In this document: in pieces, positions 1-64,000 of the stretch
How positions within the stretch are numbered: the stretch's first letter is position 1
Layout of the letters: each line of letters opens with the position of its first letter
Made by a program: the position numbers and the translations under genes
Notes under the pieces: model-generated
Told to the model about the DNA's origin: nothing
Seen by the model: only the letters and a program-made list of their open reading frames with translations
The model's database searches: none
NCBI RefSeq assembly: GCF_029846175.1
Contig: NZ_JARWAC010000007.1
Coordinates: 372,001-436,000, forward strand
DNA from: Sphaerisporangium sp. TRM90804
GTDB lineage: Bacteria; Actinomycetota; Actinomycetes; Streptosporangiales; Streptosporangiaceae
DNA length: 64,000 bases
Direction of reading: 5' to 3'

Positions 1-2
1 TG

Positions 3-1130
3 CAGGACGGGCTCAACGGCATCTACGTCCACCCGCTCGCCGCGCTCGGCCCCGGCATCGCCGTCGTGCTCGCCGGGCTCGCGTTCAACCTCACCGGTGA
101 GGCCTTCGCGGCGGCGCCCGGCAGGACACGCCCTCTCGAAGCGGCCCGCGAACCGGCGGCCCGCACGGCTCCGGTCGCGGGCACGAGCCTGTCCGTGGAC
201 GGCCTGCGGGTGACGATCCCCGGACCGGCCGGCCCGATCCACGCGGTGCGGGGGGTCACGTTCACCGTCGGGGACGGCGAGGCCGTGGGGGTGGTCGGCG
301 AGTCCGGCTCGGGCAAGTCGGTGACGGCGCTGGCGGTGGCCGGGCTCCTGGAACCGCCGATACGCGTCGACGCGAATCACCTGGTCGTCGCGGGAGAGGA
401 CCTCATGGCCGCCGGAGCGCATCGGCGCCTGGGCACCTCGCTGGCGGTCGTGTTCCAGGACCCCATGACGTCCTTCAACCCGGCGCACCGGGTCGGGCCG
501 CAACTGGCCGAGGTGAGCCGCTTCCACCAGGGAATGAGCCGGAAGGCGGCCTTCGCCAGGGCGGTCGACCGGTTGCGCGCCGTGCGGATCGGCGAGCCCG
601 GACGGCGCGCGCGGCAGTACCCTTTCGAGTTCTCCGGCGGCATGCGGCAGCGGGCGATGATCGGCATGGGTCTCATGGGAGACCCCCGGCTCATCATCGC
701 CGACGAGCCGACCACCGCACTCGACGTCACCGTCCAGCGGCAGGTCCTGGAACTGCTCGCCGAGGTGCGCCGCGACACCGGTGCCGCCCTGCTGCTCATC
801 AGCCACGACGTCACGGTCGTGACGGACGTGTGCGACCGGGTGCTGGTCATGTACGCGGGTCGGGTCGTGGAGGAACTGCCCGCCAAGGACCTGCGCACGC
901 TCGCGCGGCATCCGTACACGCGGGCGCTCGTCGCGGCCGTGCCGGACATGGAGACCGATCTGAACCGGCCGCTCGCCGTCATCCCCGGGTTGCCCGTCGA
1001 CCCCACGCAGGTGCCGTCCGGGTGCGCCTTCGCGCCCCGCTGCCCGTTCGCCGACGACCACTGCCGGGCGGTCGCGCCCGCGCTCGTGGCCGGCGTGGCG
1101 TGCCACAAGAGCGCGGAGGTCGGCCGGTGA
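3..1130 (+). CDS. Dipeptide/oligopeptide ABC transporter, fused permease C-terminus and ATP-binding domain (5'-truncated by window)
   Basis: The frame is open from base 3, so the 5' end lies outside the window. The first ~30 residues (PLAALGPGIAVVLAGLAFNL) are the end of a DppC/OppC-type permease. A linker leads straight into a DppD/OppD ATPase without a stop. ATPase marks: Walker A GESGSGKS, signature FSGGMRQR, Walker B LIIADEPTTALD, switch H in LISHD, and the C-terminal oligopeptide-transporter box with cysteines (SGCAFAPRCPFADDHC). Role: energising import of peptides at the membrane. The stop overlaps the next start (GTGA). Permease-ATPase fusions occur in actinobacterial peptide transporters. 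A GTG at 66 could be misread as an ATPase-only start, but it lies in permease sequence. Confidence 0.88.
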   Translation, partial: QDGLNGIYVHPLAALGPGIAVVLAGLAFNLTGEAFAAAPGRTRPLEAAREPAARTAPVAGTSLSVDGLRVTIPGPAGPIHAVRGVTFTVGDGEAVGVVGESGSGKSVTALAVAGLLEPPIRVDANHLVVAGEDLMAAGAHRRLGTSLAVVFQDPMTSFNPAHRVGPQLAEVSRFHQGMSRKAAFARAVDRLRAVRIGEPGRRARQYPFEFSGGMRQRAMIGMGLMGDPRLIIADEPTTALDVTVQRQVLELLAEVRRDTGAALLLISHDVTVVTDVCDRVLVMYAGRVVEELPAKDLRTLARHPYTRALVAAVPDMETDLNRPLAVIPGLPVDPTQVPSGCAFAPRCPFADDHCRAVAPALVAGVACHKSAEVGR

Positions 1131-1858
1131 GCGTGCTCAGCTTCCAAGAGGTCTCCGTTCGGTATGGCGCGCACACCGTGCTGGACGACGTCAGCCTGGA
1201 GGTGGCGGCGGGTCAGACCGTCGGCCTGGTCGGCGAGTCGGGCTGCGGGAAGTCGACCCTGGCGCGGGCCGCCGTCGGCCTGGCGCCAGTGACCGGCGGG
1301 CGCATCCTGCTCGACGGCAGGCCGGTCCCGAACCGGGGCCGCCGCCCGGTGCAGATGGTCTTCCAGGATCCCTACTCCTCCCTCGACCCCCGCATGACCG
1401 TGGGGGAGAGCATCGCGGAGGCCATGCCGGAGCGTCTCGGCAAGAAGGCCAGGCAGGCGGAGATCACCCGGCTGCTCGCCCTGGTCCACCTCGACGCGGC
1501 CCGGGCCGCGGACATCCCGGGAAGGCTCTCCGGCGGGCAGCGTCAGCGGGTCGCGCTGGCCCGCGCGCTCGCCGCCCGGCCGCGGGTGATCCTCGCCGAC
1601 GAGATCACCTCCGCGCTGGACGTGTCCGTGCAGGGCGCCGTGCTCAACCTCATCCGGGACATGCGCCGCGACCTGGGCCTGTCCATGTTGTTCATCTCCC
1701 ACAACCTGGCCGTCGTCCGGTACGTCGCCGACCACGTGGCGGTGCTGCACGCCGGGCGGATCGTCGAACACGGCCCCACCGCACGGGTGCTCGGCGCGCC
1801 ACAGCACGAGTACACCCGCCATCTCCTCGCCGCCGTTTCCCTGAAGGAGCAGAAGTGA
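1127..1858 (+). CDS. Oligopeptide ABC transporter ATP-binding protein (DppF/OppF type)
   Basis: A 243-residue ABC ATPase, the second nucleotide-binding subunit of the peptide importer. Walker A is GESGCGKST, the signature is LSGGQRQR, Walker B is VILADEITSALD, and the switch histidine lies in FISHN. The GTG start at 1127 overlaps the upstream stop by 4 bases and the encoded protein begins SVLSFQEVSVRYG, the normal N-terminus for this family. The end overlaps the hydrolase start (GTGA at 1855). It lacks most of the C-terminal oligopeptide extension seen in its partner. The substrate-binding protein and first permease are presumably upstream of the window. Confidence 0.92.
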   Translation: MSVLSFQEVSVRYGAHTVLDDVSLEVAAGQTVGLVGESGCGKSTLARAAVGLAPVTGGRILLDGRPVPNRGRRPVQMVFQDPYSSLDPRMTVGESIAEAMPERLGKKARQAEITRLLALVHLDAARAADIPGRLSGGQRQRVALARALAARPRVILADEITSALDVSVQGAVLNLIRDMRRDLGLSMLFISHNLAVVRYVADHVAVLHAGRIVEHGPTARVLGAPQHEYTRHLLAAVSLKEQK

Positions 1859-3234
1859 CCGCCATCGACCAGGCCCACTGGCAGGACCGCCTCGACGAAC
1901 TCGTCGCCAAGCACGGCATCCCCGGCGCCCAGCTCGGCATCCTGCGAATGGGCGAGGAGGAAGAACTGTTCACCCTCGCCACCGGGGTGCTGCACGCCGG
2001 CACCGGCCAGCCCGCCACCACCGACTCCGTCTGGCAGATCGGCTCGATCTCCAAGGTGTGGACCGCGACCGTCATCATGCGCCTCGTCGACGAGGGCGCC
2101 TTCACCCTGCACTCCCCGATCACCGAGATCCTGCCGGAGTTCCGGCTGCGCGACCCGCAGACCACCGCAGCCGTCACCGTCTGGCACCTGCTGACCCACA
2201 CCAGCGGCATCGACGGCGACCTGTTCACCGACACCGGGCGGGGCGACGACGCCCTGGAGAAGTACGTCGCCCTGCTGGCCGACTCCCCGCTGAACCACCC
2301 GATCGGCGCCACCTGGTCGTACTGCAACGCGGGCTACTCCGTGCTCGGCCGCGTCATCGAGGTCGTCACCGGCCTGACCTGGGACCAGGCGATCAAGGAG
2401 AAGCTCTTCGCGCCGCTCGGGCTGACCCACACCACGACCCTGCCCGAGGAGGCGATGGTCTTCGCCCACGCGATGGGCCACGTCAAGGGCGGCGACGAAC
2501 CCGTGGTCGCGCCGGTGTGGGCGCTGCCCCGCGCGGTCGGCCCGGCCGGGCTGATCACGGCGACCGTCACCGACGTGCTCGCCTTCGCCCGGATGCACCT
2601 GCTCGGCGGGATCGCCTCCGACGGCACCCGCGTCCTGTCGCAGGAGAGCACCGCGGCGATGTCGGCGTACCAGACCGACTGCCCCGAGAAGCGCCTGCTC
2701 GGGGACTCGTGGGGGCTGGGCTGGTTCCGCTGCGACTGGCACGGCCACCGGGCCTACGGCCACGACGGCAACACCATCGGCCAGGCGGCGTTCCTGCGCG
2801 TGCTGCCGGAGGCCGGTGTCGCGGTGGCGCTCAACACCAACGGCGGCAACACCCACGACCTCTACGTCGACCTCTACGAGGAGATCTTCTCCGAGCTCAC
2901 CGGGGTGCGGCTGCCCGAGCCGTTCGAGCCCCCGGCCGAGCCGGTCACCAGCGATCTGACCCCGTACGCCGGCACGTACGAGCGCGAGTCGATCCGCATG
3001 GAGGTGTTCGACGAGGACGGCAAGCCGACCGTGCGCGTCACGGCGACGGGCCCGCTGGCCGAGCTGGAGGCCGACCCCGTACAGACGTACGAGATGACCC
3101 CGGTCGAGCCGGCCATGTACGCCGTGCAGCCCGACGGCATGGAGTCGTGGATGCCGGTGACCTTCTACTCGCTGCCCACCGGTGAGGACTACGTCCACTT
3201 CGGCGCCCGCGCGACCCCGAAGAGGCTCGGCTGA
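1855..3234 (+). CDS. Serine hydrolase, beta-lactamase / S12 peptidase family
   Basis: A 459-residue penicillin-recognising-fold hydrolase. Visible motifs are S64-I-S-K67 (nucleophile and base), Y156-C-N158 and a third box YGHDGN. The C-terminal ~120 residues look like the lipocalin-type domain that follows the catalytic domain in D-aminopeptidase-like members. No signal peptide is visible, so it is probably cytoplasmic and acts on imported substrates, not as a cell-wall enzyme. It is translationally coupled to the peptide transporter. Family members include DD-peptidases, D-aminopeptidases, esterases and beta-lactamases; the neighbours make a D-residue peptidase the favoured inference, not a resistance lactamase. 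Confidence 0.85.
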   Translation: MTAIDQAHWQDRLDELVAKHGIPGAQLGILRMGEEEELFTLATGVLHAGTGQPATTDSVWQIGSISKVWTATVIMRLVDEGAFTLHSPITEILPEFRLRDPQTTAAVTVWHLLTHTSGIDGDLFTDTGRGDDALEKYVALLADSPLNHPIGATWSYCNAGYSVLGRVIEVVTGLTWDQAIKEKLFAPLGLTHTTTLPEEAMVFAHAMGHVKGGDEPVVAPVWALPRAVGPAGLITATVTDVLAFARMHLLGGIASDGTRVLSQESTAAMSAYQTDCPEKRLLGDSWGLGWFRCDWHGHRAYGHDGNTIGQAAFLRVLPEAGVAVALNTNGGNTHDLYVDLYEEIFSELTGVRLPEPFEPPAEPVTSDLTPYAGTYERESIRMEVFDEDGKPTVRVTATGPLAELEADPVQTYEMTPVEPAMYAVQPDGMESWMPVTFYSLPTGEDYVHFGARATPKRLG

Positions 3235-3236
3235 CC

Positions 3237-4019
3237 ATGCCTCTCAGCATCAAGACGCTCGACCTGGCGGCGCAGAACGCGGGCGAACGGGCCCGGAAGG
3301 CGGGCGTGACGATCAGGGAACTCCGGGACCTGCCAGAAGCCCACGCCATGATCGAGCTGCTCACGGAGATCTGGGGCCGCCCGCTGATCACGGTGGAGTT
3401 CCTCCGGGCCCTGACCAGGGCGGGCAACTACGTCGCCGGCGCCTACGACGGAGGCCGGCTCGTCGGCGTCTGCATCGGCTTCCACGAGGAACCGGCGGCC
3501 CGCACCCTGCACAGTCACGTCGCCGGGGTCGCGCCCGGCCTTTCGGGCCGCGGTGTCGGCACGGCGCTCAAGCTGCATCAGCGCGCCTGGGCCCTCACCC
3601 GCGACATCCCCACGATCGAGTGGACCTTCGACCCGCTGGTGAGCCGCAACGCCCACTTCAACATCGTCAGGCTGGGGGCGCTCCCGGTGGAGTACCTCAC
3701 GAACTTCTACGGCGCGATGCACGACGCCGTCAACGGCGCCGACGAGACCGACCGCCTGGTGGTGCGCTGGAGCCTGCTGTCCCCGAGGGTCGTCGCCGCC
3801 TGCTCGGGGACGCCGTTCGAGCGCCCGGCCCGCGGCCCGTCGAGCCGCCGGGTCGCGGCTCCGGCCGACATCGAGGCCCTGCGCGCCGGCGACGCGGCCG
3901 CCGCCGTGGCCTGGCGCCGCCGGCTCCGCGACGAACTGGCACCGCTGATGGCCGCCGGAGGTCGCGTCGTCGACTTCGACCGCGACCTCGGTTACCTCGT
4001 CGACCTGGAGAACTCATGA
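3237..4019 (+). CDS. GNAT-family N-acyltransferase (candidate D-amino-acid N-succinyltransferase)
   Basis: A 260-residue GNAT-fold protein. The acyl-CoA-binding signature is visible as GLSGRGVGTALKLHQR (about residues 101-116), followed by an R-N-A-H-F-N-I-V-R-L-G-A motif typical of the larger GNATs of the COG3375 type. ATG is 2 bases after the hydrolase stop and the end overlaps the next ATG (ATGA). Known biology: in Geobacillus a GNAT succinyltransferase, an N-succinylamino acid racemase and a desuccinylase convert D- to L-amino acids. Adjacency to the racemase-type enolase suggests this gene supplies N-succinyl substrate. The acyl donor is not provable from sequence. Confidence 0.8.
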   Translation: MPLSIKTLDLAAQNAGERARKAGVTIRELRDLPEAHAMIELLTEIWGRPLITVEFLRALTRAGNYVAGAYDGGRLVGVCIGFHEEPAARTLHSHVAGVAPGLSGRGVGTALKLHQRAWALTRDIPTIEWTFDPLVSRNAHFNIVRLGALPVEYLTNFYGAMHDAVNGADETDRLVVRWSLLSPRVVAACSGTPFERPARGPSSRRVAAPADIEALRAGDAAAAVAWRRRLRDELAPLMAAGGRVVDFDRDLGYLVDLENS

Positions 4020-5140
4020 AACTGCGCGGAGTCGAACTGCGCCGTGTCTCGATGCCGCTCGTGTCGCCGTTCCGCACCTCGTTCGGCACCCAGACCGAGC
4101 GTGACATCCTGCTGGTCAAGGCGGTGACCGACGACGCCGAAGGCTGGGGCGAATGCGTCGCGCTGGCCGATCCGCTCTATTCGGCCGAGTACGTCGACTC
4201 GCAGCAGGACGTGCTGCGCCGCTTCCTGCTGCCGAGACTGGCCTCGCCCGAGGGGACGGCCGCGATCGCGCGTTCGGGCGCCGCCGCCGTCGCGGGCCTG
4301 CTGCGCGCGTTCAAGGGGCACCGCATGGCCAAGGCCGCGGTGGAGATGGCGATCCTCGACGCGGAACTGCGCGCGCTCGGCCGTTCGTTCGGCCGCGAGC
4401 TCGGCGCCGTCGCCGACCGCGTCCCCAGCGGCGTGTCGGTCGGCATCCACGACTCGATCCCCGCGTTGCTGTCCGCCGTCCAGGGCTATCTGGACGAGGG
4501 GTACGCCCGTATCAAACTGAAGATCGAACCGGGCTGGGACCTGGCCCCGGTGGCCGCCGTCCGCGAACGTTTCGGCGCCGAGGTGCTCCTTCAGGTCGAC
4601 GCCAACACCGCCTACACCCTCCGCGACGCGAACCACCTGGCCAAGCTCGACGCGTTCGACCTGCTCCTGATCGAGCAGCCGCTGGAGGAGGAGGACGTCC
4701 TCGGGCACGCCGCGCTGGCGCGGCGACTGGCGACGCCGATCTGTCTCGACGAGTCCGTCGTGTCCGCGCAGACCGCCGCCGCGGCGATCACGCTCGGGGC
4801 GTGCCAGATCATCAACATCAAGCCCGGCAGGGTCGGCGGATACCTGGAGGCCAGGAAGATCCACGACCTGGCCGCCGCCCACGGGATCGCGGTCTGGTGC
4901 GGCGGCATGGTGGAGACGGGCCTCGGCCGCGCGGCGAACATCGCCCTGGCCGCCCTGCCCGGCTTCACGCTGCCCGGCGACGTCTCGGCCTCGGACCGCT
5001 TCTACCGCACGGACATCACCGAGCCCGTCGTCCTGGTGGACGGCCACGTCGCGGTGCCCACCGGCCCCGGCCTGGGTGTCGCCCCCATCCCCGAGCTGCT
5101 GGAGAGGGTGACCACGTCGACGGAGTGGATCGGTCTCTGA
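4016..5140 (+). CDS. Enolase-superfamily o-succinylbenzoate synthase / N-succinylamino acid racemase
   Basis: A 374-residue muconate-lactonising-subgroup enzyme. The catalytic set is complete: K167-x-K169 (ARIKLKI), metal ligands D195, E220 and D245 (VDAN, IEQP, CLDES) and K269 (INIKPGRVGG). The full length and the GMVETGLGRAAN segment fit the NSAR/OSBS subfamily that includes the Amycolatopsis N-acylamino acid racemase, rather than the shorter actinobacterial MenC. The start is fixed by the ATGA overlap at 4016. With a GNAT and a peptide transporter and no menaquinone genes nearby, racemisation of N-succinyl amino acids is more likely than menaquinone synthesis. OSBS activity may coexist. 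Confidence 0.88.
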   Translation: MKLRGVELRRVSMPLVSPFRTSFGTQTERDILLVKAVTDDAEGWGECVALADPLYSAEYVDSQQDVLRRFLLPRLASPEGTAAIARSGAAAVAGLLRAFKGHRMAKAAVEMAILDAELRALGRSFGRELGAVADRVPSGVSVGIHDSIPALLSAVQGYLDEGYARIKLKIEPGWDLAPVAAVRERFGAEVLLQVDANTAYTLRDANHLAKLDAFDLLLIEQPLEEEDVLGHAALARRLATPICLDESVVSAQTAAAAITLGACQIINIKPGRVGGYLEARKIHDLAAAHGIAVWCGGMVETGLGRAANIALAALPGFTLPGDVSASDRFYRTDITEPVVLVDGHVAVPTGPGLGVAPIPELLERVTTSTEWIGL

Positions 5141-5163
5141 CGTGCGCGTCTATACTGCCGGGC

Positions 5164-6783
5164 GTGAGTCAGCGACCGCGTGCCAGCCTCGGCCGGGTGC
5201 TCGACGACCTGGGCTCCACCCTTCTCGAACTCGTCGCCGGTGACGTCGGCCACCCGGAGGGCATCAGCGCCCTCGTCATCTTCGACCCCCTCGACGAACC
5301 CGTGCTCGCACCGCGCTCGCTGGTTCTGGGCGTCGGGGTCGTCCCGGACGCCGGCGCCCTGGTCCCGCTGCTGCGCTCGCTCGGTGCCCACGACACGGTG
5401 GGTCTGGTGGTCAGGGCCCCGGTCGCGCTGACCCCGCAGGTGCGGGCGGCGGTCCAGGAGAGCGGCGTGGCCCTGATCGGCCTGCGCCGAGGCGCCACGT
5501 GGGCGCAGCTCACCGCCCTCATCCGCGTGCTGCTCGCCGAAGACGACATCGGGGTCACCGGCCACGAGTCGCTCGGCGGTCTCCCGTCCGGCGACCTGTT
5601 CGCGGTGGCCAACGCCGTGTCCGCCCTGCTCGACGCCCCCATCACCATCGAGGACCGCAGCTCCCGTGTCCTCGCCTTCTCCGGCCGCCAGGACGAGGCC
5701 GACTCCTCCCGGGTGGAGACCGTCATCGGTCGCCAGGTGCCCGAGCGGTACGCCGCCCGGCTGACCGAGCTGGGCGTCTTCCGCGACCTGTACCGCCACC
5801 AGGCCCCGGTCGTCGTCAGGCCCCAGGACCTGGGGCCCGACGACGCCATGACGGTGCAACGCGTCGCCATCGCGGTCCGCGCCGGCGATGAGGTCCTCGG
5901 CTCGATCTGGGCCGCCATGGACGGCGAGGTCGACGCCGAACGCACCCAGGCCCTGCTCGACGCCTCCAAGCTGGTCGCGCTGCACCTGCTGCGGCTGCGG
6001 GCCAGCGCCGACGTCCAGCGGAGACTGCGCACCGACCTGATCGCCACGGTTCTGGAAGGCGGCACCGGGGCACGGGACGCGCTCGCCCGCCTCGGCCTGT
6101 CGGCCCGCCGTCTCGTCATCGTCGGCGCGGGCCTGCTGGCCGGGGACGACCACACGCACACCGACCTCGAACGACTCGGGGACGTGCTGTCGGTCCACCT
6201 GTCGGCGACGGTGCCGTCCAGCGCGGTGGCAGCCGTCAGCGGCACGGTCTACGGCCTGCTGCCTGTGGTCGTGACCTCGGGCAGCCCCGAACAGCGGGCC
6301 GCCCGGCTGGCCGCCGACTTCGTCGACCGGGTGGACGGCAACCTGCACGCGATCGTGGCGGTCGCCCCGGCCGGATCGGACATCAGCGGCATCGTCCACG
6401 GGAAGGCCCAGGCCGACCGCGTGCTGCGGGTGATGCGCGAAGGCCACACCAGCCTGCGGGTGGCCCAGCTCGACGACGTCCAGACGCTCGCCCTGCTCCT
6501 GGAGCTGCGCGACCTGGCCGCCTCCCGCGACGAGCGGCCCGGCGGCGCGATCGCCCGCCTGATGGAGTACGACGAACGCAACAACGCGGGGCTCATCGAA
6601 TCGCTGGAGGCCTGGCTGGACGCCCTCGGCGACGTCGGCAAGGCCGCAGGCAACCTCTTCATCCACCCGAACACCCTGCGCTACCGGCTCAAACGCGTCG
6701 CCGAGGTCGGCGAGATCGACCTGACCGACCCGGAGCAGCGGTTCGCGGCGATGCTGCAACTGCGTATCCTGGCTCCCCGCTGA
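5164..6783 (+). CDS. PucR-family transcriptional regulator
   Basis: A 539-residue protein with an N-terminal PucR-type domain (about residues 1-130), a central GAF/GGDEF-like region and a C-terminal PucR helix-turn-helix (NLFIHPNTLRYRLKRVAEVGEIDL). The GTG at 5164 was chosen because a plausible -10 (TATACT, 5151-5156) lies 8 bases upstream, suggesting a leaderless or very short leader; the frame is also open upstream inside the racemase gene in a shadow reading. Same strand as the D-amino-acid operon and 23 bases downstream of it, so it is likely its regulator. PucR proteins commonly respond to purine or amino-acid-derived metabolites; the ligand here is unknown. Confidence 0.88.
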   Translation: MSQRPRASLGRVLDDLGSTLLELVAGDVGHPEGISALVIFDPLDEPVLAPRSLVLGVGVVPDAGALVPLLRSLGAHDTVGLVVRAPVALTPQVRAAVQESGVALIGLRRGATWAQLTALIRVLLAEDDIGVTGHESLGGLPSGDLFAVANAVSALLDAPITIEDRSSRVLAFSGRQDEADSSRVETVIGRQVPERYAARLTELGVFRDLYRHQAPVVVRPQDLGPDDAMTVQRVAIAVRAGDEVLGSIWAAMDGEVDAERTQALLDASKLVALHLLRLRASADVQRRLRTDLIATVLEGGTGARDALARLGLSARRLVIVGAGLLAGDDHTHTDLERLGDVLSVHLSATVPSSAVAAVSGTVYGLLPVVVTSGSPEQRAARLAADFVDRVDGNLHAIVAVAPAGSDISGIVHGKAQADRVLRVMREGHTSLRVAQLDDVQTLALLLELRDLAASRDERPGGAIARLMEYDERNNAGLIESLEAWLDALGDVGKAAGNLFIHPNTLRYRLKRVAEVGEIDLTDPEQRFAAMLQLRILAPR

Positions 6784-6813
6784 CGGTGCCGACCGGTGAC
6801 CGGTGACCGGTGG

Positions 6814-6990
6814 CTACGAGGTGAGCTTGAGCAGGAACTCCTCGACGATCTCGCCGCGCGCGTTGGAGAAGCCGCTGTCCTCGCCGTAGACGGTGAAGGC
6901 CGCCATCCGGTTGGCCTCGGGGTCCAGTTGATGCCGGTAGAACGCCGGAAGGTCGTCCTTGGTCATCGCACGCAGTACGAGATCGCTCAC
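6814..6990 (-). pseudogene. GNAT acetyltransferase with large internal in-frame deletion
   Basis: A 58-codon frame from GTG 6990 to TAG 6814. Residues 1-33 (VSDLVLRAMTKDDLPAFYRH, then QLDPEANRMAAFT) are the standard start of RimJ-like GNATs. Residues 32-56 (FTVYGEDSGFSNARGEIVEE) are the standard end. The ~100 residues with the acetyl-CoA site are missing, joined at a shared F-T/GFT position, so the deletion probably used a short repeat. No shift or stop was introduced, which suggests a recent event. Convergent to the PucR gene. It cannot bind acetyl-CoA; call it a relic unless expression shows otherwise. Confidence 0.75.
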
Positions 6991-7256
6991 GCCGTGCCCT
7001 CCTCGCCGTCTTGCCCGCCCGAACCCCTCAGACCTCGAGTCACCAGAAGGGACCCGAGGTGAGTGAGCCGAGGGGAGAGTACCGGCGGGAACCGACAGAC
7101 TCGGGGGACCCGACGATCACCTGAGGCGGCCGGCCGACGACGCTCCCCCGGCTCCCCGGAGGAGACGCCGCCGCATCGGCGCGGAGCTCTTACGGCTTGC
7201 GAACGTCTGGGTGCGGAACCGCCGTGGCGGCGGTGTCGCGTCGTACCCTCGGGCGG

Positions 7257-8243
7257 GTGAAGATCCTGCTCACCGGCGCGGCCGGGTTCATCGGAAGCCA
7301 TGTGGCCGAAGCGCTCCAGGCCGCCGGCCACGACGTGATCGGCTTCGACCTGCGCACCGGCACCGACGTGCGGGACGACGCGGCGCTGGACGGGCCGCTG
7401 GGCCGGGTGGACGCCGTGGTGCACCAGGCGGCCAAGGTCGGGCTCGGTGTGGACGTGGCCGACCTGCCCGACTACGCGTCGGTGAACGTGTACGGCACCG
7501 CCGTGCTGCTGGCCGCGATGGCCCGTCACGGCGTGGCGAGGCTGGTGCTGGCCTCGTCGATGGTGGTGTACGGGGAGGGCGCCTACGACTGCGCCGGCCA
7601 CGGCCGGGTGCGGCCGGGGCCGCGGGCGGCCGAGGATCTGGACCGGGGGGCCTTCGACCCGCGCTGCCCCCGATGCGGCGCCCCGGTGACGTGGGCCGTC
7701 ATCGACGAGTACGCGCCGATGGATCCCCGCAACGCCTACGCCACCACGAAGCTCGCCCAGGAGCACCTGGCGGCGAACTGGGCGCGCGAGACCGGCGGCA
7801 CCGCCGTCGCGCTGCGCTATCACAACGTGTACGGCCCGCGGATGCCCCGGGACACCCCGTACGCGGGGGTGGCGGCCATCTTCCGGTCGGCGCTGGAGGC
7901 GGGGCGCGCGCCACGCGTCTTCGAGGACGGCGGCCAGCGCCGCGACTTCGTCCACGTGCGGGACGTCGCCAGGGCGAACCTGGCCGCGCTGGGGCGCGGG
8001 GAACCGGGCTCGCTGACCGCCTACAACATCGCCAGCGGCGAGCCGCACACCGTGGGCGAGATGGCGGCCGCCCTCGCCGGGGGGCGCGGCGGGCCCGCGC
8101 CGGTGGTGACCGGCGACTACCGGCTGGGGGACGTACGCCATGTCGTGGCCTCGCCGGAGCGTGCCCGCGGCGAGCTGGGGTTCGCCGCGGAGGTCTCCTT
8201 CGCGGAGGGGATGACGGAGTTCGCCACCGCCCCGCTGGGATGA
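7257..8243 (+). CDS. NAD-dependent epimerase/dehydratase (extended SDR)
   Basis: A 328-residue extended short-chain dehydrogenase. The NAD-binding motif GAAGFIGSH is at the N-terminus, a serine is in LASSMVVYGEG and the catalytic pair is in YATTKLAQE. Between these lies an insert of about 30 residues containing CPRCGAP, a rubredoxin-like knuckle, plus another cysteine (YDCAGHG). Such enzymes act on nucleotide sugars; the substrate is not identifiable. The start is GTG at 7257, immediately before KILLTGAAG. It precedes and faces a polytopic membrane-protein gene and lies near glycosyltransferase genes, consistent with envelope sugar metabolism. Confidence 0.88.
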   Translation: MKILLTGAAGFIGSHVAEALQAAGHDVIGFDLRTGTDVRDDAALDGPLGRVDAVVHQAAKVGLGVDVADLPDYASVNVYGTAVLLAAMARHGVARLVLASSMVVYGEGAYDCAGHGRVRPGPRAAEDLDRGAFDPRCPRCGAPVTWAVIDEYAPMDPRNAYATTKLAQEHLAANWARETGGTAVALRYHNVYGPRMPRDTPYAGVAAIFRSALEAGRAPRVFEDGGQRRDFVHVRDVARANLAALGRGEPGSLTAYNIASGEPHTVGEMAAALAGGRGGPAPVVTGDYRLGDVRHVVASPERARGELGFAAEVSFAEGMTEFATAPLG

Positions 8244-8330
8244 CGCGCCCGAAGACGCACCTGGGATGACGCGTCCGGGACGCGCCTGCGATGACGCGCC
8301 GCGATGACCGCGCCCGCGATGACGTGGCGG
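8237..8330. repeat. Degenerate tandem repeat, gatgacgcg units
   Basis: Five imperfect copies of (g)(g/c)gatgac(g/c) begin at 8237, 8263, 8288, 8301 and 8316, spacing about 26, 26, 13 and 15 bases. The first overlaps the epimerase stop codon. No hairpin terminator is evident here although two genes converge. Confidence 0.6.
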
Positions 8331-8355
8331 TGTCGAAGGCGTGCCGCGGGGCGGC

Positions 8356-9705
8356 TCACCACGGCGAGACGACCAGGCCCTGCAGGAGCGATCCCATCAC
8401 GACCTGGGCGGCCAGCCACCGTCTGCCGGGTGCCTGACTGGCGGCCAGGCCGATCCACAAGGCGTAGGGCACCCAGATGCGTTCCACTTCGCCCCGCGTC
8501 ACGCCGCTGACGTCCAGCGCGAGCACCGCCACCAGGGCGGCGGCCACCAGGACGCGCGACCCGCCGGGGCCCAGCCGCGCCAGGCCCACGGCGGTGGCCG
8601 GGCCGGTGAGCATGGCCAGCACTCCAAGGTTGGCGAACAGGAAGTACAGGTAGGGCCGGGCGGCTCCGGGGTCGGCCGCCCACTCGGCATGGGTGGCCAG
8701 CACCCCGGCGGGCCACAGGAAGCCCGCGGCGGCGAAGGCGGCGGTCACCGTCGCGGCACCGGCCAAGGCCGCGAGCACGGCCTCGCGCGGCACCCGGGCG
8801 GCGACCGCCGCGGCCACGGGGATGAGCAGGTAGGGGACCAGGCCGTAGCTCAGGTACGGCAGCGAGCCGAGCAGCACCCCGGCCCCCAGACCCCAGCAGA
8901 GCCTTCGCGCGGTCCGGCCGCGTCCGCCGCGCGGCACTCGGGCGCCGTACCCCCGGCGGGCCCTTCGCCCGGTCCCGCCGCGTCCGCCGAGGACCAGGAG
9001 TGCCACCCCCCACGCGCCCACCCCGGCGAAGAAGGCGTCCATGCTGGTGGCGATCCAGACCGAGGCCGGGGTCAGCGCCAGGTACGGCAGCGCCCGGCGG
9101 GCCGCCCGCTCCCCGCCCAGCTCCCGCACGGTCAGCGCGATCGCCATGGTGGCCGAGCAGCCGGTCGCGACGATCAGCAGCGACGCCCACAGCGGCCCGG
9201 ACGGCCCGAGCGCGGCCAGCGACCAGAGCACCAGGACGGGCAGCGGCGGGTGGCCGCGCACGTGGGTGGGATAGTCCGGCAGGTGCCGGGTGAAGGTGGC
9301 CAGCCAGCCCAGCGGGTCGTCGCCGACCAGGGGCAGCACCGCCGGATACTCCTGCGGGTGGGTCATCGGGGCGGCCGGCCCGTCGGCGGAGACGGACAGC
9401 AGGACCGTCCAGGCCAGCGCGCAGCCGTACGACACGAGCAGGGCGCCGCCGAACCCCAGCCGCGCCGTGAGGACGGGCAGGAACAGGACGGCGGCGCCTC
9501 CGAACGCGACGGCGGGCAGCAGCGTGAGGGTCAGCACGCGGAAGTGCCCGTGCAGCGGCGGCAGGTGGTCGATGGTGAGCACGCCGAGCGCGTGCAGGAT
9601 CGCGCCGGTCGCGAAGGACACGGCGATCAACGACGCCCAGATCCAGAGCGCGCGTGCCGTCCTGCCGTCACGGGTGGAGTTCACGGTTGGAAGGCCCCGC
9701 GCCAT
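8356..9705 (-). CDS. Polytopic membrane protein, probable GT-C-like glycosyltransferase
   Basis: About 449 residues from the ATG at 9705, with roughly 10-12 hydrophobic segments. A long loop with HTHPQEYPAVLPLVGDDP-like charged and aromatic residues follows the fourth segment, as in membrane glycosyltransferases using polyprenyl-phosphate sugars, and an HVRGHPPLPV motif follows. Start uncertain: a GGAGG-containing block lies at 9731-9735 but has no standard start at the right distance. A glycine/arginine-rich cytosolic insert (GGRGGTGRRARRGYGARVPR) coincides with a 29-bp direct repeat. Divergent from the GT2 gene, which supports a shared envelope-glycan role. Family assignment rests on topology. 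Confidence 0.7.
   Translation of the reverse strand: MARGLPTVNSTRDGRTARALWIWASLIAVSFATGAILHALGVLTIDHLPPLHGHFRVLTLTLLPAVAFGGAAVLFLPVLTARLGFGGALLVSYGCALAWTVLLSVSADGPAAPMTHPQEYPAVLPLVGDDPLGWLATFTRHLPDYPTHVRGHPPLPVLVLWSLAALGPSGPLWASLLIVATGCSATMAIALTVRELGGERAARRALPYLALTPASVWIATSMDAFFAGVGAWGVALLVLGGRGGTGRRARRGYGARVPRGGRGRTARRLCWGLGAGVLLGSLPYLSYGLVPYLLIPVAAAVAARVPREAVLAALAGAATVTAAFAAAGFLWPAGVLATHAEWAADPGAARPYLYFLFANLGVLAMLTGPATAVGLARLGPGGSRVLVAAALVAVLALDVSGVTRGEVERIWVPYALWIGLAASQAPGRRWLAAQVVMGSLLQGLVVSPW
8901..8989. repeat. Intragenic 29-bp direct repeat in membrane protein gene
   Basis: 8901-8929 and 8961-8989 match at 26 of 29 positions, exactly 60 bases apart, so the duplication keeps frame. The repeated DNA encodes the Gly/Arg-rich loop of the membrane protein. 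Confidence 0.7.
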
Positions 9706-9848
9706 GACCGTGGAATCGGGCGGTGGTGAAATGTCGGGAACCTCCGGTGAGGAACTAGGCAAAAAGTGTTCCCTCTCCCTTTGATTCGCTGCCCCGAGTC
9801 GTGGACCGCGTTCCCAAGGTAGAGCCGAACCGGCCACACGCCGGATAC

Positions 9849-9901
9849 GCGTCACCACTTTGTAAGAGGTGATCGGCGCTTCCTGGCCTAGCCTCGAAGT
9901 C
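9849..9901 (+). promoter_or_regulatory. ECF-like promoter candidate with GTAAGAG core
   Basis: The block gcgtcacc-N2-tttgtaagag ends in taGCCTCG just before the ATG at 9902. A similar block stands at the same distance before the ATG at 13734. Conservation of gcgtcacc, TTnGTAAGAG and CGGCGC at matching offsets suggests one alternative sigma factor or activator. The sigma factor is not in the window. Confidence 0.5.
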
Positions 9902-10549
9902 ATGAAGATCGACGTGGTGTTGCCATGTCTGGACGAGGAGGCCGCGCTCTCCTGGGTGCTCGACCGGATGCCGCGTGGCTATCGCCCGATCGTGGTCGAC
10001 AACGGCTCCACCGACGGCTCGGCCCGTGTCGCCGCCGAGCACGGCGCGCTGGTGGTGAGCGAGCCGCGACGCGGGTTCGGCGCCGCCTGCCACGCCGGGC
10101 TGCTGGCCTCGGACGCCGAGGTCGTGTGTTTCATGGACGCCGACGCGTCGCTCGACCCTGGCCAGCTGCCCCGGGTGGCCGGCCCGGTCCTGGCGGGCGA
10201 GAGCGACCTCGTCCTCGGGCGTCGGGCGCCTCACGCCGGGCCGGTGCACGCGCGGGTCGCCAACGCCGTGCTGGCCGCGCGCCTGCGGCGCCGCATCGGC
10301 GCCCCGCTGCGCGACCTGGGCCCGATGCGCGCCTGTAGACGCGCGGAGCTGGTCGAGCTGGGCCTGGCCGACCGCCGGTTCGGCTACCCGCTGGAGATGG
10401 TGCTGCGCGCGGACGCCGCCGGCTGGCGGATCACCGAGGCCGAGGTCGACTACCTGCCGCGCGTGGGACGCTCCAAGGTGACCGGCACCGTGCGCGGCAC
10501 CCTCCGGGCGATCGCCGACATGCGCCGCGTCATGGGGGAGACGACATGA
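9902..10549 (+). CDS. Glycosyltransferase family 2
   Basis: A 215-residue GT-A enzyme beginning MKIDVVLPCLDEEAALSWVL. The nucleotide site is VVDNGSTDGS and the metal-binding motif is FMDADASLD. GT2 enzymes of this kind transfer sugar from NDP- donors to lipid or protein acceptors on the cytosolic face. There is no membrane segment. The 3' end overlaps the DUF2064 start (ATGA at 10546-10549). Expression probably starts at or very near the ATG from the promoter candidate directly upstream. The acceptor is unknown. Confidence 0.9.
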   Translation: MKIDVVLPCLDEEAALSWVLDRMPRGYRPIVVDNGSTDGSARVAAEHGALVVSEPRRGFGAACHAGLLASDAEVVCFMDADASLDPGQLPRVAGPVLAGESDLVLGRRAPHAGPVHARVANAVLAARLRRRIGAPLRDLGPMRACRRAELVELGLADRRFGYPLEMVLRADAAGWRITEAEVDYLPRVGRSKVTGTVRGTLRAIADMRRVMGETT

Positions 10550-11226
10550 GCGCCGCGCAGATCGTGGTGATCGCCAAGGAGCCGGTGGCCGGGCGGGTGA
10601 AGACCCGCCTGACCCCGCCGTTCACCCCCGCCCAGGCCGCTCACCTGGCGGCGGCCGCCCTGCGGGACACGCTGCACGCCGTGGCCGCGACACCGGTCGA
10701 CCGGCGGGTGCTCGCGCTCGACGGGCGCCCGGGGTCCTGGCTGCCGTACGGCTTCACGGTGATCCCCCAGCGCGGCGACGGCCTCGACCAGCGTCTGGCG
10801 GCCGCCTTCGAGGAGGCCCACCGGCTGCGTCCGCTGCCGGTGATCCTGATCGGCATGGACACGCCCCAGGTCACCCCGGGGCTGCTGAACACCGCCGTCA
10901 CCCTGCTGGCCTCGCACGACGCGGTCTACGGACCGGCGGCGGACGGGGGCTTCTGGCTGCTCGGGCTGCGCCGCCCGGACCCCTCCCTGCTGCTCGGCGT
11001 GGCGATGTCACGGCCCTCCACCGGCGCCGCCCAACTGCGACGCCTGCACGAGGCGGGGCTGGACGTCGCCCACCTGCCGGAGCTGGCGGACGTCGACACC
11101 GCCGCCGACGCCTTCCACGTCGCGTCCCGAGCGCCCGGATCCCGCTTCGCCGCGGCTCTGGCGGCGATCAGGGCGGAAGTCCCCCGAAGCGGCGCGGCGA
11201 TGCCGGTCGCCGCCGACACCGGTTGA
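10546..11226 (+). CDS. DUF2064 / TIGR04282-type glycosyltransferase-like protein
   Basis: A 226-residue protein of the CofC-like nucleotidyltransferase fold. It opens AQIVVIAKEPVAGRVKTRLTPP, with the K-T-R-L motif that defines the family, and has IGMDTPQVT and YGPAADGGFWLLGLR as active-site segments. Members are annotated as rSAM/selenodomain-associated or arsenosugar-associated transferases and commonly sit next to a GT2 gene, as here. Start and stop overlap neighbours or lie close, indicating one operon. The reaction is unproven; CofC-like nucleotidyl transfer is an alternative. Confidence 0.85.
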   Translation: MSAAQIVVIAKEPVAGRVKTRLTPPFTPAQAAHLAAAALRDTLHAVAATPVDRRVLALDGRPGSWLPYGFTVIPQRGDGLDQRLAAAFEEAHRLRPLPVILIGMDTPQVTPGLLNTAVTLLASHDAVYGPAADGGFWLLGLRRPDPSLLLGVAMSRPSTGAAQLRRLHEAGLDVAHLPELADVDTAADAFHVASRAPGSRFAAALAAIRAEVPRSGAAMPVAADTG

Positions 11227-11238
11227 GGGCGAGCGGTC

Positions 11239-11775
11239 GTGAACAGCTTCGGCGACGCCCTGATCGGTGACTGGCATCGCGCCGTCTACGCCGCGGTCAA
11301 GGCGACGACGTTGTTCCTCACCGCCGTGGTGGCGTTCCGGCTCACCGAACGCCGGACCATGGCGGAGTTCGCCCCGTTCGACTGGGTCGCCGCGGTCGCG
11401 GTCGGCGCCATCGTGGGACGCACCGCCACCGCGACCGACGCCTCCTGGCTGACCGGCGCCGCCGCGCTGCTGGCCCTGCTCGCCGCGCACGCGGCCATCA
11501 CCAGGCTGCGGTTCCTGCCGGGCGTCAGCCGTCTGGTCGACCCGCCGCTGCGGATTCTGATCCACGACGGGGACGTCGACCGGCGCGCCCTGCGCCGTTG
11601 CGGACTCACCGATGCCGACCTCGACGCCGTGCTCCACCAGCACGGCCACCACGGCCCGGCCGGCATCCATCTCGCGATCTTCGAGACGAAAGGCGCCGTC
11701 TCCATCCTGCCCGCCCCTCCGTCCGCCCCGCCTCCACCCGGCGGCGGTGGCACCGGCCTTCGGCCACGCCGTTGA
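11239..11775 (+). CDS. DUF421 (YetF-like) membrane protein
   Basis: A 178-residue protein with about three N-terminal membrane segments, including the characteristic FRLTERRTMAEFAPFDWVAAVAVGAIVGRT stretch, and a soluble C-terminal part with an ILIHDGDVDRRALRRCGLTDADL block and an acidic-hydrophobic end. The family is conserved but functionally undefined. The tail ends in a proline/glycine-rich run. The GTG start at 11239 follows the DUF2064 stop by 12 bases, in the same operon. Confidence 0.82.
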   Translation: MNSFGDALIGDWHRAVYAAVKATTLFLTAVVAFRLTERRTMAEFAPFDWVAAVAVGAIVGRTATATDASWLTGAAALLALLAAHAAITRLRFLPGVSRLVDPPLRILIHDGDVDRRALRRCGLTDADLDAVLHQHGHHGPAGIHLAIFETKGAVSILPAPPSAPPPPGGGGTGLRPRR

Positions 11776-11786
11776 AGGGCGGGGGA

Positions 11787-13079
11787 ATGCGGCGCGTGAG
11801 GGCCTGGCTGCGAGGGGACGAGCGGCCACCGGGCCCGTTCCGCCCGGAGTTCTGGCGCAGCCCGCTGCGAGGGCCGTGGCTGACGTCGGTGTTCGGCCTG
11901 GTGCTGCTGGTGGGGATTTCGATCATGGCCCTCACGGGCCTGCTCTCCTATGCCGCCTACAATCCGCGGCTGCCCGGCAACGACATCACCCCGGAGAGAG
12001 GGCTGCTGGGCTTCTACCTCTTCGACTGGCCGACCGATCCGGTCTGGCTGTACCGGCTCAACCAGGGAGTACACGTCATCCTCGGGCTGACCCTGGTGCC
12101 GGTGCTGCTCGCCAAGCTGTGGTCGGTGATCCCCAGGCTGTTCAGCTGGCCGCCCGCCCGTTCTCCCGCCCAGCTGCTGGAGCGGGCCAGCCTGCTGCTC
12201 CTGGTCGGCGGGGCGGTCTTCCAGTTCGTCACCGGCATCCTGAACATCCAGCTGTTCTACGTCTTCCCGTTCTCCTTCTATCCGGCGCACCTGTACGGCG
12301 CCTGGATCTTCCTGGCCGCGCTCGCGGCACACGTCGTACTCAAACTGCCCCGGGTGATCACCGCGCTGCGGTCCCGCGGGTTCCGCCAGGAGCTGCGCAC
12401 CGGCCTGCGCGACACCCGCCCGGAACCGCCCGACCCGGACGGGCTGGTGCCGGTCGCCCCGGCGGCGCCCACCATGTCCCGGCGCGGCGCGCTGGCCTTC
12501 GTCGGCGGCGGTTCGCTGACGGTGTTCGGCCTGTCCGTCGGCCAGACCCTCGACGGGCCGCTGCGCGGCACCGCGCTGCTGGCCCCGCACGGCCGCACGT
12601 ACGGTCCGGGCCCGAACGACTTCCAGGTGAACAAGACCGCCGCCAGCCTGGGGATCGGTGCGGCCGAGACAGGTCCCGGCTGGCGGCTGGCCCTGACCGG
12701 GCCGCGTCCCGTGCGGCTGTCGCGCGCTGACCTGCTGGCCCTGCCGTCGCACACCCACCGGCTGCCGATCGCCTGCGTGGAGGGCTGGTCCACCGAGCAG
12801 GAGTGGACCGGTGTACGGCTGGCCGACCTGGCCCGGCTCGCCGGGGCCGAGGACGGGACCGGTGTCTTCGTCCGGTCGCTTCAGCGCGGCGGTGTGTTCA
12901 GCCACGCGTCGCTGAGCGCCCGTCAGGTGGCCGACCCGCGCTCGATGCTGGCCCTGCGGGTGAACGGCGCCGACCTGTCGCTGGACCACGGCTTCCCGGC
13001 CCGGATCATCGTGCCCGGCGCCCCCGGTGTGCACAACACCAAGTGGGTGCGCGAACTCGACTTCCGGTCGTTCTCGTGA
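11787..13079 (+). CDS. Cytochrome b561-like / molybdopterin-dependent oxidoreductase fusion
   Basis: A 430-residue fusion. Residues ~30-195 form a four-helix membrane part with histidines H96, H168 and H182 that may bind heme. A second hydrophobic segment follows SRRGALAF (~231-253), then a periplasmic sulfite-oxidase-type Mo-cofactor domain whose ligand cysteine is C330 in LPIACVEGWS, with conserved HNTKWVRELDF near the C-terminus. Likely passes electrons between quinone pool and an extracytoplasmic substrate. Start ATG 11787 preceded by GGGCGGGGG. Ends overlapping the next gene (GTGA). Confidence 0.88.
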   Translation: MRRVRAWLRGDERPPGPFRPEFWRSPLRGPWLTSVFGLVLLVGISIMALTGLLSYAAYNPRLPGNDITPERGLLGFYLFDWPTDPVWLYRLNQGVHVILGLTLVPVLLAKLWSVIPRLFSWPPARSPAQLLERASLLLLVGGAVFQFVTGILNIQLFYVFPFSFYPAHLYGAWIFLAALAAHVVLKLPRVITALRSRGFRQELRTGLRDTRPEPPDPDGLVPVAPAAPTMSRRGALAFVGGGSLTVFGLSVGQTLDGPLRGTALLAPHGRTYGPGPNDFQVNKTAASLGIGAAETGPGWRLALTGPRPVRLSRADLLALPSHTHRLPIACVEGWSTEQEWTGVRLADLARLAGAEDGTGVFVRSLQRGGVFSHASLSARQVADPRSMLALRVNGADLSLDHGFPARIIVPGAPGVHNTKWVRELDFRSFS

Positions 13080-13582
13080 CCCGCCGCGAGCGCTGGGCGC
13101 GCCGGTGGGCGACCACGTACGGCGCCGGACCGGGGCACCTGCTCACGCTGGCCGTGTGCCTGGCGGTGGCCGGGTACGCCGCCACCCGGGTGCTCGCCGC
13201 CGGGATATGGGTGGGGTTCCTGCTGTGGTTCGTCGGCGCCGTGATCCTCCACGACCTGGTGCTGCTCCCGCTCTACTCCTTCGCCGACACCGCCGTCCAG
13301 TCACGGTCGCGGCCGCCGGCGCCGCCACCCGGGACACCGCCCGCCGGCCGGTGGCCGCCGCCGGTCAACTTCGTGCGAGTGCCGGCCGCGCTGTCGGGCC
13401 TGCTGCTGCTCGTCTGGTTTCCGGTCATCCTGCGCGCCTCGGAGCACGAGTACCGGGAGGCGACGGGGCTGAGCACCATCCCGTACCTCGGGCGATGGCT
13501 GCTGGTGACCGTGCTGTTCTTCGCCGCCTCGGGCCTGCTGTACGCGCTGCGGCTCCGCGCCGCCCGGCGGACGTCCCGGTGA
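13076..13582 (+). CDS. Four-helix integral membrane protein, unassigned
   Basis: A 168-residue protein with about four hydrophobic segments (residues ~20-38, 40-58, 102-120, 140-158), a proline-rich loop (RPPAPPPGTPPAGRWPPP) between helices 2 and 3, and basic ends. No catalytic motif is visible. GTG 13076 overlaps the molybdopterin protein stop. Its coupling suggests a structural or electron-transfer partner of that enzyme. I do not recognise the family. Confidence 0.75.
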   Translation: MTRRERWARRWATTYGAGPGHLLTLAVCLAVAGYAATRVLAAGIWVGFLLWFVGAVILHDLVLLPLYSFADTAVQSRSRPPAPPPGTPPAGRWPPPVNFVRVPAALSGLLLLVWFPVILRASEHEYREATGLSTIPYLGRWLLVTVLFFAASGLLYALRLRAARRTSR

Positions 13583-13681
13583 GCCCGGGCGGCCGCGTCG
13601 CCTCGCCGTGTTCTCGCGCCGCGAACCCGAAAACTCCGTGCTTTCGACGCATTGCCGCGTGGCGGCGTGAACAGGGGGTGC

Positions 13682-13733
13682 GCGTCACCGGTTCGTAAGA
13701 GTTCACGGCGCCTGTCGGCGGTAACGTCGCTGC
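13682..13733 (+). promoter_or_regulatory. Second copy of GTAAGAG promoter-like block
   Basis: gcgtcacc-N2-ttcgtaagag (core 13692-13701), then cggcgcc and a gtaacgtcg segment, ending one base before ATG 13734. Same layout as 9849-9901. Confidence 0.5.
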
Positions 13734-13856
13734 ATGATCGTTGTTTGTCGCTTTAACTCCTTGAAGCCCCATTGTGGCCATGAAGGCTCCGGACGAAATC
13801 TGCCGCGAATCGAGGGATATTTCGGCGTTTTCCCGGAAAGCGGGAAAGCCGCATGA
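13734..13856 (+). CDS. Small ORF (40 aa) coupled to methyltransferase, possible leader peptide
   Basis: A 40-codon frame starting MIVVCRFNSLKPHCGHEGSG, stopping at TGA 13854-13856, which overlaps the methyltransferase ATG as ATGA. It holds two cysteines and two histidines within 12 residues (C5, H13, C14, H16). Third-position G/C bias is weaker than in neighbours (ATT, GTT, TGT, TTT codons), so it may be an untranslated leader. Support: its ATG sits at the same distance from the GTAAGAG block as the GT2 ATG does. Confidence 0.35.
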   Translation: MIVVCRFNSLKPHCGHEGSGRNLPRIEGYFGVFPESGKAA

Positions 13857-14464
13857 TCGGTGCCCTCTACGAAGACTCTCTGAGGGGAGGACGCGTGACC
13901 ATCGAATCCTCCGACGGCCGCGTCCGGCCACTCGCCGCCGCGTCCTGGCTGCGGCCCATCGAGGGGGACGAGCACATCCTCGCCCGGTGCGACGGGCCGA
14001 CCCTCGACGTCGGCTCGGGGCCCGGCAGGCTGACCGTGGCGCTCACCCGGATGGGAGTCCCGGTGCTGGGCATCGACATCAGTCCGCTGGCCGTCAGCCT
14101 GACACGGCGCGCCGGCGGCCTGGCCCTGCACAGAAGCGTCTTCGACCCGCTTCCCTCTACCGGCCGGTGGTCCACGGCGTTGCTGGCCGACGGCAACATC
14201 GGCATCGGCGGCGACCCGAAGGCCCTGTTGCGGCGTCTGCGGGAGCTGGTCAGGCCGGGCGGGACGGTGATCGCCGAGCTCTCCCCGCCCGGCTCGCCGA
14301 GCGGGGTGGAACGCCTGCGGCTGCGCCGCGACGAACGGACCGGCGACTGGTTCGCCTGGGCCACCGTCTCCGTCGACGACATCCGCTCGCTCGCCCGGCC
14401 CTGCGGATTCACCGCCGTCGAGTGCCGGCGGGAGGCCGGGCGATGGTTCGCTAGCCTGAGCTGA
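13853..14464 (+). CDS. Class I SAM-dependent methyltransferase
   Basis: A 203-residue Rossmann methyltransferase. Motif I is LDVGSGPGRLTVAL, motif II region VLGIDISPLAV and a later LLADGNIGIGGDP segment characteristic of a subgroup found with GT2 and Mo-oxidoreductase genes in actinomycetes. The N-terminus MIGALYEDSLRGGR precedes the fold, as in relatives. The substrate is unknown. Coupled to the upstream small ORF by ATGA and probably controlled by the 13682 promoter block, linking it to the GT2 operon. Confidence 0.85.
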   Translation: MIGALYEDSLRGGRVTIESSDGRVRPLAAASWLRPIEGDEHILARCDGPTLDVGSGPGRLTVALTRMGVPVLGIDISPLAVSLTRRAGGLALHRSVFDPLPSTGRWSTALLADGNIGIGGDPKALLRRLRELVRPGGTVIAELSPPGSPSGVERLRLRRDERTGDWFAWATVSVDDIRSLARPCGFTAVECRREAGRWFASLS

Positions 14465-14491
14465 CGCCGGTGTCGCGAGAGGGGCTTCGGT

Positions 14492-14722
14492 TCAGGCGTA
14501 GAGGAACCAGAACGACGAGGTGCCGCCGCCGGGATACTCGGTGGAGCAGCGGAAGGACGTCCACCAGCCCCACTGGATGCCCAGATTGCCGCCGTTGTAG
14601 CAGTCGGACTGCAGGTAGTAGGCGTAACGGATGCTTTCGGCCTGGGCGGGGGCGGCGGTCATGGACAGCAGCACGCCGGTGGCCAGGGCGGCGGAGACGA
14701 GTAGGGCCCGGAGTTTGCGCAT
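14492..14722 (-). CDS. Small secreted protein, unassigned
   Basis: A 76-residue precursor. The signal peptide MRKLRALLVSAALATGVLLS ends at an AQA cleavage site near residue 28. The mature part is ~48 residues, rich in Tyr/Trp/Gly (QWGWWTSFRC), with exactly two cysteines that could form one disulfide. A GGAGG site lies 6 bases before ATG 14722. Two palindromes lie upstream (14757-14796). No family recognised. The size and disulfide resemble small extracellular inhibitors or antimicrobials, but nothing proves this. Confidence 0.7.
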   Translation of the reverse strand: MRKLRALLVSAALATGVLLSMTAAPAQAESIRYAYYLQSDCYNGGNLGIQWGWWTSFRCSTEYPGGGTSSFWFLYA

Positions 14723-14756
14723 CCCATTCCTCCAAGGGGCTCGCGCGGGGAGGTGT

Positions 14757-14796
14757 AGCGGACAGTCCGCTGACCGGCTCACGCTTAGGTGAGCCG
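14757..14796. promoter_or_regulatory. Two adjacent palindromes upstream of the small secreted protein
   Basis: 14757-14771 is a perfect 15-bp palindrome (agcggac-a-gtccgct). 14775-14796 is an inverted repeat with 8-bp arms (cggctcac / gtgagccg) and a 6-base loop. Both lie 35-75 bases upstream of the minus-strand ATG at 14722. Likely operators or a structured leader. The rest of 14797-14992 shows only one GC hairpin near 14838. Confidence 0.5.
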
Positions 14797-14992
14797 TCCT
14801 CGCACTATGACACCGGGGATGCTGCGCTGAACACGGCTCCGGCTCCTTCGCCGGAGGGGACGGCACCTGACGACGGCCGATGGGCGGGGCGGCGCGCGCG
14901 GGACCTGAAACATTCACCCCGAGCCCGCCGCGCGGGCCGCGACGAGTGCCCTGGTGGATCGCCCACCGGGCGCGACGGGCGCCGGGGAGCGT

Positions 14993-15028
14993 GTGCCCGG
15001 CGGGCGAGGGAGGGCACCCGCCGGGCAC
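14993..15028 (-). terminator. Terminator hairpin after pectate lyase
   Basis: Perfect 12-bp stem (gtgcccggcggg / cccgccgggcac) with a 12-base loop, 12 bases beyond the pectate lyase stop on the minus strand. No T-run, as is usual in actinomycetes. Confidence 0.7.
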
Positions 15029-15040
15029 GTGGGCGTACGG

Positions 15041-16651
15041 TCAGATCCTGCCGACGCCTGCCCCGGTGGTGACGATCGTCCGCACGGTGTTCGGGTCGTC
15101 CAGGGTGTAGCTGTAGTAGATGCTCGGCTCCTGCACGGTGCCGCCGCAGTCGGGCCGGCCCGACTCGTTGACGAAGACGTTGGCGCGCGCGACGCACCTG
15201 CCGGTGGGGCCGGCGTAGGAGTCGGTGACCGGCTCCTCGACGCGGTCGAAGTAGTTGCCCTCGACCACGCAGCCGGCGTTGGCCTGGCAGGCCACCCCGA
15301 CGTCGGTGTTGTAGTAGTAGTAGTTGTTGAACACGTGCACCGGCTCGCCGAACCGCACGCGGGGGTTGCGCTGCGGCGTCTGGTTGAACCAGTTGTGGTG
15401 GTAGCTCACCTTCAGCCGGCCGATGTCCTGCGCGCCCGCGCCGTCGTCGTGGCCGAGCAGCATGTTCTTGGTGTGGTTGTGCAGGTGGTTCCACGACACG
15501 GTGACGTAGGACGAGCCGCGCTTGATGTCGATCAGCCCGTCGTAGCCGCTCGCCAGGTCGTTGTGGTCGATCCACACGTGGTGGGAGAACATCTGCACGT
15601 TGATCGAGTCGTCGCTCGCGTCACGGAACGACAGGTTTCGGATGATCACGTTGTGCACGGCGTTCGCCGGCGGCGAGGTGATCGCGTCGTCCGGCGGGAG
15701 GCCGATGTTGAGCCCGCCGCCGCTGATGCCGGCGTCAGAGCCGATGCCCACGATCGACTTGTCGGAGGATACGTCGTACATCCCGGCCGGGACGGTGATC
15801 GTGCCGCGCACGCAGATGTTCAGCGGTCCGGCCTGCCCGATCGCGGAGATCAGCTCGGCGGCCGTGTCGACCTCGACGGTGGGACCGCCGGCGCCGCCGG
15901 TGGTGCCGTTCTGACCCCAGGCGTTGACCGAGGCGAAGCCGACGGGCGCCCCGGAGGTGGTGCACCGGCCCGGCGGGGGCGGCGACACGGTCGGGGTGAC
16001 CGGCGGCTCGCTGGGCCCGCCGACGTCCGTCACCAGCACGTCGTCGAACGAGGCGCTGGCGTAGTAGCCCGCCAGCCCGGCGCGGCCGGAGGCGTAGGAC
16101 GTGTCGGTCGCCGAGACGACCTGCACGTTGTTCACGAAGCCGCGCAGCGTCGTGCCGAACGCCTCCAGCCTCAGCGTGTACCACGTGCCGGGGGTCACCG
16201 TCGCGGGGGCCGAGGCGAGGGTGACCGGGGAGCCGCCGGTCCGCTTGCCGAGGATGACCGAGCCGGAGTTGCCGAGCCCGAGGAAGTAGTACGCGCTGGT
16301 GCTCTGCGCGCGGGCGAGCACCGCCGCGTACCGGCCGCCGCCGTTGAACGCGATCGGCTTGACCCGCGCCTGCACCGCCTGGTCCGACCATCCCGCGCCG
16401 GCCACCGCGCGGGCGTCCGAGCTGGTGCCGGTCTGCCGGAGCACCCGCGAGCCGTCGGAGACCACCGACCAGCTACCTCCGGACCTCGACCAGCCCGCGC
16501 TGTCGCCGTCCTCGAAGTCGTCGCCGAACAGCGTCGCGGCCGACGCGCCGGGCACCGCGACCAGTGCCGTCAGCCCGATCAGGGCGGTCATCACGGTCGT
16601 CACCAGCACGGCGAGCATCGAGCCGGTGCCGCGCTCCTTGTCTCTTCGCAC
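15041..16651 (-). CDS. Secreted pectate lyase (polysaccharide lyase family 1) with N-terminal LamG-like domain
   Basis: A 536-residue exported enzyme. GTG 16651 has GGAGG 5 bases upstream. Signal peptide ends near GASA-ATLFG. Residues ~40-210 form a jelly-roll/LamG-like domain (DDFEDGD, YASASFDDVLV), then a Pro/Thr linker, then a PL1 right-handed beta-helix with VWIDHNDL and QRNPRVRFG, the latter carrying the catalytic arginine. It cleaves polygalacturonate by beta-elimination outside the cell. The N-terminal domain probably binds carbohydrate. A TGAAAGTTTCA palindrome lies upstream. Single-gene unit with its own terminator. Confidence 0.92.
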   Translation of the reverse strand: MRRDKERGTGSMLAVLVTTVMTALIGLTALVAVPGASAATLFGDDFEDGDSAGWSRSGGSWSVVSDGSRVLRQTGTSSDARAVAGAGWSDQAVQARVKPIAFNGGGRYAAVLARAQSTSAYYFLGLGNSGSVILGKRTGGSPVTLASAPATVTPGTWYTLRLEAFGTTLRGFVNNVQVVSATDTSYASGRAGLAGYYASASFDDVLVTDVGGPSEPPVTPTVSPPPPGRCTTSGAPVGFASVNAWGQNGTTGGAGGPTVEVDTAAELISAIGQAGPLNICVRGTITVPAGMYDVSSDKSIVGIGSDAGISGGGLNIGLPPDDAITSPPANAVHNVIIRNLSFRDASDDSINVQMFSHHVWIDHNDLASGYDGLIDIKRGSSYVTVSWNHLHNHTKNMLLGHDDGAGAQDIGRLKVSYHHNWFNQTPQRNPRVRFGEPVHVFNNYYYYNTDVGVACQANAGCVVEGNYFDRVEEPVTDSYAGPTGRCVARANVFVNESGRPDCGGTVQEPSIYYSYTLDDPNTVRTIVTTGAGVGRI

Positions 16652-16954
16652 GGGAACCTCCGGTGAGGAAGCGCTGTCCAACTTCCCCGCACTTGTACGT
16701 CCGGCAAAAGGTGAGGGCAAGAGAGCCGGTCGACCGCCGAGTCGATGCATACAACGGAACGGCGTCCTGCCACATGAAACGCATCCAGGCACGACTCAAC
16801 AGAAAATGAAAGTTTCACGCGAACGCCCGCACCGACGGCCACCACGCCGGCCGGGATGTCGTTCGTCACGCATGGCCGTTCCGGGATTGTGACCCGCGGC
16901 CCCGGTCACCGGCGGTATGACTTGAGGAGAGGTCGCCGAGGCGGGGGAGGGCCG
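16652..16954. promoter_or_regulatory. Divergent control region with TGAAAGTTTCA palindrome (16807-16817)
   Basis: Intergenic region between pectate lyase (minus) and arylamine acetyltransferase (plus). The perfect 11-bp palindrome at 16807-16817 resembles GAAA-N-TTTC boxes reported upstream of actinomycete xylanase-type genes, and is a likely operator for the lyase. The strand is AT-richer around 16680-16820. No ORF is convincing here. Confidence 0.5.
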
Positions 16955-17731
16955 ATGGACGAGGCGCGTGTGGACGCCTACCTGGCGCGCATCGGGGCCG
17001 CGCGGCCGGAGGCCGCCGACTTCGAGGGGCTGTGTGAGCTGCAGCGTGCCCACCTGTACGCGGTGCCGTTCGAGAACCTCAGCATCCACCTCGGGGAGCC
17101 GATCGTGCTGGAGGAGGCCGCGCTGGTCGAGAAGATCGTCGACCGGCGGCGGGGCGGCTTCTGCTACGAGCTCAACGGCGCCTTCGGCGCGCTGCTGACG
17201 GCGCTCGGCTACCGGGTGACGCTGCTGTCGGCCAGGGTCTTCAACGAAGACCGGGTGGGCGTCCCGTTCGACCACCTGGCGCTACGCGTCGACCTCGACG
17301 GGCCGCTGCTGGCCGACGTCGGGTTCGGCATGTTCAGCGAGCGTCCGCTGCGCCTGGACGCCGTCGGCGAGCAGCGCGACCCCAACGGCGTGTTCCGGCT
17401 CATCCGCCACGGCGACCACGGCGAGGTCGACGTCTTCCTCGACGACCGGCCCGAGTACCGCCTCGACACCCGGCCGTACCAGCTGCGCGACTTCCGGCCG
17501 ACCTGCTGGTGGCAGCAGACCTCGCCGGAGTCGCATTTCAGCAGGTCCCTCACCTGCTCGCTGCCCACCGAGTCGGGCCGGGTCACCCTGAGCGGCACCA
17601 GGCTGATCCACACGGTCGACGGCGAGCGGCGCGAGCGGGTCGTCGAGGGCGACCGCGACCTGCTGGAGGCCTACCGGCGGTACTTCGGCATCGTCCTCGA
17701 CCGCGTGCCCGCCGTCGCCGCGCGCACGTGA
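16955..17731 (+). CDS. Arylamine N-acetyltransferase
   Basis: A 258-residue NAT enzyme with the complete catalytic triad: C70 (RRGGFCYELN), H107 (PFDHLAL) and D121 (ADVGFG). It transfers acetyl from acetyl-CoA to arylamines or hydrazines through a cysteine intermediate, in the cytosol. A GGGGGAGGG site precedes ATG 16955. Actinomycetes also use NAT-fold enzymes in amide closure of ansamycins, but no polyketide genes are near, so a detoxification role is more likely. Confidence 0.93.
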   Translation: MDEARVDAYLARIGAARPEAADFEGLCELQRAHLYAVPFENLSIHLGEPIVLEEAALVEKIVDRRRGGFCYELNGAFGALLTALGYRVTLLSARVFNEDRVGVPFDHLALRVDLDGPLLADVGFGMFSERPLRLDAVGEQRDPNGVFRLIRHGDHGEVDVFLDDRPEYRLDTRPYQLRDFRPTCWWQQTSPESHFSRSLTCSLPTESGRVTLSGTRLIHTVDGERRERVVEGDRDLLEAYRRYFGIVLDRVPAVAART

Positions 17732-17738
17732 GGAGGGC

Positions 17739-18653
17739 TCACTCCGCGGGCGCGGGCGGCCGCACCGGGCAGGCCGGCACGGCCGCCAGCAGGCTCGCGA
17801 GCTGCGCGGCGCCGGTCTGGGCGTAGTCGCGGTAGCAGTTGTTCATCAGCGCGTGCGTGCTCGACGTCTCCCCGGCCAGCTCGCACAGCCGCGGCACCCA
17901 CTCGCGCAGCTCCTCGGCGGAGTACCGGTAGCCGAACCGCTGGTAGATGTCATGGCTCGTCCACTTCTCGCTGCGGCCGTGGAACCGGACGATCCCCAGG
18001 CCGGCGGTGGCCGCCGCCACCGGCGGTATCGAGCAGGGATGCCCCTGCGGCATGTCCACGCACACGTACGGGATGGCGTAGGAGCGCAGGAAGTCCAGCG
18101 TCCCGGCCCGGTTCTCCTCGGTCATCCACGTCCGGTTCCGGAACTCGACGGAGATCGGCAGCGGGTCGCAGCGCCTCTTGCACTCCAGGATGTAGTGCCT
18201 GTTCCGCCTGCCGGCGGGGAACCAGCGGGGGAACTGGAACAGCACCGCGCCGAGCTTGCCGGCCTCGCGCAGCGGCAGCAGCGCGGACACGAACCGCTCC
18301 CACACCTGGTCGACGACGGCGGCGTCCAGCTCGTGCGCGTACAGGTTCCTCCCGTCCCGCCCGGCGCGCTCCCGCAGGTCCCGGGGCAGGGCCGCCGGGC
18401 GGGTGGGGTGCGTGGTGAGCAGCGAGAACGCCTTGACGTCGAAGACGAAACCCTCCGGGGTCCTGTCCGCCCACAGCCGCGCGGTGTGCTCGGCGGGCAG
18501 GGCGTAGTAGGTGGCGTCCACCTCCACGACCGGGAAGCGCCCGGCGTAGTGGCGCAGGCGCAGCTCCGGCGTCGTGGCGTCCGGCGGGTACCAGCCGGAC
18601 CCCAGCAGCGTCTTGTCGGTCCACGAGGCCGTGCCGACGAGGATCTCCCCCAT
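17739..18653 (-). CDS. DUF72 (YecE-like) protein
   Basis: A 304-residue TIM-barrel-like protein of the DUF72 family. It opens MGEILVGTASWTDKTLLGSG and has the family segments FPVVEVDATYYALP, FVFDVKAFSLLTTHPTRP, LGAVLFQFPRWF, ISVEFRNRTWM and LGIVRFHGR. The function is unknown; the family is widespread and proposed to be an enzyme. Convergent with the NAT gene (7 bases apart) and 7 bases after the metallo-hydrolase stop, so probably co-transcribed with it. Confidence 0.9.
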   Translation of the reverse strand: MGEILVGTASWTDKTLLGSGWYPPDATTPELRLRHYAGRFPVVEVDATYYALPAEHTARLWADRTPEGFVFDVKAFSLLTTHPTRPAALPRDLRERAGRDGRNLYAHELDAAVVDQVWERFVSALLPLREAGKLGAVLFQFPRWFPAGRRNRHYILECKRRCDPLPISVEFRNRTWMTEENRAGTLDFLRSYAIPYVCVDMPQGHPCSIPPVAAATAGLGIVRFHGRSEKWTSHDIYQRFGYRYSAEELREWVPRLCELAGETSSTHALMNNCYRDYAQTGAAQLASLLAAVPACPVRPPAPAE

Positions 18654-18660
18654 GCCGCCC

Positions 18661-19491
18661 TCAGGGGGTGCGGCGGCCGGCCCGCCGGGGTGTGATGTGG
18701 TAGGTCTCCCCCCGCGCGATGTAGTGCACCTTCCCGGCCAGGCCGAGGCGGTTGACGTGGTGCCGGAAGTCGTCCAGGCCCGAGGTGAACGCCTCGTAGT
18801 CGTCGTAGTGCACCGGCAGGACGAGGTCCGGGTCGATCATCTCGACCCAGTGCGCGCCCTGCATGCCGTCCATGGTGACCATGACCTGGCCGAGGATCTT
18901 GGTGCCGCCCAGGTGGACGAGGCCCACGTCGATGTCGGGGAAGCGCTCGGGGATCGCCTCCAGGCGCTCGTCCAGGAGGGTGTCGCCGCTGATGTGCATG
19001 CGCAGGTCGGGGGCCGCGCCGGCGTCGCCGAACCCCAGCATGGCGCCCATCACCGGCGGCAGCATCCGGTCGACGGCGCCCGGTCCGTGCCGTCCCGGCA
19101 GCGCGGTGATCACGAGGCTGTGGTCGCCCCGGCGCAGCACCCGCTCCTGCCAGGTCTCCAGGCCGACGGCGTTGTGGAACCCCTGCCTTCTCAGCCGCCG
19201 CGCGGCGTGCGGCGTGGTGAAGATCGGCAGCTTGCGGTCGAGCCCCCGGCGCGCCACGCGGTCCCAGTGGTCGCCGTGCATGTGCGACAGCACCACCGCG
19301 TCCAGCGGCGGCAGCCGGTACACGTCCATGGCGGGGTCGGTGCGCCTTCGCGTGCTGATCCCCCACCCCAGGTACGCCCGCTGGCCGCGGTGCAGGAAGT
19401 TGGGGTCGGTCAGCAGGGTGAAACCGTGGCTGCGGATGATCGTGGTGGCGTTCCCGACGAAGTACACGCTGGCTTCTGGTGAGTCGGACAT
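18661..19491 (-). CDS. Metallo-beta-lactamase-fold hydrolase (UlaG / NAPE-PLD-like)
   Basis: A 276-residue MBL-fold protein. Metal-binding motif HMHGDHWD is complete and TDPNFLHRG, ISGDTLLDE and VLPVHYDDYEAF supply the further Asp/His ligands. The N-terminal FVGNATTIIRSHGFTLLTDP is typical of L-ascorbate-6-phosphate lactonase-like and NAPE-phospholipase D-like proteins. The start at ATG 19491 was chosen because AGAGG lies before it and the fold begins at once; an upstream ATG at 19533 lacks support. Substrate unknown. Confidence 0.87.
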   Translation of the reverse strand: MSDSPEASVYFVGNATTIIRSHGFTLLTDPNFLHRGQRAYLGWGISTRRRTDPAMDVYRLPPLDAVVLSHMHGDHWDRVARRGLDRKLPIFTTPHAARRLRRQGFHNAVGLETWQERVLRRGDHSLVITALPGRHGPGAVDRMLPPVMGAMLGFGDAGAAPDLRMHISGDTLLDERLEAIPERFPDIDVGLVHLGGTKILGQVMVTMDGMQGAHWVEMIDPDLVLPVHYDDYEAFTSGLDDFRHHVNRLGLAGKVHYIARGETYHITPRRAGRRTP

Positions 19492-19581
19492 CGCGGTCCC
19501 TCTCCGTTCGTCCTGCCACTTCAGGTTAACCACCAGGCAGAACGCCCCCGGGGGCCGGGGCGACGGCGACGCCGGACCCCC

Positions 19582-20082
19582 TCACGGGGCGAGGAAGACC
19601 GTCTCCCCCTCCCCCTGCAGCCGCACGTCGAACCGGTAGGCGTCCGGCCCGTCCGGGCGGGCGACCAGCGTGGCCCGGCGCGCCGGCTCCAGGGTGTCGA
19701 GCAGGGGGTCGGGGCCGTCCGCGAGGTAGACCCGCGTGAGCACCGGCCGCAGCAGGCCCCGCGCGAAGACCAGCAGAGCGAGGTACGGCCCGCTGGGACG
19801 CGCCGTACGGAACCGGTACGAACCATCGGGCGCGGTGGCGCACCGCCCGAACCCGGACGCGCCCGTGCCGGTCCGCCGCAGGGTGCCGCGGGTGCCGTTC
19901 ACGCCCGTCCAGATCTCCAGCAGCGCGTCCGGCACCGGCTCCCCCGCGCCGTCCAGCACCCTCCCGGTGATCTGGACGGCCGCCGGGTCGTCCTCGCCCA
20001 CCAGTTCGTGGCCCCCGTCGTACGGCAGGGCGCGGCCGAAGAACGGCCCGACCGTCTGGGAGGGGGTCTGCGAGGGCGGCAT
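19582..20082 (-). CDS. pcaG: Protocatechuate 3,4-dioxygenase alpha subunit
   Basis: A 166-residue intradiol dioxygenase alpha subunit starting MPPSQTPSQTVGPFFGRALP. The core beta-sandwich motifs ITGRVLDGAGEPVPDALLEIW and the FGRCATAPDGSYRF segment are present; it lacks the iron ligands carried by the beta subunit, as expected. With PcaH it opens protocatechuate between the hydroxyls to 3-carboxy-cis,cis-muconate. Its start overlaps the pcaH stop by one base, giving equimolar synthesis. The downstream pca genes (B, C, D, I, J, F) are not in the window. Confidence 0.93.
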   Translation of the reverse strand: MPPSQTPSQTVGPFFGRALPYDGGHELVGEDDPAAVQITGRVLDGAGEPVPDALLEIWTGVNGTRGTLRRTGTGASGFGRCATAPDGSYRFRTARPSGPYLALLVFARGLLRPVLTRVYLADGPDPLLDTLEPARRATLVARPDGPDAYRFDVRLQGEGETVFLAP

Positions 20083-20762
20083 CAGGACTCCAGGGGGGTG
20101 CTGCCGAGTACGACGTCGAACTGGTAGCCGAGGGCCCATTCGGGCTCGGTCACGTCCAGGTCGAACCGGGCGACCAGCCGTTCGCGCGCAGCGGGGTCGG
20201 GGACGGACTGGAAGATCGGGTCGAACGGGAACAACGGGTCCCCGGGGAAGTACATCTGGGTGACCAGGCGCTGCGTGAACGCCGTCCCGAACACCGAGAA
20301 GTGGATGTGCGCCGGACGCCACGCGTTCTGGTGGTTGCGCCAGGGATAGGCCCCCGGCTTGATCGTCGTGAACCGGTAGCGGCCGTCGTCGTCGGTCAGG
20401 CACCGCCCCGCGCCCGAGAAGTTCGGGTCCAGCGGCGCCGGGTGCCGGTCCACGTCGTGGTGGTAGCGGCCGGCCGCGTTGGCCTGCCACAACTCCACCA
20501 GCGTGCCGCGCACGGGGCGCCCGCCGGAGTCGAGCACCCGGCCGGTGACGACGATGCGCTCGCCGATCGGCTCGCCGTCGTGCCGCCTCGTCAGGTCGGC
20601 CTCCAGGGGGTCGACCTCGTGGTGGCCGAACACCGGGCTGGTCAGCTCGACCGCCTCGGGGTCCTGCTTGGCCGTGACCGGCGGCAGCGACGGCGCCCGC
20701 AGCACGGTGCTGCCGTAGGCGGGGCTGAGGTACGGAGGGTGGACGTCGGGCGGGGGAGTCAT
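20082..20762 (-). CDS. pcaH: Protocatechuate 3,4-dioxygenase beta subunit
   Basis: A 226-residue intradiol dioxygenase beta subunit. The non-heme Fe(III) ligands are visible as tyrosines in AAGRYHHD and GAYPWRN and two histidines in RPAHIHFS. The N-terminus (PPYLSPAYGSTVLRAP) has the usual substrate-gating segment. It forms the catalytic alpha-beta unit with PcaG. A GGAGG site lies 7 bases before ATG 20762, and the gene follows pobA by 34 bases on the minus strand, so one transcript takes 4-hydroxybenzoate to ring cleavage. Confidence 0.95.
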   Translation of the reverse strand: MTPPPDVHPPYLSPAYGSTVLRAPSLPPVTAKQDPEAVELTSPVFGHHEVDPLEADLTRRHDGEPIGERIVVTGRVLDSGGRPVRGTLVELWQANAAGRYHHDVDRHPAPLDPNFSGAGRCLTDDDGRYRFTTIKPGAYPWRNHQNAWRPAHIHFSVFGTAFTQRLVTQMYFPGDPLFPFDPIFQSVPDPAARERLVARFDLDVTEPEWALGYQFDVVLGSTPLES

Positions 20763-20796
20763 GGCGTGCCTCCGGCGGCGGTCGGGGGGCGGGGGG

Positions 20797-21969
20797 TCAC
20801 TCGGCCGCCCCGTAGGGAAGGCCCACGTAGTTCTCGGCCAGCGTCGCCGCCGCCGCCTCCGACGAGGTCACGTAGTCCAGGTGGGAGAGCTGCAGGCGGT
20901 GCCCGTAGGCGTCGTCGGAGTCGAAGGTGTGCAGCAGCGTCGTCATCCACCACGAGAAGTGCTGCGCCCGCCACACCCGTTTCAGGCACGCGTCGGAGTA
21001 GCCGTCCAGCAGGTCGGCCGAGCCGGTCTCGTACCAGTGGGCGAGCGCGCGGGTCAGCAGCCGGACGTCGGCGACGGCCAGGTTGAGGCCCTTGGCGCCG
21101 GTCGGCGGCACGATGTGCGCGGCGTCCCCGGCGAGGAAGAGGCGGCCGTACCGCATGGGCTCGGCGACGTAGCTGCGCATCGGCGTCACGCTCTTGTCGA
21201 CGATCTCCCCGGTGGACAGCTCGAAGCCCGGGACGGTCTCCAGCCGCGTCTTCAGCTCCGCCCAGACGCGCGTGTCGGGCCACGCGGCGACGTCCTCGTC
21301 CGGGGGGACCTGCAGGTAGAAGCGGCTGATCTCGGGGGAGCGCATGCTGTGCAGGGCGAAGCCGCGGTCCGTGCGTGCGTAGATCAGCTCCTCGGTGGAC
21401 GGCGGCACCCGGGCGAGCACGCCGAGCCAGGCGAACGGGTACTCCCGCTCGTAGGCGGTCAGCACCCCCGGCGGGATCGTCTGCCGGGACACCCCGTGGA
21501 AGCCGTCGCAGCCGGCGATGACGTCGCAGTCGAGCCGCTGCCCGCCGAAGGTGACGTAAGGCCGGTCGGTGTCGGCCGCATGCGGCATGACGTCGTCCAC
21601 CTCGAACCGGATGTCCGCCCCGTCCTTGAGGCGTGCGGCGATCAGGTCCTTGACGACCTCCTGCTGGCCGTACACCGTGATCGCGCGGCCCGGGACGAGC
21701 TTCTCGAACGCCACGCGGTGCCCGGCCCCGCCGAACCGCAGCTCGATGCCGTGGTGAAGGAGCCCCTCGCGCAGCAGCCTGTCGCCCACGCCCGCCTCGA
21801 CCAGCGTGTCGACCGTGCCCTGTTCCAGCACCCCGGCCCGCACCCGGGCCTCGGCGTGGGCGCGGCTGCGCAGCTCCAGCACCACCGACTCGATGCCGCG
21901 CAGGTGCAGCAGGTGGGACAGCAGCAGCCCGGCGGGCCCGGCGCCGATGATCGCGACCTGAGTGCGCAT
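20797..21969 (-). CDS. pobA: 4-hydroxybenzoate 3-monooxygenase
   Basis: A 390-residue flavoprotein hydroxylase. FAD/NAD(P) motifs: GAGPAGLLLSHLL at the N-terminus, the DG motif in VIAGCDGFHGVSRQ and the second FAD motif in FLAGDAAHIVPPTGAKGLNLAVADV. It converts 4-hydroxybenzoate to protocatechuate using NAD(P)H and O2. Length and sequence order match PobA. First gene of pobA-pcaH-pcaG; the region upstream to the divergent IclR gene holds a palindromic operator. Sure of function. Confidence 0.95.
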   Translation of the reverse strand: MRTQVAIIGAGPAGLLLSHLLHLRGIESVVLELRSRAHAEARVRAGVLEQGTVDTLVEAGVGDRLLREGLLHHGIELRFGGAGHRVAFEKLVPGRAITVYGQQEVVKDLIAARLKDGADIRFEVDDVMPHAADTDRPYVTFGGQRLDCDVIAGCDGFHGVSRQTIPPGVLTAYEREYPFAWLGVLARVPPSTEELIYARTDRGFALHSMRSPEISRFYLQVPPDEDVAAWPDTRVWAELKTRLETVPGFELSTGEIVDKSVTPMRSYVAEPMRYGRLFLAGDAAHIVPPTGAKGLNLAVADVRLLTRALAHWYETGSADLLDGYSDACLKRVWRAQHFSWWMTTLLHTFDSDDAYGHRLQLSHLDYVTSSEAAAATLAENYVGLPYGAAE

Positions 21970-22011
21970 GGCACGAGCATCGTGTGCGCGGCCGGTGCCG
22001 AACGAGCCTTG

Positions 22012-22030
22012 CCTTCCGCTCAGCGGAAGG
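22012..22030. promoter_or_regulatory. Palindromic operator between pobA and IclR gene
   Basis: Perfect 19-bp palindrome ccttccgct-c-agcggaagg, 43 bases before pobA and 75 before the regulator. Its TTCCGC/GCGGAA halves suit the dimeric winged helix of an IclR protein, here presumably the divergent neighbour. Confidence 0.75.
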
Positions 22031-22104
22031 GAACTGCCAGAATCCCGGATAGGCGGCCCGGGTCACCGTGCCGCGGCCCGCCTCGCGCCCCCCAGGAGGT
22101 CCGG

Positions 22105-22860
22105 ATGTCCGGCGGATCCGGCGAGCCCGGACGTTCGGTGACGTCCCGCGTCCTCGCGGTCCTCGGCGCGTTCGACACCGGCCACCAGGAGCTCACGCTC
22201 ACCGACATCGCGCGGCGCAGCGGGCTCGCCCTGACCACCGCGCACCGGCTGGTGCGCGAGCTGGAGGGCTGGCAGGCGCTGAGCCGCGGCGACGACGGTC
22301 GCTACCACGTCGGCCTGCGCCTGTGGGAGCTGGGGCAGCTCGGCTCCGGCCGGCTGCGCGAGGTCGCGCACCCGTGGCTGCAGGAGCTGTTCGGCGCCAC
22401 GGGGGAGAACGTCCACCTGGCCGTCCGCGACGGGCTGGAGGTGCTCTATGTGGACAAGGTGTACGGGCGGCGCGCCGTGCCCATCCTGTCCCGCACCGGC
22501 ACCCGGCTGCCCATGCACCCCACGGGCGTCGGCAAGGCGCTGCTCGCCTACGAGACCGAGTGGTTCATCGGCTCCTACCTGGCGCGGAAGCTGGAGCGGC
22601 CGACCCCGCACACCGTCACCGAGCCCGGGCGGCTGGCGCGCGAGCTGGCGTCCGTGCGGGCGCGGGGGTACGCGCTCACCTACGAGGAGATGACGCTGGG
22701 CTCGTGCTCGGCCGCGGCGCCCATCATGGTGGACGGCCGCCCGGTGGCGGCCGTCGGCGTCGTCCTGTCGTCCCGGCGGGCGCGGGAGCTGCCGCGGCTC
22801 GTCGAGCCCCTGCTCGACGGCGCGCGGCAGATCGCCCGCGCCTACGGCGAACGGGGCTGA
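22105..22860 (+). CDS. IclR-family regulator (PobR/PcaR-like by context)
   Basis: A 251-residue IclR regulator. N-terminal winged helix includes LTLTDIARRSGLALTTAHRLVRELEGW, followed by the effector-binding domain with FGATGENVHLAVRDGLEVLYVDKV, MHPTGVGKALLAY and GSCSAAAPIM. A perfect AGGAGGT site lies 5 bases before ATG 22105. Divergent from pobA across a 19-bp palindrome, so it very probably controls pobA-pcaHG and itself in response to 4-hydroxybenzoate or protocatechuate. Whether it activates or represses cannot be read from sequence. Confidence 0.92.
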   Translation: MSGGSGEPGRSVTSRVLAVLGAFDTGHQELTLTDIARRSGLALTTAHRLVRELEGWQALSRGDDGRYHVGLRLWELGQLGSGRLREVAHPWLQELFGATGENVHLAVRDGLEVLYVDKVYGRRAVPILSRTGTRLPMHPTGVGKALLAYETEWFIGSYLARKLERPTPHTVTEPGRLARELASVRARGYALTYEEMTLGSCSAAAPIMVDGRPVAAVGVVLSSRRARELPRLVEPLLDGARQIARAYGERG

Positions 22861-22870
22861 CGCGAGACCG

Positions 22871-23848
22871 TCAGGTGACCGAGAACAGCCGCCGCAGGTG
22901 GCGGAGCTGGGCCTCACGCTGGCGGGACGTGCCGCCCTCGTGGCCGTTCCACGGCCACACGGTGATCTCCTTCTCGCCGGCCCAGTGGTTGTGGGCGGCG
23001 AACACCGTGGAGGGCGGGCACACCCAGTCCATCAGCGCCACCGAGTACAGGGCGGGGACGCGGGCCCGCGCGGCGAAGTTGAGGCCGTCGAAGTACGACA
23101 GCGTGCGGAACACCTGCTCCGCGCTGTCGTGCTGGGTGGCGAGGAACCGGACGAGCTCCTGGTACGGCTCGCGGTCGGTGATCTCGACGGCGCGCCGGAA
23201 GTGCGTCAGGAACGGCACGTCGATCAGTGCCGCCCGCACCTTCGGCTGCAGGGCGGCGACCGCCTGGGCGATGCCGCCGCCCTGGCTGATCCCGGCGACC
23301 GCGATCCTCTCGGCGTCCACCGCGGGGTGGGAGGCGGCCACGTCGACGGCGCGCACCGCGTCGGTGAAGACCCGCCGGTAGTAGTACTGCTCGGGGCTGG
23401 CTATACCGCGGGTCATCATCCCCGGCGCCTCGGCGTTGTCGCCGCCGTACGGGTCGCCGGTGGAGCCCGGGCTGGTGGGGGCGGTCGCGCCCTGGCCGCG
23501 GGTGTCCACCACGAGCACCGCGAAGCCGGCCGCCGCCCACACCGTGTGGTCGATCGGCAGGCCGCGCCCGCCGCCGTAGCCGATGTACTGCACCACACAC
23601 GGCACGTTCGTAGCGTCCGCGGGCACCAGCATCCACGCCCTGATCGGATGGCCGCCCCACCCGGCGAAGGTGGTGTCGTACACCCGCACGGCGCTCAGCG
23701 GAGCGTCGTACGGGGCGAAGTCGGGCGCGAGGTCGTGCGAGGACGCCTCGTCCAGCGTCTTGGCCCAGAAGGCGTCGAAGTCGGCGGGCTCGTCGCGCTC
23801 GGGACGATACTCGCGGAGGCTTTCCAGGGACATGTCGAAAAAGGCCAT
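22871..23848 (-). CDS. Acetyl xylan esterase / cephalosporin-C deacetylase family hydrolase
   Basis: A 325-residue alpha/beta hydrolase of carbohydrate esterase family 7 type. The nucleophile elbow is AGISQGGGIAQA, the oxyanion-related RGQGATAP segment and DVPFLTHFRRA are diagnostic, and the catalytic Asp/His are in MDWVCPP and NGHEGG. It deacetylates acetylated xylo-oligosaccharides or cephalosporin C, with a cytoplasmic location (no signal). ATG 23848 has a GGAG upstream and starts MAFFDMSLESLREYRP, the normal N-terminus. Convergent with the IclR gene. Confidence 0.93.
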   Translation of the reverse strand: MAFFDMSLESLREYRPERDEPADFDAFWAKTLDEASSHDLAPDFAPYDAPLSAVRVYDTTFAGWGGHPIRAWMLVPADATNVPCVVQYIGYGGGRGLPIDHTVWAAAGFAVLVVDTRGQGATAPTSPGSTGDPYGGDNAEAPGMMTRGIASPEQYYYRRVFTDAVRAVDVAASHPAVDAERIAVAGISQGGGIAQAVAALQPKVRAALIDVPFLTHFRRAVEITDREPYQELVRFLATQHDSAEQVFRTLSYFDGLNFAARARVPALYSVALMDWVCPPSTVFAAHNHWAGEKEITVWPWNGHEGGTSRQREAQLRHLRRLFSVT

Positions 23849-23996
23849 CACCACTCCAGACGTATCGGGGACGCATGGTATCGGCGGGATCCCCACAGGC
23901 TCACGCCGGTTCGTACCCGACGGTGGACGTCCGGCAACGGGCCGCTGCGGGGGAGTCGACGGCGCCCCCCGTGGCGCCGCCCGTGAGCCCGCCCGC

Positions 23997-24983
23997 CTAG
24001 CGCGGCGCCGGGGCCAGGTAGAGCCCGGCGAGATCCCGCGCCGTCGCCTCCATGCGCCCGCGCAGCTCGGGCGGCTCCAGTACCTCGACCAGCGCGCCCA
24101 GCTTCATGAACTCCGTGTGGGCGTGGGTGAGCGACTCGATGGGCACCACCGCGGTCACCCAGCCGTCCGCGTCCGGCGCGCCGGCGGTCCGGTCGACGGC
24201 GCCGGCCACCGCCGAGCTCAGCACCTCTCTCACGCGGGCGCGGCCGGCCGGGGAGAGCCGTAGGGTGGCCTCCCCCTGGAACAGGCGCTCGTGGAAGCCG
24301 GCCAGGAACTCGCGCCAGTAGACGGCCACGTCGAAGTCGTGTGGCCGTTCGAACGTCTCCTCCAGCACCGTGAGCCCGGTGATGTGCTGGACGCGGTACG
24401 TGCGGACCCGCTCGCCGCCGCGTGCCACCAGGTACCACTTGCCGCCCTTGATCACGACGGCGTACGGCTCCAGCGTCCGCGCCGCCTCGGGGGACTCCTT
24501 CCAGCTCCGGTAGCTCATCAGGACGCGGCGCTGGTTCCACACCGCCTCGGCGATCGCGGTGAGGTGGACGGGGCGGTCGCCGTCGTAGTACCAGCCGTGC
24601 GGGTCGAGGTGGAAGCGCTCCTGGACCCGCGACGCCCGATCACGCAGCTCCTCCGGAAGCGCCGCCCGCACCTTGAGCTGCGCCGCCGCCACCGCGGCCC
24701 CCAGGCCCAACTCGGCGGCCGGGCCGGGCATGCCCGTGAGGAACAGCGCCTCGGCCTCCTGCCCGGTCAGCCCGGTCAGCCGGGTGCGGTAGCCGTCCAC
24801 CAGGCGGTAGCCGCCGGACGGCCCCGCGTCGCCGTACAGCGGGACGCCCGCCGCGTGCAGGGACTCCATGTCGCGGTAGATGGTGCGCACCGACACCTCC
24901 AGCGTGCCCGCCAGCTCCCGCGCGGTCAGCCGCCCCCGGGTCTGCAGGAGGAGAAGGATGGACAGGAGGCGGCTCGCACGCAT
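23997..24983 (-). CDS. WYL-domain transcriptional regulator with DeoR-type HTH
   Basis: A 328-residue regulator. The N-terminal helix-turn-helix is RLTARELAGTLEVSVRTIYRDMESL, followed by GPSGGYRL and a WYL domain with YRSWKESPEAARTLEPYAVVIKGGKWYLVA, then a WCX-type C-terminal domain. WYL proteins sense ligands or single-stranded nucleic acid. Divergent from the gene at 25028 with only ~45 bases between the starts, so mutual control of that gene is likely. Confidence 0.9.
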   Translation of the reverse strand: MRASRLLSILLLLQTRGRLTARELAGTLEVSVRTIYRDMESLHAAGVPLYGDAGPSGGYRLVDGYRTRLTGLTGQEAEALFLTGMPGPAAELGLGAAVAAAQLKVRAALPEELRDRASRVQERFHLDPHGWYYDGDRPVHLTAIAEAVWNQRRVLMSYRSWKESPEAARTLEPYAVVIKGGKWYLVARGGERVRTYRVQHITGLTVLEETFERPHDFDVAVYWREFLAGFHERLFQGEATLRLSPAGRARVREVLSSAVAGAVDRTAGAPDADGWVTAVVPIESLTHAHTEFMKLGALVEVLEPPELRGRMEATARDLAGLYLAPAPR

Positions 24984-25027
24984 ATCGCTGACAGTAGATG
25001 GCAGTGCGGCCCCCGTACGGTCGGGTG

Positions 25028-25498
25028 GTGGCTTTCACCGAGAAGTACCTGCGTGTACCCGGCGTGACGCACGTCGCCGGGCGGCGGGTCAAGCGCTACC
25101 ACGTCACCACCGTCGACGCCGAGATCGAGGACGCCGTCCAGCGGGCGGCCTACGCCTTCCTGCCGAGCCTGATACCCGAGCCGGACGGCACGCCGCCGGC
25201 GGCGTTCACCGTCCTGCACCGCGGCGTGGACGCCGTCTACCTCAACGCCTACAGCTGGGTGTGGGACAACGTCCTGGAGTGTCACACGGCCGCCGCGGGC
25301 TCCCCGTTCCTCGGCTGCGACGACACCGACGTCACCCACTTCAAGCAGCTGGCCAAGCCGTGGATCGGCTGCGTCTGGGAGCTTCCCCCGCTGGAACACG
25401 AGCGCGCCGCCTGGGTGCGGCACCTGCTCGACCCCGACGAGCCCGACCTCGACGCGTACCTGGCCGACCTGCCGAAGGAGGGCATGATCGGCCGCTGA
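25028..25498 (+). CDS. Conserved-type hypothetical protein next to WYL regulator
   Basis: A 156-residue soluble protein from GTG 25028 (VAFTEKYLRVPGVTHVAGRR); an ATG at 24998 would add ten residues but overlaps the regulator's promoter. It has DAEIEDAVQRAAYAFLPSLIP and a Trp/Cys-containing core (YSWVWDNVLECH, PWIGCVWELPPLEHERAAWV). No catalytic motif is recognised. Divergence from the WYL regulator suggests it is the regulated gene; function unknown. Confidence 0.72.
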   Translation: MAFTEKYLRVPGVTHVAGRRVKRYHVTTVDAEIEDAVQRAAYAFLPSLIPEPDGTPPAAFTVLHRGVDAVYLNAYSWVWDNVLECHTAAAGSPFLGCDDTDVTHFKQLAKPWIGCVWELPPLEHERAAWVRHLLDPDEPDLDAYLADLPKEGMIGR

Positions 25499-25859
25499 CA
25501 TTCCGGCGCCCCCGCTTCGCTGTGGACAACCTGTGGAAAACCTGTGGACGGCGTCCACTTCCCGCCCGTTCGAGAGGCGGCGCACCATAGACGCCAGTCA
25601 AGGATGGAACCTCCCGAGCACAGTCATCCTGACTCGCGTCCGAGGCCGCTCGGACACCTCCTTGACCCCTTCGTTCCTGGTGCTCCAGAGGCGGTAATGG
25701 ATGTCCTGAAGGAGGTTCCGTATCGGAAGATTGTGGACAACCGCTTCGCGCGCGGCCCGAAGCCGGGGCCCGATCCCTTGCTAGGCTGCATTCATCTGTA
25801 AGGAACCCGGCGTTGTCCCGTCGTCCGCTGACGGGGCCGTTGAGAAGTGGGGTTACACC
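25499..25859. promoter_or_regulatory. Intergenic region with DnaA-box-like cluster
   Basis: Three 9-mers, tgtggacaa (25521), tgtggaaaa (25532) and tgtggacgg (25543), are spaced exactly 11 bases apart, about one helical turn. A fourth, tgtggacaa, is at 25732. The first and fourth are the complement of the actinomycete DnaA box ttgtccaca. A ggaacctcc/ggaggttcc inverted pair (25603 and 25710) flanks the middle. A taggct -10-like hexamer at 25782 probably serves the DLW-39 gene. No coding sequence is convincing. Confidence 0.55.
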
Positions 25860-25979
25860 GTGAAGAAGCTGCTCGTTCTCGCGATCGTCGCCCTCGGGGG
25901 GCTGCTGGTCTGGCGCAAGGTGCAGGCTGACCGCGCCGAGCTCGACCTGTGGACTGAGGCGACCGGCAGCGAGAACTGA
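25860..25979 (+). CDS. DLW-39 family protein
   Basis: A 39-residue single-pass membrane protein: VKKLLVLAIVALGGLLVWRK followed by QADRAELDLWTEATGSEN. The hydrophobic N-terminus, the D-L-W motif and the exact 39-residue length match this actinobacterial family, often encoded near gyrA and tRNA-Ala. Here tRNA-Ala lies ~800 bases downstream. The GTG start at 25860 follows gaagtggggttacacc. Function unknown. Confidence 0.88.
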   Translation: MKKLLVLAIVALGGLLVWRKVQADRAELDLWTEATGSEN

Positions 25980-26007
25980 CCACCGGGCCGCCGATGCGGG
26001 TGCGTCG

Positions 26008-26766
26008 ATGAATCCGGCTCAGGGACGGGGTGACGGCACGACCGCCACCTCGCCCATCAAGCTGGCCTGCCTCGATCTGGCCGGCACCACGATCGGTGAC
26101 ATCGCCATGGTGGAGCGCGCGTTCGCCGAGGCGATCGCCACGCAGGGCATCGTCCCCGGGACCGGCGCGTACGCGCGGGCCATGGTCCACGTACACCGGT
26201 CCCGGGGTCGTCCGAAGATCGAGGTCTTCCGCGGCATCTTCCCCGGCAACGAGGCGCAGGCCCAGGCGGCCAACCTCACCTTCGAGCGCTCCTACGAGGG
26301 CGCCGTCGACAGGGCCGGCCTGTACCCCATGCCGGGAACCGTCGAGGCCCTGGAGAAGCTCCGGGGCGCCGGGGTGAAGATCTGCCTGATCACCGGCTTC
26401 AGCAGGCCGACTCTCGGCCGCGTGCTCAGCGCCGTCGGCTGGGTCGACAAGGTCGACCTGGCCCTCTCCCCCGAGGACGCCGGCGGCCGCGGCCGCCCCT
26501 GGCCCGACATGGTGCTCACCGCCGTCCTCCGCTTAGGCATCGACGACGTCCGCCAGGTGGCCGTGGCCGGCGACTCCGAGAGCGACATGCTCTGCGGCTC
26601 CCGAGCGGGCGCCTCCATAGTCGCCGGCGTCCTCACCGGCGTCCACAGCCGCGAACGCCTCCTGAGAGGCGGCGCCACCCAGATCATCGACTCCATAGCC
26701 GACCTCCCCGCCCTCCTCCTGGACACCCACCCCACCGACACCCCCACACCCACGCCTTCCCGGTAA
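26008..26766 (+). CDS. HAD-superfamily phosphatase, phosphonatase-like
   Basis: A 252-residue HAD hydrolase. Motif I is LACLDLAGTTIGD, resembling the D-x-A-G-T signature of phosphonoacetaldehyde hydrolase-like proteins. Motif II is CLITGFSR and motif III/IV VAVAGDSESDMLCGSRAGA. A cap domain lies at ~40-110. Likely a cytosolic phosphatase for a small organophosphate. No Schiff-base lysine typical of true phosphonatase is obvious, so C-P cleavage is not claimed. The tail is a threonine/proline run ending 15 bases before tRNA-Ala. Confidence 0.85.
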   Translation: MNPAQGRGDGTTATSPIKLACLDLAGTTIGDIAMVERAFAEAIATQGIVPGTGAYARAMVHVHRSRGRPKIEVFRGIFPGNEAQAQAANLTFERSYEGAVDRAGLYPMPGTVEALEKLRGAGVKICLITGFSRPTLGRVLSAVGWVDKVDLALSPEDAGGRGRPWPDMVLTAVLRLGIDDVRQVAVAGDSESDMLCGSRAGASIVAGVLTGVHSRERLLRGGATQIIDSIADLPALLLDTHPTDTPTPTPSR

Positions 26767-26781
26767 GCTGTCCCCCGAGAA

Positions 26782-26857
26782 GGGGCCTTAGCTCAGTTGG
26801 CAGAGCGCCTGCTTTGCAAGCAGGATGTCAGGAGTTCGAATCTCCTAGGCTCCACCA
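26782..26857 (+). tRNA. tRNA-Ala (anticodon TGC), CCA encoded
   Basis: Acceptor ggggcct pairs with aggctcc (one G-T pair). D arm gctcagttggcagagc, anticodon stem cctgc/gcagg with loop tttgcaa (TGC), T arm aggag-ttcgaat-ctcct. Encoded CCA at 26855-26857. A taagct -10-like element lies ~15 bases upstream. Its 3' half is the attachment site of the downstream relic elements. Confidence 0.97.
26812..26856 (+). repeat. att site A: 3' half of tRNA-Ala
   Basis: 45-bp core from the anticodon loop through the CC of CCA. Repeated exactly at 28062-28106 and with one mismatch at 29949-29993. Functions as attL of the tandem relics. Confidence 0.9.
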
Positions 26858-26866
26858 GCATAAACA

Positions 26867-26897
26867 CACCCCCACTTATGATCGCTTAGTGGGGGTG
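26867..26897. terminator. Hairpin after tRNA-Ala
   Basis: Perfect 10-bp stem cacccccact / agtgggggtg with an 11-base loop. Terminates the tRNA transcript and faces the integrase relic. Confidence 0.75.
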
Positions 26898-26902
26898 GGT
26901 GT

Positions 26903-27090
26903 CTAACTGGGTGCCTGCGTATCCCCGCTCATGGGGAAGATGTCGTCCATGGCTTTCGCCCCTTGCAGCAGGACAGATGAGAGCTGGAAGCGGTAGGCCG
27001 TCTGGTGTTCGCGTAACCGACCAGGCGTGAGATGTACTCCAGTGACACTTCGCGGTCGAGGTGACGTGAAACGCCCACCACGTGATCATC
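26903..27090 (-). pseudogene. Tyrosine recombinase (integrase) C-terminal relic 1
   Basis: Reading leftward from 27090: DDHVVGVSRHLDREVSLEYI, SRLVGYANTR, then a frame change near 26996, then TAYRFQLSSVLLQGAKAMDD IFPM and a TAG at 26903. This is the end of an actinobacterial phage integrase, with the VYRxQL tyrosine region recast as AYRFQL, so the nucleophile tyrosine is kept but in another frame. The catalytic R-H-R part is missing. Position, with its 3' end against the tRNA att site, is standard for integrative elements. Confidence 0.72.
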
Positions 27091-27256
27091 GGTGTTTGTG
27101 AATTTCAGCTCACCGGTGAGAGGAGCGAGGGGCAGACGGTCGGGATGCTGGATCTAACCAACGCCTGACGCGGCCACCATCCCCAGCGCCGTCGCGTTGC
27201 TTCCTGGACTCCTCGGTGGCGCCTACGACCCCGTAGCACATACTCGGGCGCGGCGC

Positions 27257-27487
27257 TCAGGATTCGCCGGCGTCATTCCTTCGCGCGATGAAGACGGAGC
27301 CGACGGCCAAACCCAGGGCCAAACCCAGAGCCAAACCCAGGGCGGCACCGAGAGCGATGTTGTCCAAGAAAATCCCGACCGTGGTGCCGAAGACGGCGCC
27401 GAAGAGAGAGCCAAATGCGAGCCAGACCCCGAGATTTCCCGAGATCCCGAGACCTTCGGCGCCCGAGGGCATGTTGTTGCTCGTCAT
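27257..27487 (-). CDS. Small glycine-zipper membrane protein on element 1
   Basis: A 76-residue protein starting MTSNNMPSGAEGLGISGNLG with two hydrophobic segments. The second is a glycine-zipper run (GAALGLALGLALGLAVG) encoded by three tandem 12-bp units at 27305-27340. GGAGA lies 8 bases before ATG 27487. Glycine zippers pack helices tightly and occur in small membrane and pore-forming proteins; no specific function is assignable. The stretches 27091-27256 and 27488-27947 show no convincing gene; one long minus frame (27273-27845) overlaps this ORF and is doubtful. Confidence 0.6.
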   Translation of the reverse strand: MTSNNMPSGAEGLGISGNLGVWLAFGSLFGAVFGTTVGIFLDNIALGAALGLALGLALGLAVGSVFIARRNDAGES

Positions 27488-27947
27488 CGCATCTCTCCAG
27501 GACGTGGGCGGACTGGCGGGCCCACCACGGCGGATGCGCAACCACCTTCCTCCACAACGTAACACCTGACATCGAAGTTCCCGCCGCCATCGCATGATCT
27601 TTTGTTGTCTTCACAAACTCCAAATGATCTCGCGGTGGCCGTCGCCGTTTGATCCCCAGGAGAGCGGCCAAAGGGGAGTCATTGGGATTCACGAACAACG
27701 GAACACCGCCTCTGACCTGAAGTTCAGCAGGGTCAGAGGATGGTACGGGCGGATGACCGCTGGACCGTGATCCAGCCTCCTCGCTGGTCGATTCTCCTGG
27801 ATGAGCCCACCGAGTCAAGGGCTCCTGCCGGCGTCGCTTCGCCATCAGCTTCGCTGACCTTTGACACGGCGCGCTCGCTCTAGGGATCGGCAGCTACGAG
27901 GCGGAGGGGGAAGACCAGGGGCCTGGTGAACGGATCCGCTCATCTCG

Positions 27948-28106
27948 TGCCCGTCGCGTGCCCGATTGGGCGGGAAACAAGGGGAAACACCGGGGAGCCA
28001 CGGGGAACGCCATCAGCGCGCTGAGCTGTGTCTTCGCAGGGCGAGCAAAATCGGTAGCCGTCTTTGCAAGCAGGATGTCAGGAGTTCGAATCTCCTAGGC
28101 TCCACC
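27948..28106 (+). repeat. Arm repeat ending in att site B (28062-28106)
   Basis: 159 bp ending in the exact 45-bp att core. The preceding ~114 bp align throughout with 29834-29948 (same order of blocks gtgcccgtcgcgtgcccgat, gcgggaaacaagggg, atcag, ctgt, cgcagg), roughly three-quarters identical by eye. The repeats are the right-hand arms of related elements. Confidence 0.8.
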
Positions 28107-28112
28107 CAAAGA

Positions 28113-28148
28113 AAACCCAGGTCAGGGCACACATCCCGACCTGGGTTT
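28113..28148. terminator. Hairpin after att site B
   Basis: Perfect 11-bp stem aaacccaggtc / gacctgggttt with a 14-base loop, the same position relative to att as the hairpin after tRNA-Ala. Confidence 0.75.
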
Positions 28149-28198
28149 CGCGTTTCAACGGGCCTGTTTCGACTCCCGTGCCCGCCCGATGCCTTCGT

Positions 28199-28437
28199 GA
28201 GCTGGTCTCTAGCGAGGGCGTCGAGCTTGCTCGCCACCTCACGCTGACGCTCATGCGAGCCGTGCTGATAGACCATCGCCGCCCGGGTGCTGGAGTGCCC
28301 CATCCGGTCCATCAACTCTCGAATGGACGCCCCTGCGTTCGCGGCGAGCGTGTTGCCTGTGTGTCGAAGGTCGTGAAAGTGGATCTTCGGTAGTCCGGCC
28401 TTGGCGAGCGCCTTGGCTTGGTTTCGTTCGCGTGACC
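28199..28437 (-). pseudogene. Tyrosine recombinase (integrase) C-terminal relic 2
   Basis: Minus-strand reading: RERNQAKALAKAGLPKIHFH, DLRHTGNTLAANAGASIREL, MDRMGHSSTRAAMVYQHGSH ERQREVASKLDALARDQL. It keeps box II H-x-L-R-H and the MGHSS motif with a Tyr nucleophile context (MVYQHG). Upstream coding is lost, and downstream the frame runs on into the att site without its own stop. A different family from relic 1, so the two elements had different integrases. 28438-28669 holds nothing else but a small hairpin at 28603-28621. Confidence 0.8.
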
Positions 28438-28669
28438 TGACCGCGGTTGTTCGTCGGCTGTGACCGCGGGCATGGTTGGGCGAAGTCGTTGTTCGTGCGA
28501 TTCGACCGCACTCATGGACCGCATCGCCGGCCTCCAGGGCGGCGCACCTCTACGAGCTCGCCGACCTCCGGGCGGCCGCCCGTTATCAAAGGTGCCTGCG
28601 GAGCCTCAGGCTTGTTGAGGCAAGTACCGCCGGATACTCGAGAAGTACCGCGTGAGTCCGTGGCCGGTC

Positions 28670-29398
28670 CTACTCAGCGTCCTGTGCCTCGATCAGGTCG
28701 AGGTCGCGGACGCAGAAGCCGTGGTGCTCGAAGGTCTCGTCGAGCACCGTGCCGAGGCACCGCCGCACCGAGCGGCCCCGGGCGTACGGCGGCCAGATAT
28801 CGTCGTCGGGCACCGGCGCTCGCCCGGCGAGCTGCCCAGCGGTGACCCCGTCGAGCCAGGCCTCAAGCTCGGAGGCCTGTGCCTCACGCACGCTCACGAT
28901 CTCGTCGAGGGACGGATCGAGCGAGAGGTCAAGCCCGTGCGCTCCACGGTAGGGCTCAACGGTCGTCCCGATGCCCATCGGCGTGAACAGCTCCGTCGAG
29001 CCCAGGCAGCAACGGCGGAACCACGAGTCGTGGACGAAGACCAGGTGGCGCATCGTCTGCACAGCCGACCACTCGTCATTCACGCTGCGGCGCTCGATGC
29101 CGGGCGTACGACGGATTCGCTCGATCGTGGCGGCCCAGCCGGTATGGAGCTGACGCGCTGCCTCGCGCAGATCGGCAGGGTCCTCGGAGCGGATCAGCAG
29201 CCGCACCGGATTACGCCGGTCGAGCTCTGCCTCGACGTACTCGGTGACCTCGACCCCGTTCACCACGAGGTTGGTGATAAGCCCGTCGATCACGGCGTCC
29301 TGCATGACGACGCCGATCAGGCGTGCCCCGGTCAGATCGCACTCGCGGAACTCTGCACCGTGCAGGTCCTCGTCGACATATCGTTTCATGCTCCGCAT
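28670..29398 (-). CDS. DinB-family protein with N-terminal pentapeptide-like repeat
   Basis: A 242-residue protein from ATG 29398 (MRSMKRYVDEDLHGAEFREC). Residues ~10-50 hold a short pentapeptide-repeat-like stretch (AEFRECDLTGARLIGVVMQD). The rest is a DinB-like four-helix bundle with WSAVQTMRHLVFVHDSWFRR, whose histidines fit the usual metal triad, and a late HHGFCVRDL. DinB-fold enzymes often act as thiol-dependent transferases or hydrolases. The only full-length gene retained in element 2. An ATG at 29389 is an alternative start. Confidence 0.8.
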   Translation of the reverse strand: MRSMKRYVDEDLHGAEFRECDLTGARLIGVVMQDAVIDGLITNLVVNGVEVTEYVEAELDRRNPVRLLIRSEDPADLREAARQLHTGWAATIERIRRTPGIERRSVNDEWSAVQTMRHLVFVHDSWFRRCCLGSTELFTPMGIGTTVEPYRGAHGLDLSLDPSLDEIVSVREAQASELEAWLDGVTAGQLAGRAPVPDDDIWPPYARGRSVRRCLGTVLDETFEHHGFCVRDLDLIEAQDAE

Positions 29399-29531
29399 GG
29401 TAGGGCCGAGCACTGACAAACCAGCCCCCCTGTCCCCGCGACCTCCACCCCATTGGTGCGGTCGGCTCTCCCGAACATTGATCATGGTTCCAGCCCTCAA
29501 GTGTGCGGTCAGAACTCACGAACAAATGCGG

Positions 29532-29717
29532 TCACTTCTCACAAACGAAACCAGCGGCTACTCCCGACGCTGCACCTCCCACCGCGCTCACAATGCCAGC
29601 GATCGTCGTGATAAGCGCTGTCGCATCTAAGCCCGCATTCGAGCCGGAATGGGACGTGACCACGTTGCCCAGTAGTAACGCAGCAGCGACGAAGAGGCCC
29701 ACAGAAAGGACTCCCAT
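29532..29717 (-). CDS. Small Gly/Ala-rich membrane protein on element 2
   Basis: A 61-residue protein (MGVLSVGLFVAAALLLGNVV, then ~20 polar residues, then GIVSAVGGAASGVAAGFVCEK). It has two membrane segments, the second a glycine-rich zipper. No strong ribosome site, though TGCGAG lies just before ATG 29717. It parallels the 76-residue protein of element 1 in size, topology and location on the minus strand, though the sequences are not obviously alike. Confidence 0.55.
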   Translation of the reverse strand: MGVLSVGLFVAAALLLGNVVTSHSGSNAGLDATALITTIAGIVSAVGGAASGVAAGFVCEK

Positions 29718-29833
29718 CTCGCAGCGGCGAATGGCGGTGTCCGGATGCTCATGCTGTGAACCGTACGACGGCGCGTGGGCCCCAGCTAGAGCCCCACTCT
29801 GATCGGTTGACCGATCGGAGTGAGGGTACCGCC

Positions 29834-29993
29834 GTGCCCGTCGCGTGCCCGATGGGGCGGGGAACAAGGGGGAACAGCGGAGAGTCGCGGGGCCTGCGAT
29901 CAGTGCTGTCAGCTGCGTCGTCGCAGGTAGGACAAGATCGGCGTACGTCTTTGCAAGCAGGATGTCACGAGTTCGAATCTCCTAGGCTCCACC
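29834..29993 (+). repeat. Arm repeat ending in att site C (29949-29993)
   Basis: Counterpart of 27948-28106. The att core differs from the tRNA copy at one base (29968) and, like the tRNA, continues as ccagc, so it is probably the original chromosomal right boundary. Confidence 0.8.
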
Positions 29994-30002
29994 AGCCGAA
30001 AC

Positions 30003-30026
30003 GCCGCTTCCGGATGGGGAAGCGGC
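30003..30026. terminator. Hairpin after att site C
   Basis: gccgcttc / gaagcggc stem of 8 bp with an 8-base loop. Third hairpin in the same position after an att copy. Confidence 0.65.
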
Positions 30027-30101
30027 AGTCGTGCCATCAGCTCGCGGAGATCGGCACCGGCTGAAGCCGGCAGTTGATTGTGGCCGTTAGCATCCTGTGG
30101 C

Positions 30102-30824
30102 ATGCCGTTTACCTTGATCCATGCCGTTGTCGCGGTGCCGTTACGCCGCATTCTGCCGGCGGCGCCGCTGGCTGCCGGGGCGATGACCCCCGACCTTCCC
30201 TACTTCGTCCCCAGCGGGATCACTATCCCCGACGGGCCCTGGTTTCAGCCGCTGATGGATGCCGGATACACCCACAAGGTGCAGGTGGACGCGCTTGTCG
30301 CCGATGTGGCGCTGGCGCTGGTGCTGGCGGGAGTGATGACGGTGTGCGCTGCCCCGGCCCGCGCTCTGCTGCCCCAGATGCTGGCCCGGCGGATGGAGCG
30401 TCGCGGCCCGGCGTGGGCGGCACGCTGGGCGTGGTGGCCGGTGGCTGCCGTCGTCGGGGTCGCCACCCATCTGGTGTGGGATGGCCTGAATCACTGGATG
30501 GCGGACGCCGGGGACCCGGCGCTGCTGAAGGCCGAGGGGGTGCATCTGGTGGGTTCGCTGATCGCTCTGGCGGCGGTCGGCTGGGCCTGCTGGTGGCTGT
30601 GGCGCAGGCCGCTGAGCGAGCCGGTGCCCCAGCCGGGCCTAGGGGTGCGCCTGGGGCTGCTGGCGGCGATGGGGCTGGTGGCAGCCGGACTGGTCACGAT
30701 GAAGGGCACTTGGGCTTGGACGGTGCCGCGGTCACTGGTGACGTCGACGATCGCCGCGATCGTGCTGGTGCTGCTGGCCTATGCCGCCTTCCGTCGCCTG
30801 GCCATCTCTCGGGCGGCGACCTGA
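30102..30824 (+). CDS. DUF4184 family membrane protein
   Basis: A 240-residue integral membrane protein beginning MPFTLIHAVVAVPLRRILPA with the family hallmarks: an early histidine, AAGAMTPDLPYFVP, and VVGVATHLVWDGLNHW, resembling the metal-binding pattern of membrane phosphohydrolase-like proteins. About six hydrophobic segments. ATG 30102 lies just after a TTAGCAT -10-like element at ~30087-30093, suggesting a short leader. Function unknown. Confidence 0.85.
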   Translation: MPFTLIHAVVAVPLRRILPAAPLAAGAMTPDLPYFVPSGITIPDGPWFQPLMDAGYTHKVQVDALVADVALALVLAGVMTVCAAPARALLPQMLARRMERRGPAWAARWAWWPVAAVVGVATHLVWDGLNHWMADAGDPALLKAEGVHLVGSLIALAAVGWACWWLWRRPLSEPVPQPGLGVRLGLLAAMGLVAAGLVTMKGTWAWTVPRSLVTSTIAAIVLVLLAYAAFRRLAISRAAT

Positions 30825-31374
30825 CACCGTCGGGTTAGGCCGAACAGACCTTCCCGCGCCGATGAACCGCTGCGGGCGCTGCTATGACCATGAACTGAAT
30901 CTGGGAGCCGCCCCTGGTTCAAGTCGTCGGCCGCCCGCTGATCGAACGCGTCGCCGGCTACCTTGACATCCTCACCGCCCACGGCGTCGGCGGTGAGGAT
31001 GATCCGGTCCTCAGACTCGGGCTGGATCATCTACGAAACGACCATCCGATCGTCGCCGCACCCCACTCCAGCTTCGACGATGCCCTGTGAAGGGGCCGCC
31101 AACTCGAGCCTGATCAGCGGCGAGCGTGTTGCCCGTGTGCCGGGGAAGTTCGAACCCTTGAGTCCATCTCTTTCAGCGCGTTCACCCACTTGACCTCACG
31201 CCGGAAGTCGCCGCTCCGCAGGATGTCGCCACGGACGCCGAAAGCGCGATTTCGTGTCGAAGTGGCCGCGTCGCACACCGAGCGCTCCCCCAGACCGAGC
31301 CGGGGCCGGGGCACCCACCACGAGCGGTTCGCTCCGCGAGACCACAGGCCCGGCCGGGCACTATGTTCCCCTGT
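30825..31374. other. 550-base region of gene fragments
   Basis: No intact gene. 30899-31090 on the plus strand is a 63-codon startless tail (WEPPLVQVVGRPLIERVAGY, ending SSFDDAL) that looks like the C-terminus of a lost protein. 31112-31146 on the minus strand reads LPRHTGNTLAADQA, matching the box II region (LRHTGNTLAANAG) of integrase relic 2, so a third recombinase scrap lies outside the att-bounded interval. TATGTT at 31362 is a probable -10 for the kinase gene. Confidence 0.5.
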
Positions 31375-32955
31375 GTGACCGCGCACTCCCCCCGCGTCCT
31401 CGTTGGGCGCTATCGGCTCACCTCCTCGCTCGGCAAAGGAGGAATGGGCACCGTCTGGCGAGCCGTCGACGAACTCCTCCAGCAGGAGGTCGCGGTCAAG
31501 GAGGTACGGCTGCCGCCCGACCTGGACGATGCCACCCGCGCCGAGTTGTTCGAGCGGACCTTGCGCGAGGCACGGGCGGCCGCCAGGCTGCGCGCGCACC
31601 CGTCGATCGTCACCGTGCACGACGTCGTCGACGACGGCCGGCCCTGGATCATCATGGAACTGGTCCAAGGCCGGTCACTCGACCAGATGATCCGCGAACA
31701 CGGCCCGCTGCCCCCGCGGCAGGTCGCCGACATCGGAATTCGCCTGCTCGACGCCCTCGCCGCCGCGCACGCCGCGGGCATTCTGCATCGGGACGTCAAG
31801 CCGGCCAACATCCTGATAACGGGCGAGGGCCGCGTCGTGCTCACCGACTTCGGCATCGCCACCCTCGCGGGCGAGGCGGCCCTCACGCAGACCGGGCTGG
31901 TCTCCGGTTCACCTGGGTTCATGGCTCCCGAGCGACTCAAGGGGGAGGATGACCGCCCCGAGTCTGATCTGTGGTCGCTCGGCGCCACGCTTTACGCGGC
32001 GGTGGAGGGCCGTTCCCCGTACGCGCGAGAACGTCAGACGGCCGTGCTCGCCGCCGTGCTTCTCGACCTGCCCCATCCGATGATGTTGGCCGGGCCCCTC
32101 GCACCTGTCCTGGCCGGTCTGCTCGAAAAGGATCCCGCGCGACGTCACAGCGCGGGCCAGGCCGCCGCACAACTGCGATCGATCACGGCTCACGGCCCGT
32201 CGAACGCCGGCGCGCCTCGGATGGCCCCACCACCGCACGGCAACCCGCCCCTGGCGGCTCCACCGGTCCACGGCGCCCTACCTGCGCAGCCTGCCAGGCC
32301 GGCCCGCAAGAAGCCGGTGGTTCTGGGGGCGGTCCTGGCGTTGACAGTGGCTCTCGTCACAGGAGCGGTGTTCGCGACCCGCGATGTCTGGCAGGGCGCA
32401 TTGGCCGCGCCGCGGAAGAGTGGTGACGGGACCACGAGAAGCGTCACTGCGGCGCCGAGCGAGTCGGGGACGGGCGTGCCCTCCCCGACCGAGGTGCGGG
32501 AAGCTGCGTACACCAAGGACCCGGAAGCCTGCGAGCTGGTGAACCTCCGGCAGGCGGGGCAGTTCCTCACCGGCCCGGCGAAGCAGCGGTTCATGACCAA
32601 AGGGATGTGCATGTGGCAGAGAGAGGATATCGGTGCTTTCTTCCATGTGAACGTCATCCGCTCGCCGACGACGGAGAACGCCCGCATGGTATTCGCGTCG
32701 CTACGCGAGAACATGCAGGAGGAACCGAGAAGGAACCCTGGGACCACCCTTCGGAAGGGCCCTGACGTGGGCGATGAAGCCTTCAGTTACGCGAAAGGCG
32801 AGGTCATCGCGGACATCAGAATTCATCGGACGCAGGTGCTGTTCCGGCAGGACAACGTGAACGTCATCGTGTACTTCACGCTCCGCAGCCCCGGCTACCG
32901 CAAAGCTGACCTGGTGGCCGCGCTGGTCGAGAAGGGCCTGGCGGCGTATCGCTAG
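31375..32955 (+). CDS. Serine/threonine protein kinase, PknB-like, membrane-anchored
   Basis: A ~526-residue Hanks kinase. Glycine loop LGKGGMGTVW, catalytic K in VAVKEV, HRDVKPANIL, DFGIATL and SPGFMAPERL are all intact, so it is active in principle. A Pro/Ala linker leads to one transmembrane helix (VVLGAVLALTVALVTGAVFA) and a ~190-residue extracellular domain with two cysteines (DPEACELV, GMCMWQ), no PASTA repeats, resembling DUF3558-like domains. GTG 31375 is preferred: TATGTT at 31362-31367 is a -10 at the distance expected for leaderless translation. ATG 31363 would add four residues but lies inside that hexamer. Confidence 0.9.
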   Translation: MTAHSPRVLVGRYRLTSSLGKGGMGTVWRAVDELLQQEVAVKEVRLPPDLDDATRAELFERTLREARAAARLRAHPSIVTVHDVVDDGRPWIIMELVQGRSLDQMIREHGPLPPRQVADIGIRLLDALAAAHAAGILHRDVKPANILITGEGRVVLTDFGIATLAGEAALTQTGLVSGSPGFMAPERLKGEDDRPESDLWSLGATLYAAVEGRSPYARERQTAVLAAVLLDLPHPMMLAGPLAPVLAGLLEKDPARRHSAGQAAAQLRSITAHGPSNAGAPRMAPPPHGNPPLAAPPVHGALPAQPARPARKKPVVLGAVLALTVALVTGAVFATRDVWQGALAAPRKSGDGTTRSVTAAPSESGTGVPSPTEVREAAYTKDPEACELVNLRQAGQFLTGPAKQRFMTKGMCMWQREDIGAFFHVNVIRSPTTENARMVFASLRENMQEEPRRNPGTTLRKGPDVGDEAFSYAKGEVIADIRIHRTQVLFRQDNVNVIVYFTLRSPGYRKADLVAALVEKGLAAYR

Positions 32956-33185
32956 GGGTTCGCCCGCCGCGCTCAGGTTATCCGGCGCCGGTCGAGCCGT
33001 GTTGGTCAGACGTCGAAGCGGACTTCACCACGTCGCCGTCACGCATGACGTGGTCCGCTCGCCGAGCGGCAGCCGTGAGGTCTCCATCAAGGAACGTCAG
33101 GCCGACGACGGCTGAAAACACTGTGATGTGGATTGGCTCGGTGGGGCTGGCGTGGTTTGGTTGCGGGTAGGTAGGTGGTGGTTCG

Positions 33186-33209
33186 GTCCCCCTGTCAGGT
33201 GAGGGGGAC
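33186..33209 (+). promoter_or_regulatory. Hairpin sequestering the ribosome site of the DyP operon
   Basis: gtccccct / agggggac, 8-bp perfect stem with an 8-base loop. The right arm contains the GGGGG ribosome site for ATG 33214, so folding would block initiation. 32956-33185 otherwise shows nothing. Confidence 0.5.
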
Positions 33210-33213
33210 TGGG

Positions 33214-33747
33214 ATGGAGATCACACCTCGGGCGGTAGTCATTCCCAAGGAGACGGGGCATCTGGAGCAGGGGAAGTATGGTCCTGTGTTTCCCCGGAGC
33301 CCGGCGTGTCATGGGTTCACGATCGTCGCGAAGGTCAAGTCCGGTCGGGGCGAGGCGATCCGTGATCACGGGCGCGCGCTGGCCGAGGCGTTGGAAGCCG
33401 ATCCGCATCTGCTCGCGCCGCTCAAGCTGCACTATCTGCGCTGGGTGCTGTTCGACGACGACACGCGGTTCATGTACCAGGGGATCTTCGACACCGACTT
33501 CGACAAGTACACCGAAGACGCCGTCGACCTCTTCAGCAGGTCGGGGGTGAGTACGGCATTCGAGAACCTTGAGGGATTTCCCGAGGACTGGAGGACCAAC
33601 CCCGAGGCGTTCGTCCGGTTCGTTCGTGCGCATCACTGCCCGAGCTTCGTCGAGTACGGGGAGTACCCGTACGTCACCGCCGACGAGATCAAGAAGGCTC
33701 TGCGGATCAAGAGCGCGCTGTCGGAGATGCTCGACCAGCTGCAGTGA
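33214..33747 (+). CDS. DyP operon protein 1, unassigned; possible ferredoxin-like barrel
   Basis: A 177-residue soluble protein starting MEITPRAVVIPKETGHLEQG. FTIVAKVKSGRGEAIRDHGR followed by a helix and LRWVLFDDDTRFMYQGIFDT reads like one ferredoxin-like half-barrel, the same fold class as DyP peroxidases and antibiotic monooxygenases. The C-terminus is helical (ADEIKKALRIKSALSEML). No signal peptide. First of three same-strand genes before the peroxidase. No function recognised. Confidence 0.75.
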   Translation: MEITPRAVVIPKETGHLEQGKYGPVFPRSPACHGFTIVAKVKSGRGEAIRDHGRALAEALEADPHLLAPLKLHYLRWVLFDDDTRFMYQGIFDTDFDKYTEDAVDLFSRSGVSTAFENLEGFPEDWRTNPEAFVRFVRAHHCPSFVEYGEYPYVTADEIKKALRIKSALSEMLDQLQ

Positions 33748-33773
33748 CGCTCGCACGGTGCACGGGGGATGAG

Positions 33774-34790
33774 ATGAGCGAGTTCAGGACCGCGCGTACG
33801 TACAACCAGCACCACACGCCACGCCAGTACACACCTGGCCGGCGGCGGATGAGCATCTACGTCGCGTGGAGCTACCCGGCCGAGGCGGGCCGGAACACGG
33901 CCGAGCTGGACGACCGGTTCTCCACGATGACCGAGGTTCGCCGCGTCACCTGGCCGGCGTATGAGGATCCGCGATGGTCGGATCCGCTGCGGTTCCAGCA
34001 GGGCGTCGCGGGCGGGCTGGAGCTGTTCTTCTGGGGCTGGCTGCCCTTCCAGCGGTTCGCCGAGGAGACCACCGGCCACGCGGTGCCCGTGTACCAGCGC
34101 ATCGACCAGGCGGGCTTTCACACCCCGCTGGACGAGCGGGTGCTGGCGGACACCGACACCCTGTTCGTGTGGGGGCTGGACCACATGATCACCGGGCAGG
34201 AGGCCGCGCCCCGGGAGATCGAGGCCGTGCGGGACTTCCTCACCCGGGAAGGAACCTGCCTGGCCCTGGGGCCGCATCACGACGTCGGGGCATCGGACGA
34301 CATGGCCGTACGGGACATGGAGTATCGCCATCACGGCGACGCCCTGGTGCCCCGCCGGCAACGCTTCGGCAGGTACACCAGATCGTTGATGGCCGGTCTC
34401 GCGGTGCCGGTGGAGAACCGGTACGGGCTGCGGCCCGCGGTGCGGGACGGCAACAAGATCGCCCCGCTGTCTGTCGCGAGGGATCTCGACTCCAGGGGAT
34501 GGCTGAAAGGAGTGTCCAGCCTCAACTTCCACCAGCACCTGCCGCACTACGCCGTGACCACCGACGACGCGGACGTCGTCCACGTGCTGGGCAGGCAGCC
34601 GATCGACACGGCCCGGCCGCACCCGTTCACCGAGGCGGGCAACACCGAGTTCAACATGTTCCTGTGGATGCCGCCCAGCGGCGAGCGGGCCGGCGACGTG
34701 ATCCTCGCCGACTCGACGATCTTCAGCGCGTTGTTCGGCGTCGACGAGAACGTGCGCGGCTTCTGGGGCAACCTCGCCTCGGCGAAGTGA
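33774..34790 (+). CDS. DyP operon protein 2, unassigned
   Basis: A 338-residue soluble protein from ATG 33774 (GGGGG 6 bases upstream). It opens MSEFRTARTYNQHHTPRQYT and is rich in Trp, His and Tyr. TDTLFVWGLDHMITGQEAAP followed by EAVRDFLTREGTCLALGPHHDVG has the shape of a class-I glutamine-amidotransferase-like or DUF4350-like Rossmann core (strand, helix, GG-type turn) but lacks an obvious nucleophile cysteine. Several HH pairs (QHH, PHHD, RHHG) could bind metal or heme. 17 bases before the peroxidase ATG. Confidence 0.7.
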   Translation: MSEFRTARTYNQHHTPRQYTPGRRRMSIYVAWSYPAEAGRNTAELDDRFSTMTEVRRVTWPAYEDPRWSDPLRFQQGVAGGLELFFWGWLPFQRFAEETTGHAVPVYQRIDQAGFHTPLDERVLADTDTLFVWGLDHMITGQEAAPREIEAVRDFLTREGTCLALGPHHDVGASDDMAVRDMEYRHHGDALVPRRQRFGRYTRSLMAGLAVPVENRYGLRPAVRDGNKIAPLSVARDLDSRGWLKGVSSLNFHQHLPHYAVTTDDADVVHVLGRQPIDTARPHPFTEAGNTEFNMFLWMPPSGERAGDVILADSTIFSALFGVDENVRGFWGNLASAK

Positions 34791-34807
34791 CACCACAGGG
34801 AGGCGAC

Positions 34808-36235
34808 ATGGTCCCCGAGACAACACAGGCGGCGCTCGAACTCCACGACATCCAGCGCTGCGTGCTCAGCCCTCGGCCGACGCCGTACGCGGCGACGTAC
34901 ATCCTGGTGCGCGTCGACGACCCCGCGCACGGCAGGGAGCTCATGCGCCGCGCGAGCGCGGTGGTGACCTCGGCCGCCGACCCGGTCGGCCCTCCGGGGG
35001 AGACCTGGGTGAGCGTGGCCGTCACCTACCAGGGTCTCAGAGCACTCGGCGTGCCACAGGACTCGCTGGACACCTTCGCCTGGGAGTTCCGCCAAGGGAT
35101 GGCGGCGCGGGCCAAGGCGCTCGGCGACGTCGGCGAGAGCGATCCCGCCAACTGGGAGCCACCGCTCGGCACCTGCGATGTCCACGTGGTACTGGTGGCG
35201 CTCGCCCCCGACAGCGAACGACTCGAAACCGTCCTCGCACGTGCGCGCCCGGCCTTCGACGCGCTCCCCGGCGTGACGGCGATCTGGCGGCAGGACTGCC
35301 ACGCACTGCCCTCCCAGACCGAACCCTTCGGCTACCGCGACGGCATCGGCAACCCGGCGGTCCAGGGCAGCGGCATCCCCGGGTCGAACCGGCTGGAGCC
35401 ACCGCTCAAGGCCGGCGAGTTCGTGCTCGGGTACCCCGACGAGCTCGGCGGTGTCCAGACACCCCTGCCCGAGGTGCTCGGCCGCAACGGCACCTACATG
35501 GTCTTCCGCAAGCTCCACCAACGTGTCGCCGCCTTCCGGCGCTTCCTGAGGGACAACTCCACCGGCCCCGAAGACGAAGAGCTGCTGGCAGCCAAGATCA
35601 TGGGACGCTGGCGCAGCGGCGCGCCCCTGGCCCTGACCCCGCTGCACGACGCCCCCGGCCTCGGCGCCGACCCGGACCGCAACAACACCTTCCTGTACGA
35701 GCGCGACGACCCGGCGGGCTACACCACGCCCGGCGGCTGCCACATCCGGCGGGGCAATCCCCGCGACGCTTCGGTGGCCGGATCCCCCAGGCTGCACCGC
35801 ATGATCAGACGCGGCACCGCGTACGGCCCGCAGCTGCCCGAAGGCGTTCTGGAGGACGACGGCGAGGACCGCGGGCTCATGTTCGCCTTCATCGGCGCGC
35901 ACCTCGGCCGGCAGTTCGAGTTCGTCCAGTCCGAGTGGATGAACAGCGGCGTCTTCTTCGGCGGCGGCGACGAGCGGGATCCCGTCATCGGCTTCGACCA
36001 GGGCTGTCGCGACTTCACGATCCCCCGGCGGCCCGTACGCCGGCGCCTGCGCGCTCTGCCCACGTTCGTCGTCACCCGCGGCGGCGAATACTGCTTCGTA
36101 CCCGGACTCCGCGCGCTGCGACGGCTCGGAGAACTCCCCGACCGACCCGTGCCACCTGTGGCCGTCCCGCGCGGCGGGCCGGCAGATCGTTCCTCGTGCG
36201 GCGACGACGGAGCCGGCGATGGGCTGCACTCCTGA
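34808..36235 (+). CDS. Dye-decolorising peroxidase (DyP)
   Basis: A 475-residue heme peroxidase. The distal motif is GYRDGIGNP with catalytic D178, and the proximal heme ligand is H312 in GGCHIRRGNPRD. Length exceeds compact bacterial DyPs (~300) and matches the long class (C/D). FAFIGAHLGRQFEFVQSEWMNSG and RRRLRALPTFVVTRGGEYCFVPG are typical C-terminal blocks. No Tat signal is visible, so it is cytosolic or packaged with partners. Starts with GGGAGG upstream. The two preceding genes are presumably functional partners. Confidence 0.93.
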   Translation: MVPETTQAALELHDIQRCVLSPRPTPYAATYILVRVDDPAHGRELMRRASAVVTSAADPVGPPGETWVSVAVTYQGLRALGVPQDSLDTFAWEFRQGMAARAKALGDVGESDPANWEPPLGTCDVHVVLVALAPDSERLETVLARARPAFDALPGVTAIWRQDCHALPSQTEPFGYRDGIGNPAVQGSGIPGSNRLEPPLKAGEFVLGYPDELGGVQTPLPEVLGRNGTYMVFRKLHQRVAAFRRFLRDNSTGPEDEELLAAKIMGRWRSGAPLALTPLHDAPGLGADPDRNNTFLYERDDPAGYTTPGGCHIRRGNPRDASVAGSPRLHRMIRRGTAYGPQLPEGVLEDDGEDRGLMFAFIGAHLGRQFEFVQSEWMNSGVFFGGGDERDPVIGFDQGCRDFTIPRRPVRRRLRALPTFVVTRGGEYCFVPGLRALRRLGELPDRPVPPVAVPRGGPADRSSCGDDGAGDGLHS

Positions 36236-36342
36236 CTCCCGCGGCGTTCTGATCCGTCTCTGATCTGTGCCGTCTACCGTCGTCCGGCGACAGGCGGTGG
36301 GAGGCCGGGGGGCGGGCGCCTCAGGAGACGAAGGAGCTGGAC

Positions 36343-38013
36343 ATGGACGATTCCATGACGCGCGCTGTGCGCCAGGGACGCGCCGAGGGGCTCGCAGAGG
36401 CGGCCGAGGACGTGGCGGAGGCGTTTCCGCGGCTGTTGCTGGACGCGTTGCTGCGTTCGCCGGGCACCGCCGCCTTTGAGCAGGGGGACAGGGTCGTTTC
36501 TCGGGGCGAGTTGCTTGAGCTCATCGGGCGCATGGCCGTCACCATGCGCGGTGTGGGCATCGGCCCCGGGTGGGGGGTCGCCGTCAGCACCGGCGTCTCG
36601 CCGGAGGGGTTCGCCGCTCAGATGGCCGCGTACGTGCTGGGGTGCCGCGTCGTGGGCGTACGGCCCGGGTACACGCCCGGCCAGCTCGTCCATGTGTTCG
36701 GCGTGGGGGTCGACGCCGTGGTTCTCGACCGGTCGACGGTGACACCGGAGCTGCTGCGCGCCGCCGGATCGGCCGTTGTGCTGTCGCTCGGGCCCGTCCC
36801 CGGGGTGGCGGGGGCGATCGACCTCCTGGCCGATCCCGGCGATGGCCGCTTCCTGGCGGCCGATCCTGGGGACGGTCGCTTCCTGGGCGCGGTCGATTCT
36901 GGCGGCGGTCGTTTTCCGGTCGTCGCGGCGCATCCGGACGACGTGGCTCTGGTGTCCTTCACCAGTGGGAGCACGGGGCGGCCGAAGGGGTGTGCGCTTA
37001 CTTATCGGGCTCTTGCCGCGCACTGGTCTTGCCATCTCACCTGGGCGTCGATCGCGCCCGGCTTCGCCGAGTCCTTTCAGCGGTACATGGTGTTCGGCAC
37101 CCTGTCCAGCATGGTGGTGCTGGACTTTCTGGCGGCGTGTCTGCTGGGCGGCGGGACCGCCGTGATTCCCGAGGAGGACGGCCGGCCGCTGTTCCCGTAC
37201 GCGATCGAGCGGTACCGGATCACCGGCGCCATCGCGGCCGTGCCGCGGTTGTGCGCGATGCTCGACCTGCTTCGCGAGGAGCGGGTCGACGTCGGCAGCC
37301 TGCGCGCGCTGACGGTCTCCGGCTCGCCTGTCAGCCGGCATCGGCTGCGGGAGGCGGTGGACCGGCTGGGTCCCGTCGTCTACGTGGGGTACGGGGCGAC
37401 CGAGGCCGGCGTGATCTCCATGTTCCCGTCCAGCGACCTCGCTCGATTGCCGGACGACGCGCCTGTCCCGGTCGGACGCCCGCATCCCAGCGCCGAGATC
37501 AGCGTGCGCGACGAGAAGGGCCGCCCGGTCGCCGCGGGGCGCACCGGCGAGATCCACGTGCGCAGCCCCTTCGTGATGGCGGGCTACTGGGATCTGCCGG
37601 AGGAGACCGGCGACGTGCTGCGGGACGGCTGGGTGCGCACCCGTGACCTCGGTCACGTCGATGACGCCGGTCTGCTGTACCTGTCCGGACGGACCAGAGA
37701 CGTGATCATGGTCAACGCGATCGTCGTGTACGCCGGCGCCGTCGAACGGGTGCTGGCCGGCCATCCGGACGTGGCCGAAGCGTACGTGGCCGGCGCGCCG
37801 GACGAGCGGACCGGGGAGGCGGCCCACGCGTTCGTCGTCCCGGCCCCCGGCCGCACCCCGGATCCCGCCGCCCTGGCGGAGCTGGTCCGCGCCGATCTCG
37901 GTGAGGGCAGCGTCCCGCGGACGATCAGGACGGTGTCCGCCGTTCCGGTCGCGGCTAGCGGCAAACCGGACAAGCGGGCCCTGCTGGAGCGGTACCTGCC
38001 CCAGACGCTCTGA
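36343..38013 (+). CDS. Acyl-CoA synthetase / AMP-dependent ligase
   Basis: A 556-residue ANL-superfamily enzyme. P-loop VSFTSGSTGRPKGCALT, YGATEAG, the hinge-region TRDLGHVDDAGLLYLSGRTRD and the catalytic lysine in PVAASGKPDKRALLE are all present. It activates a carboxylic acid as acyl-AMP and transfers it to CoA or a carrier; the acid is unknown. Residues ~163-193 hold three decapeptide repeats just before the P-loop, unusual for the family. ATG 36343 has GGAG 7 bases upstream. First gene of a ligase-oxidase-P450 group. Confidence 0.9.
   Translation: MDDSMTRAVRQGRAEGLAEAAEDVAEAFPRLLLDALLRSPGTAAFEQGDRVVSRGELLELIGRMAVTMRGVGIGPGWGVAVSTGVSPEGFAAQMAAYVLGCRVVGVRPGYTPGQLVHVFGVGVDAVVLDRSTVTPELLRAAGSAVVLSLGPVPGVAGAIDLLADPGDGRFLAADPGDGRFLGAVDSGGGRFPVVAAHPDDVALVSFTSGSTGRPKGCALTYRALAAHWSCHLTWASIAPGFAESFQRYMVFGTLSSMVVLDFLAACLLGGGTAVIPEEDGRPLFPYAIERYRITGAIAAVPRLCAMLDLLREERVDVGSLRALTVSGSPVSRHRLREAVDRLGPVVYVGYGATEAGVISMFPSSDLARLPDDAPVPVGRPHPSAEISVRDEKGRPVAAGRTGEIHVRSPFVMAGYWDLPEETGDVLRDGWVRTRDLGHVDDAGLLYLSGRTRDVIMVNAIVVYAGAVERVLAGHPDVAEAYVAGAPDERTGEAAHAFVVPAPGRTPDPAALAELVRADLGEGSVPRTIRTVSAVPVAASGKPDKRALLERYLPQTL
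36829..36921. repeat. Three 30-bp coding repeats in the ligase
   Basis: Units at 36829-36858, 36859-36888 and 36892-36921 encode ADPGDGRFLA, ADPGDGRFLG and VDSGGGRFPV. The first two are nearly identical in DNA. Confidence 0.75.
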
Positions 38014-38146
38014 TCGATCTCTGAGAATCCCGGGCCAAGACTGGTGAAACTTCAATCACCGCAGGGCGGGAGGCGCCAGTGCCCGACAGCTCGGTCCGCG
38101 GGGCCCGCCGATCGGCGGGCACTCACCACAGCCTCCCGGCCTCGGG

Positions 38147-39193
38147 GTGACGGCCGTGCTACGGACCATCGGGGAGTTCGAGGCGGCGGCCCGGGACCGG
38201 TTGGACCCCGCGCACTACGACTACTTCGCCGGCGGGACGGGCGAGGAGATCACCTTGCGGGCCAACGAGGCGGCGTTCGCCCGGCTCGCGCTGCTGCCGC
38301 GCGTGCTGCGTGGTGCGGGGAGCCCGCGGATCGGGGTCACCCTGCTCGGCAGCCCCGTGGCCATGCCGGTGCTGGTGGCGCCGACCGCGTTCCACCGGCT
38401 GGCCGATCCGGAGGGCGAGCCGGCCACGGCGCGCGCGGCGGCCGGCGCGGGCACCATCATGATCGTGAGCATGGCGGCGACCGTGGCCGTCGAGGACGTC
38501 GCGACCGCCGCGCCCGGCGCCACCCTGTGGTTCCAGCTCTACGTCCAGCCGGACATGGCCTTCACCGAGGCGATCGTCCGCCGCGCCGAGGCCGCCGGAT
38601 GCACGGCGCTGGTCGTCACCGTGGACTCCCCCGCCCGGGGACACCGCGACCGGGACCTGCGCAACGGCTTCGTCGACCTGCCGGAGGGCATGCGCTGCGA
38701 CAACCTGCGCGACGGCGACCTGGTGCGGCCGATCGTCATGTCGCCGGAGATCTCGTGGGAGCACGTCGACGCGCTGAGGCGGATGACGAGGCTGCCGATC
38801 GTGCTCAAGGGCGTCACGCATCCGGCCGACGCGCGCCTCGCGCTGGAGCACGGCGTGTCGGCGCTGTACGTCTCGAACCACGGCGGACGGCAGCTCGACA
38901 CCGTCCCGGCCACCGTCCAGCTGCTGCCGGAGATCGTGGCCGCCGTCGCCGGGGCCGTGCCGGTGCTGGTGGACGGAGGGATCCGGCGCGGCCCCGACGT
39001 GGTGAAGGCGATGGCGCTGGGCGCGTCCGCGGTCGCGGTCGGACGTCCGGTGATCTGGGGCCTGGCGACCGGCGGCGAGCGCGGCGTGGCCCGCGTGCTC
39101 GCGCTGCTCCGCGAGGACGTCGAGCAAACGCTCACCCTGTGCGGCGTCGCCTCGGTGGACGACCTCGGGCCAGAGCTGGTGCGGCCGTGCTGA
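38147..39193 (+). CDS. FMN-dependent alpha-hydroxy-acid oxidase/dehydrogenase
   Basis: A 348-residue TIM-barrel flavoprotein of the lactate/glycolate/hydroxymandelate oxidase family. FMN and substrate residues: APTAFHRLADPEGE, WFQLYVQ, VVTVDSPARGHRDRDLRNGF, LKGV and the catalytic histidine in YVSNHGGRQLD, then DGGIRRGPDVVKA and VGRPVIWGL. It oxidises an L-2-hydroxy acid to the 2-oxo acid. A relation to hydroxymandelate oxidases of glycopeptide clusters is possible, but no 4-hydroxyphenylglycine genes are near. GTG start 38147; the end overlaps the P450 by 7 bases. Confidence 0.9.
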   Translation: MTAVLRTIGEFEAAARDRLDPAHYDYFAGGTGEEITLRANEAAFARLALLPRVLRGAGSPRIGVTLLGSPVAMPVLVAPTAFHRLADPEGEPATARAAAGAGTIMIVSMAATVAVEDVATAAPGATLWFQLYVQPDMAFTEAIVRRAEAAGCTALVVTVDSPARGHRDRDLRNGFVDLPEGMRCDNLRDGDLVRPIVMSPEISWEHVDALRRMTRLPIVLKGVTHPADARLALEHGVSALYVSNHGGRQLDTVPATVQLLPEIVAAVAGAVPVLVDGGIRRGPDVVKAMALGASAVAVGRPVIWGLATGGERGVARVLALLREDVEQTLTLCGVASVDDLGPELVRPC

Positions 39194-40542
39194 CGGCGGC
39201 GGCGGTGGCGGTGGCCGTGGCCGCACTCCTCATCGGCTTCCCCCGGTGGCTGCCCGGCCGGGTCGTCGCGCTGCGCGGGTGGGTGTTCACGAGGATCAAC
39301 GGTGACGAGAGCATTCCGGTCCCCGGCGAGCTGATCGGCGTCGACCGGTTCCGGGAGGTCTACTCCCACCCGGCGGCCTCCGGCCGCAGCAGGGGCGCCG
39401 CCCTGTCCGACCTGTTCTGGTACTGGCTGTCGCCGGGGCCCGAGATGCACCAGGAGCACCTGGAGGCCGGGGAGCGGTACGACGCCGTCGCCCTCGTCAC
39501 CCGCCGCATCATGTCCGTGCCGCGGACACGGGCGGAGGAGCTCACCCGCCGCTGCGTCACCCGGGCGCTGCGGGACAGGCGGGGGATGGTCCGGCTGCGG
39601 GACATGCTGATGCCGGTGTGGGCAGAGTTCTCCTACGAGCTCGTGTTCGGCGAGCCGTGCCCGCCGCACGCGCGGGATCTGATCGTCGGCAACGCGGACG
39701 ACGTCGTCACCACCCTGAAGTTCTGCGGCCTGCGGCACATGGACCGGCGCGAGCGGCTGACCGCGTACCTGGTCGAGTCGCTGCCCCGGGTGCGGCACGA
39801 GCTCCCGGCGGGCCTGACGGCCCGGGAGCGGGCGCTCTATCTCCAGGGCGCCTTCTTCAACACCGCCGTCGTGCAGATGTCGGAGGCCGTGGCGCACGTG
39901 CTGATGGCACTCGCCCGGCACCCGGACGTACAGGACAGGGCGCGTGACGGCGACGACCGCTACCTGGACCAGGTCGTCTCGGAGACGCTGCGGCTCTACC
40001 CGCTCTTCGGCATCGCGCACCGCATCACCACCGGCGACATCCCTCTCGGAGACGGGGGGACGATCCCGGCCGGCTCGGTGCTGTGCTTCGACTACCCCGC
40101 GTTCCACCGGGCGGGCTTCCCCGACCCCGAGCGTTTCGACCCCGGACGCTTCGCACCCGGCCACGCCCCGAGACGGGAGCTCAACCACATTCCGTTCGGC
40201 ATGCCGGCGAACCGTCCCTGCCCGGCGGCGCGGCTCGCGCCGCTCGCCATGCGGGTCGCGGTGCGTGAGACCCTCCGCGCGTGCCGGCTCGACTCCACCG
40301 CCTCGCACACCCGGTCCCTGCCCAACCGGGGGCCGTGCCTCCTCACCCCCCTGGGAGCGGCGCGGCGCGGGCCGGTACGGCGTCTGACGTTGCTGTACAT
40401 GTGGTTCAGGGACGGCTGGGAGGACCTCTGGCGCAGCCTCGTGCAGCTCGTTCTCGGGACGTACATGGTGTGGGACGCGCACCGGTCGCGGCCGTGCGAG
40501 CGCCACTTCTCCGGCGGGCTCACCCCCAGGGCCGGTGAGTGA
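39187..40542 (+). CDS. Cytochrome P450, N-terminally membrane-anchored
   Basis: A 451-residue P450. GTG 39187 begins VLTAAAVAVAVAALLIGFPRW, an N-terminal membrane helix that is rare in bacteria, whose P450s are usually soluble. K-helix ETLRLYP, the PERFDPGRF segment and the heme-binding cysteine in FGMPANRPCPAARLAPL are visible. The I-helix acid/alcohol pair (usually A-G-x-D/E-T) is replaced by FFNTAVVQMSEA, so oxygen activation may be atypical. A ~45-residue tail (MWFRDGWEDLWRSLVQLVLG) adds an amphipathic helix. Likely hydroxylates a hydrophobic product of the ligase/oxidase pair. Confidence 0.85.
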   Translation: MLTAAAVAVAVAALLIGFPRWLPGRVVALRGWVFTRINGDESIPVPGELIGVDRFREVYSHPAASGRSRGAALSDLFWYWLSPGPEMHQEHLEAGERYDAVALVTRRIMSVPRTRAEELTRRCVTRALRDRRGMVRLRDMLMPVWAEFSYELVFGEPCPPHARDLIVGNADDVVTTLKFCGLRHMDRRERLTAYLVESLPRVRHELPAGLTARERALYLQGAFFNTAVVQMSEAVAHVLMALARHPDVQDRARDGDDRYLDQVVSETLRLYPLFGIAHRITTGDIPLGDGGTIPAGSVLCFDYPAFHRAGFPDPERFDPGRFAPGHAPRRELNHIPFGMPANRPCPAARLAPLAMRVAVRETLRACRLDSTASHTRSLPNRGPCLLTPLGAARRGPVRRLTLLYMWFRDGWEDLWRSLVQLVLGTYMVWDAHRSRPCERHFSGGLTPRAGE

Positions 40543-40686
40543 CCAGGGGTCGGCCGACACGAGAGGTTGCGCGAGAAACCATTCAAATTTCATCTAGTTT
40601 CAGGTGTCGGCTGGTGAATGCGCAGCATGCCCCGGCGAAGTTGCTGAAAGCTGGATATTTCCTGATATGGGTGCCACGGTGGGCGG
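40543..40686 (+). promoter_or_regulatory. AT-rich control region before two-component genes
   Basis: AT-rich stretch 40570-40600 with repeats ttcaaatttcat and agtttcagg (TTTCA at 10-base spacing) and an inverted pair ccgacac (40553) / gtgtcgg (40604). TGATAT near 40671 is a possible -10. Such spaced direct repeats are the usual sites of OmpR-type regulators, suggesting autoregulation. Confidence 0.4.
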
Positions 40687-41376
40687 GTGGCACGGACACC
40701 GGGGACGCCCGGATCGCGCTCCCGTCGCCTGCTGCTCGTGGAGGACGACCGCGATCTGGGGGACATGCTGGCCGACGTGTTCGTCGGCGAGGGATACACG
40801 GTCGATCTGGCGCTGGAGGGCCAGCGCGGCCTGCACCTGGGGCTGAGCCGCGACTACGACGTGATGATCATCGATCGCGGGCTCCCCGTGGTCGACGGTC
40901 TCGATCTGCTGAGAAGGCTGCGCCGCCGGGCGGTCACCGTGCCGGTGCTGATGCTCACCGCGTTCGGCGCCGTCACCGACCGGGTCACCGGGCTCGACGC
41001 GGGCGCCGAGGACTACCTGGTCAAGCCGTTCGACCTCGACGAACTGCTGGCCAGGGTGCGCGCCCTGCACCGCAGAAACCTGGACCAGGCCGCGCTGCTG
41101 CCGGTCGGCGTCGGCTGGCTCGACTCCGCGTCCTGCACCGTGAGACTGTCGTCCGGCGGACAGGTGACGCTGTCCGGCCAGGAGAGCCGGCTGCTCCGCA
41201 CGCTGGCGATCCGCCCCAAGCAGGTGCACACGCGCCCCCTGCTGTTGCAGCGGGTGTTCGACGGCGCCACGACCGAGTCGATCGTGGACACCTACGTCTA
41301 CTACCTGCGCGGCAAGCTGGGGTCCTGCGTCGTGCACACCGTTCGTGGCGTGGGGTACCGCCTGGGTGAGCTGTGA
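40687..41376 (+). CDS. OmpR/PhoB-family response regulator
   Basis: A 229-residue regulator. Receiver domain: acidic pair in LLVEDDRDLG, phospho-acceptor Asp in DVMIIDRGLPV, T in LMLTAFG and K in DYLVKPFDLDELLARV. The C-terminal winged helix contains LSGQESRLLRTLAIRPKQVHTRPLLLQRVF and ends VDTYVYYLRGKLG...GVGYRLGEL. GTG start 40687. Overlaps the kinase start by 4 bases. It probably controls the preceding ligase-oxidase-P450 genes and itself. Confidence 0.92.
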   Translation: MARTPGTPGSRSRRLLLVEDDRDLGDMLADVFVGEGYTVDLALEGQRGLHLGLSRDYDVMIIDRGLPVVDGLDLLRRLRRRAVTVPVLMLTAFGAVTDRVTGLDAGAEDYLVKPFDLDELLARVRALHRRNLDQAALLPVGVGWLDSASCTVRLSSGGQVTLSGQESRLLRTLAIRPKQVHTRPLLLQRVFDGATTESIVDTYVYYLRGKLGSCVVHTVRGVGYRLGEL

Positions 41377-42665
41377 GACGACGGCCCGCCGACCCGGAGC
41401 GTCACCTGCTGACACGTGCCCGCCGGAGGATCACCGCGCAGGTGGCGGGCGTGTTCTCGCTGGCGATCGCGCTCCTGGGCGCGCTGGTCTACTACGTGGT
41501 GGTCGACGACCAGGACGCCACCGCCCGGCGCGACCTGGCCGTGGCCGCGCGGTCGGCCCCGATCACCCACCCGCCGCCGTGCGTCTGGCTGTTCGAACTG
41601 AGGCAGGACACCGTGTGGTCCTCCCCGGGCGCACCGCGGGGCTTCCCGGTTCGCGGGGCACTCGACCGGGTCGCCGCCGGCGGCCGCACCCGGGTCGAGG
41701 TCGTGGAGGCCGGCGGGCAGACGTACCTGGTCCGTACGCAGCGGCGCGGCGGCGTGCCGGTGCAGGCGGTGATGGACCTGTACTTCCCTGTCGCCGAGCG
41801 GCAGAGGCTGCTGCGCACACTCTGCGCGGCGGAGGTCGTGGCCCTGCTGGCGGCGCTGCTGATCGGGCAGATCCTCGCCCGCCGGGCGATCGCGCCGCTG
41901 GGCGAGGCCCTCGACCGGCAGCGCCGGTTCACCTCCGACGTCAGCCACGAGCTGCGCACGCCGCTCACCCGTCTTCACGTCCGCGCGCAGCTCGCCGCGC
42001 GGCGCCTGCGGCGGGAGCCGGATCCCCAGCTCATCGCCCGCGACGTCGACCAGCTCGTCACCGGCATCGGGCAACTGGGCGAGGTGATCGAGGACCTGTT
42101 GCTTTCGAGCCAGCTCAAGCGGCACCGCCGGTCGTTCGGGCTCACGGACCTGGCCGCGCTGGCCGAGGAGTCGGCCGCCGCCGAGGCGGCCCGCGCCGAG
42201 GCTCGCGGAGTGACGATCGGCCTGCGGCGAGGCCCGGGCGACCACGTCGTGCGCGGAGCGCAGCCCTCGCTGCGCCGGGTGATCTCCGCACTCCTGGACA
42301 ACGCGCTCCGCCACACCTCCCAGGGCGGCCACATCTGGCTGACCGTCGGCTCGGGTCCCGAGACGGTGCGGCTCAGTGTGCGGGACGACGGCGTGGGGCT
42401 GGACCCGCGTGACGGCGAGCGCCTGTTCGCCAGGCATGTCGGCGAACCTCACGCCGGAGGTCTCGGCATCGGCCTGGCCCTCGTGAGCGAGGTGATGGAC
42501 GCGCACGGCGGCACGGTCGACGTGGACGGGCGGCCGGGTGCAGGGGCGACCTTCACCATCCGTCTCCCACGGGCCACGCCGGACGACCGCGCCCCGCGCC
42601 TGTCTCGGGTCCTCCTCCCGCAGCGGGGGCGGAACGAGGGGGCCGAGGCGCCGGGATCGTCGTAG
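41373..42665 (+). CDS. Sensor histidine kinase
   Basis: A 430-residue two-component sensor. Helix 1 at ~22-45, an extracytoplasmic region of ~100 residues with few features, helix 2 at ~150-170, a short HAMP-like segment, the dimerisation box FTSDVSHELRTPLTRL, then N-box LLDNALRHTSQGG, G1 DDGVGLDP and G2 GGLGIGLALV. The extracellular sensor region includes WLFELRQDTVWSSPG. Overlap with the response regulator (GTGA) shows one operon. The input signal is unknown. Confidence 0.9.
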   Translation: MRRRPADPERHLLTRARRRITAQVAGVFSLAIALLGALVYYVVVDDQDATARRDLAVAARSAPITHPPPCVWLFELRQDTVWSSPGAPRGFPVRGALDRVAAGGRTRVEVVEAGGQTYLVRTQRRGGVPVQAVMDLYFPVAERQRLLRTLCAAEVVALLAALLIGQILARRAIAPLGEALDRQRRFTSDVSHELRTPLTRLHVRAQLAARRLRREPDPQLIARDVDQLVTGIGQLGEVIEDLLLSSQLKRHRRSFGLTDLAALAEESAAAEAARAEARGVTIGLRRGPGDHVVRGAQPSLRRVISALLDNALRHTSQGGHIWLTVGSGPETVRLSVRDDGVGLDPRDGERLFARHVGEPHAGGLGIGLALVSEVMDAHGGTVDVDGRPGAGATFTIRLPRATPDDRAPRLSRVLLPQRGRNEGAEAPGSS

Positions 42666-43080
42666 AACGCCGGCTCGATCGCCGGATACGGCGGTTGGAC
42701 CTGCCCGCGAAGGCATCCCGGCGTCACGCGGGGTGAGCGGCGGAGTGGCGGCAGGGATGGAGCCACGCACTCCCTTACGGAATTCGCGACGAATTGTCCG
42801 AAAGTCGAGTTGCGGCACCGATACCTGAGAAGGGCTCATATATCAGCCGTTCCGGCTAGAAATACGTTCGGAAGTTGAATTTTGTATAGCGGTTCACCTG
42901 GGCGTTTCGCGCACGGCCCGAAATCCGCTTTGAGGAAGCGAGGCGGGAAGGTCCCAGTTTCATATACTTAGGTGCTATTGGAGAGGCTGCTGCCATACTG
43001 GGGGACGCTCCATGGCTTGGGGCTGGAGTTAATAACCGTCCCGGATCGCCCGTCGTCTGGAGGAAAGGTGCCGATTCTCC
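42666..43080. promoter_or_regulatory. AT-enriched intergenic region upstream of glycan locus
   Basis: 415 bases with no convincing gene. 42781-42795 is a perfect palindrome (aattcg-cga-cgaatt). Several AT-rich blocks follow; catatact at 42961-42968 supplies a TATACT -10 for a plus-strand transcript, leaving a leader of about 110 bases with GGAGG at 43060-43064, rather far (16 bases) from ATG 43081. Confidence 0.45.
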
Positions 43081-43824
43081 ATGACGGCACGTGACGAAAG
43101 CCCGCCCTCCCCGTCGCTCCTGAACGGGGACGTCACCACGAGCCGGCCCGGGCGCGTCGCCGACGTCGTCCTGCGCGGGCGGCGCCGGTGGGCCCGGCAC
43201 CTGTGGTGGCTGGCCCTGGTCGCCGGGGCGGCCGGTGCCGCATTCGTCTGGCTGGCCACCCCCCACGCGCGGGAGATCCAGACGGCGTGGGAGCTCGTGG
43301 CCAAGCTGCTCGCGTTCGCCTGCCTGTGCGTGGCCATCGCGTTCTTCCCGTGGGTGTCGCCGCGCCTGCAGTGGCTGGTCTACATCCCGTTCGTCTTCTT
43401 CACCGGTTACCTGATCCCGCGCGTCAGCTGGTTCTACTTCGGCGACGTCGCACGCGCGCAGGGCGACAGCTTTTACACGCACCTGTATCTGCTGCTCTAT
43501 CCGGCGATCGTCCTCACGGTCGCCGCCGCCTACCGGATCGGGGGCGGCAGTCCGGGCCGCTGCCTGAAGGTCATGGCGACCGGCGTCGTCATCCTGTTCT
43601 CGGGGTTTCTCGACCTCATGTGGTTCGTCGCCAACCCGGTGGCGATCCCCGAGGTCATCGACGCGCCCCACATCAACCTGTTCACCGGCGGCCCGATCTC
43701 GTTCGGCATGACCATCCTGTTCGCCCTCGCGCACGTTCCGATCGTCGTCGGGATCAACCTGCTTCCCCTGGATCGCTGGATCGCCCGCCTGCTGGGGGCC
43801 GGGGAGCTCACGCCGGTCCGGTAG
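43081..43824 (+). CDS. Integral membrane protein, unassigned, head of glycan locus
   Basis: A 247-residue protein with ~7 hydrophobic helices after a 40-residue polar N-terminus. Conserved-looking aromatic segments include FFTGYLIPRVSWFYFGD, FSGFLDLMWFVANP and FTGGPISFGMTILFALAH. There are no catalytic motifs of known families. Same strand and 68 bases ahead of the GT2 gene. Could be a lipid-carrier or polymer membrane component; not identified. Confidence 0.75.
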   Translation: MTARDESPPSPSLLNGDVTTSRPGRVADVVLRGRRRWARHLWWLALVAGAAGAAFVWLATPHAREIQTAWELVAKLLAFACLCVAIAFFPWVSPRLQWLVYIPFVFFTGYLIPRVSWFYFGDVARAQGDSFYTHLYLLLYPAIVLTVAAAYRIGGGSPGRCLKVMATGVVILFSGFLDLMWFVANPVAIPEVIDAPHINLFTGGPISFGMTILFALAHVPIVVGINLLPLDRWIARLLGAGELTPVR

Positions 43825-43892
43825 CCGGCTCCGGCGGCCCGTCTCGCCATGGCCGTCACGCCAGAATCCGAAGCTCTTCCGGGAGGTGAGAT

Positions 43893-44708
43893 TTGCCGAA
43901 CACGCATGCCGGGGCCCGTGCCGTCGACATCTCGGTGGCGGCGCCCGCGTACAACGAGGCGCAGACCATCGCGGCGGCGGTGACCGAGTGGCGCGACTAC
44001 CTTGAGCGGCACCCGGCGGTCGGCGCGTGGGAGATCGTCGTGTGCGACGACGGGAGCACCGACGCGACCGGGGCCATCCTCGCGGCCCTGCGGGCCGACT
44101 GCCCCGAGCTCGTCGTCGTCTCGTTCGACCGCAACCGGGGCGCGGGCGCCGCGATCGCCGCCGCGATCGCCCGCACCCGGCTGGACTGGGTCGTGCTGCT
44201 CGACTCGGACGGCCAGTTCCCGATAGCCAATCTCGACGCGTTCATCCCGCGCGTCCAGGCCGGTGAGGCGCTCGCCTTCTCCGGCGCGCGGATCAGGAAG
44301 GCCGACGGCCTGCCGTACCGGTGGGGATCGGCGGCCAGCGGCGCGGTCAGCAACGCCCTGCTCCGCACCCGCTACCGCGACTTCAACTCGATCTTCAAGG
44401 TGGTCAGCGGGCCGCTGTTCCGCGCCCTGCCGCTGGAGTCCGGCGGGATGAACTGCTCGACCGAGATCACGGCGAGGGTCGCCGAGCTGGGCCACACCTG
44501 GGTCGAGCTTCCCATCGAGCACCGGGAGCGCGGCGGCGGCCGTCGCGGGTGGCGGTTCTGGAAGGGGGCGCGGGACCGGGCGCTGTTCGTGGGCTACGTG
44601 GGATACCGCAACTGGCTGCTGCGCCGGGGCGTCCTGCGCGGGCCGGGCCCGTCCGGTGCGCCGGCGCCACGGCCGGTGGCGTCCCGGGTGACGGAGGAGA
44701 CGCTTTGA
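43893..44708 (+). CDS. Glycosyltransferase family 2
   Basis: A 271-residue GT-A enzyme, dolichyl-phosphate-sugar-synthase-like. VAAPAYNEAQTIAAAVTEW, VVCDDGSTDAT, LLDSDGQFP (D-x-D) and a downstream FNSIFKVVSGPLF segment. No membrane helices. TTG 43893 is chosen because GGGAGGTGAG lies 7 bases upstream. The first gene of a seven-gene operon with 4-base overlaps, coupling to the YvcK-like gene at TTGA. Likely glycosylates a polyprenyl phosphate or lipid acceptor. Confidence 0.9.
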   Translation: MPNTHAGARAVDISVAAPAYNEAQTIAAAVTEWRDYLERHPAVGAWEIVVCDDGSTDATGAILAALRADCPELVVVSFDRNRGAGAAIAAAIARTRLDWVVLLDSDGQFPIANLDAFIPRVQAGEALAFSGARIRKADGLPYRWGSAASGAVSNALLRTRYRDFNSIFKVVSGPLFRALPLESGGMNCSTEITARVAELGHTWVELPIEHRERGGGRRGWRFWKGARDRALFVGYVGYRNWLLRRGVLRGPGPSGAPAPRPVASRVTEETL

Positions 44709-45985
44709 GCGCGCGTGCACGCCCGCTGAGCGCGGTCACCATGTTCAGCGGCGGGCGCGGCGGGGCCAGCATCGCGCGCCGGCTGCTGGGCGTCCCCGGG
44801 CTCGCCCTCTCCCTGGTGATCAACGGGTACGACAACGGGCTGTCCACCGGCGCGCTGCGACGTTACCTGCCGGGGATGCTCGGGCCGTCCGACTTCCGCA
44901 AGAACTGCCTGCTCCACCTCGACCGCGGCGACCCGCGGCAGGCCGCGCTGATGTCCGTCCTGGAACATCGCCTGCCTGCCGGGACCACGCCGGAGCGCCT
45001 CGGGCACCTCATCGACGAGATCGCCTCGTCCGGACGGCGCGCGGGGCGTCCGCCGTCCGGCTCGGCCTCCGGCACGCCGTTCGACGCGCTGCGGCCGGAG
45101 GCGCGAGCGGAGATCACACGCGACCTGCGCCTGTTCGCGCGCCGGCTCGGCGCCGAGCCGCACGGGATCGACCTGGGCGACTGCGCGCTCGGCAACCTCG
45201 TGTTCGCCGGCGCGTACCTCCGCACGGGGGAGGACTTCAACGCCGCCGTCCGCTCCTGCGCCCGCACGTTCGGCTCCCCGGTCCGGCTGCTGAACGTGAC
45301 CGGCGGCGAGAACGCCTTCCTCGCCGCGCTCAAGCGCGACGGCCGCCTCCTGGCCGACGAGGCCGACATCGTCGCGCCGCAGGACGACGAGGCGATCACC
45401 GACCTGTTCCTGCTCCGTCGGCCGCTCGGCCACCGGTGCCGGGCCGAGCTGGAGGCGCTGCCCGCCGCGCGGGTGCGGGAGGTGCTGGCCCGCCACCGCG
45501 CCGACGTCACGCCGAACCCGGAGGCGCTGGACGCGATCAGGGACACCGACCTCCTGGTGTACGGGCCGGGCACCCCGCACTCGTCGCTCCTGCCGAGCTA
45601 CCTGACGCCGGGCGTCACGGACGCGATCGCGGCGAGCCGGGCCGTGGCCAAGGTGTTCGTCGTCAACACCCGCGACGACCACGACATCCAGGGGCTGACC
45701 GCGCCCGATCTGGTCGACCTGACCCTGTCCTACCTCGGCGACCCCCGCAACGAGCGGCGCACCGTCACCCATGTCCTGTGCCCCCGCCCCGCCCCGCCGT
45801 CGGACGGCCTGCCGCCCGTGCCCCCGGTGCCGCGAGCCGTGATCGACCGCGGCGAGTGGGCCGGGGCGCGGTGGGTCACGGCCGACCTGGAGGACCCCGG
45901 CCGTCCGGGCGTGCACGGCGGCCGCAGCACGGTCGACGCCCTGACGGCCATCCGCGGCGAGGCGGCGCTGGCGGGAGCCGAGTGA
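44705..45985 (+). CDS. YvcK / CofD-like (GAPR) protein
   Basis: A 426-residue Rossmann-type protein. FSGGRGGASIARRLLGVPG corresponds to the GG-x-G loop; GYDNGLSTGALRRYLPGM matches the DDGGSSGRLR segment of YvcK; SDFRKNCLLHL, LGNLVFAGAYLRTGEDFNAAV and VYGPGTPHSSLLPSYLTPGV match further YvcK/CofD blocks. Known: YvcK proteins bind UDP-sugars and influence cell-wall growth, and CofD transfers phospholactate to Fo. Neither F420 partner genes nor whiA/rapZ neighbours are present, so this is a divergent paralog working with the operon's nucleotide-sugar enzymes. TTG start 44705 by overlap and GGAGG. Confidence 0.85.
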   Translation: MSARARPLSAVTMFSGGRGGASIARRLLGVPGLALSLVINGYDNGLSTGALRRYLPGMLGPSDFRKNCLLHLDRGDPRQAALMSVLEHRLPAGTTPERLGHLIDEIASSGRRAGRPPSGSASGTPFDALRPEARAEITRDLRLFARRLGAEPHGIDLGDCALGNLVFAGAYLRTGEDFNAAVRSCARTFGSPVRLLNVTGGENAFLAALKRDGRLLADEADIVAPQDDEAITDLFLLRRPLGHRCRAELEALPAARVREVLARHRADVTPNPEALDAIRDTDLLVYGPGTPHSSLLPSYLTPGVTDAIAASRAVAKVFVVNTRDDHDIQGLTAPDLVDLTLSYLGDPRNERRTVTHVLCPRPAPPSDGLPPVPPVPRAVIDRGEWAGARWVTADLEDPGRPGVHGGRSTVDALTAIRGEAALAGAE

Positions 45986-46647
45986 CCCGGGCGCGGGCCG
46001 GCGCGGTCGCCGGCCGCCGCACCTGGCTGTTCGACCTCGACGGCACGCTCGTGGACTCCTGCCCCGCGCACGAGGCCGCGTTCCGCCAGGCGATCGCGGA
46101 GTTCGCGCCCGGCGCGCTCGCCTCGTTCCGGTACGCCGCCCACGCCGGCGCGAGCACCGCCGAGGTGGCGGCGCGCCTGGTCCCGGGCGACGCCGTCGCG
46201 GCCGGGCGGCTGGCCCGGCGCAAGCAGCGGCTCTACCACGAGTACGCCGAGGCGGGGGTGGTCGTCGTGCTGCCCGGCGCCCGCCGCCTCCTGGAGCGCC
46301 TCACGCAGGACGGTCGCACGGTGTACCTGGTCACCGGCGGCAGCCGCGGGTCGGTCGAGCGGGTCCTTTCGGCCTGCTCCCTGGGCGGCTACTTCCGGGC
46401 CGTGCTCACCAGCGACGACATCCCGGTGAGCAAGCCCGATCCGCGGTTCTACGCGGACGCCTGCCGCCGCTGGGCCGTCGACCCGGAGGACGCCGTGGCC
46501 GTGGAGGACTCCGCGCACGGGGTGGCGTCCGCGGTCGGCGCCGGGCTGGTGACGCTCCAGGTCCACGCCGCCGAGCCCGCGGCCGGGGCGATCGCCGTAC
46601 AGGACCTCGACGAGATCGTGTCCCTCTTCCACCAGGAGCAGCGGTGA
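45982..46647 (+). CDS. HAD-superfamily phosphatase (beta-phosphoglucomutase/Gph-like)
   Basis: A 221-residue HAD hydrolase. Motif I TWLFDLDGTLVDS, motif II YLVTGGSRGS, motif III lysine in IPVSKPDPRFY and motif IV AVEDSAHGV. Cap type I. Hydrolyses a small phosphate or acts as a mutase; with sugar-nucleotide genes alongside, a sugar phosphate substrate is plausible. GTG 45982 overlaps the preceding stop. Cytosolic. Confidence 0.88.
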   Translation: MTRARAGAVAGRRTWLFDLDGTLVDSCPAHEAAFRQAIAEFAPGALASFRYAAHAGASTAEVAARLVPGDAVAAGRLARRKQRLYHEYAEAGVVVVLPGARRLLERLTQDGRTVYLVTGGSRGSVERVLSACSLGGYFRAVLTSDDIPVSKPDPRFYADACRRWAVDPEDAVAVEDSAHGVASAVGAGLVTLQVHAAEPAAGAIAVQDLDEIVSLFHQEQR

Positions 46648-47405
46648 GTGAGCGTGTCTGCGCGGTGATCCCGGCGGCCGGGCGTGGCACCCGGCTCGGG
46701 TTCGGCATCCCGAAGATCATGGTCGAGGTCGCCGGCGGCGTCACCGTCTGGCATCTGCTGCACCGGCGGCTGCGGCCCCGGGTCGAGCACACGCACGTCG
46801 TCGTCTCCCCCGAAGGCGAGGCCCCGTTCCGGGACCTCGCGGCCGAGGAGATCGGGAGCGGCGCCGTCTCGGTGAGCGTCCAGGACGAGCCGACCGGCAT
46901 GGGAGGCGCCATCTTCGGCGCCGCCCCGCACTGGGAGTCCTACGACGCGATCCTCGTGGTCTGGGGTGACCAGGCGAACCTGTCCGCCGCGACCGTCCGC
47001 CGCGTCGTGGCCGCCCACCGGGGGGCCGGGCTCACGATTCCGCTGGTGCCGATGGCGGATCCGTACGTCGAGTACGAGATCGCCGGCTCCGAGCTCGTAC
47101 GGGTGCGGCAGTCGCGCGAGGGCGACGAGTGCCGCCCCGGCGGGCTCAGCGACGTCGGCGTGTTCTGCCTCGGCACCGACGGGCTTCGGGAGCGGTGGGC
47201 GCGCTATCTGCGTGACGCCGCCCCGGGCGCCGTCACCGGCGAGGTCAACTTCCTGCCGTTCCTTCCCTGCCTGTCGCGGGCCGGCCGGCCGCTGACCGTG
47301 GTGCCGGTGGACGACCCCGTCGAGGCGCGCGGCGTCAACACCCAGGCCGACCTCGACTTCGCCCGGCAGGCGTACCTCAGGGACACGGAGGCCGGCCGCC
47401 GATGA
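46644..47405 (+). CDS. Sugar-phosphate nucleotidyltransferase-like protein (GlmU N-domain type)
   Basis: A 253-residue NTP_transferase. Opens VCAVIPAAGRGTRLGFGIPKIM with the G-x-G-T-R-x(n)-P-K signature; ILVVWGDQANLS supplies the metal-binding Asp after the sheet. DEPTGMGGAIFGA matches the GTAxA segment of GlmU. No acyltransferase domain follows. It probably makes an NDP-sugar or NDP-activated organic acid for the cluster. Overlaps by 4 bases on both sides. The nucleotide and sugar are not determinable. Confidence 0.85.
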   Translation: MSERVCAVIPAAGRGTRLGFGIPKIMVEVAGGVTVWHLLHRRLRPRVEHTHVVVSPEGEAPFRDLAAEEIGSGAVSVSVQDEPTGMGGAIFGAAPHWESYDAILVVWGDQANLSAATVRRVVAAHRGAGLTIPLVPMADPYVEYEIAGSELVRVRQSREGDECRPGGLSDVGVFCLGTDGLRERWARYLRDAAPGAVTGEVNFLPFLPCLSRAGRPLTVVPVDDPVEARGVNTQADLDFARQAYLRDTEAGRR

Positions 47406-48667
47406 GCGAGCCGACGGCCCGGCCGCGCCCCGTCTACGTCGTCTGCGCCGAGGCGCCGCCGGACGTCGTCGGCGGGCTCGGGCGGTACGCCGAGCGGATG
47501 ATGGCCGCGATGCGTCAGCTCGGCACGCCCGTCGAGGTGTTCGGGGCCACCGCGCGGCACGGGGCGCCGCGGACGGAGCGGATCGGCGACGTCACCCTGC
47601 ACCGGGTGCGCACCCCCGGCGGTGACCGGGCCGGCGGCGGCACCCGGACGCCGGCGGCGCTCCTGCGGGTCGCCCGGGTGATCGGGGTGCTCGTGTTCAA
47701 CGTACGGGTCGCGGCCCGCATCCTGCGGGCCGGCGCCGGGCCGTCGGGGTCGGTCGTCGCCGTGCACGACTGGATGGGCTGCGTCGCCGGCATCCTCTGC
47801 CGGGTGCTCGCCCGCACCCCGGTGGTGTTCCACGTCCACACCCGTGAGCTCAACGCCGCGCCCTCCCGGCGCCGGTCCGCGGTGGCGTCCGGCATCGCCG
47901 CGCTGGAGACCGCCCAGGCGCGGATGGCACGCCTGATCGTGGTGCCGAGCGCCGGGATGCGCGACGAGCTCGCGGCGTCCGGGTGGCCGGCCGACCGGCT
48001 GCGGGTCATCCCGCACGGCTTCGAGGACCCCGAGCTGTCGCGGCTGGCCGCTCTCACCGGCGACGAGCGCGACCGGCTCCGCGAGGCGGTCCGGCGCCGT
48101 TACCTGCCCGGCGGCGGCGGACGGCTCGTGGTGTTCGCCGGTCGGCTGTCGCCGCACAAGGGCGTCCGCACCCTGGTCCGGGCGGCTCCGCTGATCGCCG
48201 GGGACCGCGACGACGTGCGGATCGTGCTCGTCGGCGCGCAGGCTCCACGCACCGGCGAGAACGCGGAGGTGGCACGGCTGATCGACGAGACGGGCGTCGG
48301 CCGCCACGTGGTCGCCGGGTACCGTTTCCTGAGCTCAGCCGAGGTGTTCGCCCATTTCCTGGCCGCCGACGTGTGCGCGTTCCCGTCCACCTACGAGCCG
48401 TTCGGGCTGGTCGCGATCGAGGCGATGGCGCTGGCCCGGCCCGTGGTCGTCGGCCCCGGCTACTCCCCGGAGGTGGTGGGGGACGGCGCGATCCGGTGCG
48501 AGCGCGACTCGCCGGAGGAGCTGGCCGGCGCCCTGCTGCGGTGCCTGGACGACCCGCCGGCCGCGTCCCGGCTCGGCGGGCGCGGCGCCGCCCACGTCCG
48601 CGAGCGGTACACGTGGGCGCGGACGGCCGAGCTGACCCTGGCGGCGTACGCCGAGCTGGCCCGGTGA
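47402..48667 (+). CDS. Glycosyltransferase family 4
   Basis: A 421-residue GT-B enzyme. N-domain EAPPDVVGGLGRYAERM; C-domain VVFAGRLSPHKGVRTLVRA and the donor motif YEPFGLVAIEAMALARPVV with its E-x7-E pair. Retaining glycosyl transfer from an NDP-sugar to a growing glycan at the inner membrane. ATG start 47402 overlaps the nucleotidyltransferase stop (ATGA). Closely resembles the other GT4 in this operon in motif layout. Confidence 0.93.
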   Translation: MSEPTARPRPVYVVCAEAPPDVVGGLGRYAERMMAAMRQLGTPVEVFGATARHGAPRTERIGDVTLHRVRTPGGDRAGGGTRTPAALLRVARVIGVLVFNVRVAARILRAGAGPSGSVVAVHDWMGCVAGILCRVLARTPVVFHVHTRELNAAPSRRRSAVASGIAALETAQARMARLIVVPSAGMRDELAASGWPADRLRVIPHGFEDPELSRLAALTGDERDRLREAVRRRYLPGGGGRLVVFAGRLSPHKGVRTLVRAAPLIAGDRDDVRIVLVGAQAPRTGENAEVARLIDETGVGRHVVAGYRFLSSAEVFAHFLAADVCAFPSTYEPFGLVAIEAMALARPVVVGPGYSPEVVGDGAIRCERDSPEELAGALLRCLDDPPAASRLGGRGAAHVRERYTWARTAELTLAAYAELAR

Positions 48668-49971
48668 CGCGCCGGGGACCGGCCGGGGACGTGCGCGCCC
48701 GCGTCGCGCGGGTCGTCGACGGCCACCGATGGGCGGCCGGGCCCACGCTCGTGAGCACCCTGGCCAGCGGCACCGCGGCGGCCACCACGCTGGTCATCGC
48801 CAGGGGGGTCGGCGCCGCCGCGTTCGGCCACTTCACCGTCGTCCTGTCGATCGCGCTGATCGCCACCGTCGCCATGCTCACCAGCCTCAACTACGTCATG
48901 TTCCAGGAGCTGCCGCGCGCCGAACCGGCGGACCGGCCGGCCCTGGTGACGACGGCGCTCTTCTCGACGCTGGTGCTCGGGACGGCCCTGTTCGCCGCCG
49001 GGATGCTGGCCGCGCCGCTGTTGACCGCGGCGCTCGGCGTCGACACCCGCACGCTCGCCTTCGGCCTGGCGCTGGCGCTTTCGATGACCGTCAACCAGCT
49101 CACCGAGAGCTTCCTGCGCGGGCTGAAGAGGTTCAGGCTCGTGGCCGCGCTCAAGCTGGCCGTCGCCGCCGCCTACCTGGCCGGTTCGGCGTACTGCCTG
49201 CTCGTGCTCGGGATCAGGGACGCCGAGATGTACCTGGGCGCGCTCATCGTGACGAACCTCGTCTTCGCCGCCGTGGCCGTGGCCGGGTGCGAGGTGGCGC
49301 CGCGCTCCTGGTCGCCGGCCCTCGCGAGGTCGCTCTACCGGCACGGCGCGTACGTGACCGTCATCGCCACGTTCACCGCGGTGCTGTTCGGCGTCGACGT
49401 GATCTTCCTCAACCACTGGGCCGGGCGGGCCGACGTCGGGGTGTACTCCCTGTACAACGGCTTCCCCAAGCGGCTGCTCGGCGTGGTGTTCATCGACGGG
49501 ATCGGCCTGGTGCTGCTGCCCATGCTGGCCACGACGGCCAAGCCCGCCCTGATGCGCAGGATCGCGCGGCTCGCGCCGTCCGTCGCGGCGGCCACGGCGG
49601 TCTTCTGCTTCGCGGCCAGCCTGGTGTTCTTTCTCGTGATGGGCGAGGAGTACCCGTACTCGGTCGGGCTGATGGCGCTGGCGGCCGTGGGCATCGGCGC
49701 GCACACCGTCTTCAACCTCTACTTCGTCGCCCTGTCGATGGACGGGGTGCGGGGCGCCAAGGTGCTCATCGCCTGCCTCGCCGCCGGGACGCCCGCCGCG
49801 CTCGCCGGCCAGGCGGTGTGCATCGCCTGGTGGGGGCTGATCGGAGGGCTGGTGGCGTTCGTCCTCAGCAATCTCATCCTGGTGGCCGTCGTGGCGGGTG
49901 CCGCGAGCCGGGTGTACCGGCCGGACGGCCCGGCGGCGGCCACCCCACCCACGGAGGAGGCCGATCGATGA
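48664..49971 (+). CDS. Lipid-linked glycan flippase (Wzx/MATE-like)
   Basis: A 435-residue polytopic protein with ~12 hydrophobic helices and the oligosaccharide-flippase N-terminal pattern (LVSTLASGTAAATTLVIARG, VGAAAFGHFTVVLSIALIATVAM), conserved RSLYRHGAYVTVIATFTAVL in the middle. It would translocate a polyprenyl-linked glycan to the outer leaflet. GTG start overlaps the GT4 stop. Its presence is the main evidence that the cluster exports a polymer or glycolipid. No Wzy polymerase is recognisable in the window. Confidence 0.87.
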   Translation: MTRRGPAGDVRARVARVVDGHRWAAGPTLVSTLASGTAAATTLVIARGVGAAAFGHFTVVLSIALIATVAMLTSLNYVMFQELPRAEPADRPALVTTALFSTLVLGTALFAAGMLAAPLLTAALGVDTRTLAFGLALALSMTVNQLTESFLRGLKRFRLVAALKLAVAAAYLAGSAYCLLVLGIRDAEMYLGALIVTNLVFAAVAVAGCEVAPRSWSPALARSLYRHGAYVTVIATFTAVLFGVDVIFLNHWAGRADVGVYSLYNGFPKRLLGVVFIDGIGLVLLPMLATTAKPALMRRIARLAPSVAAATAVFCFAASLVFFLVMGEEYPYSVGLMALAAVGIGAHTVFNLYFVALSMDGVRGAKVLIACLAAGTPAALAGQAVCIAWWGLIGGLVAFVLSNLILVAVVAGAASRVYRPDGPAAATPPTEEADR

Positions 49972-51269
49972 GGATCGCCTGCGTCGTCAACCAGTATCCG
50001 CCGAACATCACCGCGGGGCTCGGCCGCTACGCCGAGCTGATGACGCCGTACCTGGCCCGCGACCACCGGCTGGCCGTCCTCACGCTCAACGACGGCCACC
50101 AACCCGTCCACGAGCGCGGCGACGGCGTCACCGTCTACCGCCCGCTCGGCCGCGTCCTCGGCGCGATCGGCCGCCGCCGGCGGCTCAACCGCACCCGGGG
50201 CGCCGAGTTCGCCCTGCTCGCGCTGAACGTCGTGGCAAGCAACTGGCGGTACTTCCTGCGGCTGCGCCGCGCGGGCCGGGACGGGCGGCCCGACCTGGTC
50301 GCCGTGCACGACTCGACGAACTTCCTGTGCGGGCTGCTCTGCCACTACGTGCTGCGGCTGCCGGTCGTCTTCCACGTGCACACCACCGAGTACGGCGTCG
50401 CGGCGCAGCGCACCATCACCGACCCGCTGAACGTGTTCGCCGCCGTCGAGCGGTGGCTGGCGCGGATCTCCCGGCGGGTCGTCGTCGCCACCCCCGAGGT
50501 ACGCGCCGAGCTGGCCGCCGCGGGCTGGAGGCGGACGCCGATCGACGTCGTACGCCTGGGCGGCACCTACGAACGGGTGCTCGCCGACCCCGCGTTCGAC
50601 CGCGACGGGCTTCGCTCGGGAGCCGCCGCCCTGCGGGCCCGGCTCGGCATCGCCGCCGCGGACCCGGTGCTGCTGTTCGTCGGCCGCATCGAACGGCAGA
50701 AGGGCGTCTATCCGCTGCTGGAGGCCATGCGGAGGATCGCCCCTGCCGTCCCCGGCCTGCGCCTGGTGATCGTCGGGGAGGGGGACGAGGCGGGTGTGGC
50801 GCGGATCGTCGCCGAGACGGGCCTGGGCGGGCGTGTCCTGACGTCCGGCGGGTTCGTCGACGGCAAGGCGCTCCTGGAGTTCTACGAGATGGCCGACGCC
50901 TGCGTCTTCCCCTCGCTCTTCGAGCCGTTCGGCCTGGTGGCCACCGAGGCGATGGCGCTGGCCAGGCCCACGATCCTCGGCGACGGGTTCTCCCGCGTCT
51001 TCCTCGGCGACCCCGACCGGCCCGCCGTCCGGTTCGTACGGAGCGCCGACCCCGGCGACATCGCCCGCGTCGTGATCGAGGTCATGACCGATCCGGAGCT
51101 GCGCCGTACGCTCGGCGCCCGGGGGGAGAGGTTCGTCCGGGAGAACCTGAGCTGGAGCAGGGCGGCCGACGAGACGCTCGCGGTCTACCGCGCCGCGCTC
51201 GCAGGGCGGCGCGCCATCGGCGGTCCCGAGCCCGCCGGTGACGGCGCCGAGGGGCCGGGTACGCCCTAG
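49968..51269 (+). CDS. Glycosyltransferase family 4 (second)
   Basis: A 433-residue GT-B enzyme. N-domain VNQYPPNITAGLGRYAELM, VVFHVHTTEYGV, GRIERQKGVYPLLEAM and donor motif FEPFGLVATEAMALARP. GGAGGAGG upstream and ATGA overlap. Last gene of the operon. The paired N-terminal motifs suggest duplication and divergence from the first GT4, each adding a different residue. Confidence 0.93.
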   Translation: MRIACVVNQYPPNITAGLGRYAELMTPYLARDHRLAVLTLNDGHQPVHERGDGVTVYRPLGRVLGAIGRRRRLNRTRGAEFALLALNVVASNWRYFLRLRRAGRDGRPDLVAVHDSTNFLCGLLCHYVLRLPVVFHVHTTEYGVAAQRTITDPLNVFAAVERWLARISRRVVVATPEVRAELAAAGWRRTPIDVVRLGGTYERVLADPAFDRDGLRSGAAALRARLGIAAADPVLLFVGRIERQKGVYPLLEAMRRIAPAVPGLRLVIVGEGDEAGVARIVAETGLGGRVLTSGGFVDGKALLEFYEMADACVFPSLFEPFGLVATEAMALARPTILGDGFSRVFLGDPDRPAVRFVRSADPGDIARVVIEVMTDPELRRTLGARGERFVRENLSWSRAADETLAVYRAALAGRRAIGGPEPAGDGAEGPGTP

Positions 51270-51385
51270 AAATCCGGTTGCACCGGACGAGAGAGGACCT
51301 CCCGCGAAACGGCGTCTCCATCGACGCCACCGCACCGCTCGCCCACGTCGTCGACGAGATCGTTCGTCGCGTCGAAGCCGATTGA
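51263..51385 (+). pseudogene. C-terminal fragment of a P-loop kinase/ATPase-like protein
   Basis: A startless tail reading LHRTREDLPRNGVSIDATAP LAHVVDEIVRRVEAD to TGA 51383. The GVSIDAT-x-P-L-x-x-V-V-D-E-I-V pattern is the usual end of small P-loop phosphotransferases. No ATP-binding part remains. It overlaps the end of the GT4 gene in another frame, so a deletion probably joined them. Confidence 0.4.
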
Positions 51386-51446
51386 CAGCACCGACGAGAT
51401 CCGGCGAGGCGGACACGGTTCTCCGCCGGCCCGGCCGGCCGGCAGA

Positions 51447-51469
51447 GGCCACTCCCCGGGGAAGTGGCC
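51447..51469. terminator. Bidirectional terminator between glycan operon and beta-glucosidase operon
   Basis: ggccact ... agtggcc with an internal ccccgggg. Lies between convergent genes (51269 and 51503). Confidence 0.65.
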
Positions 51470-51502
51470 CCGAAGGCGCGTGGGGTCAGTCGGCCGGGAT
51501 CC

Positions 51503-52864
51503 TCATCCCTGCTTCGCGATGAACTCGCGCAGCCAGTGGAAGCTCGCCTTCTCGGTGCGGGCCTGGGTCTCGTAGTCGACGTGGACGAGGCCGAAGCGGG
51601 CGGCGTAGCCGCGGGCCCACTCGAAGTTGTCCAGCAGCGACCAGCAGAAGTAGCCGCGCACGTCCACGCCGTCGGCCATCGCGGTGCGGATGGCGGCCAG
51701 GTGGTCGCGCAGGAAGGCGACGCGGCCGGTGTCGTCGAGGGTCCCGTCGTCGCCGTAGCCGTTCTCGGTGATGAGGATCGGCGGCAGCGCGGGATAGCGC
51801 CGGCTCAGGCCGAGCAGGGTCTGGTGGAGCCCCTGCGGCTCCATCGGCCAGCCCAGCCCGCTGGTCGCCGCGCCGTCCGGGGTTACGCTGCGCACGCCGA
51901 GGTCGAACGCGGAGCGCAGCGCCGGGTCCGCCTGCTCGTACGGCGCCGCGGCGGCGTGGATCCGGTAGTAGTAGTTGACGCCCAGGAAGTCCAGCGGGGC
52001 GCCGATGACCTCCAGGTCGCCCTCGCGGCGGAAGGAGAAGTCGCTGATGGCGCCGAAGGTCTCCGCCATGTCGGGCGCGTAGGCGCCGAGCAGCAGCGGG
52101 TCGGTGAACTGCCGGTTGACCAGCAGGTCCATCCTGCGCGCCGCGTCGGCGTCGGCCGCGGAGCCGGTCGCGGGCACCGTGGGCGACATGTTGAGCGTGA
52201 TGCCGACCCGCTGCCCCGGCCGCGCCCGCGCCCGCAGCCTGGCCGCCGCGAGGCCGTGGCCCAGCAGCAGGTGGTGGGCGGCGGCGAGCGCGCCGTGCCC
52301 CTCGCGCGCGCCGGGCGCGTGGCGGCCTTCGGCGTACCCGACGATGGACGAGCAGTACGGCTCGTTCAGCGTGATCCAGTGGGACACCGAGTCGCCCAGC
52401 GCCTCGTGCGCGACCTCGGCGTAGTCGGCGAACCGCTCGGCGGTGTCGCGGGCGCGCCAGCCGCCGCGGTCCTCCAGCGCCTGGGGCAGGTCCCAGTGGT
52501 AGAGGGTGACGTACGGCTCGATGCCGCGCTCGCGCAGGGCGCCGGCGAGCCGCCGGTAGAAGTCGAGGCCGCGCTGGTTCACCCGGCCGTCGCCGTCGGG
52601 CATGATCCTGGGCCAGGCCAGCGAGAAGCGGTAGGCGCCGGCGCCGAGCCGGTCCATCAGCTCCACGTCCTCCCGCCAGCGGTGGTAGTGGTCGCAGGCG
52701 TGCTCGCCGCTCTCGCCCCTGGCCACCGCGCCGGGGACGCGGCAGAACGTGTCCCAGATGGAGGGCCCGCGCCCGTCGGCGTCCACGGCGCCCTCGATCT
52801 GGTAGGCGGCGGTGGCCGTCCCCCACACGAACCCGGCGGGAAAGGCCGTATGTTCCTGGGTCAT
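51503..52864 (-). CDS. Family 1 glycoside hydrolase, beta-glucosidase
   Basis: A 453-residue GH1 enzyme. FVWGTATAAYQIEGAVDADG at the N-terminus, acid/base glutamate in ITLNEPYCSS, nucleophile in ILITENGYGDDG and aglycone-binding WSLLDNFEWARGY. Hydrolyses beta-glucosides such as cellobiose inside the cell (no signal). Its ATG at 52864 overlaps the MalG-type permease stop, so it is the last gene of the uptake operon. The operon order matches the cebEFG-bglC cellobiose systems of Streptomyces. Confidence 0.95.
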   Translation of the reverse strand: MTQEHTAFPAGFVWGTATAAYQIEGAVDADGRGPSIWDTFCRVPGAVARGESGEHACDHYHRWREDVELMDRLGAGAYRFSLAWPRIMPDGDGRVNQRGLDFYRRLAGALRERGIEPYVTLYHWDLPQALEDRGGWRARDTAERFADYAEVAHEALGDSVSHWITLNEPYCSSIVGYAEGRHAPGAREGHGALAAAHHLLLGHGLAAARLRARARPGQRVGITLNMSPTVPATGSAADADAARRMDLLVNRQFTDPLLLGAYAPDMAETFGAISDFSFRREGDLEVIGAPLDFLGVNYYYRIHAAAAPYEQADPALRSAFDLGVRSVTPDGAATSGLGWPMEPQGLHQTLLGLSRRYPALPPILITENGYGDDGTLDDTGRVAFLRDHLAAIRTAMADGVDVRGYFCWSLLDNFEWARGYAARFGLVHVDYETQARTEKASFHWLREFIAKQG

Positions 52865-53739
52865 CCCTTGATCGCTCCTGACATGATTCCCCCAATGATC
52901 TGACGGCCCAGCGCGGCGAAGACCGCCACGATCGGCACGATCGCGAGAACGGTACCGGTGAGCACGAGCGCGTAGTCGGTGGTGTAGCCGCTGGCCAGGC
53001 TGGAGAGCGCGACCTGGACGGTCGGGTTCTCCGGGGTGAGGACGACCAGCGGCCAGAAGAAGTCGTTCCACGCCTGCATGAAGGTGAACAGGCCGAGTAC
53101 GGCCGCGGCCGGCCGGGCGGCGGGCAGCACGACGTGCCAGAACAGCCGCAGCGTGCTGCACCCGTCGATGCGGCCGGCCTCCAGCAGATCGTCGGGGATG
53201 GCGCTGGACAGGTACTGGGTCATGAGGAACACGCCGAACGCGGTGACCAGGCCGGGCACGATCACCGCCTCCAGCCTGCCGGTCCAGCCGAGCTCCGCCA
53301 TGAGGATGTACAGCGGGATGATGCCGAGCTGCTGCGGCACGGTGGTGGTGGCGATGGCCATGACGAGCAGTACGTTGCGCCCGCGGAAGCGCAGCTTGGC
53401 GAAGGCGAAGCCGGCCAGCGTGGAGAACAGCACGACCGAGACGGTGACCGAGCCGGACACCAGGACGGAGTTGAGCATCGCCTGGCCGAACGCGGTGGTG
53501 TCGAAGACCCGGGCGATGTTGTCGAACAGGTGGCCGCCGGGGGTGAGGACCGGCGGGACGCTGGCGATGGCGTCGTTGTCGTGGGAGGCCACGACCAGCG
53601 ACCAGTAGATGGGGAACAGCGAGCCGAGCAGGACGGCGACGAGCGCGGCGTAGGTCCAGAACCCCGCCCCCAGCGGATTCAAGCCGCGTTGGACGGCCCG
53701 GCGGTTCAGGCCGCGCCGGACGGCGGTGAGGGTTGCCAT
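52861..53739 (-). CDS. Carbohydrate ABC transporter permease (MalG type)
   Basis: A 292-residue permease with six hydrophobic helices. The cytoplasmic EAA-type loop, DDLLEAGRIDGCSTLRLFWHVVLP, contacts the ATPase. Pairs with the MalF-type permease and lipoprotein. ATPase not in the operon, as in CebEFG/MsiK systems where one MsiK serves many importers. ATGA-type overlap with the beta-glucosidase. Confidence 0.93.
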   Translation of the reverse strand: MATLTAVRRGLNRRAVQRGLNPLGAGFWTYAALVAVLLGSLFPIYWSLVVASHDNDAIASVPPVLTPGGHLFDNIARVFDTTAFGQAMLNSVLVSGSVTVSVVLFSTLAGFAFAKLRFRGRNVLLVMAIATTTVPQQLGIIPLYILMAELGWTGRLEAVIVPGLVTAFGVFLMTQYLSSAIPDDLLEAGRIDGCSTLRLFWHVVLPAARPAAAVLGLFTFMQAWNDFFWPLVVLTPENPTVQVALSSLASGYTTDYALVLTGTVLAIVPIVAVFAALGRQIIGGIMSGAIKG

Positions 53740-53740
53740 G

Positions 53741-54667
53741 TCAGCTGCTCCTGATCCTGCGCGTGATGGCGAAGTTGACGAGCGCCATGACGACGATGAT
53801 CATGCAGAGCGTCCAGGCGATCGCCGAGGCGTAGCCGAACTCGTACATGCTGAAGCCCTGCTCGTAGAGGTAGAGGCCGACGGTCTGGAACTGGCGGTCC
53901 GAGCCGCCGGTCGGGTTGCCGGTGCCGGCCTGGAACAGCAGCGGCTCGGCGATGATCTGGAAGCCGCCGATGGTGGACACGACGGCGGTGAAGATGATCG
54001 TGGGGCGGAGCATCGGCACGGTGATCTTGCGGAACTGGGTGAACTGGCTCGCGCCGTCCAGCCGGGCCGCCTCGTACAGGTCCTCGGGGATGGTCTGCAT
54101 GGCGGCCAGGTAGATGAGGGCGTTGTAGCCGGTCCACCGCCAGATGACGATCAGCGAGATCGCGACGTGCGAGGAGAGCGTGCCGGCCTGCCAGTCGATC
54201 GGGTCCAAGCCCACCAGGTCGAGGGCCCAGTTCACCATGCCGAAGTCGCGGCCGAAGAGCTGGGCGAAGATGATCGTGACCGCGACGATCGAGGTCACGT
54301 TGGGCAGCAGCACGCCCATCCGGAACAGCGTGCGGGCGCGCAGCCTGCGGTTGAGCATGTGCGCGATGAACAGCGCGGCCAGCAGCTGCGGCACGGTGGA
54401 CAGCAGCCAGATGCTGACGGTGTTGAACAGCGCGTTCCAGAAGTAGTCGTCGGCCACCAGCTCGGCGTAGTTGGCCAGCCCCACCCACTCGCGGGCCGGG
54501 TCGAGCAGGTTCCAGTCGGTGAGGGAGACGTAGGCGGTGTACAGCAGCGGGAACATGCCGACCGCGCCGAACAGCAGGAAGAACGGGGCGATGTACAGGT
54601 ACGGCGAGCCCTTGACGTCGAGCTGGTAGATCCAGCGGCGCCGGGGCCCTGATCTGGCGGAGGTCAC
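53741..54667 (-). CDS. Carbohydrate ABC transporter permease (MalF type)
   Basis: A ~308-residue permease with six helices and the EAA loop EDLYEAARLDGASQFTQFRKITVPML. GTG 54667 is preferred: GAGGAACC lies 8 bases upstream and translation then starts VTSARSGPRRRWIYQLDV just before helix 1. GTG 54706 would add 13 residues. One base separates its stop from the MalG-type start. Imports a di- or oligosaccharide through the inner membrane. Confidence 0.92.
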   Translation of the reverse strand: MTSARSGPRRRWIYQLDVKGSPYLYIAPFFLLFGAVGMFPLLYTAYVSLTDWNLLDPAREWVGLANYAELVADDYFWNALFNTVSIWLLSTVPQLLAALFIAHMLNRRLRARTLFRMGVLLPNVTSIVAVTIIFAQLFGRDFGMVNWALDLVGLDPIDWQAGTLSSHVAISLIVIWRWTGYNALIYLAAMQTIPEDLYEAARLDGASQFTQFRKITVPMLRPTIIFTAVVSTIGGFQIIAEPLLFQAGTGNPTGGSDRQFQTVGLYLYEQGFSMYEFGYASAIAWTLCMIIVVMALVNFAITRRIRSS

Positions 54668-54748
54668 GTTCGGTTCCTCGGGGGAAGGGGGCGCGACGGC
54701 GGGCACTCGCTCGCCCGCCGTCGCCCGGCTCTCACGGATCGGCGCGCG

Positions 54749-56032
54749 TCACTTGCTGATGCGCTCGACGTCCCCGAGCAGCTGCGTCCACGCCTCGGCG
54801 CCGTCCTGCTTGCCCTCCTCCACGCGGTTGATCGCGTCGCGGATGGCGGTCTGGATGTCGCCGGCCCTCGGGCCCTGGTACTGCGGCTTGAGGTTGCGGG
54901 CGGCGGTGGTGAAGATCTGCCCGATCGGCGCGTTGTTGAAGAACTCGTGCTTGAGCCCGGTGACCTCGGGCTTGTCGTAGGTGGCGACGGTGGAGGGCAG
55001 GATGCCGTGCTTGGTGAACACCTCGATCTGCTGCTCGGGCGTCGTCAGCCAGGTGATCAGCGCCACGGCCTCTTTGAGGTTCTTGCTCTTGGCCGGGACG
55101 GTCAGGTACGAGCCGCCCCAGTTGCCGCCGCCGCCGGGGATGGCGGCCACGTCCCACTGCCCGGCGAAGGCCTTGCCCTGGTCCTGGATCTTGGCGAGCA
55201 TCCAGGCGGGGCAGGCGATGGTGGCGAACTGGCTCTTGGCGAAGCCGGTGTTCCAGGCGGGCGAGCTGCCGACGAGCTTGGCCGACTGACCGTCGGCCAC
55301 GGCCTTGAGCACCTGGTCGTAGGCGGAGCGGACGGCCGGGTTGGTGGCGACCACGACGTTGTCCTGGGTGTCGTAGTAGCCGGTCTCGGCCTGGCCGATC
55401 ATCGCGTTGAACACCTGGGGGCCGCCGTCGAAGAACGCGGCGCCTTCGGGCTTCTTGGCGGTGTAGCGCTTGCCGGTCTCGAAGTAGGACGCCCAGTCGG
55501 GCCACAGCTTGCCGACCTCGTCACGGTCGGTGGGCAGCCCGGCCTTCTCGAACAGGTCGCGGCGGTAGCACATGGCCAGGCCGCCGACGTCGGTGCCGTA
55601 GCCGATCTGGGCCCCCGACTTGGCCAGCGACGCCTCCCACTTCCACGGCAGCCAGCGGTCCTTGAGCTGGTCGCCGCCGTGCTTGAGCAGGTCGGCGAAG
55701 TGCTGGGGCTGGTTCCTGAACTGGGCGACGAACCCGGTGTCGATCGCCTCGATGTCGGCGGTGCCGCTGCCGGTGGCCAGGTGCGCCGCGAGGTTGCGGT
55801 GGTGGTCGTTGTACGCCGACGTCCTCTCGACGATCTTGATGTTGGGGTGGGCCGCCTCGTACTTGGCGTAGAGCTCCTTGAAGCCCATGTTCCCGAACAG
55901 GTTGAGCGTCAGGGTGATCTTGCTGTCGGCGGGCGCGGAGCCGGTGGAGGGGGAGGGTGAGCCGCCGCAACCGACGGCGAGCATGCCGACGGCCAGCGCT
56001 CCGGCGGCGAGACGGATTCGTCCAGCAGACAC
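54749..56032 (-). CDS. Sugar-binding lipoprotein of ABC transporter (CebE-like)
   Basis: A 427-residue family 1 solute-binding protein. Lipoprotein signal ends in LAVGCGGS, giving a lipid-anchored cysteine at residue 22. Domain: LTLNLFGNMGFKELYAKYEAAHPNIKI, aromatic residues for sugar stacking (WLPWKWEA, WPDWASYFE) and the SBP closing TTPEQQIEVFTKHGILP. GTG 56032 has GAAGGAG upstream. First gene of the operon; divergent from lacI-type regulator, operators in between. Confidence 0.93.
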   Translation of the reverse strand: MSAGRIRLAAGALAVGMLAVGCGGSPSPSTGSAPADSKITLTLNLFGNMGFKELYAKYEAAHPNIKIVERTSAYNDHHRNLAAHLATGSGTADIEAIDTGFVAQFRNQPQHFADLLKHGGDQLKDRWLPWKWEASLAKSGAQIGYGTDVGGLAMCYRRDLFEKAGLPTDRDEVGKLWPDWASYFETGKRYTAKKPEGAAFFDGGPQVFNAMIGQAETGYYDTQDNVVVATNPAVRSAYDQVLKAVADGQSAKLVGSSPAWNTGFAKSQFATIACPAWMLAKIQDQGKAFAGQWDVAAIPGGGGNWGGSYLTVPAKSKNLKEAVALITWLTTPEQQIEVFTKHGILPSTVATYDKPEVTGLKHEFFNNAPIGQIFTTAARNLKPQYQGPRAGDIQTAIRDAINRVEEGKQDGAEAWTQLLGDVERISK

Positions 56033-56197
56033 CTGGGACTCCTTCGAGGGGAAAGGAAGGGTGACTGCGAGATGCGATGAGAGGCCGAGCCCCGCGGCAA
56101 CGGTGCGGCATCGGCCTGTCAGTGGGCCATCTCACAGAACGCGGCCCCCCTCTGTCAAGTCACAGAAACGTCATGCTGCGGAAATATTCGATATTGG

Positions 56198-56258
56198 TTG
56201 ACATGGTGCGGGCTCTCCCATAGCTTCCCATGCAACCGGTTACATGAAACCGGTTTCA
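56198..56258 (+). promoter_or_regulatory. LacI-regulator promoter with tandem operators
   Basis: -35 ttgaca (56198-56203), 17-base spacer, -10 tagctt (56221-56226). Two abutting 14-mers follow at the expected start site: tgcaaccggttaca (56231-56244) and the perfect palindrome tgaaaccggtttca (56245-56258). The spacer 56207-56220 matches the CebR box TGGGAGCGCTCCCA at 11 of 14. On the minus strand a TTGACA lies at 56158-56153 for the transporter operon. Confidence 0.75.
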
Positions 56259-56281
56259 GCGAGATGCGATAACGTACGTCC

Positions 56282-57286
56282 GTGGCAACGATCCGTGAGC
56301 TGGCGCGCCTCTGCGGGGTGTCGTCGGCGACTGTCTCCCGCGTGTTCAACAACCCCGAGGTGGTGAACGCCCAGACCCGCGAGCTGATCCTCAGCACCGC
56401 GGCACGCATCGGATACCTGCCCAACGAGTCGGCCCGCACCCTGGCCACCAAGAGATCCCACATGGTCGGCCTGATCTGGGACACCGACCACCGCCGTCCC
56501 GGCTGGCGGCACCCGTTCTTCCAGGAGATCCTCATCGGGCTGAAGACCGCGCTGAGCGAGCGCGGCTACCACCTGCTCATGCTCGCCACCAGCGAGGACG
56601 GCACGCCCGACAGCTTTCTCCGCGCCGTGCGCAGGCACCACCTCGACGGCGTGGTCTTCATAGACAACGGCAGGGCCGACCCCTCGCTCCAGCCGCTGGC
56701 GGCGTCGGAGGTGCCGTGCGTCTCCCTCGACCGGCCCGTCGAGGGGCCGTGGACCACCTACGTGACCTCCGACAACGTGGGCGGGGCGCGCGAGGCGGTG
56801 CGCCACCTGCACGCGACCGGGCGCCGGGCCATCGCCACCATCACCGGCCCGGCCCGCACCAGGCCGGGCGCGGAGCGGCTGCGCGGTTACCTGGAGGAGC
56901 TGGCCGCCCTCGGCCTGGAGCACCGGCCGGAGCTGGTCGTCGAGGGCGACTTCTACCTGTCGGGCGGTCACGCCGCGATGCGCGCCCTGCTGGAGCTGGA
57001 GGAGCCGCCCGACGCGGTGTTCGCCGCCGGCGACGAGATGGCGATCGGCGCGCTGCGGGCCGTGACCGAGGCCGGGTTGAAGGTGCCCGAGGACATCGCC
57101 CTGGTCGGGTTCGACGACATCGAGCTGGCCGCGCTGGTGCCGCCGGGCCTCACGACGCTGGCCCAGGACAAGGCGGGCTTCGGCACGGCGGCCGCCGCGG
57201 CGGTCATCATGATGATCAACGAAGGCGTCACCCCGCCCCCGCGGATCCTGCCCACCCCCCTGGTCGTCCGCGGCTCCACCGGGTAG
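56282..57286 (+). CDS. LacI-family transcriptional regulator
   Basis: A 334-residue repressor. Helix-turn-helix IRELARLCGVSSATVSRVFNNPEVVNAQTRE followed by the hinge helix, then periplasmic-binding-like domain VGLIWDTDHRRPGWRHPFFQ, DNVGGAREAVRHLHATGRR and IALVGFDDIELAALVPPGLTT. Probably represses the divergent sugar operon and itself through the tandem operators; inducer likely cellobiose or a related beta-glucoside. GTG 56282 follows a taacgt block closely. Confidence 0.93.
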   Translation: MATIRELARLCGVSSATVSRVFNNPEVVNAQTRELILSTAARIGYLPNESARTLATKRSHMVGLIWDTDHRRPGWRHPFFQEILIGLKTALSERGYHLLMLATSEDGTPDSFLRAVRRHHLDGVVFIDNGRADPSLQPLAASEVPCVSLDRPVEGPWTTYVTSDNVGGAREAVRHLHATGRRAIATITGPARTRPGAERLRGYLEELAALGLEHRPELVVEGDFYLSGGHAAMRALLELEEPPDAVFAAGDEMAIGALRAVTEAGLKVPEDIALVGFDDIELAALVPPGLTTLAQDKAGFGTAAAAAVIMMINEGVTPPPRILPTPLVVRGSTG

Positions 57287-57462
57287 ACCGGGCCCCGCGA
57301 GTACCGAGCTCGGGCGTGCCGCCGTGACGGCGCGCCCACCACGACGCCGTCGAGCCCGGCTCCGGACGAACCAGGGCGCGTCGTGCGGCTGGGCGCTCGT
57401 GATGCTCCACTTGATTCCGTGCGGGGCGAGCCAGGTCAGGAAGTCGGCCGGTCGCAGGCCTC

Positions 57463-57861
57463 GCCTGGTTCGAGGAGCAGCACGCCTCCGGCGGCTCCGC
57501 CACCGGCTGGGTCGCGGCCCTGCACGACCCGGCGACCGCGGCGGCTCTGCGCGCCATGCACGGCGACCTCGCCCGGCAGTGGACCGTCGACGAGCTGGGC
57601 AGGTCGGCCGGCCTTTCCCGCGCGGCGTTCGCCCGGCGGTTCACCCACCTCGTCGGCCGCCCGCCCCTGGGCTGCCTGACGTGGTGACGCGTGACCACCG
57701 CGGCCCGGCTCCTGCGCACCTGCGACGCGCCCGTGAACGTGATCTCCCGGCAGGTCGGCACCTCGCGGTACGCGTTCACCCACGCCTTCAAACGCCAGTA
57801 CGGGTCACCGCCCGCCGGCTACCGCCGTCAGGCCCACCTGACGGCCGGCCGCGCGTTCTGA
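57463..57861 (+). pseudogene. AraC-family regulator, inactivated
   Basis: A degenerate AraC gene. The first HTH reads LARQWTVDELGRSAGLSRAA FARRFTHLVGRPPLGCLTW, then TGA at 57685-57687 replaces the second tryptophan of the normal T-W-W-R-M, then the second HTH continues in the same frame: RVTTAARLLRTCDAPVNVIS RQVGTSRYAFTHAFKRQYG and RRQAH to TGA 57859. One base (G to A) restores the frame. The N-terminal cupin domain is also gone, truncated near 57463. 57287-57462 has no recognisable gene. Confidence 0.75.
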
Positions 57862-58025
57862 GGTTTCACGCTCACACGGGACGGCTGTCCGAGCGGTGGA
57901 CCGGTAACCGGCTGGAGCGATGGCCGGCGGGTGGTGAGCACCGGCCCGACCGGCTCGATGTCACGAATACGACGCGAAGCTCGTGGCGGGGGAACAGGCA
58001 CGTGGCCAGGTGCATCTCATCTGGT

Positions 58026-59249
58026 ATGCGCCGAGCACGCGCCATGACGCGAAATCCGGCTCTCGCCTGGCTGAGCCACCCCGCGACGGTCACGGCCGTG
58101 ATGGTTCTGCTGCTCAACGACCACTTCCTCAAGCACCTGTGGCCGGGCGTCGTCACCGGGAAGCTGAGCGACGTCGCGGGCATGCTGGTCGCCCCGCCGC
58201 TGCTGGCGCTGCCGGTGTCCGTCTTCGGGTTCGCCCGCCGGCAACCGTGCGCCGACCGCCTCGCCGTCGCCTCGCTGCTGCTCACCGGGAGCGGCTTCGC
58301 CCTCGTCAAGGCCACCCCGGCCGGAGCCTCCCTGGCTTCTCAGGTGTGGTCCACGGTCGCCGGCCCGTCCGTGGTGCTCGCCGACGTCTCCGACCTCGTC
58401 GCGCTTGCGGCGCTGGGCGTGGCGTGGTGGGTGTGGCGGCGCGCCCGGCACGCCGCCGTGCACACGGGGACGGCACGGGTGATGCTCGTGGTCCCCGTGG
58501 CGATGTTCGCGGTCGTCGCCACCCCGGCCCCCGCCGAATACCACGCGGACGCCGTCGGCACACAAGGCGGAGTGATCGTCGTCCGCGCCTCCACGGGGCT
58601 GGTGGTCAGCCGGGACGGCGGCGCCACCTGGCGGTCGGAATCCGACGACGCCGCGCTGCCGGGTTCCGGCGCCATCCGGCCGGTCACCCCCGGCCTCGAC
58701 GCCGGAGACGGAGCCGTGACCAGGCCCGTCTTCCGGGAGCCGGAGCCGAGCACGAAGGCGTGTGTACCCGGGCGGCCGGAGCACTGCTACCGCGTCGACC
58801 CGCCCGCCATGCGCCTGAGCGCGACCACCGACGGCGGCGCCACCTGGACGACCACGTGGCAGGTCCCCCCTCAGGTGCGGGAACGGCTGAGGGGGTCGTG
58901 CACCCCCGAAGACGACCCCCCCTCCTCGAAGGCGGTCGCCGTACTCCCCCGGACGGGGGGACACGTCGTGGTGGTCGCGAACGGATGCGACGGGATCGCG
59001 GTGCGGGACCCGTCGGGAACCTGGCACCGGTTCACCTTCACGGCCAATCTCGACCCCCAGCCGCAGGGCGCACCCTGGCCGTTCACCGAGCAGGCTCTCC
59101 CCGCGACCGGTCCGCCCCCCGCGGAGGAGAACGGCCGCGCTCGTTCTCTCCGCAACTCACTGATCATCGCCGCGGTGGCCGGGAGCCTGGTCTGCCTGGC
59201 GCTCATCTCGGTCGGCCTGCGCCGCAGGGCCTTGCGGCGCGCTGATTGA
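58026..59249 (+). CDS. Membrane protein with Asp-box (BNR) motifs
   Basis: A ~407-residue protein. Four to five N-terminal helices (VMVLLLNDHFLKHLWPGVVT, LLTGSGFALVKATPAGASLAS) are followed at ~165 by an extracytoplasmic beta domain with two Asp-boxes, SRDGGATWRSE and TTDGGATWTTT, and two near-conserved cysteines (KACVPGRPEHC). C-terminal helix at ~385-400. Asp-boxes occur in sialidases and beta-propellers; only two are visible, so a full propeller is unlikely. ATG 58026 or 58044 may start it. Confidence 0.78.
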   Translation: MRRARAMTRNPALAWLSHPATVTAVMVLLLNDHFLKHLWPGVVTGKLSDVAGMLVAPPLLALPVSVFGFARRQPCADRLAVASLLLTGSGFALVKATPAGASLASQVWSTVAGPSVVLADVSDLVALAALGVAWWVWRRARHAAVHTGTARVMLVVPVAMFAVVATPAPAEYHADAVGTQGGVIVVRASTGLVVSRDGGATWRSESDDAALPGSGAIRPVTPGLDAGDGAVTRPVFREPEPSTKACVPGRPEHCYRVDPPAMRLSATTDGGATWTTTWQVPPQVRERLRGSCTPEDDPPSSKAVAVLPRTGGHVVVVANGCDGIAVRDPSGTWHRFTFTANLDPQPQGAPWPFTEQALPATGPPPAEENGRARSLRNSLIIAAVAGSLVCLALISVGLRRRALRRAD

Positions 59250-59343
59250 GCGCCGGGGCGCCGAACCAGGCGATCATATGGGTCGTCGGACGCTCGCCCG
59301 GCGCCGTCCTGAACACGACGACACGAAATGGCGGACCGTCGAA

Positions 59344-59700
59344 ATGATCGAGCTGGGGTCGCGGGAGCGGGCGCAGCCGCCGCCCGCACGTGTCGTGTGG
59401 GAGAGCCTGCGTGACCCCCGGCGAGCCGGTGGGCGGCAGTGGCTGGAACTGCGGCCGGGGGAGGTCGAGCCGCGCGTTCTGCGGGCGGTGGAGCCGGAGC
59501 TCGTCGTCTGGTCGTCGTTGTGGCCAGAAAGGGCCGGTGACGAGATCCGGTTCGACATCCGGCCGGCGCCGAACGGGTGCCTGCTGCGCTGGACGCTGCT
59601 GACGCCTGGGGAGGCGCCGGAGCAGGCGGTGGTCGGCCGGCTGCGTTACCGGCTCAACCATCTGATCAACGCTCGGCTGCGGTTCTCCTTCGGGCAGTGA
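59344..59700 (+). CDS. SRPBCC-like hypothetical protein
   Basis: A 118-residue soluble protein from ATG 59344 (MIELGSRERAQPPPARVVWE). The VVWESLRDP start, W-x-E-L segment, an alternating-strand region (VVWSSLWPERAGDEIRFDI, LLRWTLLTPG) and a C-terminal helix fit a Bet-v1/START-like lipid-binding fold. ATG 59278 would add 22 residues with no motif. No enzyme motif is visible. Convergent with the MmpL gene. Confidence 0.7.
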   Translation: MIELGSRERAQPPPARVVWESLRDPRRAGGRQWLELRPGEVEPRVLRAVEPELVVWSSLWPERAGDEIRFDIRPAPNGCLLRWTLLTPGEAPEQAVVGRLRYRLNHLINARLRFSFGQ

Positions 59701-59809
59701 CGTCTCTGCGGGCGACCGCGCCTTATCACACGCTCGATCCCGATTTGTACCGTGTTTACAGGCCGGCGACGCCCGGTGGCGCCCGTCAGGATCGGGGTGA
59801 CGAGCCGGA

Positions 59810-61903
59810 TCACCTCGGCGTTCCGGCCGGAGCCCGGGACGCCTGTTCCTCTCCCCTCAGGCCCAGGCGGCTGGGCCACCAGGCCCGCGCGTCCAGGTCG
59901 CGGATCAGCGCCGGGACCAGCAGGGAGCGCACCACCAGGGTGTCGAGCAGGACGCCGAAGGCGACGATGAAGGCCGTCTGCAGGAGGAAGGCCAGCGGGA
60001 TCACGGCCAGGGCGGCGAAGGTGGCGGCGAGCACGACCCCCGCCGACGTGATCACTCCGCCGGTGGTGACCAGCCCGCGCAGGACGCCCTCCCGGGTCCC
60101 GTGGAGCGCGGTCTCCTCGCGCACCCTGGACATGAGGAAGATGTTGTAGTCGACACCCAGCGCGACCAGGAAGACGAACCCGTACAGCGGCACGGACGCG
60201 TCGCTGCCGGTGAAGCCGAACACGTGCGTGAAGACGAGCGCGGAGACGCCGAGGGTGGCCAGGAAGTTCAGCGCCACGGTGACCACCAGCAGCACGGGCG
60301 TCAGCAGCGAGCGCAGCAGGACGATCAGGATCAGCAGGATGATCGCCAGCACGACCGGGACGATGAGCAGGGTGTCGCTCTTCGCGGTCTCCGTCGTGTC
60401 GTACCGCTGGGCGCTGTACCCGCCGACCATGACGCCGTTCTCGGAGTCGAGGGCGGTGCGCAGACGCTTGACCGTGTCCTGGGCGGCGTCGCCGTCCGGC
60501 GCGTCGCTCAGCGTCGCCTCCACCAGCGCGAGCCCGTCGACGATCTTCGGGGGGCCGCCCGGACGGCCGCTCTCGGACACCACCGCAGCGTCGGACACCC
60601 CTTCGACGCCGCCTGCCGCCCGCGCCACGGCCGCGGCACGTCCGGCGGGCGCGACGATGACGGCGGGCTGGCCCGAGCCTTCGGGGTAGTGCTCGCTCAG
60701 CGTCGCCTGTGCGGCCACCGACGGCGCGTCGTTGACGAACGTCTCGTCCAGCGGCACGCCCCTGGCGTTCAGCTGCGGCGCCATGAGGGCGAGGGCGATG
60801 AGCGGCAGGATGGTCGCGATCCAGAGCCGGCGCGGACGGCGGTCGACCACGGCGGCGACGCGGCCCCAGATGCCGCGGGTGCCGGCGTCGGCCGGGTGCG
60901 GCTTCGCCGGCCACAGGGCGGCGCGTCCGAGCAGGACGAGCACCGCGGGCAGGAACGTGAGCGCGCTCAGCGCAGCGCACACGATGCCGATGGCGCCGAC
61001 GGGGCCGAGCGCGCGGTTGTTGGTCAGGTTGCTGAGCAGCAGCGCGAGCAGGCCCAGGGCCACCGTGGCGGCGCTGGCCACGATGGGACCGAACGAGCGC
61101 CGCAGCGCGACGCGGCCCGCGGCGAAGCGGTCGCCGGTGGTCGCCAGCTCCTCCCGGAAGCGGGCGGTCAGCAGCAGGGCGTAGTCGGTGGCCGCGCCGA
61201 TGACCAGGATGAACAGGATGCCCTGCACCTGGCCGTCCACCCGGACGATGTCGCGGTCGGCCAGGAAGTACACCACGGCGCACGCCAGGCCCAGCGCGAA
61301 GATCGCGCCGACGATGATGACGAGGGGCAGCAGCACGCTCCGGTACACCGCCAGCAGGATGATCAGCACGGCGAGCAGCGCCACCCCCAGCAGCAGGCCG
61401 TCGATCCCGGCGAACGCGTCGGACAGGTCGGCCCGGGTGGCGGCCGGGCCCGCGAGCTCGGCCCGCAGGCCGTCGACCGCCACCGCCGAGCCGATCCGGT
61501 CGAGGATCTCGCCGAGCGCGTCGTCGACGCCGGAAGCGAGCTGCACTATGCCCCGCAGTGCTTTGCCGTCGTCCGACCCGATGGCGGGGCTGGGGGTCCC
61601 GGCGACGCCTGTCGTGCCGCGCAGCGAGGCGAGCGCCCGGGTAGCGGCGGCGGTCTGCTCGGGGGTGACGTCCGCGCCGCCGGCGGTCCAGACCACGATG
61701 AGCGGTTGGGTCTCACCGGCGCGGAACCGTTCCCGCACCTCCAGCACGCGGGTCGACTCCGCGCTCTGCGGCAGGAACGCCGCCTGGTCGTTCGTGGACA
61801 CCTCGGTGAGCTTGCCGGCGAACGGCCCGAGCCCTCCGCCCACCGCCAGCCAGACCAGCACCAGCAGAGCCGGAACGAGCCAGCGGATCGGCTGCCGCGC
61901 CAT
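59810..61903 (-). CDS. MMPL-family RND transporter
   Basis: A 697-residue exporter with two repeats of about six helices around large extracytoplasmic loops. Conserved cytoplasmic-side segments GAATDYALLLTARFREEL and ALGVDYNIFLMSRVREETAL carry the Asp-Tyr pairs of proton relay. Likely exports lipids, siderophores or drugs using the proton gradient. Divergent from a MarR repressor across a 37-bp inverted repeat, which suggests inducible control and a drug or lipid-stress role. Confidence 0.93.
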   Translation of the reverse strand: MARQPIRWLVPALLVLVWLAVGGGLGPFAGKLTEVSTNDQAAFLPQSAESTRVLEVRERFRAGETQPLIVVWTAGGADVTPEQTAAATRALASLRGTTGVAGTPSPAIGSDDGKALRGIVQLASGVDDALGEILDRIGSAVAVDGLRAELAGPAATRADLSDAFAGIDGLLLGVALLAVLIILLAVYRSVLLPLVIIVGAIFALGLACAVVYFLADRDIVRVDGQVQGILFILVIGAATDYALLLTARFREELATTGDRFAAGRVALRRSFGPIVASAATVALGLLALLLSNLTNNRALGPVGAIGIVCAALSALTFLPAVLVLLGRAALWPAKPHPADAGTRGIWGRVAAVVDRRPRRLWIATILPLIALALMAPQLNARGVPLDETFVNDAPSVAAQATLSEHYPEGSGQPAVIVAPAGRAAAVARAAGGVEGVSDAAVVSESGRPGGPPKIVDGLALVEATLSDAPDGDAAQDTVKRLRTALDSENGVMVGGYSAQRYDTTETAKSDTLLIVPVVLAIILLILIVLLRSLLTPVLLVVTVALNFLATLGVSALVFTHVFGFTGSDASVPLYGFVFLVALGVDYNIFLMSRVREETALHGTREGVLRGLVTTGGVITSAGVVLAATFAALAVIPLAFLLQTAFIVAFGVLLDTLVVRSLLVPALIRDLDARAWWPSRLGLRGEEQASRAPAGTPR

Positions 61904-61924
61904 GAGACCACCTCGCCAGACGAG

Positions 61925-61961
61925 TTAACTCAATCATTGAGATACTTAATAATTGAGTTAA
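61925..61961. promoter_or_regulatory. MarR-type operator between mmpL and marR genes
   Basis: Inverted repeat ttaactcaat / attgagttaa, 17 bases between arms, with a nested 13-bp palindrome ctcaatcattgag (61929-61941). Strikingly AT-rich for the window. Placed 21 bases before mmpL and 14 before marR, covering both promoters. Confidence 0.8.
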
Positions 61962-61975
61962 TGTAGCATGGCCGC

Positions 61976-62446
61976 ATGAGCGCCGACAGGGGGGACGGCA
62001 TAGACCTGCTGTCCTTCGCGGTACGACTGCGCCGGATGACCGCCGAGTTCAACCGCATCGCCCACGAGTTCGCCGGCCACCACGGGCTGCACCCCACCGA
62101 CGTCCAGGCGCTCATCAAGATCTTCGACGCGCCATCGCCGATCACCCCCAGCCGGCTGCGGGCGGAGCTGAACCTCACCTCAGGGGCCGTCACCGCGTGC
62201 CTCGACAGGCTGGAGCGCGCCGGCCACATCCGCCGCGTACGCGACGTCCACGATCGGCGCGTCGTCCACCTGCACTACCTCGACGCCGCGAAGGAGCTCG
62301 CCGCCACCTTCTTCCGCCCGCTCGGCCGCAGCACCGACAACGCTCTGCGCCGTTTCAGCCCGGAGGAACTGCGCACCGCCGCCGCCTTCCTCGACGCCAT
62401 GAACGAGGAGCTCGAGCTGCTGCGAGCACCACCGGACTCCCCCTGA
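61976..62446 (+). CDS. MarR-family transcriptional regulator
   Basis: A 156-residue winged-helix regulator. ALIKIFDAPSPITPSRLRAE is the HTH start, LNLTSGAVTACLDRLERAGH the recognition helix, and IRRVRDVHDRRVVHLHYLDA the wing with the D-x-R-x-x-R pattern. Dimer helices at both ends. Binds, by position, the palindrome in the divergent region and controls the MMPL transporter. Confidence 0.93.
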   Translation: MSADRGDGIDLLSFAVRLRRMTAEFNRIAHEFAGHHGLHPTDVQALIKIFDAPSPITPSRLRAELNLTSGAVTACLDRLERAGHIRRVRDVHDRRVVHLHYLDAAKELAATFFRPLGRSTDNALRRFSPEELRTAAAFLDAMNEELELLRAPPDSP

Positions 62447-62842
62447 GCATGGACGGAAGGCGCGGTCCGGTGGATGCTTGTCTCCCGGGCACCGTGTACG
62501 GATGGACGTGGCCATGGCGAACTCGCCGAGCGACTGCCCGCTGACGCTCGACCTGCCGCATGATCCGCGGCGCACGCTGCTTGATCTCACCGGAGCGCCG
62601 GCCGTTGTCAGGGCGTGCGCGTACCACACCTACACGACCATGGAAGACGCCGTGGTCATAGGTTCCCGCGTGCTTTCCGGTCAGGTCGTGGACGCATGAT
62701 GGCGATCACATCGCTGAGCACGTCCACGCGAGGACGCTAGCAGGAGACGATCGCGTATGAATTCCAGATGCCGAAGCATTGGTCATCCGGGCCCGGCCCC
62801 CTAGCGTTGTCGATCAGACAACTCCGCGATGGGAGGCCTTGG
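62447..62842. promoter_or_regulatory. Intergenic region with a doubtful short ORF and an NmrA-gene palindrome
   Basis: 62502-62699 is a plus frame (core MANSPSDCPLTLDLPHDPRR, then VRACAYHTYTTMEDAVVIGS) that may join two gene scraps; too weak to call a gene. 62807-62821 is a perfect inverted repeat ttgtc-gatca-gacaa, 22 bases before ATG 62843, a likely operator of the downstream gene. TAGCGT at 62802 could be its -10. Confidence 0.45.
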
Positions 62843-63679
62843 ATGCCGGGACGGATTCTGGTCACCGGGGCGACCGGCACGGTCGGCCGCCAGGTGACGG
62901 AGCTGCTGCTGGAGGCCGGGGCCGAGGTTCGCGCGTTCACACGAGGGCAGGCCGATCTTCCGCCCGCTGTGGAGTGCGCGCGCGGCGATCTGTCGGCGCC
63001 CGGCTCGCTGGACGCCGCTGTCGAGGGCGTCGAGGCCGTGTTCCTGGTCTGGCCGTTCGCCACGGTGGAGGGGCTCGGGGCGGTGCTGGCGACGGCGGCC
63101 GAGCACGCCCGCCGGGTGGTCTACCTGTCGTCGGCGGCGGTGCGTGAGCACGAACGCCAGGCCGAGCGGCTGATCGAACGGTCGGGGCTGGAGTGGACGG
63201 TCCTGCGCCCGCACGCGTTCGCGGCCAACGCCCTGCGCTGGGCCGGGCCGATCCGTGCCGAGGGCGCGGTGCGTGAGCCGTACGGCCAGGCCGCCATGTC
63301 GCCGGTGCACGAGCGGGACATCGCGGCGGTCGCCGTGCGCGCGCTGACCGAGGCCGGGCACGCCGGCGCCGTCTACGAGCTGACCGGGCCGCAGTCGCTG
63401 ACCCAGGCCGAGCAGGTGGGCGTCATCGGCGAGGTGATCGGCCGCCCGGTGCGCTGGGAGGAGACCTCCCCGCAGGACGCCCGGCGGCGGATGCTGGCCC
63501 GGGGCTGGCCGGCGCAGGCCGTGGACGGCATCCTGCGCGCCCAGGCCGGGATGACCATCGGCCCGGCGCCGGTCACCGCCGCCGTCGAGGAGGTCACCGG
63601 GGACGCGGCGCGGACGTTCCGCTCGTGGGTGGCCGAGAACGCCCACGCCTTCCGCGCCGTCGCGCGCGTCCCCTCCTAG
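62843..63679 (+). CDS. NAD(P)H-binding NmrA/atypical-SDR family protein
   Basis: A 278-residue atypical SDR. GATGTVGRQVTELLLEAGAEV is the dinucleotide-binding motif; the VVYLSSAAV region lacks the Y-x-x-x-K of true dehydrogenases. ERSGLEWTVLRPHAFAANAL and VHERDIAAVAVRAL are typical of NmrA-like and quinone-oxidoreductase-2-like proteins. Either a redox sensor or NAD(P)H quinone reductase. GGGAGG precedes ATG 62843. Its TAG stop overlaps the convergent NUDIX TAG inside ctag at 63676. Confidence 0.88.
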   Translation: MPGRILVTGATGTVGRQVTELLLEAGAEVRAFTRGQADLPPAVECARGDLSAPGSLDAAVEGVEAVFLVWPFATVEGLGAVLATAAEHARRVVYLSSAAVREHERQAERLIERSGLEWTVLRPHAFAANALRWAGPIRAEGAVREPYGQAAMSPVHERDIAAVAVRALTEAGHAGAVYELTGPQSLTQAEQVGVIGEVIGRPVRWEETSPQDARRRMLARGWPAQAVDGILRAQAGMTIGPAPVTAAVEEVTGDAARTFRSWVAENAHAFRAVARVPS

Positions 63680-64000
63680 AGGCCGGGGACTTCGCCGTCC
63701 AGCTCGCCGGGCGCGCCGGCGCGACCGTGATCGCCACCGCGGTTAGCCGCGGCGCCGCCGTGGACCGCGTTCTTGGCGTGGGCCGCGTCCTCGGCGTGCG
63801 GTCGCTGGAGCAGCAGCAGCATGTGGGCGGCGACGGTGGAGGAGTCGGTGATCGACCCGTCGAGGATCATCCGCTCGAACTCCGCGCGGTCCACCCAGCG
63901 CTGGCGCATGTCCTGCTCGGTGTGCTCGCGGTCGGTCTTCCCCTTCGTCAGGCCGGTGGCCAGGTACACGTGCAGCCGTTGGTCGGTGATGCCGTGGGCG
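63676..64000 (-). CDS. NUDIX hydrolase, C-terminal part (ADP-ribose pyrophosphatase-like; 5' end outside window)
   Basis: The minus frame runs to the window end: HGITDQRLHVYLATGLTKGK, DREHTEQDMRQRWVDRAEFE and RMILDGSITDSSTVAAHMLL. The LATGL segment and the E-x(n)-F-x-x-M-I-x-x-G-x-I-x-D tail are the usual end of ADP-ribose pyrophosphatases. The Nudix box itself lies beyond 64000. A low-complexity tail (HAEDAAHAKNAVHGGAAANR) follows the domain. Hydrolyses a nucleoside diphosphate-linked substrate. Confidence 0.85.
   Translation of the reverse strand, partial: AHGITDQRLHVYLATGLTKGKTDREHTEQDMRQRWVDRAEFERMILDGSITDSSTVAAHMLLLLQRPHAEDAAHAKNAVHGGAAANRGGDHGRAGAPGELDGEVPGL

Follow-up and report, generated by a model that had tools for sequence, protein, structure and literature searches.

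In the ICE/IME arrays of Streptococcus, CIMEs (cis-mobilizable elements) are described as decayed, att-bounded stretches of 1.2-13 kb that lack recombination and transfer genes, carry cargo and lie in tandem with whole elements (PMC7563491). At one tRNA-Arg gene of rhizosphere Streptomyces, several AICE families with different integrases are reported together with a conserved remnant (PMC9513070), and the Frankia elements Fean5518 and Fean5534 are two tandem AICEs at one tRNA that excise singly and jointly (PMC3218068). A further reference point is the pACPL arm repeat, GTCACCCAGTTAGT(T/C)AC(C/T)CAG, which has been likened to the pSAM2 sites bound by the integrase (PMC3364876).

The window analyzed here, a stretch of 64,000 nucleotides from Sphaerisporangium sp. 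TRM90804, probably holds decayed integrative elements arrayed in tandem at tRNA-Ala(TGC), among which two relics, E1 and E2, are CIME-like and E1 is a hybrid of elements with integrases of two families (T3 and T1), likely generated by deletion. Like the Streptococcus CIMEs as described in that source, the relics are decayed, att-bounded and devoid of recombination and transfer genes. They differ in that at least E2 derives from an AICE, the target is tRNA-Ala, one relic has ends derived from two integrase families and the same relic occurs in two genera. The locus shares with the tRNA-Arg accretion the combination of several integrase families and a conserved remnant at one tRNA; that remnant, however, is reported from very close strains, whereas E1 occurs in distinct species at different array positions. 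The Frankia pair consists of whole elements, the window of relics. A literature search with tRNA-Ala returned nothing related by title among the matches listed. AICE accretion and CIMEs are already known; new are the hybrid ends and the cross-genus spread.

Att cores and relics behind the tRNA-Ala gene

The features of the locus are collected in Table 1. The tRNA was also called by Rfam (26782-26854), which otherwise gave just two sub-threshold matches in the region. In a search of the own genome, the tRNA 3' half matched at E < 1e-13 only at cores A, B and C; the next-best matches to the tRNA were scraps of 26 and 21 bases, the latter belonging to the 5' half. Direct copies of the tRNA 3' end delimit successive elements, and such arrays are present in many relatives, too. 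The hydrolase gene on the left adjoins the tRNA in 10/10 congeners searched (G001-G010).

Table 1. Features of the tRNA-Ala(TGC) locus in window coordinates; hairpin energies are raw folding values of the native sequences.
Feature	Position	Strand	Evidence or remark
HAD-type hydrolase gene, left flank of site	26008-26766	+	Pfam Hydrolase, E 3.3e-17
tRNA-Ala(TGC), integration target	26782-26857	+	ARAGORN; sole whole copy found in own genome
att core A, 3' half of tRNA gene	26812-26857	+	repeat comparison
Hairpin 3' of A, T3-type left end	26864-26900	+	-20.5 kcal/mol
T3 motif GTGTCTAACTGGGTGCC	26899-26915	+	motif scan, score 14/17; like pSAM2/pACPL arm-type repeats (PMC3364876)
T3 (pSAM2-like) integrase C-terminus scrap, broken frames	26906-27160, upper edge approximate	-	likeness to relatives' T3 integrases
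Captured block	27162-27536	-	in other places the end portion of a larger block that includes GntR and ABC transporter genes
74-aa glycine-rich ORF in captured block, probably membrane protein	27257-27481	-	Pfam matches sub-threshold only
145-bp block	27776-27920	+	found again in several relatives, about 135-260 bp ahead of att
Alpha right arm of E1	27946-28061	+	T1 motif 21/21 at arm start
att core B	28062-28106	+	45/45 bases identical to A
Hairpin 3' of B, T1-type left end	28113-28148	+	-22.6 kcal/mol
T1 integrase C-terminus scrap, 107 codons open	28115-28435	-	Pfam Phage_integrase, E 3e-9
E2 cargo ORF, 276 aa	28670-29500	-	Pfam DinB_2 domain and sub-threshold pentapeptide stretch
Alpha right arm of E2	29833-29948	+	T1 motif 21/21
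att core C	29949-29993	+	44/45 bases, one mismatch to A
T2-type left end with hairpin	29994-30037	+	-23.6 kcal/mol; T2 motif too decayed for a call
DUF4184 gene between T2 left end and T2 integrase scrap	30078-30824	+	Pfam DUF4184, E 4.3e-27
T2 integrase scrap, broken frames	31050-31242	-	best supported over 31117-31242

An earlier note on this DNA had proposed two relic elements accreted in tandem at the tRNA, with three att cores that each precede a hairpin. All three cores and hairpins were confirmed, and tandem accretion in a relic state is supported by the core copies and the broken integrase scraps. The number of relics has to be raised to at least three, because a third integrase scrap, overlooked in that note, lies beyond C behind a T2-type left end. 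Its further claims that scraps of two different integrase families follow A and B and that homologous arms of about 115 bp precede B and C hold as well: the scraps are of types T3 and T1, whose whole integrases share 24-28% identity, and the arms are 79.8% identical over 109 nt, or 83% without gaps over 161 nt with the core included.

E1 (cores A to B, 1.25 kb) and E2 (cores B to C, 1.89 kb) are both att-bounded, appear deletion-derived without recombination or transfer genes and hold integrase C-terminal scraps only. The scrap after A resembles the C-terminus of the relatives' whole T3 integrases (by eye, with weak search matches), and its open piece had no Pfam match. E1 joins a T3 left end to a T1 right arm; the T3 motif scan made a call at its left end and none at its right. 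Judged from sequence, E1 is a hybrid of ends from two element families and resembles a CIME. In E2, the scrap after B is 74% identical to the integrase of genome G025 over residues 310-396 of the latter. The arm that goes with it is of T1 type, a combination also seen in G025, G005 and G022 in their long T1 intervals; the left-end T1 motif of E2 scores below the calling threshold. The DNA of the E2 cargo ORF is 80% identical to a Tsukamurella plasmid and 91% to G003:C53.

Beyond C, the core and left end together (29949-30037) are 82-87% identical to G006 and G001; in G006, the left end by itself reaches 80% over 41 bp. The T2 scrap has 80% DNA identity to the G006 T2 integrase at 31117-31241 (133 alignment columns), and one of its pieces 69% over 26 aa; a 34-aa piece had no Pfam match. 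The DUF4184 gene in between is probably an insertion, as the spacing compared with G006 suggests. The DNA right of C found no continuation in congeners (stretches of up to about 18 kb behind the tRNA), and strong congener matches of 30078-50000 lie elsewhere in those genomes (E up to 1e-30; 27 candidates scored per genome). Post-C DNA as the original chromosome flank was rejected in view of the T2-like left end and the integrase scrap behind it.

Integrase families and the pairing of element ends

In the family of genomes searched, this tRNA is the target of four integrase families (T1-T4), each with its own motif on both att flanks. Among 5 T1, 9 T2, 4 T3 and 1 T4 proteins, as judged from the number of pairs, identity is 74-87% within T1, 77-99% within T2 and 70-79% within T3, compared with 21-55% between classes, and motif class equals integrase clade. 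Several automatically picked ORFs were unlike integrases (some labelled '-', one T4, one T1). T4 rests on one protein, so T4-like ends without integrase could be something else. Clustering of left ends by similarity was too coarse, with 45/77 sites lumped together, and motifs were therefore used for typing ends. The motifs are predicted to bind integrase; they also occur away from att, the best scores in random segments being 21/21, 20/21, 15/17 and 22/26 for T1 to T4.

An AICE combines an integrase, a replication gene and an FtsK/TraB-type translocase. In G025, the T1 element located at this tRNA does so, with Phage_integrase, RepSA (E 3e-104) and FtsK domains in 11.1 kb between cores; the window relics do not. 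Whole T3 integrases immediately follow the tRNA in G252 and G184 and a core in G274. Long T3 intervals carry a called T3 motif, a predicted arm-type site, at each end. Read on the other strand, this motif resembles the published pACPL repeat, and inspection by eye places a Rep-like ORF close to the T3 integrase of both G252 and G274; pACPL itself is reported to be integrated at a tRNA-Pro gene, not tRNA-Ala (PMC3364876). In the own genome, the closest whole integrase of T1 type, at 57% identity, is located near tRNA-Pro and tRNA-Gly, and for T3 only partial or distant matches were found.

Among 77 att-att intervals (one without known length), both ends were called in 39, while 38 lack at least one call. 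The flanks are cognate in 17 of the 18 called intervals of at least 5 kb and in 7/21 shorter ones (Fisher p 1.6e-4). None of 10000 label shuffles reaches the former number; 3276 of 10000 reach the latter, which does not exceed chance. The E1 copies of the window and of G159, one lineage, are entered twice in these counts. The sole long exception is an 8.3-kb interval of G148. At loci fetched after the motifs were set, 8/8 long and 2/8 short intervals are cognate (p 0.007), with one of the 8 later-fetched (G097) overlapping an earlier locus. The contrast is significant at cut-offs from 3 to 8 kb and has p 0.15 at 2 kb.

E1 in other genomes

E1 stretches of at least 700 bp occur in at least 5 of 341 family genomes, the own included, with two candidates scored per genome. 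Four further species, including one from a different genus (G159), have whole or partial copies. The identity of these copies to E1, gaps excluded, is 95.2% in G003, 97.6% in G007, 95.6% in G009 and 95.3% in G159, against 84.3, 86.4, 83.0 and 77.8%, respectively, in the chromosome beside the tRNA. The copies stop short on the right in G007 and G009 and on the left in G003. The G159 copy, likewise located between two cores, has a 24-base gap in the region of the 74-aa ORF.

Homologous recombination of the tRNA region, in place of a site-specific event, is a rather unlikely explanation for how E1 passed from one species to another. This would account for spread without an integrase, and the upstream gene is common to the congeners. 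However, identity falls from E1 to the tRNA-flanking chromosome, the core marks an edge of the shared block (its start in G009, its end in G003), and E1 occupies different array positions across genomes. Transfer by site-specific recombination is the reading that we infer, and integrase-less scraps such as E1 seem to keep moving.

The earlier note had taken the same content at a non-tRNA site as evidence against its view. This was found once: G159 has its E1 copy apart from an intact tRNA, in a location where E1 is absent from six congeners. Rearrangement of a tRNA-borne array is the better explanation, because the left edge of this copy retains 9 further tRNA bases. Site-specific insertion at a secondary site was rejected for G159, as an excised circle would not carry those bases. 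No clean empty tRNA-Ala site was recognised among 10 congeners; a called element end follows the tRNA in eight, and T2-like and T4-like hairpins without called motif (by eye) in G001 and G008.

Origin of the array and its meaning

Elements of at least three integrase families (T3, T1 and T2), of which T1 belongs to an AICE, would have integrated successively at the tRNA 3' end, each integration leaving a 45-bp core copy, before decay stripped most genes. In E1, a deletion most likely removed the core between tandem T3 and T1 neighbours. E2 has kept its T1 ends and carries the DinB-type cargo gene. Both relics would travel only if the integrase of another element recombines their outer cores.

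Since E1 is a hybrid and E2 has T1 ends, the integrases were probably not simply swapped, as the earlier note had it; E2 pairs a T1 scrap with a T1-type arm and only E1 mixes families. A swap confined to E1, in which a once functional element exchanged its T1 module for a T3 integrase module and kept the T1 right arm, is improbable. The T3 left end joined to an alpha arm would fit, and AICEs of the same family with different integrases are reported (PMC9513070), but this combination occurs in 0/18 called intervals of at least 5 kb, and with the T3 motif at the left end only, the T3 integrase would lack a right arm site. Vertical descent of an old, slowly evolving E1, with the small ORF or the arms under selection, is very hard to credit: the 74-aa product matches at full length in G003, G007 and G009 (95-96%), yet conservation of the broken integrase scrap (93.8-97.4%) is similar to that of the ORF block, and E1 is found in so few of the genomes scored, one of them in a genus with so divergent a chromosome.

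Beyond the deletion origin favoured above, a more speculative view, to which only a modest chance is given, is that E1 is an autonomous parasite of AICEs. In this view, the 1.25-kb unit lacks an integrase, its mismatched arms admit integrases of different families at either end, and it spreads across species via any element sharing its tRNA; short hot-spot elements would then generally be scrambled recombinants and not simple remnants.

With motif pairing, whole elements can be told from two-element recombinants among att-bounded stretches by sequence alone. The mobility of integrase-less scraps at tRNA hot spots, and the identity of the integrase responsible for it, thereby become testable. 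If such scraps are mobile, cargo genes can spread on elements that are invisible to searches for integrase and transfer genes.

The tRNA-Ala locus in the window

The 45-bp att cores A, B and C of the Sphaerisporangium locus correspond to the 3' half of tRNA-Ala(TGC) and delimit the relics E1 (A to B) and E2 (B to C); a third relic starts after C. The earlier note's claim of three copies with at most one mismatch was borne out (0/45 mismatches at B, 1/45 at C), as was the hairpin directly behind each, and a whole-genome search revealed no further copy of comparable strength in this genome. Integrase scraps were found behind A and B, as had been described; a third one, beyond C, was absent from that list. 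The scrap behind B matches Pfam Phage_integrase. For the open piece of the scrap behind A Pfam gave nothing, but the scrap is similar to the C-terminal part of whole integrases that relatives carry. The DNA just behind C resembles the post-tRNA DNA of two relatives (G001 and G006). The matching integrase part starts 1123 bp past the core in the window versus 247 bp in G006, an 876-bp excess that is about the length of a stretch carrying a DUF4184 gene.

Features of the locus (window coordinates)
Feature	Position	Strand	Remark
tRNA-Ala(TGC)	26782-26857		integration target
E1, diverged tail of GntR/ABC block	27162-27536
E1, 75-bp stretch	27582-27656
Core B	28062
Stretch in DinB-type cargo gene	28670-29416
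Core C	29949
Third integrase scrap	31050-31242	-	beyond C

A hot spot and its flank motifs

The tRNA query was matched in 56 of 60 relatives, many with additional partial copies shortly downstream. The same HAD gene lies upstream of the tRNA in 10/10 congeners, and the downstream DNA is mostly different. Elements of about 11 kb from core to core, with integrase-, RepSA- and FtsK-like genes, occur in G025 and G005 (Pfam search covering G025). Whole T3-type integrases, T1 to T4 being the four integrase families found at this tRNA, stand immediately behind the tRNA in G252 and G184, and behind a core without intact tRNA in G274. Among named records, Nonomuraea gerenzanensis (Streptosporangiaceae) gave an array-like match, in which tRNA-Ala(TGC) is followed by a T4-type left end (the sequence after a core) and, 4.0 kb further, by a second core with a T3-type left end. 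Loci L161 and L176 (G097) hold a six-core array including the tRNA, five cores lying within about 7 kb.

Each family has its own flank motif (T1, CGTGCCCGTCGCGTGCCCGAT; T2, GTGCCATTAACGTGCCATTAG; T3, GTGACTAACTGAGTGAC; T4, GTACAGCAGCRAAGTACAGCAACGGC), and the integrases adjoining the left ends group by motif class; T2 and T4 elements were classed by integrase and motif alone. For every type the left-end motif was found again, by eye, in a right arm, the sequence before the next core. The T3 motif is similar to repeats reported in the arms of pACPL, which have been likened to those of pSAM2 (PMC3364876).

Flanks of 170-190 bp at att sites were scored against the four motifs, with thresholds set on 3379 segments of 160 bp drawn at random from the loci scanned, and both ends were called in 39 of 77 att-att intervals. 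At a 5-kb cut-off, chosen after part of the data had been seen, ends of the same class (cognate) marked 17/18 long versus 7/21 short intervals, with the short ones doing no better than shuffled labels. The contrast gave p < 0.02 at 3, 4, 6 and 8 kb and p 0.15 at 2 kb. Loci fetched once the motifs were fixed, including G097, which overlaps an earlier locus, yielded cognate ends in 8/8 long versus 2/8 short intervals (p 0.007). One 1.0-kb T4/T2 interval, in L045 (G032), contains at 2623-3281 two small ORFs resembling, by eye, a BrnT/BrnA-type toxin-antitoxin pair.

In the window, the left end of E1 matches the T3 motif at 14/17 positions and its right end the T1 motif at 21/21. The right end of E2 also carries T1 (21/21); its left end, where the T1 motif is too decayed for a call, is assigned a T1 origin from the T1 integrase scrap there. 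At the DNA level the DinB-type gene shares 80% identity with part of a Tsukamurella tyrosinosolvens plasmid, a likeness that suggests wide transfer.

E1 in other genomes

Long E1 stretches are present in at least five of 341 family genomes, including this one (two candidates scored per genome). E1 lies behind a different core in G009 and directly behind the tRNA, its right side cut off, in G007; only its right part, behind a T1 integrase split into two ORFs, remains in G003. The complete E1 of G159, from another genus, sits between two cores with no intact tRNA, at a place without E1 in six congeners; the 9 extra bases of the tRNA retained at its edge suggest that it came there by rearrangement. 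Excluding gaps, E1 is 95.2-97.6% identical versus 77.8-86.4% for the tRNA-adjacent chromosome (Fisher p 2e-13 to 3e-30, sites being non-independent). The shared block contains no whole integrase.

Other repeated sequences were observed. A block of GntR regulator, ABC transporter and small membrane-protein genes (named by eye), ~92-99% identical over ~1.8 kb in several genera, occurs in all of the loci L128-L144 except L140 and L143 (15 of 17), and a diverged version of the block's tail is present in E1. The 75-bp E1 stretch, with 83-94% identical copies in many family genomes, is possibly an insertion-sequence end. At L115 (G159; oriented ~8683-8935) lies a dispersed repeat of ~180-250 bp with at least ~10 copies per genome in seven genomes of genus g54.

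Proposed origin and movement

AICE (actinomycete integrative and conjugative element) accretion with a shared remnant has been described at tRNA-Arg in Streptomyces (PMC9513070), tandem AICEs in Frankia (PMC3218068) and cis-mobilizable elements (CIMEs) in streptococci (PMC7563491). Relics with hybrid ends at tRNA-Ala of this family did not appear in a limited literature search, which covered mostly titles and abstract openings. The hybrid ends most likely arose through serial integration at the tRNA together with decay and deletions across tandem neighbours. G127, with T3, T1 and T3 elements consecutively behind the tRNA, shows the arrangement that a hybrid-forming deletion would require. Movement without an integrase could follow the published CIME model (PMC7563491), in which an element would enter a flanking core and the composite would then exit as one. 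A search of this genome for a whole integrase of matching type at a matching site found none, so E1 and E2 may be immobile in it at present.
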